From Crambe crambe (Eukaryota; Porifera; Demospongiae; Poecilosclerida; Crambeidae), in the NCBI GenBank assembly GCA_963924555.1, contig OZ004596.1, positions 4,784,139-4,848,138 on the forward strand: DNA of 64,000 nucleotides, given 5' to 3'. Position numbers and translations under genes: made by a program. Below the pieces are notes generated by a model that was not told where the DNA came from, ran no database searches, and saw nothing but the letters and a program-made list of their open reading frames with translations. This document shows positions 1 through 64,000 of the stretch, one piece after another. Position 1 is the first letter of the stretch; the number at the start of each line of letters is the position of its first letter.

Positions 1-200
1 AACTACTACTTGTTGATCCTCGAAAGAGTCGATGAAAAAGGAGACACTGTGGAGCACAGCATTCGACTAATTCAATTAGTGGAAGCCATCTTTTCTATAA
101 TATGCATGCGCATGTATTTGATATCCAATTATTAGCTAGCTAGCTAGCTAGCTCTAGATAATGATGATAGACTACTGTATCAACTCGGGGATTTAGATTC

Positions 201-230
201 ACCAATCCATCTACCGGTAGATGGATTGGT
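201..230. repeat. 30-bp perfect palindrome
   Basis: The 30 bases read identically on both strands around the centre CCGG at 214-217. It lies in non-coding sequence downstream of the SRCR exons. Function unknown. Confidence 0.85.
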
Positions 231-398
231 ATTGGATTGGATTTCAGCATCTTTGACCTCCAAGTATAGCTCAATAACACCTTGACTCGATAATGATTGG
301 GCTGGTATGCTATTGGAACTATTCTTCTTTCATCTGTACATAGAAGAATGAACTCTATACATAGCTAAAACCATAAAAGAGAGGAAAAAAGACCAGGA

Positions 399-698
399 AC
401 AAGTAAGGGAAAAAGCATTTCGTGAAATGAAAAAAGATGTAGGGATGACCACTGCTCAAAAAAGTAAGGAAACAAGAAGGATGGAAATGGGATCAATCTT
501 TGTTCTGTATATCCAGCCAACAATCCCTACATATACGTCAGGTAGCTTCAGATAATAGTGCGTATATGTAGGGATTGTTGGCTGGATATACAGAACAAGA
601 TTGATCCCATTTCCATCCTTCTTGTTTCCTTACTTTTTTGAGCAGTGGTCATCCCTACATCTTTTTTCATTTCACGAAATGCTTTTTCCCTTACTTGT
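399..698. repeat. Long near-perfect inverted repeat (138/139-bp arms, 23-bp loop)
   Basis: The arm 399-537 is the reverse complement of 561-698 with one single-base indel (an extra T near 500) and no mismatch that I could find. The loop is 538-560. Transcribed from either strand it would fold into one very long hairpin. No terminal duplication or transposase was recognised. The rest of 1-748 holds a TAGC-rich stretch near 134-154 and no gene I can support. Confidence 0.9.
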
Positions 699-748
699 AT
701 AATGTGCTTTGATATTTTCCAATGATAATTTAGCAAATTAATTCTTAC

Positions 749-8167
<7,419 letters not shown>

Positions 8168-8621
8168 GTTTGAATTTCAGCAGTGATCTGTTGTCGAGAG
8201 AGCTAGCTATTATAGCTGTGCGCATGCTCAGTCGCTCTCAAGGCGTGGCTGGTAGTTCGAGGGGGCGTATCTGGAAAATATGATACCACTTTACCTCTTT
8301 TGGTATCTGAGTTCTTCAAGTCATTGTACATGAATCTATCCTCTAATATCATTTAATATGGAAGTGGGCAAGTTGACTGCATTTTCTTTATATGTGCCTC
8401 TTCTCTAAAGACTTTCACTTGGACACTCGCATATTCAGCGTCTTGCATAATCCTTAAATTTTGTGATGTAAGCCTTTAGCTGAACCTTGAGGGGATGCTC
8501 ATCTTCAAAAAGACATCCTATGAGTACTGAGTGTGAATCTAACAGTGGAACAACTTGCTGGGTAAGTAGTAGAGAAGAAAACAGACTAGCTAGAAGTCAA
8601 GTCTCTCTTTTCATTCCACAG
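8168..8621. promoter_or_regulatory. Shared divergent promoter region of genes E and F
   Basis: Gene E starts leftward at 8167 and the first recognised exon of gene F begins rightward at 8622. The interval holds TGTGCGCATGCTCAGTC at about 8218-8234, which resembles an NRF1-type GCGCATGC site. The same block recurs at about 34088-34104 upstream of the degenerate F' copy, so it is conserved with the gene pair. The first exon of F (signal peptide) should lie here but I could not fix it. Confidence 0.5.
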
Positions 8622-8904
8622 AAGTGGCCAATGTAACAAAACACGGGCTATTGTGGTCTCACACACATTTTACACAACTATTTCTCAAACCTACACTGTA
8701 AACTGTGGTTCACTCTTCTTTATGATGAGATGCAGGCAGTTGAGTATAAGTGGCTAAGTAGCTGCTGTAGTGCTAACTTACTATCATGACTAAATTATCA
8801 CAGGACACGATATGTGAGGCAATCATTTCTAGCATACAGAACCGAATATAGATCATCAATTGTATGCTGTGATGGATATGCCTTGAATGGAGGTGTATGC
8901 ACCC
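8622..8904 (+). CDS. Gene F EMI domain (two exons)
   Basis: The joined exons give a cysteine-bearing segment QCNKTRAIV, then QTYTVNCGSLFFMMRC, and end with YRTEYRSSIVCCDGYALNGG. The final CC.GY.....C is the signature end of EMI domains, N-terminal modules of EMILINs and of MEGF10/Draper-type receptors. The intron is 8739-8803. Confidence 0.7.
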
Positions 8905-10745
8905 GTAAGTAATGAACTCCTCTTCTTCCCCTTTACCTAGAGTGGAATTTTATGTTAATAGCTATTTGCAGTACTGGCTGTGTGTCTCCCCACTATTGCA
9001 GAGCACCTAATGACTGCCCATGCATTGATTCACGCTATTCAGGACCCAACTGTGACACTCGTAAGTTAATCATAAGCTGTATGCACTGCTGGAAATTATG
9101 GGAGACTACTCAGCTAGCTATGCAGTCCGGGAATGTTATCGTGCACCAGTTTGTGTAGTTTTTTTGTGGGCCTATAGCCATTCTTAATGTATCTACACAT
9201 GCAGCTGTCTGCTCTAATTGCCCAAGTCCTCGAGTTTATCTTGCTCCTGAGACTTGTCAGTGTCTTCCTGGCTTCACTGGAGAATTTTGTAATGAAGGTA
9301 TAATTAGCTATAAAAGTGAGTGTTTGCCAATGCAATAAGAAGTTCAGTTTTTTTGTAGATATAGATGAGTGTTCAGATGTGGGAAATGAATGTGCTCAAA
9401 TCTGCAATAACGTGAGAGGATCTTTCTTCTGTTCATGTATCTCAGGGTATGCCTTGACTGATGACAGACTTGGCTGCAGAGGTAGCTATCTATTATATAA
9501 CTGTGGACCCTCAACCCTTTTAATACGAACTTTCATAAATCCGGTTATTTTAATGATATTCATGGCTATTTTTTGAGGTGCATTACACTGTAAAAACTAA
9601 TGGAACTAGACTGAAGTGCTCTATTTGAACTGTATGCATTCATTAATCTGAATCTTTCACTAATCTGAATGGGCTCTGACTTGTCCCAAGCTATTTGGAT
9701 TAGTAAGGCTCCACTGTATTATTCAAGTGAAAGATTAGCTATAGCTACTTACAACACATTTATAAGCTCTGTGCATATCATGCGTATTATTTCAACTTCA
9801 GTTTCTAGTTATATACTTGAGTATCAACTCTTAACTTCATTGCTGCTAGAATCTATAATGTAATGCAGTTACCACTCCCACTGCTGCTCCACTAATCTCT
9901 TCTGTCCATCGCATCAGTGCCACACAAGCCATAATGGAATGGAATGAGATACCTACATCCTCCAGAAATGGCATCATCACTGAGTATAGACTGTCGTACA
10001 GGAGTGCAGTCAATGGCAGCTGTGTGGTCAACCAATCAGGTTCAATCAGAATAGCACCAATCAACAACTCGGAGTCAAGAATGGCTCTGATAGACAGATT
10101 GGATCCCAGGATGGAGTACTGCATTCAAATAGCTGGTGCAACTCTTGATGGCATTGCTAGTTCCATGTAAGTAGTAGAATCACCTTGGCCCTAGAGAGCC
10201 TGCTAAGAGCTAGAACTAGACTATGGCATCCATAATATGCTTTGAAGTTTTGACCATAATGAGAACAGTGGAATGACCGGTTCTAAACTCATTTAGTGAC
10301 AACACTAGCCCAAGATACAACATAGGGCTGTTTTTATAGTGTCAAACTCCAATGGGTGGTGGCAAGCAACACACGTGCTAATAATAACTCCAAAATTACT
10401 ATAGCTATCAGGTAGTATATCACTAATACACACACTAAAAATAAAGAAAAAAGGTTAATTCTTACAGGTGATATGAGTCTTTTTACTCTTTAGAGATAAA
10501 AAGCATTGTAACTAGCTTGTCAGAGGAGTGCCCCCCTGTGCCCCCAATTCTAGAAAACTAGAAATCAATCAGCATACAGCTTTCTTTCTGACAGTTATAT
10601 CGCAAATCATAATTCTCAGATAAGTGCTTCCAATCCTCCTGATCAAGGATACATCCCTTTAGACGATGTGTCTAATTCCATCAGGTACAAGGAACTGAGT
10701 CCTCTAGATAAGCCCAGTGCCTATCAGGCTCTTATTCTATGCTAA
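8622..10745 (+). CDS. Gene F: EMI-EGF-FN3 protein with ITAM-like tail
   Basis: Exons join in frame: EMI 8622-8738 and 8804-8904, EGF 8962-9060 and 9205-9297, calcium-binding EGF 9359-9481, FN3 9869-10166, tail 10595-10745 ending TAA. Exon phases equal those of the N-termini of genes B and C, and the first EMI exon is 117 nt in both F and B. A signal-peptide exon must precede 8622 but is unresolved. The last exon carries YKEL and YQAL eight residues apart, a cytoplasmic signalling signature, yet no hydrophobic segment lies between FN3 and the tail. The protein may therefore be secreted, may have lost a TM exon, or may be anchored by a missed exon. It shares its promoter region with gene E. Confidence 0.7.
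8962..9481 (+). CDS. Gene F EGF domains 1-3
   Basis: Exon 8962-9060 (STGCVSPHYCRAPNDCPC core) and exon 9205-9297 (SNCPSPRVYLAPETCQCL) are non-calcium EGF modules. Exon 9359-9481 begins DIDECSDVGNECAQIC, a calcium-binding EGF with the DxDEC ligand motif. All are flanked by phase-1 introns. Confidence 0.8.
9869..10166 (+). CDS. Gene F fibronectin type III domain
   Basis: A 298-nt exon encodes an FN3-like beta sandwich: SATQAIMEWNEIPTSS, ITEYRLSYRSA and LIDRLDPRMEYCIQIAGAT. These match the conserved W, the YxLxY strand and the L..L.P...Y.I.V pattern. The phase-2 donor GTAAGT joins the tail exon in frame. Confidence 0.75.
10595..10745 (+). CDS. Gene F tail exon with ITAM-like motif
   Basis: Fifty codons after a CTGACAG acceptor. 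Tyrosines sit in GYIPLDD, YKEL and YQAL. The last two form YxxL-(8)-YxxL, matching the ITAM consensus YxxL/I-x(6-8)-YxxL/I. The stop is at 10743-10745. Confidence 0.6.
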
Positions 10746-11747
10746 ATTGTATGTCATTTTCTCACTTGATGACCTTTTACCAGAGTTTCTATTCGTTTTG
10801 CACTTTGAGCCAATGTGCATACGTACATTGATGTGTGCATGATACCCCATTCTAGTGATTGGATAAAGGGGGAGAGGAGGATACACTTCCATTCAAGGGA
10901 TATTATGCACACATTACAGAGGTATTGGAAGCAAGATTCAATTGGTCAGGCCTGAATTTGAAATGTAATCCCACAGACCACTGAAGCTCTATATATATTC
11001 GAGCATCTTTCTTTTGATAGCTACTAAACCTTATTCAGTGGCGTAGGAAGATGGTTTTGAATAGGGGGGTCACCTAAGTAATAATTAAAACCACGCCTAT
11101 TTTACTGGGGGGGGGGGGCACTAATGACTGTAGTTTTTAGGGGGGAAAAATAAACTCCAAAATTTATTCTTCGTTGGTTTACAATATGGCTTGTGTATAT
11201 AGTTGTTCAATTGACATTCAGTCATAGTGCTTCTTAAATGGCTAAGTTTTCATTTGATGAAGGGAAGAGTTTTGCTGTGGCTGAAGTGACAGAAAATGTC
11301 TAGCAGTTTGTCTACTTCCTGAAACATGACTTTGTAGACTTCACTTTTATTACAGCTGTGATCATGCAGAGTAGCTATAGCAATTATGCAATCAATAATA
11401 AGGGGGGCCCTGCCCCCCGTCTGAAAATAATAGGGGGGGGGGCCCTGGCCCCTGTGGCCCCCCTGTTCCTACGCCAGTGTTGTTTCTCCCAAAGTGTTGG
11501 TCAGGCCTAGGCCTGACTGGCCTGACCTGTTCCACCGCCTATGCATTAATGTATCGTGCACACATCAATGGGATTTTTGCACCCCTGGGAATGAGGCTAG
11601 CATGCAAATTGACAAAATTCATGGAAAAGATTAGAAAAGATTCAGGGAAATGAAAATTGAACACACACAGTAGTGGCTATTGTTATAAAGTGACAGTTCT
11701 TTGTAGCTTATTAATTATTACTTTTGGCTTGATCTACATATACATGA
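10746..11747. other. Intergenic region between convergent genes F and C
   Basis: No gene was seen. It contains repeat element X copy 2 (about 10917-11543, inverse to the copy at 5028), interrupted by a TIR element at 11036-11479 whose ends read CAGTGGCGTAGGAA and TTCCTACGCCAGTG, with internal G/C-rich tracts. Confidence 0.65.
11036..11479. mobile_element. Non-autonomous TIR element inside repeat X
   Basis: A 14-bp terminal inverted repeat (CAGTGGCGTAGGAA, one mismatch at the other end), G-rich interior, no coding capacity. It splits the second copy of element X, whose two halves resume on either side. Confidence 0.7.
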
Positions 11748-14265
11748 TTAGGATATTTCAATGTACTCCTCTTCCTCATCCTCTTCCTCTACTTGAGTAG
11801 TAATAAACTGCACAGCTTGAATTATGTTCTTGTATTCACTCTCAGTCTGGGGAGATGGGTTTGAAGACTCTCCACTGCTTGCTGTCGTCGTAATAATAGG
11901 AGGGACAGTCGGAGTATGGAAATGCTTGATAAGATCCTCTGGGTCCTCGTAAATGTGTTCATTAGTATTGATAGTACCAGTCACCACATCTCCACATGAG
12001 TCTTGAATTATGTTATATTCACTCTCAGTCTGGGGAAATGGGTTTGAAGACTCTCCGTTGCTTGCTGTTGTCGTAATAATAGGAGGGACATCCTCCTCCA
12101 GTTTCTGCATTTCCACCATTTCAGAAGCAGGAGGCAGTGAAGGCTTGGGAGCAGACATCTCAAAGGAATATGGATTCGATTTGGAAGTCAAAATTGCAGG
12201 GGTGCACCTCGTCTGTTGACTTTTACTCGTGGATACATCAGACTTTATCTCTGGTTGCACGTTTGAGCTTGCAGCTGCTTCATTGCCACCAAACATGTCA
12301 TGAGGATTTGAGATGTTGGATGCAGTCGGAATATGGAAATGCTTGATATGATCCTCTGAGTCCTCATAAATGTGTTCATTGGCATTGATGGTACCAGTCA
12401 CCACATCTCCACATGAGTCTTGAATTATGTTATTATATTCACTCTCAGTCTGGGGAGATGACTCTCCATTGCTTGCTGTTGTCGTAATAATAGGAGGGAC
12501 ATCCTCCTCCAGTTTCTGCAATTCCACCATTTCAGCTGAAGTTTCAGAAGCAGGAGGCTCAAAGGAAACAGCTTGTTTGAAATCTGGATTTGATTTGGAA
12601 GTCAAAATTGCAGGGGTGCACCTCATCTGTCGACTTTTGCGCGTGGATAAATCAGACTTTGTCTGTGGATTCGAGCTTACAGCTGCTCCTTCATTGCCAC
12701 CAAACGTGTCATGAGGACTTGGGATCTTGGATGCAGTCGGAATATGGAAATGCTTAATAAGGTCCTCTGGGTCCTCGTAAATGTGTTCATTGGCATTGAT
12801 GGCACCAGTCATCACATCTCCACATGAGTCTTGAATTATGTTCTTATATTCACTCTCTGATTCTCCATTGCTTGCTGTTGTCGTAATAATAGGAGGGACC
12901 TCCAGTTTCTGCATTTCTACCATATCTCTCATTTCAGCTGAAGTTTCAGAAGCAGGAGGTTCAAAGGAAGCAGCTTGTTTGAAATCTGGATTTGATTTGG
13001 AAGTTAAAATTGCAGGGGTGCACCTCATCTGTTGACTTTTGCTCGTGGATACATCAGACTTTGTCTGTGGTTGCACATTTGAGCTTGCAGCTGCTTCATT
13101 GCCACCAAACATGTCATGAGGATTTGAGATGTTGGATGCAGTCGGAATATGGAAATGCTTAATAAGATCCTCTGAGTCCTCGTAAATGTGTTCATTGGCA
13201 TTGATGGTACCAGTCACCACATCTCCACATGAGTCTTGAATTATGTTATTATATTCACTCTCAGTCTGGGGAGATGACTCTCCATTGTTTGCTGTTGTCG
13301 TAATAATAGGAGGGACTTCCAGTTTCTGCATTTCCACCATTTCTCTCATTTCAGCTGAAGTTTCAGAAGCAGGAGGCTCAAAGGAAGCAGCTTGTTTGAA
13401 ATCTGGATTTGATTTGGAAGTCAAAATTGCAGGGGTGCACCTCATCTGTTGACTTTTGCGCGTGGATAAATCAGATTTTGTCTGTGGATTCGAGCTTACA
13501 GCTGCTCCTTCATTGCCACCAAACGTGTCATGAGGACTTGGGATCTTGGATGCAGTCGGAATATGGAAATGCTTAATAAGATCTTCTGGGTCCTTGTAAA
13601 TGTGTTCATTGGCATTGATGGCACCAGTCATCACATCTCCACATGAGTCTTGAATTACGTTCTTATATTCACTCTCTGACTCTCCATTGCTTGCTGTTGT
13701 CGTAATAATAGGAGGGACCTCCAGTTTCTGCATTTCTACCATATCTCCCATTTGAGCTGAAGTTTCAGAAGCAGGAGGCTCAAAGGAAGCAGCTTGTTTG
13801 AAATCTGGATTTGATTTGGAAGTTAAAATTGCAGGGGTGCACCTCATCTGTTGACTTTTGCGCATGGATAAATCAGGCTTTGTCTGTGGATTCGAGCTTA
13901 CAGCTGCTCCTTCATTGCCGCCAAACGTGTCATGAGGACTTGGGATCTTGGATGCAGTCGGAATATGGAAATGCTTAATAAGATCCTCCGGGTCCTCGTA
14001 AATGTGTTCATTGGTATTGATGGTACCAGTCACCACATCTCCACATGAGTCTTGAATTATGTTCTTATATTCACTCTCTGATTCTCCATTGCTCTGTGGA
14101 TGCACATTCGAGCTTACAGCTGCTCCTTCATTGCTACCAAATTTGTTGTGAGGACTTGGGATCTTGGATGTAGTCGGAATATGGGAATGTTGAATACGAT
14201 CCTCTGAGTCCTTGAAAATGTGTTTGGTACCAGCAACCATATCTCCACATGAGACCCTAACCTCT
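11748..14265 (-). CDS. Gene C cytoplasmic tail: tandem ~410-bp repeats with paired tyrosine motifs
   Basis: One 2.5-kb exon encodes 838 residues after the TM helix and ends EEYIEIS-stop. It contains six full repeats of about 135-140 residues plus a degenerate first and a partial last one. A repeat begins [14 protein letters not shown], continues [18 protein letters not shown], then a linker with [17 protein letters not shown] and [18 protein letters not shown] and YNNI fit the pYxN Grb2-SH2 consensus. One repeat reads YNII and lost it. In the degenerate first repeat Y is F (HIFKDSED). Repeats alternate between two subtypes. An acidic run lies near the C-terminus. Frames on the plus strand here are shadows. 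Confidence 0.85.
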
Positions 14266-17200
14266 CTGTGGGAACAAGAAATATTGGAATGAACACTAGT
14301 TGTACATATAGCTAATGCCACATGATGTAGCTGCTAACTCTAATTATGTATCACTATCAGATTTTGATTCTAAACAACAGTTTATAAGAAAGCCAGCTAC
14401 CTTTTCATTTTCCTGCAAACTACAGCCACTACGACAACTATGATGATGATGATGATGATGACGACACCTCCCACTGCACCTACATAAAGTGGTACTCCTC
14501 CCACTCGTGTCTCACATGGTGCTTCACTTTTGAGATATGTTGAACAAGGCAAGATATCCAGAAAAACTCCAGTGACATTTATTTTTGGGCTACTATCCAC
14601 CCATTGCTGTAAACGGGAGTGAAGTAGAGCTGCACTGGTGTTATCAAGTCCGATCAGATTGCCCCGGATTATGATGCTGTTTGTCCTTCTGTCCCCACAG
14701 GCCAGTTCACCATTTGCTATTAATTTCGACGAGAACAAACAGGAACATCTTAGTGTCAACTGAGAGGAAATGCGTTCTAGGACTGCATTGAGCTTCTCTG
14801 CACCATCATGGGTCTGCAATAATAATAACATGGTATGCATGCATGCAACAACATCAACTAGCCTTGCTATTACTCACCAGCCAAACTGTACAATTAATAC
14901 TTTCTCCGACAGACATATGAACCAGAAAGGAGCTGTTATTTACTGCACATAAGTTAACACTAATAAAAGTGCTAGAATTATCAATGGATGATGGAGTACT
15001 GATGTAGATATGGAAACAATGCACTACTTTGACAAAATCATCACTTGCAGTGATGACAGAAGTTATTCGTCCCATGTAGTATTATCAACATCAGTATGTG
15101 GCTACATATCTACCCTCATCACAGAGTCATGCATGCATGAAAGGGCTGAATTAGCCTAGCTAACTTACATGTCATTGGGTGGCATATTACTCCAGCATAC
15201 TGTCCATGTGCACAGGAGTCAGATCCTAGGCGAGGACAGTCTATGAGTCTCTCTTCATTTCCTGTGCATTGCAAGTTTTGGAGTGAGATAGGACTGGAGC
15301 TGGGAACTTGTCCAAAATAGATGAATGGTGTGACTATAAAGAAAGGTGATATCATTCAGTTACCTTTGTAATGCAGATAATAATTGCAGGGGCAATCAGA
15401 TTCCATGCCCATGCATGTATAGCTATGATGATCACATGAGCATTGGAATCAAATAATACAATGAGTCGATACGTTAGATTGGACAGCTGTAGCCAGGGAC
15501 GGAGCCAGCTCACTAGTGGTACGGCCATAGCTACCATCTGGGGAGTCTGAGGAAATCCCTCCAGTTATTATTGATTCAATTTCAATCTGGTATGATCTAG
15601 GCAATGCCATGTACTAACTTATAAGTCATTGCTATTATTCAAATTCCATACATACACACACAAAACAAAACAAAAAAAATGACTCTGAATGGTGGTACGG
15701 CCATGGCCATATCAGCCGTAGCAGTGCCTCCAGCCATGTGTACGTTTTTGGTTTGTCTTGCTAGATAGCTACGTATATACAGATGCTCTTTTATTGACGA
15801 ATGATACTTTTTCAGCATGTTACATTCATGCAAGATCACACAAAAAGTGGAAATATCAAAAGGCTTGACAGTGTAGTGCAAGAGGCTATCAATGTAAATG
15901 ACAGGCAAATTAAATATTTTGGACAGTAACATTAAAGTGCATAATAAGTGCTCTTTATAATACGTTGGGTGCATGATTCCATGCTGCCCCCGACCAACAT
16001 TTGCTTCCTACACCTATGTAGCTAATGTATGGTATCAAACATAGTTTCACAAGAAGAACTGAAACATCAAACAATGGCTGATGAAATGTAATCTTGAGGG
16101 AGGAGAGCGTGGAGGGTGAGTATCTAGGCTCTAAAGAGTGACTGGAGTGTTTGGAGAACATCATCTGATCAGAATAGATAGCTAGCTAAACTACGTATTA
16201 AACTGAAGCTTAGCTCTGGCTCTCTAGCTCTAGTTACATGTGCTGTTCTTTGGTTTGTATCAAGATCACACTTTATGTAACAGTGCGAATATTAAATTTG
16301 ATTTCCTTTAAGGATCACACCTGTGATAATGCATGTGTCATTTTAAAGATGTCAAAATAGACTGTTAAGCTAGCTGTGAGTGTCAGGTATAGGCAACTAG
16401 GTGTCATGCAGGCTGTAGTGCACATACATAGTGATAGTGCTATCTGACAGGTTTACTGTTTAAAAAGGAGTATGTATGAATATGGACCACTCTACTTCTA
16501 AACTCCTTCCACCACCAATGCACTAGCTTCTTCGGCATCTCTATTGCTGTTACAAAGATGGATATGTGCTTTCTGTATTGTATGTGTGTATGTGTATGAG
16601 TTACTCTTATTGTATTCAATATACATGTACCTAGTCCTGTCGCTGAGATGCCCAGCTGACGGCAGGCCACTTGTGCATCAGACAAATTCCATAGAGAGTC
16701 GCCACAGACAGTTCCCCACACCTCATTCTGGCATACTTCCACCCTCCCTTCAAATGTCACACGATTGGATGGGCTATTCAGTTGGATATCTCCATCCATA
16801 CACAACACTTCTAGAGAATATAATTATAAGGATCAACAAATCTTAAAGTGAAGTCTTATGCACACTTCTGTTCAAAATAGTTCTAACCCAGCTCCTTTAA
16901 GTAGAATGTCAATGTACTTTGATGTTTTCCCATAATAATATGTATTACATCTGACTCCAGCATCTTCAGAGTGGCTGCAGTCTGTAGATGATGATGCAAT
17001 ACATACTGGTGAGCTATGGGTAGAATCCCTGATCACCCTCCCCAATCAAATTTTCCAGACCCCCTCCTTAATTCATACAACAATTCAAAATTTAGGTGTT
17101 TCTTTATTCGATTTCTGGGATAGACACTGGAGAAAATTAAAATTTCCAGGAATATTATCCCAGCCAATCCAGGAGAGTTGGCAATTATGAGCTATACTAT

Positions 17201-17495
17201 TCTTATAAAAGTGGTAAATCCTTCCTGCTTTGACAGTAAGCGACAGGAACATCTATTAGGTGCCATGCATGAACCTCCATTTCTGCACGATGGATTGCAG
17301 ACATGAGTGGAGAGGTTAAGCTTTAGATTTGGCAGTGAGTCGGACACTATTTACAGAGCAGTATAATATGTGATACAGGAGAAATAACACTCCAAATTCA
17401 CTTCTACACGAAATCTATGTATAAATAATATGGGACTCACTGCTGGACCATGTTGTATCCACTCTCCTATAGCTAGTTAATGTAATAATCAGCAG

Positions 17496-17546
<51 letters not shown>

Positions 17547-20500
17547 AACACTCATCAATATCTTTTAAATTTTTTTAAAAAATCAATAGCTTAAAACTGC
17601 GACTTTGTTTTAGCTAAAACTTACTTGTGCAATTTCGTCCACCATTGCTTGATCTGTATCCAGTCTGACAGCTGCAAGTGTAAGATCCATTAGTATTAGT
17701 GCAGATCTGAGCACACTGGTGAGTCCCTAAGCACTCATTGACATCTATGCAAAATATAGAAAGACAATCTGAAGTAATTGACATGTTAAAGAAGGCGGGT
17801 GTAGCTGACCTAGAAGTCCCTCTTACCATCACAATGTCTTCCACCTCTATAGCCAGGTCTGCAGCTGCACGAGTAAGATCCAAGAGTGTCATGACAAACT
17901 TGAGCACATTGGTGAATCCCTTCAGAACACTCATCGATATCTTTTTAAAAATCAATAGCTTAAAACTGCGACTTTGTTTCAGCTAAAACTTACTTGTGCA
18001 ATTTCGTCCACCATTGCTTGATCTGTATCCAGTCCGACAGCTGCAAATGTAAGATCCATTAGTATTAGTGCAGATCTGAGCACACTGGTGAGTCCCTAAG
18101 CACTCATTGACATCTATACAAAATATAGAAAGACAATCTGAAGTAATTGACATGTTAAAGAAGGCGGGTGTAGCTGACCTAGAAGTCCCTCTTACCATCA
18201 CAATGTCTTCCACCTCTATAGCCAGGTCTGCAGCTGCACGAATAAGATCCAAGAGTGTCATGACAAACTTGAGCACATTGGTGAATCCCTTCAGAACACT
18301 CATCGATATCTTTTTAAAAATCAATAGCTTAAAACTGCGACTTTGTTTCAGCTAAAACTTACTTGTGCAATTTCGTCCACCATTGCTTGATCTGTATCCA
18401 GTCCAACAGCTGCAAGTGTAAGATCCATTAGTATTAGTGCAGATCTGAGCACACTGGTGAGTCCCTAAGCACTCATTGACATCTATGCAAAATATAGAAA
18501 GACAATCTGAAGTAATTGACATGTTAAAGAAGGCGGGTGTAGCTGACCTAGAAGTCCCTCTTACCATCACAATGTCTTCCACCTCTATAGCCAGGTCTGC
18601 AGCTGCACGAATAAGATCCAAGAGTGTCATGACAAACTTGAGCACATTGGTGAATCCCTTCAGAACACTCATCGATATCTTTTTAAAAATCAATAGCTTA
18701 AAACTGCGACTTTGTTTCAGCTAAAACTTACTTGTGCAATTTCGTCCACCATTGCTTGATCTGTATCCAGTCCAACAGCTGCAAGTGTAAGATCCATTAG
18801 TATTAGTGCAGTTCTGAGCACACTGGTGAGTCCCTAAGCACTCATCAACATCTATGCAAAATACAGAGAGACATCTAATACAATTTGAAGTCATTTAGCT
18901 ACAAGTTAAAGAAAGCAGGTGTAGCCAACCTAAAAGTCCCTCTTACCATCACAATCTCCATTGTCTCTATTGAGATCATAGCCATATCTGCAGCTGCACG
19001 AGTAAGATCCAGGAGTGTCATGACAATTTTGAGGACATTGGTGAGTCCTTTCAGAACACTCATTGATGTCTTTAAAACAATTTTTTTAATCAATATGCAA
19101 CTTTGTTTTAGAACTTACTTGTGCAATTTCGTCCATCATTGCTTGATCTGTATCCAGTCTGACAGCTGCAAGTGTATGATCCAACAGTATTAGTGCAGTT
19201 CTGAGCACACTGGTGTGTACTCTCCGAGCATTCATCAATATCTAAGTTGAAAGCAATATGATGATGCTGATGTAAGCTTGAAGGTCTACTAAGTTGACCA
19301 CAAACAATATAAGTTAAGAAAGGGAGGGGGTGGGGGTAGTGGACCCATATATGAACCCACCTACACATCTGGTTCCCACAAGTCGATATCCTGCATTACA
19401 TGTACAGGTGAAGCTGCCTTGTGTGTCTCTACACCTGCTATTAGTAGTATCACAGTTATGACCGCCAGTCACACACTCATCTATATCTATGGAATGAACA
19501 TAAGCTATATGCTATGTTTTTGTAAATGGCCAATCCTTACTGGTTTCGCAGTGACTTCCAGTCCATCCTGGGTGACATGAACATGCATTAGGTGCTCTGC
19601 ACGAACCTCCATTTCTGCACAATGGACTGCAGACAGCTGTAAAATCAGAACTTGATAATGCAATTACAATTATGTAATGTGTGAGTGGAGAGGTTAAATT
19701 TAATTACTATGGCTATAACAGCTGCATACAGTCGAACCGCACATGTACATTTTGAGGCGAATTTATTTGCAACTGGAAGTAGATTAAAGTGGGTGTGGTT
19801 ACAAAAATGGCTCGACTAGGTACCAGCTCTGCAGTCTCAAGACATTCCCTTTAACTGAGGTAGGGCTCATGAAACATGATGGTTTGGCCTAACTATAATA
19901 GCTATTCCCTCCTTGCTATTATTTCTCTCTTTCTGATCAGTGGTGTATTCAAGATGAACAGGAGAGGTGCATTATCAAGATCTCATGTTGTGAAATAAGT
20001 ATAATACACAGTGACATAGCTACTTACAGCTAGTGATGCTAGCACAGTAAGATTTCATATTGTATTAACAAGGGGGTATAGAGTTTGGAGAATGATAAGT
20101 TAGTAGTCAACATTTTAATTTATAGCTTTTATGGTTTATATCACCTATAGCTATAGTTACAACAATAATACATAGCTAGTTATGATCTCTTAAGAAAGCT
20201 AGTCTCCACTTCAGTACGTTGCATTTCTTTTGGAGACCAGTTGCTCTTGAGTGTCTTGGTTCTATAATTCCTTTTTAATGTGTCTGGACTAGATGCAGCT
20301 GAGATGACTAGGCCAATTGCTATTGTTCACAATGGCAGGACCAAGCATTAAACATGACTGTGGTAGTGTACAGTAATATGCAAACCTGCAAACCTAACTA
20401 GCTATGTTGATGGCCAAGTAACAGTAATGCATGCTCTAGCTACATACCTGTCAGAGAGAAAACTATAACTAATGTGCAGCGCCGCCGCAAGGAAACATCC

Positions 20501-20807
20501 TGGTTCCAGCCCTGGAAATTTGTGATGACCTTTGACCCCCCATTGGGAAACATTCCTCCCTAGGGTTAGGAAACACGCAACCCAGGGAAACAGAAATCAC
20601 TGCCAACACTGGTTACACTGTAAAAATAAATGTGTAAAAACAACCCATTTTTAGGTTATCTGAGTTGCAATTTGCAACTCAGATAACCTAAAAATGGGTT
20701 GTTTTTACACATTAGTTTTTACAGTGTTAGTTGTGCACCAATTCATGGGTTGTTAATGCACCAGGGTCTCATGACTTTATTGAAGGGTCTCATGACTTTA
20801 TTGAAGG

Positions 20808-20891
<84 letters not shown>

Positions 20892-23800
20892 TGATCAATA
20901 TAAGCCTAAGGGCTCATAGCTAGCTACATATAATTATAAAACAAGAACTATATATATTGTTGCTTTATTAGAGTTTACAACTATTATGCCCCAGTTAGCC
21001 CACTAGTACCAGGGGTGGCTGAGGACCCCAAAAAGTGGGGGAGCTCAAAATTGCGCATCGATGACTACTCCCGATGAGCTGTAATGATATTCATGATGGT
21101 TTTGATTCTATACATGTTGTGGCCAAATAACAATGCAGTCACTAATGTGCAACATCATTAGTGACTAGACAGTAGACTTTACTGCTGCAGTTAGTCAATT
21201 ATATAATGGGTCAAAAAGTGGGGGGGGGGGGGGGGGGGGGGGTGCTAAAAAGTGGGGGCTCTAGCCTCTCTTGCCCCCACCCTCAGCTGCCACTGAGTAC
21301 AGATCAGCCTCCTTCAGCATGAAAAATTTGCACCTTTTTCTTAGGGCTATATAGTTTGTCACCCTTTTCAAAGTGCTGGCATATGCATGCGTGAATGGGC
21401 TAGCATGCATGGGGTCACTAATTTTACAGGGAGGAACCCTGATTTTACGATAATTTTGGGGTCAGGGGTCCCCAAATTTATGGGGTCCCTAAATTTACGT
21501 GACACCGGGTACAGGAAAATCGGGAATAACGCGGCACTAAATTTTTTTTTGATTTGTTGATATCCGTTATCTGGCTCTCCATCGTGCAAATTTCAAAGCT
21601 TCAGGTCCTTTGATGCCCGAGGAACAGCTCTTAATAAACTCCAGGTAGCGTCCAAGCAACGTGAACATCATTTCCGGCCACGCCCGTGCACCATCAAATT
21701 GAAGTGGGCAGAACCTCGAACTAGAGTTAGAGAGAAGCTAGTTTCTCGCCTCCTGACACTAGTAAGTACTAACTAAAGCCTAGAAAAGAGTAACAAGGTG
21801 GGCTATTTCAAACGGCGGGGCTATTCCGTTGGTTCAAATATTTCTGAAACTACTGAGATTTCTGAGCTCAATGTTGGAGGATATAATCTACCATAGTAGA
21901 ATATATCTTTCAAAATAGTGCTCGTAAGCTCGTAGAGTTTTGAAAATATTTGACCCTACGGAATAGCCCCGCTGTTCGAAATAGCCCCGCTTTACCTTAT
22001 CGAAGGTAGCTTAGTTACTTCCAAGCATATAAGCTGGAAAGCCTATACTTAGTTCTGGTGATTTTCAGCTGCTGAATTTTCCGTGCATGAACGTTTCATG
22101 CCTGACTAGCTAAATTTAGTGCTTCATTCGAAGCTTTTCTACTTTAGTCTAAGGTCCAAAACTTGGTCAGAAGTTTGTTCAGGGATCATCGTTTTGATCT
22201 ACAGTAGAACCTCGATTATCCGAACACCTTTGTCCTCAAGAATTTATTTTGTGTACGGTTAAGTGAAATAGTCCAGATAAGTGAAATGCAATTATAATGG
22301 GTGGGATATAAAATTTGTGGGTGTGGCAATCACACGTGGCATTTCTACAGCTGCTGCTGACTACGATGGCAAGCTCAGATCCAAAAGAAGTCTTCGCTAT
22401 AGAAAGTGTAATTCGGGGGCACCATGTTTACAAATATGTTTGGACGCCATTTGAAGGTGAAAAGCTGGTCCTACGTAGAGCGAGAACATCATAACAGCTA
22501 TGATTGATGATATGATTGTAGGCCGTGTTCCCAGAGTTTCAAAATTTCCACTTTCTCCTTGATAGACAAGACAAATCCCTTCCGCTTTGGTTTAGCAGCT
22601 GATGCCATGCCTTTAAATCTAACTATTAAACACTCCAGCTGTGCTCCTACACGCATTGGCAGTGCCTGCGCATACGTGCAGCTGCACGCATACTAGTACT
22701 GCGCGCGTGCGCGTATGGCAGCATGCTCTAATTAAGCGAATTATATCTGACCACGTGGGTCATTTTCAAATCCGGATAATCGAGGTTCCGGTTAATCGAG
22801 GTTCGGATAATCGAGGTTCTACTGTACCTATACAGAAAAAAATTTTTGTTGAATAAATGGCATGACTCACTAAAACTGCTCCTACGTAGAAAATTGTTCT
22901 GCAGCGTTATGCCCGATTTTCCTGTACCGGGTTAGTCTCGCGAGCCAGCCTGAATATTCCATTTTTCTTCCTTTCCCCCTCCCCCTTTTCGCGCATGAAA
23001 AATACGGCTGGCTCGCGAGACTAGTACCGGGTCACATATGATGATGCTGATGTAAGCTTGAAGGTCTACTAAGTTGACTATAAACAATATAAGTTAGAAA
23101 GGGAGGGCCATATATGAACCCACCTACACATCTGGTTCCCATAAGTTGATATCCTGCATTACATGTGCAGGTAAAGCTGCCTTGTGTATCTCTACACCTG
23201 CCATTAGTAGTATCACAGTTATGACTGCCATTCATACACTCGTCTATATCTATGGAATGAACATAAGTTATATGCTATGTTTTTGTAAATGGCCAATCCT
23301 TACTGGTTTCGCAGTGACTTCCAGTCCATCCTGGGCGACATGAACATGCATTAGGTGCTCTGCACGAACCTCCATTTCTGCATGATGGACTACAGACAGC
23401 TGTAAAATCAGAACTTGATAATGCAATTACAATTATGTAATGTGTGAGTGGAGAGGTTAAATTTACTATGGCTATAACAGCAGGGATTGATATAGGATTT
23501 TTTTGCTTGGAAGGGGAAATTGCAATTGTATGGACGATGTGTATTCTGAGAGTCAAATGTGTGTTGGAGCATAGTATGCAGTGTGCATGCCGTAGTATGA
23601 TACATATTGAAGGCCCTGAACTTACTAAGTGAAATTTTAGACATTTTAATGAAAATAGACACATTGCATAAATTTGGTAGTGGTGGGGGTTTTCTTTTTT
23701 TCTTTTTTTTGGGGGGGGGGGGGGGGGGGGGGGGGGGGAGACACTCTTAGCCTCGTCCCCAGGCTCTAATTTTGCGGAGGTGGACAAAAGAGCCTGGTAC

Positions 23801-24986
23801 CCACTGTTTGCGCATGCGCCAATTTTTCCCCCAAATTGGGGGAAATCGTAATCTCTCAGTAATCTTTCGTGATACATGATGCAATACTGCTGAATCAGCA
23901 CTGCAGCAGACTACCTCTAGTTCTTCGCGGACAGTGTGTTTGTTTTACGCCCTATCTCGGCTGGGACAATCCCACCTAGTACTGAACAAGGAGCAGCAGC
24001 AAGCAATTCTCTCCGTTCGTTTATTCGTTGGGGAATATTGCAGAGCTGAGGCTGTGATCATCTCCTCCGGATTTAAGGGAGAGCGGCTTATGGATAAAGA
24101 AATTCTTGCCACTATAAATAGTTTTAGAAGTGCCAGTCTTGTCTTCTCTTCTCCAGAGAATTTAGCTTTCTTGGTACCTCATAGCGCATGCTCATACACA
24201 TAGTTACATGTTGTGACATCACACACCGTCATAAAGTGTAATAGGCGGTAATTTCACGTGAAATTTTTTGCACATGCGCAAACAGTGGGTACCAGGCTCT
24301 ATTTTCCGCCTCCGCACAATTTTAGAGCCTGGGTACGAGGCTAGGGACACTCTAGGTTTGAGAGGGGAAATCCCAGTTTTCACGACCTCTGTATCAATCC
24401 CTGAACAGCTGTATAGGTCAATTGGCAGTGAGTCGGACACTATCTTACAGTGCTCCATGGCACTTAATAGATATAGAGGGGAAATAACACCCCAATGCAC
24501 AAAATCTGTATGTGTATAAATAATATGGGACTCACTGCTGTATCTGGACCAATGAGTATAGCTAGTGCTCTACTCCATCTTGGAAACAGCTATAGTTTAA
24601 TACTTACGTTGGCATGACCTGCCAGAGTACCCAGGGCAACACTTGTAAGATGTTCTGTAAGATGTCCTAGTTCTTGATTGAGACACAGTTCTTTATAACC
24701 ACAAAATAAATATAAAAAGACTAGCATGACTGCAATATGTTTTACCTGCTGCATCTACCCCACCCCCAGAGGCCACAACCATGATACTGGGTGTGATAAG
24801 ACCGATAGTAGATGAGGTAGCTCATCCGATGACTGCAATTTCTACATGTACGGGAAAAAAGTTTACTCCAAAAAAGCAAACTGGCTGTAGCTATCCAAAT
24901 ACTTACTGCGCGCTGCTATAATTGACCCAGGTTAAGACCACAACAACTGCAAAAAGCGTCAGAAACACAGCGTTCTTAGTCTCCAT
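11748..24986 (-). CDS. Gene C: EMI-EGF-SRCR transmembrane receptor with a repetitive 838-residue cytoplasmic tail
   Basis: Minus-strand order: signal peptide 24907-24986; EMI 24746-24832 and 24608-24690; EGF 23304-23399; cbEGF 23124-23249; a second copy of this pair at 19541-19636 and 19361-19486; cbEGF 19119-19241 and about 18945-19075; a tandem array of paired EGF exons 17625-18851; SRCR 16631-16810 and 15169-15333; membrane-proximal exon 14878-14942; TM exon 14401-14813; tail 11748-14265. Phases agree at every junction checked. Unlike B and D it has SRCR instead of FN3. Truncated exon remnants at 16940-17560 (an SRCR half, an EGF, a DIDECS stub) show internal rearrangement but need not break splicing. 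Likely a surface receptor; ligand unknown. Confidence 0.7.
14401..14942 (-). CDS. Gene C membrane-proximal module and transmembrane helix
   Basis: Small exon 14878-14942 ([17 protein letters not shown], ending TVWL) is followed by exon 14401-14813. That exon carries [39 protein letters not shown] and LDILPCSTY, then a transmembrane stretch of about 25 residues of V, I and A ending in VVCRKMKR. The same module occurs in B, D and B'. It looks like a SEA-type or related membrane-proximal fold common in sponge receptors; that assignment is an inference. Confidence 0.75.
15169..16810 (-). CDS. Gene C SRCR domain (two exons)
   Basis: Exon 16631-16810 encodes [20 protein letters not shown] and [10 protein letters not shown]. 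Exon 15169-15333 encodes [20 protein letters not shown] and [11 protein letters not shown]. Joined in phase 1 they form one SRCR domain. The 1.3-kb intron 15334-16630 holds a small repeat element at about 15493-15736. Confidence 0.8.
15493..15736. mobile_element. Small non-autonomous repeat element, copy 1
   Basis: About 240 bp, starting near CAGGGACGGAGCCAGC and ending near GTAGCAGTGCCTCCAG, with CA/A-rich interior. A second copy lies at about 37390-37632, where the gene B homologue lacks it. Confidence 0.65.
16811..17624. other. Gene C intron with truncated exon remnants
   Basis: On the minus strand, 16941-16999 encodes [14 protein letters not shown], the end of an SRCR half without acceptor or donor. 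17237-17306 encodes an EGF start ([17 protein letters not shown]) that loses the motif after the sixth residue block. 17544-17560 encodes a DIDECS stub running into a CA/TG microsatellite (17498-17543). These are fragments of duplicated exons. Confidence 0.65.
17625..19241 (-). CDS. Gene C EGF array with 369-bp two-exon tandem repeats
   Basis: Each 369-bp unit holds a 120-nt exon ([15 protein letters not shown] ... [10 protein letters not shown]) and a 114-nt exon ([16 protein letters not shown] ... RGGRHCDG). Units start at 17625, 17994 and 18363 and are almost identical, introns included. The 120-nt exon recurs at 18732, followed by divergent relatives at about 18945-19075 and 19119-19241. 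The first copy has an extra CTT-like difference only at its flank. The DxD/NEC and C.N....Y.C.C patterns indicate calcium binding and Asn/Asp hydroxylation sites. Confidence 0.8.
19361..19636 (-). CDS. Gene C EGF + calcium-binding EGF pair, duplicated copy
   Basis: Exons 19541-19636 and 19361-19486 closely match the pair at 23124-23399, including the intervening intron. Replacements include ACSCHPGW for ACSCRPGW and YRLVGTRC for YQLMGTRC. Splice sites are intact in both copies, so the mature protein may carry the pair twice. Confidence 0.7.
20616..20726. mobile_element. Palindromic MITE with TTA duplication (PIF/Harbinger-like)
   Basis: A 111-bp near-perfect palindrome with ends CACTGTAAAAA and TTTTTACAGTG, flanked by TTA at 20613-20615 and 20727-20729. 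A 3-bp TWA duplication is typical of PIF/Harbinger elements. Confidence 0.75.
20811..20884. repeat. CT dinucleotide microsatellite
   Basis: About 37 uninterrupted CT units preceded by a short direct repeat (GGGTCTCATGACTTTATTGA, twice). It makes spurious Leu/Ser-repeat reading frames. Confidence 0.95.
21501..22932. mobile_element. Non-autonomous TIR element with nested insertions
   Basis: The ends GGGTACAGGAAAATCGGG (left) and its near reverse complement at about 22909-22932 (CCCGATTTTCCTGTACC) are inverted. Inside are a 200-bp inverted-repeat element (21795-21998, ends around GGGCTATTTCAAACGG) and a Tigger-type element (22202-22824). No coding capacity was recognised. Confidence 0.6.
22202..22824. 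mobile_element. Non-autonomous Tigger/pogo-type element
   Basis: Ends CAGTAGAACCTCGATTATCC and its inverse at the right, flanked by TA at 22200-22201 and 22825-22826. These are the usual terminal sequence and TA duplication of Tigger-like elements. The interior (623 bp in all) has no intact transposase. Confidence 0.8.
22933..23024. mobile_element. 92-bp hAT-type MITE
   Basis: Ends TAGTCTCGCGAGCCAGCC and GGCTGGCTCGCGAGACTA, flanked by the 8-bp direct repeat TACCGGGT at 22925-22932 and 23025-23032. An 8-bp duplication is typical of hAT elements. Confidence 0.8.
23124..23399 (-). CDS. Gene C EGF + calcium-binding EGF pair, proximal copy
   Basis: Exon 23304-23399 reads [18 protein letters not shown] then [10 protein letters not shown], an EGF-like module resembling MEGF/Draper EGFs. 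Exon 23124-23249 reads [12 protein letters not shown], then [18 protein letters not shown], a calcium-binding EGF. The surrounding block (about 23037-23485) is duplicated at 19257-19723. Confidence 0.8.
23748..24345. mobile_element. 598-bp hAT-type non-autonomous element in a gene C intron
   Basis: Ends TAGCCTCGTCCCCAGGCTCT and AGAGCCTGGGTACGAGGCTA, flanked by GACACTCT at 23740-23747 and 24346-24353. A 28-base G tract (23711-23738) abuts it. An 89-codon plus-strand frame inside (23934-24203) is not recognised. Confidence 0.75.
24608..24986 (-). CDS. Gene C signal peptide and EMI domain
   Basis: Exon 24907-24986 encodes a start with [20 protein letters not shown] followed by SSAQ, a clear secretion signal. 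Exons 24746-24832 and 24608-24690 add [20 protein letters not shown] and [18 protein letters not shown], an EMI domain ending in the diagnostic CCPGY. Phase 2 at the first two junctions is identical to gene B. The start codon lies only 21 bp from the boundary of a transposon insertion at 25008. Confidence 0.85.
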
Positions 24987-25015
24987 TTTTTTTTAACCGT
25001 TAGCTCTGGAAAAAG

Positions 25016-25895
25016 CATAGATATTAGACACGGAACAGGATTGGAAACTTAATACTACCATGCGCGTGCTATCCGTGTTTGCCGGGAAATTTTGGCGCGA
25101 GATATGAATGCATAGTTACCACATAATAGTTAAGAATGAGTTCTGCAAAAGATATCAGAGCGAATATTAGTTTAGTAGCTTAATATTAGCTGGACTAGAG
25201 TGTTTCCATGTTGTGCTTTTATAAAAATAATAAAATTTAATATGAGACTGGATCTAGCTAGATAGTATAAATCTATGAGAGATTCAGTATCTCAAGTTTT
25301 GAAAGATGAAGAGTTTAGTCTTCCTCTCCAGCCATCTATAGATGCCCGTTCTTGTGCAGAGAGCTTTATGGAGTGGATAATAAAACATGATAATGCAAAT
25401 AAATAATAGAAATGTAATAATAATAACTATTTAACCCATAGTTTAACACTGCAATCAAAAAAAACTAACAGCTATGAATCAATATAACATATATCATCCG
25501 ATAGACAAACTATTATACTACTAAAAGATACCAAACGCTTGACTTCTAAATTTATATGAGTCCTGTTCTAGTCCCACAAATTGGTAGGCCTATAAAATCT
25601 TTAGCAACATATCCTACACCAAAAACAGTTATTACACTCTTTATTTCAGTCTATTCCAGTAAGAAACTTTACCTTCCAAACTTCTATAGGATAAAATTGC
25701 AAGAAAAACACTTGTACTCGTAGCTCTAGTCGCACAAAGTCTGTACCTCTCTTCCTCAGAAAATGTATTGCGACAATAGGGCTAAATTTTCTATGGTTAC
25801 AATGCGGATAGCATGCGCGAAATGTATTAGCTTAATGGGAGTGACGTCACATGACGTAGGCAGTTTCCAATCCTGTTCCGTGTCTAATATCTATG
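25016..25895. mobile_element. 880-bp hAT-like non-autonomous element just upstream of gene C
   Basis: Inverted ends of about 34 bp beginning CATAGATATTAGACACGG, flanked by the 8-bp direct repeat GGAAAAAG at 25008-25015 and 25896-25903. Subterminal GCGC(G/A)TGCTATCCG copies are also inverted. No transposase frame was found. It lies in the 5' flank of gene C. Confidence 0.85.
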
Positions 25896-25962
25896 GGAAA
25901 AAGTAACGCAGTGGCTATTGTTCCGGCAACCGGACGGTGCAATCCCATACTATACTAGGCTA

Positions 25963-27939
25963 TAGGGTAGAGTAACCACGTCCTGGACAGACTAATTAGT
26001 GGCCAGTCAGCGGCACTTTATTATCACGTGGCAATCTTGAGGCGCCATGTACACCTGTTCATTTTGGCGCCAATTTGCCCAGGTACGTATATAGCTAGCT
26101 AGCTGCTCTAAAGATCACGGTACTGTTGACTGTTAGCACCCGTTAGCTGCCCGGACAGCGCTACTTTCTTGAAGGTAGGTCTGGTAAACTTTTAAGTACC
26201 TAGGCCTGTGATTAGGGTCTCGGTATATTTTAACCACCTGTTAAACGAAGAACACAAAGTTGAACTTGGACATATTTAGTACCAACTTGGAGCCAATTTT
26301 ATCCTCTATCAGAACAGTCATAAATTTCTAGGTAACTATGATTTTAATTGGTGTTATAGCAACTTTTTCTGGCATAGTATTGTTCCCAAATACTGGACAA
26401 AATATTTTCATGTTATGTACGTAGGTAACTTGCTGTTTCTTGTGATGGCTGCCAAGCCTAGGCATAAATGGTCACAAGAGGACCTGGAAGCTGCTCTTGA
26501 TGCGGTAAATGAAAATTTGTAACTGAGGGAAGCTGCCGGCAGATATGGTATTCCGAAGAGTACCATCTCAACTTATCTTACGGGGAAATCTGTTATTGGT
26601 AAAAAGCCTGGTCCTGCAACAATTCTGACACCAGGAGAGGAGAAAAAGCTACTTGACTATGCCCTTCACATGAGCGAAATAGGATATGGCCGGACAAAAG
26701 ACCAATTGCTTGAAATGGTGTAAAAACTTATGAAGGCTGGTAATCGCCCTAATAATGACAAGCCAGGAAAGTGGTGGCGGCTCTTTAAAAATCGACATCC
26801 CGAGATTTCCTTAAGAAAACCGGAGCATTTGCAGTTATCCAGAGCTAAGTGCTGTACACCACATATCATTTCTGTTTGGTTTAAAGATTTTGAACAATTT
26901 TTGTTGTCCCATAATTTGATGAACAAAAGTGATAGAATATGGAATGCTGATGAGTCGGGGTTCCCTCTGTGTCCGAACACTGGCCGTAGCCATGAAAAAT
27001 TCCACCACTGTCTATGGTGTGACTGGAAATACTAGAGAGCAAGTAACCTGCCTATGTGCTGTGAGTGCCTCAGGTCGGGCTATACCACCAATGGAAATAT
27101 TTGCCGGTGAATAATTGTGTTGAAGGAGCATTTTTTGGATGTTCATCCAATGGGTGGATAAGCACTGAATTATTTTATGGTTGGGTAGCAAGTAAAAGAG
27201 TTCCAGCTCGACCAGTTGTTCTGTTGTTAGATGGAAATTCATCGCATATTAACCTGGAATTGTCTAAATTTTGCCGAGACAACTCCATTCTTCTCTATTG
27301 TTTTCCAGCTCATGCTTCCCATATCCTCCAACCCCTGGATATAAGTTTCTTTAAACCTTTAAAGGCATCATGGGGTAAGGCATGTGACAATTACTGTGTT
27401 CGATATCCTGGTACACATGTTACCAAACACTTTTTCGAGAGGCGTGGATGTCTACTGTTAGGATGTCAGTCATTGTTAACGGATTCAGTGAAACTGGTAT
27501 TTGTCCATTTAACCCTCAAGCTGTTCCAACATTAAACTAGCCCCTTCATTACTTTATAGAAAAGCAACTCCACTACCTAAAGTGTTGTCATCTGAGCTGA
27601 GATTCAGTTGTAATTTTGTGGTTTTGTGGGGGGTTGTGGTTTTGAGGTTAACTCTTTTCTTGTGTCTTGAGACTGACATTATTGCAATTGTGACATTATC
27701 TTGTCTTTTTTGACCATTAAAGTTAATGTACGAAAATTTGTCCATTAATTGGAAATGGGGGTGGCTATATAAAAATTGGTGTCACTGTCCACCAATTGGT
27801 TCAAAACTAGTTTTTCCCCAAAAAATTATTACTTATATAGTTAGTTGATTTCATCATTCGTAAATAGTGGAGTAGGCTTAAACTACTTCATATCTATACA
27901 GGTTTGTTTCTTAAGTGTCCAGGATAATACTCTACCCTA
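25963..27939 (+). mobile_element. Tigger/pogo-type DNA transposon nested in the MULE terminal repeat
   Basis: Ends TAGGGTAGAG and CTCTACCCTA are inverted, with flanking TA at 25961-25962 and 27940-27941. The element interrupts the left inverted repeat of the MULE, as shown by comparison with the intact right repeat. It carries a decayed transposase. Confidence 0.8.
26445..27540 (+). pseudogene. Tigger/pogo-family transposase, decayed
   Basis: From the ATG at 26445 the N-terminus reads AAKPRHKWSQEDLEAALDAV, then a helix-turn-helix with LREAAGRYGIPKSTISTYL. Stop codons interrupt at about 26520 and 26721, and the frame shifts near 26980 and again near 27110. The catalytic triad is visible: D in NADESGF (about 26950), D in LLLDGNSSH (about 27230) and D in LQPLDISFF (about 27338), the DDD arrangement of pogo/Tigger enzymes. 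It cannot make an active protein as it stands. Confidence 0.85.
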
Positions 27940-27989
27940 TAGATCCGGCAATCCAAATGCGCATGCGCAAGCACATGAGAACTGTCAGC

Positions 27990-28740
27990 AACACTCCTGA
28001 AGCTTCCACAATGGTATTCAAACACCCCAGCGTGCATAGCAGCTGGACAGAGATCTGCCAGAGCACTGTGCCTCACAAGGAAATTGAACTTCCTTCAGAA
28101 AATCTCAGCAAAAGACACCAATGAGGCTGTGAGTGCCCAGACTTTAGCATCACTCTCAGACGACATCAACTCTACCTGCCTAGTTCGGGAATGTAGGGAC
28201 CTGGAGCACTACTTTGGAACAGATTTCACATCAGCTATCCTTCAAGAAGGAACTGATCCCTGTCCCCACCCACGCAAAATTAAGGAGGACATAAGCTCAA
28301 AGGATCGTGACCTGCTGTTAGCCAAGCATAAAGGAAGGGCTGACATGTCCATCGTGGTGGAGGTGGAGAGTGAAATTGGATGGCCACGATTATGGGACCT
28401 CGCACTAGACAATGGTGCCAGGTGCATCAAAGGGCTGAGGAATCTCTTACGGGTGATTACATTCCCACCCCATGCCATGCATGCTTGCCCCGTATGTGAG
28501 AGAGATGACATCTGCAGAGACTCCCTGCTCAGCCACGTCCTCAACACTCGCACCAACTGCCACCTTAGCAGCAAAGAACTCCTCCAAGAGCTCTCATCCG
28601 TCACAGATGCTGACTCGGTCTTCTTCGGCCAGTTGTGTCACTTGGCTAAACTGTTTCAAACTTGAACCCTGTATCTCCTGTATTTCTTATTTTGTTATGC
28701 CCACTTGGGTCTTTGTAATGAACTTTGACTTTGACTTTGA
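27990..28740 (+). mobile_element. Probable 5'-truncated LINE 3' end
   Basis: An open frame 28084-28665 (stop at its end) holds LVRECRDLEHYFGTDFTSA, LLAKHKGRADMSIVVEVE and a C-terminal CPVC...(H)...C cysteine cluster, as at the end of many LINE reverse-transcriptase proteins. A frameshift near 28084 separates it from an upstream piece. It is followed by a CTTTGA-type simple tail near 28722-28740. It sits between the MULE terminal repeat and the transposase. I cannot name the clade; host cargo is an alternative. Confidence 0.45.
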
Positions 28741-31221
28741 GAACTTTGAACCTTGAGCTAGAGGGAAACTTCGTTATGGAAGTTTGTAGTTTTTCTGTTG
28801 GTGAGAAGTTTGCGAGATTCGACGCATTAAAAGAGAATTTGCTACATATGAGAAGGACCGTAGTGTTCAGCTATATCGTAGTGACTCCAGGACTCTCGAA
28901 GCTGCCGGTAAAAGAGTTCTCCTCAGGGTAGAGAAAGCTAAAAAAGATCTCGTCTACTATTCTGTTACCTTTTCTTGTGTGTTTGGTGGAAAAAAATACA
29001 TCGACAAAAGAACTGGTAAAAGACCCGTTCAGAGGTATGAATATTTAGATGATGGTATAGCCATTTTGCTTTGAAAGGAAGGCTCTTTTGTATAGATCAT
29101 TAAAACAAGACTGCAAAGCTGCTATCAAGTTTTCATTGAGTGAGGATGGTCAGCATTTAGTAGTGTCTGGATTGAATGAGGAACACAATCATAATATTAC
29201 CACTGTAAGTTTTTGTAGTTCTGTAAAACTACGCTCTGACTGTAATGTGTTCATAAAGGCTATTTATCAACATCTTCCCCGTCAGCGAAAGTTGAATGCA
29301 GAAGATATAAGTAAGGCTGAAGTATTTATGAAAATGAAAGTGAATAAGAAGTTGTTGCAACATCTTAGCAAATGTACTGGGAAAATTATTACTCTAAAAG
29401 ATTTAAGCAATATTCAAACTGGGTTGAACAAATCCGATGACAACAGTTTGGAGAATGTTATTTCTATATTACAAAGAATTGAAGGTGATTTATTAGAGAA
29501 AATTTTAAAATTTTTATGATACTATTGTGATATAATAGGTTCAACAGTGGAAGTTTTTACCGATTCAGACAACACCCTCATGGGTATCATGTTTCAGGAT
29601 GGTATTATGAAAACAGTCTTTTCAGCTTACCCAGAACTGCTACTTGTAGATGCTACATATAAACTTAATGACCTACGGATGCCAGTTTATCTTCTGATGT
29701 CAATTGATGGAAATGGACAAGGAGAGATCATTTTAGTTTTCCTTACACAGCTTGAGACAGAGGCAGCGCTATCGAAAATGGTACAGGCATTTAAACTACA
29801 TAATCCTAAATGGAAGGAGACAAGGGTGATTATGAGTGATAAAGATTTTAATGAAAGAAGTGTATTCCGAAAAGAATTTCCAGATGCTGTTTTACACTTG
29901 TGCTTGTTTCATACTCTTCGATCTTTTCGCCGAGAGGTGACATGTGATAAACTTGGAATCAGGCCCGGTGAAAGGGATCATGCTTTGGAACTATTCACTA
30001 AATTGGTTTATTCAAAATCTGAGAATGAGTATGATGAAAATTATCAAGAACTTTTACAATCAGGTCTTTCAACTGTTATTTCCTACTATAATATCAACTG
30101 GCATCCAATTCGTCTTGAATGGGTTGAGTGTTTTAAAGGTGTAAACTTTTCACTTGGTGAAACTACAAATAATAGGCTGGAGAATATTAATGGAAAAATC
30201 AAAAGTGTTTGTAACAGGTACATAATGTATGATATTTAATAAACTATATAATTACATGTATTTATCATCCTATTAGGTATAATAGTCTTCTTAAATTTTT
30301 TGAGCAATTTTGTGCTGTGCTTTCTTCTCTTCGTAATGAGCGTGATCACAATACTCTCATGGCTATGATAAAAAAGAGAGTAGACTTGCAGGATCCAATT
30401 GTGATCGACTATTCATCAATTCTTACGCCTTATGCTTTGGGATTCGTATCACAACAATTAGTCCTCAGAAAGAAGATAAATGTTATTCAGGACTTTAGTG
30501 AAAAGAGTGTTTTGTTACCTTGTCCCAAGGCTTACTAAAAGTTAAAACTGAGAGTTGTCAATGCTCCTTTTGGAACACTATGCATTTACCTTGCCGACAT
30601 GTGTTTGCTGTCAGGGAAAGAAAAGGTCTCCCTTTGTTTATTGACAACATTATTGCTGATAGGTGGACTTTGGATCATATGAAATCTACCTACGATCAGA
30701 AAATACATGATTTGCATCCAGATTCCTTTCAGGTTTGTTGTTATAGTGCAGTCCCATAGTATAATTCCTAACCTAATTTCAGGTTGTCAGCATTGGTTCT
30801 GATCGTGCTAGAAGTGTGTTGTCTCAACATCAGAAATTTCATAAGGCTACTAAAGTTACCCAAAAACTTGCTTCCCTAGCTTCAGAGGGTGGCATGGACC
30901 AATTTAATGAGAGATTTGGACTTCTGAAGCGACTAAGGGATGAGTGGGCCAGTGGTGGAAGGGTCGTTCTTAGTTCCATTACCATATCAGGTGATAATGC
31001 ATTGCCAAGTGTTCAATGGTATCTTTGATACATATATACTGTTGTTTCTGATACACATTGGTCATTAATATTTATGAGATTTTCAGGCAACTATATAGTT
31101 ATAACTTCTGATTTTGGTGCTAAAGAAAGTTCTAGGCCCCCTCATTGCCTTCCTTATATGAACTTAAGAAACCCAATATTCTGTTATTGTGTGTATACTG
31201 TTACTGAATACTGACTCAATC

Positions 31222-31400
31222 TCGTAATGAGACACTCAGAGGGAAAGAGAGAGCCTGGTTGTCACTGTCTGTGCATGTGCTACTAAACTTCCTGTGTCAT
31301 GGGTCAAAGTACGTGTAGCTCAAAAAATGTTTATGATTGAAAATTCAGTACATGTAGACAGTGGCAACCAGGCCTTCCCCTCCCCCTTCCAGAGAGCCTG
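31222..31400. mobile_element. Small inverted-repeat element in MULE interior
   Basis: GCCTGGTTGTCACTGTCTGT near 31252 is mirrored by ACAGTGGCAACCAGGC near 31358-31373. No duplication could be defined. Confidence 0.45.
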
Positions 31401-31739
31401 AACTTATAAAGTATGATATATGAAATAAAATTCTGTGAGGGGTTTAAAGCTTATCTCATAAACTTTATTTTGGCACCAAAAACTAGGGTCAAGGTAAAGC
31501 TTAGAGAAGTTATCTGAAAATTATCTAATGAGCAACTCCTATTATCTGACTTATTAATTAAATTGGTGCAGCATCTTCTGATACTGATCACCTTCCAGTT
31601 CCAAGTCTATCTCCCACCAGTAATTCTGCTGGAGGTCATTCTACCAGAAACCAATTTTCTAAGAACCAACTTTCATGTAAATTGTGGTGTTGAGGTTGAC
31701 TAATAACCAGCAGTTATATGTAAACTGCACTACTGCAAG

Positions 31740-32440
31740 CACAAGCATGTCAGTACTATCTATTAATAATGTGCAGCATCTTCTAATGACCAGCTTCTAG
31801 ATGGGTGTCCTTCTGTTCCAGATCCTACCAGTGACTCTGCTGGGGGTCAGTCTATTAGCAAGAACCAAGCTTGTCACATAATCAAATTCCTGGTATGGGC
31901 TTATGTAAACTCTTTTGGGAGTAATTATATACATGTGTGTTGTAAACACATGTATGTACAGCAGATTGCAGTGATCTTGCAACATGAAATCCAGAACAGC
32001 AAAACCAAAATTTACATAGTCTCCTTTCAAATGGCTTTGGAGTTGGGCTACTTGAAAGGAGGCTATGTAAATTTTTGGTTTTGGCTGTTCTGGATTTGTA
32101 TTGCAAGATCACTGCAATCTGCTGTACTATCTATTAATAATGTGCAGCATCTTCTAATGACCAGCTTCTAGATGGGTGTCCTTCTGTTCCAGATCCTACC
32201 AGTGACTCTGCTGGGGGTCAGTCTACTAGCAAGAACCAGGCTTCACATAATCAGATTCCTGGTATGGGCTTATGTAAACTCTTTTGGGAGTATGTAATTA
32301 CATGTGTATTGTAAACACATGTATGTACTATCTATTAATAATATGCAGCATCTTCTAATGACCAGCTTCTAGATGGGTGTCCTTCTGTTCCAGATCCTAC
32401 CAGTGACTCTGCTGGGGGTCAGTCTACTAGCAACACTCTT
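31740..32440 (+). repeat. Tandem duplication of a transposase exon (three copies)
   Basis: The unit starting CTATCTATTAATAATGTGCA occurs at about 31757, 32127 and 32328 (the last truncated), with a divergent relative at about 31567. Each holds an exon with NDQLLDGCPSVPDPTSDSAG. The first unit is lengthened by a 166-bp MITE (31959-32124). Confidence 0.8.
31959..32124. mobile_element. 166-bp MITE with an empty site in the next repeat
   Basis: The ends CAGCAGATTGCAGTGATCTT and its inverse, with about 80-bp arms, are flanked by TA at 31957-31958 and 32125-32126. The paralogous position near 32325 reads straight through (ATGTATGTACTATCT), proving precise insertion. Confidence 0.85.
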
Positions 32441-34033
32441 TGGGGAGTAATTAAACTGATGCTCTTCAATATTAGGCAGAATCATAATGCCTCCCAAAAT
32501 GAAGAAGAGGGGAAGGCCAAAAGGAGCTGATAAAACTGTAATTGGTCTACCTCGTAAAAAGATGAGAACTAGTGGAAAAAAGTGCCATTTTTTAAAAAAA
32601 TCACCTAAAGAAAGAGAAAATTGTTAATAAGCAGAATCAGTATCCTTCTCACCATCAGCATGGCTAGTACTTTTCTTGCCCTATATGCAATGGCAGCAAC
32701 CACACAACATGTGTAAGTCATGTGATCTGCCAAGTGGTCTATTTGTGTGTATAGGTATGGAGTGAGGAATTTTTTTCTCAGTTTACAAAAATTATCATGC
32801 ACACTATCTTTGTTTTACAGTGATACTTTCCTGGTTTGTCGATTCAAGTGTAGCTGCAGGTGCCATTGATGGAAAGATTATTGAGGAGGATGAAGTAGAA
32901 GTTAGGCCAGAGAAAATCACTGCATCATGTTTAGATGAAAACATATGCTTGGATAGCACCAGAATGTATTACAGTCAAGATGCCTGGTTGGCTGTTGAAG
33001 ATGTTGTAGAGGCTCTCAGGGGTAATCCTGTGTACTACTGTGGAAGGTGCACATGCCCAATCAAAGATGAAACACAATCTTCTATTGTTTGTGATGGCTG
33101 TTTATGTTGGTTTCATTTTCAGTGTTTGAATCTCAAACAACCCCCCAAGTCTAAAGTGTGGTTTTGTCGTAATTGTTATGCTGATTGTCATGATGATGAT
33201 ACAGTATTTTAAAATTATGATCACTTTGTTAGAGAGGTGAAAACTTAATCATAATGATCAGTGCTGAAAGCTGCTATGCCCAAGCATCTGAAATGACAAC
33301 ATACACGCACCGATACAAGGGGCATTATACTGAGTAAATTTGTATGGTTAGAAATAGGACTGTAAAAGTTGAATCTGGTCTTGCCAATTCCCGACTGCAT
33401 AGCACATAGATACATATAAAACACCTTTGTCTTCTACACCTCTAATAATAATTCATGTTTGAATACGCCACAGGGGGCACAAACAGGTAGGAGTGAAATA
33501 AAAATGAGAAAGCTGTCCCCATCAGGTGGGCATAGTGGAAAACAGTGTAATGATAGGTGCAAGGTCCAGGGAAGGTGATGTAAAGGTCTTTTCGATATCT
33601 TCCTTGGTCATCTCTTGTCCTTGGATGTGTTGTAGATTCTGGAATTGACTGATCACATAGGCTGCATGGGATGCTACCAAACACAGGTCTGGTCATTTCT
33701 TTGAATAGTGATGGTACCTCTTTGAGTCAGATGATCCCCTCTTTGGCCAAAGTCAATGGTTGTGTCCCAGATCTTGAGCCAGTTGGTAGAGGTATCAATC
33801 TTGGAGCTAACATGGGTGTTGCAGTCGTCAAGAAGGGTAGTCTGGTCGGAAAGAGCTCACCCTTGATCCCCCTGGGCGAAAAAGAGCCATCCTTTACTCT
33901 CGCAACAATTCCCTCCAGACTTCGAAGGAGCATCCTTCGAGCCGTGTTTGCGCATGCGCATTTGGATTGCCGGATCTATAGCATAGGATTGCACCGTCCG
34001 GTTGCCGGAACAATAGCCACTGCGAAAAAGTAA

Positions 34034-34920
34034 TAGAACAGTCAAACCGCACGTATAAGTTTCGGTGTTGCAAGAAATTCCCCGTTCCTGTGCGCATGCT
34101 CAGTCACTCAAGGTGGTGCGGTGGTGTCTACCATTTCTCAAACCTACACTGTGGTTCATTCTTCTTTATGAGATACAGGCAGTTGAATATAAGTGGCTAA
34201 GCTAACTGTAACTACATCACAACTGTATCTAGAGGACACCGATACCATATTATGAGCCAATCATTTCTTGCAGAACCAAATAGCTATAGATCATTGTATA
34301 TGGCATTGCTGTGATGGTTATGCCTTGAATGGAGGTGTGGGCACCTGTAGGTAATGAACTCCTCCCCTCCCCTTATCTATCCAACCACTAGTATTCGTCT
34401 CCCGCTATTGCAAAGTACCTAATGACAAGTTCATGCTCCATGCACTTGCACATCTGGTTCCATAAGTCTATAGCTATCCTGCTTGCATGTGCAGGAGATT
34501 CATGGATAGCACATGTCGCTCAGGGTGGACTGCCAAAGCAGTGAGTGCACAACTGGCCGTCATAACTGTGATACTACAAATGGCAGGTATAGAGATACTT
34601 TACTATTTCTGTACAATGGACTGTAGATAGCTGTTAAACAGTTATGTCATTGCAGAGCAGTAGCTATATGTCTTACAGTGCTCCATGGCACCTAATAGAG
34701 GGGAATAGCACTCCAAATTCACTTCTGTGCAAAATCTATGTATAAATATGGGGCTCATTGCTGAACTGGCTAGCTCAACACTGGAGGGGCGGGGCTTATC
34801 TAAGCATGCACATATGATTTAAAACCCCAGAGGCATGCACATACATACATACATACATACATACATACATACATAGCTATAGACATACATACACACATAA
34901 AAGTTAGGTTGTGGAAGAAT
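34034..34920. pseudogene. F': degenerate mosaic of gene F and gene C fragments
   Basis: 34088-34343 (plus) resembles the gene F promoter block and EMI exons: TGTGCGCATGCTCAGTC at 34088, an EMI-like stretch near 34140-34200, and GYALNGGVG near 34319. 34390-34435 resembles the first EGF of F. From about 34441 the matches switch to gene C-type EGF sequence in minus orientation, then near 34500-34600 to plus orientation (CRSGWT, then HNCDTTNGR), then to minus again near 34605-34760. Frames are broken throughout. A CATA microsatellite lies at 34838-34876. Confidence 0.6.
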
Positions 34921-36177
34921 TGATTGATAAGTTTATGTTTGATGATAGATAAACCCAACAAACACAGCACATGCGCACCACTTCTTTTCAGCAATGATAA
35001 TTAGCTACACAGCTATGAATTCTTTCCTGTTCATGTATTAGTTAGTGAGTGTGATTTCAATCTTCTTGCTGCTTGCCAAAGACTGGGCAGCTTAATTTAT
35101 GTCACCAGTAGACTCTTCGGATGAAGATGATGTGGGTGTTATAGATGAGGTACTGGATTCAGGATTTGACTGTTGATTGGATGAATGAATCTTCATAGTC
35201 TGTGCATTTGTGCTGGTGGTTTCACCTTCATTTTCACTAAACTTTACAGTATCATAATTAGGATTAGGCATGTTGAATACAGTTGGCACATCAACATAAC
35301 GTGGCTCCTTGAAGTCAGTCCCATCAATTTCAGTCTCTGCCAAGCTTGCCGGATTAGAAATCACATCATCATGGAATTTTAACCTCTCACTGGAAAACAA
35401 GAAATATTATATACATACTTAATAATCACTCCAAAAATAATACTATTTGTTAGCTATCTACCTGTATTTTTTGCTCTTCACTCTCTTCCTGCAGACTATT
35501 GCCAACACTATGATTATACTATGACAATGGCTATCAGAATCAAGACCCCCACCACTCCCAATCCAGCCTCGTATGATGAAGACACTCTTCCCCGATTGGC
35601 CAGATTCTGAGGTTCACTCATTTCACCAACTGATACAGTGGAAGTCTGAGGTTCAGTCACTTCACCAGTGGAAGAAGAAGGCTCACAGATTGTTTTGGTT
35701 TATGGGATATGTCGAGCAAGGCAAGATATCCAGAGGAATTCCAGTGACTTCTATACTTGGGCTACCATCTACCCATCGCTGCAAATGGAAATGAAGTAGG
35801 GCTGCACTGGTGTTGTCATCAAGTCCAATCAAACTGCCTCGGAGTATGACCCTGTCTGTCCTTCTGTCCTCACAGGTCAGTTCTCCATTTGCAATGATAA
35901 GAATGAACAGGAACATCTTTGTGCCAACTGAGAGGCTATGATTTCTAAGACTGTCCTGAGCTTCACTTCATCGCTATGGGTCTGCAAAAATAGTGGCATG
36001 GACGAAATATCTCCAGTTAAGTAGATGGATATTCATAGTCATAATTAAGATACTCACCAGCCAAGGTGTGCAGATAATTTTTCCTGTCATATGAACCAGA
36101 AAGGCACTGTTATCAAACACTGCATGCATAATAATTGTATCGATATAGTACATTTGAGTACAGTACATGCCATGCAT

Positions 36178-36362
36178 ATTACTCCATTGATGTGCGCATG
36201 ATACCTACATAGTACCCCATTGATGTGTGCATGATACATGCATAGTACCCCATTGATGTGTGCATGATACCTGCATAGTACCCCATTGATGTGTGCATGA
36301 TACCTGTTGCATGGGTTAAGAAGCAGCCCATACCTGCATAGTACCCCATTGATGCTTGCATA
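36178..36362. repeat. 33-bp minisatellite, short allele in B'
   Basis: A few copies of the 33-bp unit (TACCCCATTGATGTGTGCAT core) in the intron between FN3 and the membrane-proximal exon, matching the longer array in gene B at 41095-41450. Confidence 0.8.
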
Positions 36363-37389
36363 ATAGAATCATAGATGTGGTGACACTCATAATAGTATTT
36401 ATGCCAATAAAGCTACTTACATCCAACTATGACTTCTGTGCTGAAATTGCCTAGACCAGCACTGTTGTTAGCTGCCACAGACACTACGTAAGGAAATCTT
36501 GGATCTAGCCCTGTGATGAGGTGACTGGTTTTGTTGGTTTGTATGACAGTGGGGGAATAGTCTGTATTCTGCCTCTGGACTCTCACGAGGGGACGATATC
36601 TCAAGTGGTACATTATGAAATCATTTTCCTCAAGTCCTCTAGAAGGTTCATTCCAATTCACTAGGATTTCAGTGGCACTGACACGAGTGATTTGTCCCAG
36701 TTTAGGAGCAGTTGGTAGAACTGCAATAGATTCTTTGGTCTATTAATGTCATACATACCATCACAGTTTGAACCATCAGCATTCAATGTGTATCCAGTCC
36801 GACAGCTATAAGTGTAAGATCCAACAGCATTACTGCAGTCCTGAGCACACTGGTGTGTACTAAGGGCACACTAACCAGCAAAAATTATTATGCATGAGTT
36901 CATACCATCACAGCATTGACCATCAGCATTCAATGTGTATCCAGAAGAAAAGATACAAGTGTTAGATCCAACAGTATTACTGCAGTTCTGAGCACACTGG
37001 TGTGTACCTAATCCACACTCATCAATATCTGAAAATGAGATACAAAATAATATTACATAGTGATATTGTGCGATTGAAGCCTGTTTTGCAGCTGCATATG
37101 TAAGAGCCGACATTATTATGACAATTCTGAGCACACTGGTCAGTTCTAAGACTACACTCGTCAGTATCTGTGACCATGAATGTATCGTTAACTATCATAG
37201 TTACAAGTCAATGGCACAGCATAACTACGTATACCATAGCATCTTTTGCCATCAGCACTCAAGGAATAGCCATCACAACAAGTGCAAGTATATGACCCAA
37301 CAGTGTTGGTACAGTTATATTCACACTGGTGTGTTCCTGCCACACACTCATCAATATCTGAATGGAGATATACAGAAAGACAGTACACA

Positions 37390-37632
37390 GACTACAGAGA
37401 TGGAGTCAGCTCATTAGTAGTGGTACGGCCATAGCTACCATCTGGGGAGCTTGGGGAAAGCCCTCCAGTTATTATTGATTCAATTTCAATCTGGTATGAT
37501 CTAGGCAATGCCATGTACTAACGTATAAGTCATTGCTATTATTTTAATTGCATACACACACACAAAATAAAACAAAAACAAAAACTCTGAATGGTGGTAC
37601 TGCCATGGCCGTACCAGCTGTAGCAGTGCCTC
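37390..37632. mobile_element. Small non-autonomous repeat element, copy 2
   Basis: It matches the element at 15493-15736 and is absent from the orthologous intron of gene B (42540-42600), so it inserted after the B/B' duplication. Confidence 0.7.
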
Positions 37633-38510
37633 CAATAAATCCCCTGGCCTACCATCACAATGTCTTCTATCACTGTTGAGGTCATAACCAGGTCTGCAGC
37701 TGCATGAATAAGATCCAGGAGTATCATGGCAAACTTGAGAACACTGATGAGTCCTTTCGGCACACTTGTCAATGTCTGATTGAAAAAGATAAATCATAGC
37801 AATGAATCCAGGTTTCTAAACTCACTTGTGCAGTTTTGTCTGTTATTGATGGATCTGTATCCAGTCCGACAGCTACAAGTGTAAGATCCAACAGTATTAC
37901 TGCATCTGTGAGCACACTGGTGTGTACCAAGGGCACACTCATCAATATCTATGGAAGAAGAAGACATTCACCAGCATCTTAATGTCTTTATCTTACCACT
38001 GCAATGGCGTCCATTTAGATAAAGGTTGTAGCCTGCATTGCAGCTGCATGTATAAGAGCCAACATTGTTATGACAATCCTGAGCACACTGGTCAGTTCCA
38101 AGTCTACACTCATCAATATCTACATGAAAAATACACAATCAATCCCCTGTGACATGCACATGATGCATGCATGTGGCATGCATGTGATGCATGCATGTGA
38201 CATGCACGTGATGCATGCATGTGAACTGGAACATTATAGCTACTTATCTTACCATTGCATCTTCTGCCATCAGCACTCAAGGAATAGCCACCATGACAAC
38301 TGCAAGTATAGGACCCAACAGTGTTGGTACAGTTATGTTCACACTGGTGTGTTCCTGCCACACACTCATCAATATCTGGGGAGGACAATTATGAAAGCAA
38401 TTAATTGCAAGTAAAAATCACATGCTGCTCCTAATAATATTGTCAATCTGCAAATTACTAACACAAGTTTGACCATCATTGTATCATCTGTATCCAGTCC
38501 GACAGCTACA

Positions 38511-39220
38511 TTTGCTATGAATTTCAGCGAGAACAAACAGGAACATCTTAGTGTCAACTGAGACTAAGACTATATATTGAGCTTCTCTGCACCATCATGG
38601 GTCTGCAATAATAATAACATGGTATGCATGCATGCTAGCTTCACTATTAACTCACCAGCCAAAATATGCAATCAATACTTTCTCCGACGGACATATGAAC
38701 CAGAAAGGAGCTGTTATTTACAGCACGTAAGTTAACATTATATGCCTTAATAATAACATTAGCTATGCCCTAGAATTTTTTTTCAAAAGTACTGATGATA
38801 TGGAACCATGACTTGTAGTAGCTAATGACTTGCATGAGACATGGTCCCATGTCTGTAGCTAGTATTATGCAATATCAGTATGTGACTACATATCTACCCT
38901 CATCACAGAGTCGTGCATGCATGAAAGGGCTGAATTAGTTAGCTAGCTTACTCACATGTGGGTGGCATATCACTCCAGCATGCTGTCCATGTGCACAGGA
39001 GCCAGGTCTTGGATGAGGACAGTCGATGAGTCTCTCTTCTGCACTGCAAGTTTTAAGTAAGATGGGGCTGGAGCTGGGCACCCATCCGAAATCTGTGAAT
39101 TGTGTACGTGACTATAAAGAAAGGAGAAACTATTCAGTTTCCTTTGTAATGCAGATAATAATTGCAGGGGCAATCAGGTTCCATACCCATGTATGTATAC
39201 CTATGATGATCACATGAGCA
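38511..39220 (-). pseudogene. C': fragment of a gene C-like TM/SRCR region fused to B'
   Basis: 38512-38620 matches the start of the gene C TM exon, 38650-38735 the small membrane-proximal exon, and 38955-39110 the second SRCR half (HGQHAGVICHP-type end). The TM exon breaks directly into B' EGF sequence at about 38511. A deletion in the SRCR half near 39040 shifts the frame. Confidence 0.7.
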
Positions 39221-39965
39221 TTGGAATCAATGAGTGGATAAGCTGGATCGATTGGACATGCTGTACACCTCTCATTGATGATTGACTTTAAGTTATTGGC
39301 ATTCAAGATCAGGAAATATCAACTGAAATCTCCTCCAATTCATGGCATCAGTCACAGCCATAGCTTACATATGCTGAACTTTTAATTACGTACATGCCAT
39401 GACTTAGCACACATCAGTTTGTGTGATGCAAGATCCACAAAAAGAACTGCTATAAGTAATCCTACTATTAAGTATAAAGTGAGTTTGCTGTATTGTACAA
39501 TTGGAAGCTCTGTAAATTATATCAAACTGTTCCTATGGATTTCATGTACGTGGTGCATCACAATGCTCTTGTATGTATAAAAGGCTTGTATTGTAGTTGG
39601 CTTATAAATCTGCCCAATCATGCTAATGAAACAGCTCACCTTTTTTGTCTTCTTGAATTTATGTACCTGCTAGCAAATTGATTTCTTCTAGGGAATTACA
39701 GAACCTTTCAATTATAAAGAACCCAGAGCAAAGGTTCACCACTTTTACCACATGTTGGAAGAAATGAAATGTATATTAGCTTGATAAGTTTATGTTTGAT
39801 GATACATGAACCCAACAAACGCAGCACATGCACACCACCTTTTTTCAGCAATGATAAATAATATTAGCTACACAGCTATGAATTCTTTCCTGTCCATGTA
39901 TTAGTTAGTGAGTTTGAATGCATGAGTGTGATTTCAATCTTCTTGCTTGCCGTAGACTGGGCAGC
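39221..39965. other. Non-coding interval downstream of gene B
   Basis: I see no gene. The part from about 39780 is the 3' flank of gene B and is matched at 34920-35091. Confidence 0.6.
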
Positions 39966-49939
<9,974 letters not shown>

Positions 49940-50896
49940 TTCTAGGTTGCTCGCCAGAATCATAGATACTAATCTTGAACAACAGTGCAGCTTTAATATA
50001 ATTAGCACATGCTATGCGCATGCGCGCACATGACCCGGGCCCCGCCCATTTTAAACCCTCAACGCATGCGCAAGCTAGCATGCCATCCGTTCCTGGGAAC
50101 CGTACTGATGTCTGTTCTACAACGTGGAGGTAGAATGTAGTGGCATGCAATGTCCACCTTATGACCCGCAGAAAGAACTTTCTTCTTCTTATTTTTTGTT
50201 TTTGTTTTTGTTTTTTTGTGTGTGTAGCTATAAGCAAACGAATGAATAAAAGAATATTTCCCCCAAAAGAAGTCATACTGTACCTACCCACGATTTCTGT
50301 CCCACAAACACTGAATGTGTGGTGTTTGTGGGCTGCACTGCTAACCAAAGAGAATTTGAAGAAAGAAAAAAAACTAGTCCTTGAACAACAGCTGCAGGTA
50401 GTACATAAATAATGACCGTAAAGGTATTGCATACTTATTTAGCAGACTAACAATAGCTCCTTGTAGCTAAAGTAGTACTGTACTCACTAACAATAGTGAC
50501 TTAGACTCCATAAGCATACTAACAATAGTGACTAAATCAACAGAGTAGCTATGTTTAATTTTGAGGCTTTGAAAAAAAATCAATACATGAATTTATATGA
50601 AGTTTTATAAAACCATGAAAATTGCAGGAAGTTTTATAGGGGAAATAAGGCCCCCCCCAAAAAAAAAAAAAAGTCCTGGAATGAGGATAATTATGGACTT
50701 TATAGTATGGAGCTGAATAATATGGGATATACATGGATGAAATACTCCTGCTTATCAGTAATCTGCTCAAAACTAAGCACCTTAGTGTGCACTGAGGGTT
50801 AGTACTTCATTCAATGTGTATTAAAGAAAGGTGTGGGAATGAATATAAAAATTGATGTGATTGGATAAATAATTACAATCATGTGTTATGCCTTAA
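49940..50896. promoter_or_regulatory. Gene B upstream region
   Basis: Between the gene D stop and the gene B start. ATGCGCATGCGCGCAC near 50004-50020 and ACGCATGCGCAAG near 50062-50074 resemble NRF1-type GCGCATGCGC sites in an otherwise AT-rich background, and CCCGGGCCCCGCCC lies between them. This suggests a CpG-type promoter. No TATA box was identified. Confidence 0.45.

Positions 50897-64000
<13,104 letters not shown>

Follow-up and report, generated by a model that had tools for sequence, protein, structure and literature searches.

The minus strand of the window (the whole stretch of 64,000 nucleotides analysed here) contains a gene, designated C, whose last exon encodes a cytoplasmic tail of 838 residues. 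This tail probably arose by multiplication of an ancestral short tail, since each of its full repeat units is homologous to most of a short tail found in neighbouring paralogs. Judged from domain matches and splice phases, gene C probably encodes a single-pass receptor with an SRCR domain and upstream EGF and calcium-binding EGF domains. We prefer to explain its expanded disordered tail as a multivalent phosphotyrosine platform for Nck/Crk- and Grb2-like (or ITIM-like) partners, an explanation that we consider to have about even chances of being correct as a whole. The gene model comprises the following exons:

16631–16810, minus strand: SRCR domain, first half (Pfam SRCR 37.9 bits, cut-off 26.1; splice phase correct)
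15169–15333, minus strand: SRCR domain, second half (Pfam SRCR 25.7 bits; in phase)
14878–14942, minus strand: start of the juxtamembrane extracellular domain (in phase, AG/GT borders)
14401–14813, minus strand: juxtamembrane domain and transmembrane (TM) segment (hydropathy, identity to paralogs)
11748–14265, minus strand: last exon, cytoplasmic tail of 838 residues (acceptor, open frame, in-phase chain)

These five exons are chained with AG/GT borders and their joined frame contains no stop codon except the terminal one. As a half domain the second SRCR exon scores slightly below the Pfam cut-off (25.7 vs. 26.1 bits). The TM segment corresponds to a hydrophobic stretch at 14504–14400, and the structure model of the juxtamembrane domain has a mean pLDDT of 51. 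The tail exon is in phase with the TM exon ending at 14401; its acceptor on the minus strand reads ..ttgttcccacag| with exon base 14265 next. The boundaries proposed in the first-pass annotation (first base 14265, last base of the stop codon 11748, 838 amino acids) are thus exact to the base, and its assignment of this exon to a receptor tail is supported by the in-phase junctions of the SRCR, juxtamembrane, TM and tail exons. Among the 50 listed frames of at least 110 codons the longest open frame of the window is the one at 14333–11748 on the minus strand (861 codons). The coding frame is open throughout the tail exon, and the other two sense frames contain 34 and 65 stops.

Upstream of the SRCR exons EGF and EGF_CA exons extend on the minus strand from 19631 to 17656, with EGF at 19631, EGF_CA at 19487 and nine EGF_CA-pattern matches from 19242 to 17656; Pfam detects the partner domains EGF_CA, FXa_inhibition and cEGF on this same strand. 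We infer that these EGF-type exons and the SRCR exon belong to one gene. The set of domains points to an animal source, probably a demosponge. Within the EGF_CA region a 369-bp tandem array of 4.4 copies is located (17573–19215), so tandem duplication has expanded this region of gene C too. An isolated EGF and EGF_CA pair at 23394–23149 (minus strand) closely resembles the pair at 19631–19386 and may be either a duplicated fragment or an alternative beginning of the gene.

In the tail itself TRF (score threshold 50) reveals a single array at 11906–14078 with a period of 402 bp, 5.3 copies, 88% matches and a score of 3121. Its units, in the order of translation, are:

14076–14264, minus strand: degenerate start unit with Phe (TTC) at the second tyrosine position and without its own starting SEYxN
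13674–14075, minus strand: unit 1, 134 residues, YKNI and YEDP
13260–13673, minus strand: unit 2, 138 residues, YKNV and YKDP
12855–13259, minus strand: unit 3, 135 residues, YNNI and YEDS
12444–12854, minus strand: unit 4, 137 residues, YKNI and YEDP
12024–12443, minus strand: unit 5, 140 residues, YNNI and YEDS, with an altered patch containing an extra Tyr (NPYSF)
11841–12023, minus strand: unit 6, 61 residues, YNII (Asn at +2 lost) and YEDP
11748–11840, minus strand: half unit 7, YKNI, acidic C-terminus with EEYIEIS, stop

The first-pass annotation had described six or more tandem repeats, one about every 135–140 residues. The tandem array is real, but it consists of five full units of 134, 138, 135, 137 and 140 residues, together with the degenerate start, the 61-residue sixth unit and the half seventh. 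All seven SEY-type unit starts lie in frame 0, and the unit lengths (402, 414, 405, 411, 420, 183 and 90 bases) are multiples of three. Full units share 84.5–97.5% DNA identity, units 2 and 4 being the closest (97.5%). This proximity, together with the alternation of K/N and P/S variants across units 2–5, suggests the duplication of a two-unit block. An AlphaFold2 prediction from the five-unit alignment (five similar rows and thus a poor basis for prediction) gave a mean pLDDT of 46, a pTM of 0.13 and no residue at or above 70; this low confidence fits a disordered unit.

The tail contains 15 tyrosines in its 838 residues and 13 of them occupy two register positions. At the first position (SEYxx[I/V]) tyrosine is found at all seven places, six of them with YxN and one, in unit 6, with YNII. 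The second position (HIY[E/K]D[P/S]) has tyrosine at six of seven places, in the context IYED five times and IYKD once (unit 2), and phenylalanine in the start unit; YxxP fits four of these six sites and the remaining two read YEDS. A pairing of YxN with IYED in every unit had been suggested previously. Both tyrosines are indeed present in six units, including unit 6 that has lost the middle of the repeat yet retains the pair, but the exact motif pairing holds in only four of the six (units 1, 3, 4 and 5). The SEY and IY tyrosines are separated by 23 residues in all but one of the six paired units; the remaining pair, shortened by the loss of a codon, is 22 residues apart. Out of register are only the tyrosines of NPYSF (unit 5) and of EEYIEIS at the C-terminus. 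The latter likewise lies 23 residues past the last SEY tyrosine, an offset that may be due to chance. The second tyrosine is encoded by TAC in five units and by TAT in unit 5, the first by TAT at six places and by TAC in half unit 7; hence all differences among the 13 register codons are synonymous.

The residue at +1 of the YxN sites is Lys or Asn, which is unusual among known Grb2 sites. As the first-pass annotation had claimed, these sites match the Grb2 SH2 consensus pYxNx given in the available passages of PMC10968029. The second motif had been underrated there: YED[P/S] is a better match than YxN to an experimentally tested SH2 site, namely the Nck site Y96 of orthoreovirus p14, and HIYED[P/S] of gene C is similar to the Nck sites EHIpYDSV and HEpYEDP, tested according to the excerpts of PMC9333988. 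In 20000 shuffles of unit 4 YxN occurred in 10% of trials, an ITIM-like motif in 10% (this pattern additionally permitted Thr at −2), YxxP in 17%, Y[ED][ED][PSV] in 1.2% and NPx[FY] in 2.6%. The occurrence of most of these motifs in a single unit is thus weak evidence of function. Retention across copies is somewhat better evidence than presence in one unit; the copies are not independent since they arose by duplication. In addition units 1–4 contain NPDF, and the linker that closes unit 5 contains NPF (SSNPFPQTE); both lie within 12024–14075 on the minus strand and are taken to be a possible PTB-type and a possible EH-type endocytic motif, respectively.

The origin of the array can be addressed within the window, because it holds three further copies of the juxtamembrane–TM exon on the minus strand (40892–40368, 51894–51382 and a broken one at 35981–35461), all followed by tails of 99–140 residues that are unrepeated:

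40368–40892, minus strand: paralog juxtamembrane domain and TM segment
39969–40298, minus strand: paralog short tail, 110 residues, homologous to the gene C unit
51382–51894, minus strand: paralog juxtamembrane domain and TM segment
50900–51319, minus strand: paralog short tail, 140 residues
35095–35391, minus strand: short tail, 99 residues, of the third copy with broken juxtamembrane exon

In an alignment of the 40 and 51 kb copies with gene C (the broken 35 kb copy being left out) the juxtamembrane–TM exon of gene C shows 58% protein identity to both. By eye, the paralogous copies show the same kind of exon junction, and the tail exons of gene C and of all three copies begin in phase 2 (AG|A or AG|T, then GAG). 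The juxtamembrane–TM copy at 35 kb is split over two frames with stops and followed by the open short tail at 35391–35095; it is either a pseudogene or the product of an assembly error.

Homology between units and short tails is supported for all full units at the DNA level and unevenly at the protein level. With units cut at SCGD, none of 500 codon shuffles reached the alignment score in any of the 15 comparisons of five full units with three tails; the start unit aligned weakly (27, 2 and 114 of 500 shuffles). The fourth unit cut in this way and the 40 kb tail share 156 identities over 219 aligned bases; their alignment sets in slightly ahead of the second tyrosine and runs past ..FKQA... 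The splice acceptor of the gene C tail exon and the codons that follow it can also be aligned with the 35 kb copy (an alignment without shuffle control). At the protein level, with units cut at SEY, for the 40 and 35 kb tails 0–2 of 2000 shuffles reached the scores of units 1, 2 and 4, and 134–488 reached those of units 3 and 5 (not significant); for the 51 kb tail 8–68 reached those of the five units, an intermediate result; block shuffles of the same comparisons gave 0–2, 88–324 and 17–103. Comparison of the unit profile with the short-tail profile by hhalign yielded a probability of 74% and an E-value of 2.8e-5, with only columns 34–64 aligned. From the DNA and protein alignments it follows that a gene C unit copies most of an ancestral tail, and that the gene C exon is a true tail exon. 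Short of a transcript this homology is the strongest backing for the 14401/14265 junction.

The three short tails have one tyrosine in common, that of YD[TD][VL]KF. It aligns with histidine in gene C, both in the start unit and in each of the five full units, while unit 6 lacks that stretch; where one unit was aligned with each of the tails at the DNA level, gene C reads CAT and the short tails read TAT. No short-tail residue could be securely matched to the register tyrosines of gene C. Between the paralogs, therefore, the tyrosines of the tail have changed. This turnover speaks against the mere amplification of a docking site that already existed; it is compatible with tyrosines copied as passengers as well as with a newly formed pair amplified later. 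The Phe in the start unit, together with DFKEP in two short tails, suggested that tyrosine had replaced phenylalanine at the second position; this idea was not retained, since protein and DNA alignments disagree on the placement of that stretch.

Selection on the units appears to be purifying and weak to moderate. Among codon columns present in at least four units (synonymous site fraction 0.217) units 1–5 show 22 synonymous and 36 nonsynonymous classes (22/58), an excess of synonymous ones (P=0.004); with the divergent unit 5 omitted units 1–4 show 13 and 27 (13/40, P=0.077). Values of pN/pS between unit pairs range from 0.34 to 0.76, and by segment they amount to 0.47 from SEY to HIPT and 0.63 in the rest. 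These data bear on a neutral, length-driven origin, in which a disordered tail was multiplied by unequal crossing-over, with the tyrosines carried along as passengers. Local duplication is evidently common here, as the array in the EGF part illustrates, the constraint between units is mild, recent copies would be alike even without selection, and the gene C tyrosines are unlike those of the paralog tails. Nevertheless, unit lengths differ in multiples of three, the shortened unit 6 still holds both tyrosines, merely two tyrosines are out of register, and synonymous classes are in excess overall, though not clearly so without unit 5. On balance we regard this neutral origin as rather unlikely.

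An inhibitory tail would be a further reading, in which SEYxx[I/V] recruits a phosphatase of the SHP type and repeats raise the avidity. The ITIM consensus is [S/I/V/L]xYxx[I/V/L], and all seven SEY sites satisfy it, a fact overlooked in the first-pass annotation. Yxx[I/V] is kept at all seven places, one more than YxN, since unit 6 has lost the Asn only; this makes it a serious rival. Furthermore, the paralog short tails contain YDTV, YDDV and YDDL. However, an ITIM-like motif (with Thr permitted at −2) occurs in 10% of shuffles of unit 4, and the second tyrosine does not fit Yxx[I/L], so that we hold this reading to be quite improbable. An ITAM consists of two Yxx[I/L] separated by 6–12 residues. 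No such pair occurs within the units: their second tyrosine, in YED[P/S] or YKDP, follows the first at a distance of 22–23 residues. Least probable of all is an endocytic tail that recruits Dab/Numb-type PTB adaptors via NPDF (NPx[F/Y]) with the tyrosines being secondary: the motif occurs four times, once in each of units 1–4, is infrequent in shuffles and would suit uptake by a scavenger-type ectodomain, but units 5 and 6 lack it, as does the start unit, and its match to the PTB motif concerns the NPDF core.

Returning to the multi-adaptor platform, we consider the following course of events to be the most probable one. The tail exon, homologous to the short tails, would have grown by repeated in-frame duplication of roughly one tail length (134–140 residues). 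The disordered product would present six tyrosine pairs, 22–23 residues apart, and a seventh SEY site. Upon clustering of the receptor a kinase of the Src or Abl type might phosphorylate these tyrosines; pYED[P/S] would then dock SH2 adaptors of the Nck/Crk type, and pYxNI adaptors of the Grb2 type or an ITIM-type partner. Many adaptors per receptor molecule could lead, for example, to actin remodelling for uptake or adhesion. Binding of both adaptor types is here extrapolated from the resemblance to Nck sites, to the Grb2 consensus and to the pYxxP sites bound by crk; phosphorylation and output are presumed, as is the dose effect of repeat number that the first-pass annotation had proposed. 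In favour of this platform are the in-phase exons, the concentration of tyrosines in register, the two tyrosines kept by unit 6, the synonymous-only tyrosine codons, the excess of synonymous classes over units 1–5 and the low pLDDT. Against it stand the Phe of the start unit, the +2 Asn loss in unit 6, YKDP in unit 2, two second sites ending in Ser, the weak excess of synonymous classes without unit 5, the occurrence of three of five motif patterns in 10–17% of shuffles, the turnover of tyrosines between paralogs and the unusual Lys or Asn at +1.

A more specific proposal, which we consider unlikely, is that in this receptor family output strength depends on how many copies of the whole tail are present. 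One paralog would have amplified the ancestral tail five- to sixfold and exchanged the ancestral tyrosines for the new YxN/YED pair of fixed spacing, and its number of units would still be shifting. If this were true, unequal crossing-over could make individuals differ in receptor valency. The cluster offers natural material for comparison, namely homologous juxtamembrane–TM modules that carry the tail either once (40 and 51 kb) or about six times (gene C). Provided that the tail does signal, such material would allow direct tests of what valency, a spacing of about 20 residues and tyrosine turnover do. In any case the DNA of this gene cluster, probably from an early-branching animal, illustrates a plausible route to a multivalent tail.

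The statement of the first-pass annotation that no receptor with such a tail has been described was too strong as to kind, since choanoflagellate TM proteins with many cytosolic YxxP motifs have been published (PMC5043372); to the known kind belong these proteins, CD6, WC1 and LAT. Salpingoeca rosetta PTSG_05573 and others possess several cytosolic YxxP like gene C (four YxxP and two YEDS), and two phosphopeptides covering five of the ten YxxP motifs of PTSG_05573 bound the SH2 domain of choanoflagellate crk (PMC5043372). They differ in their ectodomains (DUF5011, thrombospondin repeats) and in having SH2-like domains in three of five cases, and the available passages of the same paper mention neither a 135-residue unit nor a second tyrosine of the YxN/Yxx[I/V] type, but do report an ancestor of crk from Amphimedon (PMC5043372). 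According to these passages BCAR1/p130Cas is likewise a multivalent YxxP platform for Crk-type SH2 adaptors with 15 motifs; it is an adaptor with SH3 and FAT-like domains and not a receptor, whereas in gene C YxxP fits merely four of six second sites. No Pfam match to SH3 or FAT-like domains was found in the tail or in the minus-strand region 14198–24000. CD6 is an SRCR receptor of the vertebrate T cell and is not known to have a repeated tail or EGF domains. Its long tail with nine tyrosines docks SLP76, TSAD, GADS, GRB2 and SHP1, as stated in the excerpts of PMC6305463; it is likened to gene C by description and not by alignment of tail sequences. The mammalian WC1 family comprises multigene SRCR receptors with short, long and very long tail forms, and in the passages at hand the longer tails are due to extra exons, in contrast with the tandem multiplication inside one exon seen in gene C (PMC3511184). 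The SRCR superfamily of the sponge Amphimedon counts 296 genes with EGF_CA, cEGF and FXa_inhibition, Pfam families also found here, as commonest partners; the word tyrosine does not occur in the main text of that paper, and its available passages are silent on tyrosine motifs and repeated tails (PMC10855680).

Among viral proteins the disordered tails of vaccinia A36 and orthoreovirus p14 pair Nck and Grb2 sites about 20 residues apart, Y96 of p14 being a Nck site, and LAT and nephrin with their multivalent phosphotyrosine tails form adaptor condensates, as far as the excerpts of PMC9333988 describe them. The viral tails contain a single pair in the order Nck–Grb2, unlike the close pair of gene C with YxN preceding YED, and the likeness concerns short motifs alone, homology not being claimed. 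Like LAT-type Grb2-docking tails gene C has multiple YxN sites (six of seven, binding being predicted). Among the literature matches listed, which lie outside preprints and most subscription journals, no title or abstract beginning describes a receptor tail that is a tandem multiple of an ancestral tail with two tyrosines at fixed spacing.

Database searches yielded no confirmed relative of the tail or the unit alignment among IMG/VR contigs, of the tail among GTDB genomes, or of the juxtamembrane alignment in either collection; as these are viral and prokaryotic, such results say little. PDB sequences were the only eukaryote-containing protein collection searched, so the absence of relatives means little there as well. 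Two PDB matches of the tail (E 0.44 and 1.3) were taken as chance, three MHC class I chains matched by the juxtamembrane profile in stretch 265–336 (E 0.013–0.045) as TM similarity, and five Pfam matches on the tail, all below their cut-offs, were rejected.

Some further features of the window deserve mention. An identical 33-bp tandem unit is found next to the 40 and 35 kb copies (41090–41453, 10.9 units, and 36173–36306, 4.1 units) and probably belongs to the duplicated block. A minus-strand fragment with stops at 38602–38510 resembles the juxtamembrane domain of gene C (THDGAEKLN..; weak match, E 0.029) and is perhaps the relic of a second gene of this type. Two long runs of exons with EGF_CA pattern (63942–41894, minus strand) lead to the juxtamembrane–TM exons at 51 and 40 kb and apparently represent very large tandem EGF receptors. 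Pfam, which covered the minus strand up to 43.4 kb and a minor part of the plus strand, detects FN3 near the 40 and 35 kb copies and no SRCR in that stretch; an FN3-like sequence was recognized by eye at 52484–52098. Open frames at 27065–30239 (plus strand) resemble, by eye, remnants of DDE-type and MULE-type transposases. Finally, a possible last exon of a plus-strand gene converging on gene C was seen by eye at about 10595–10745, with the tail-like tyrosine motifs GYIPLDDV, RYKEL and AYQAL; the same gene shows EGF_CA at 9358 and, by eye, an FN3-like stretch near 9859.
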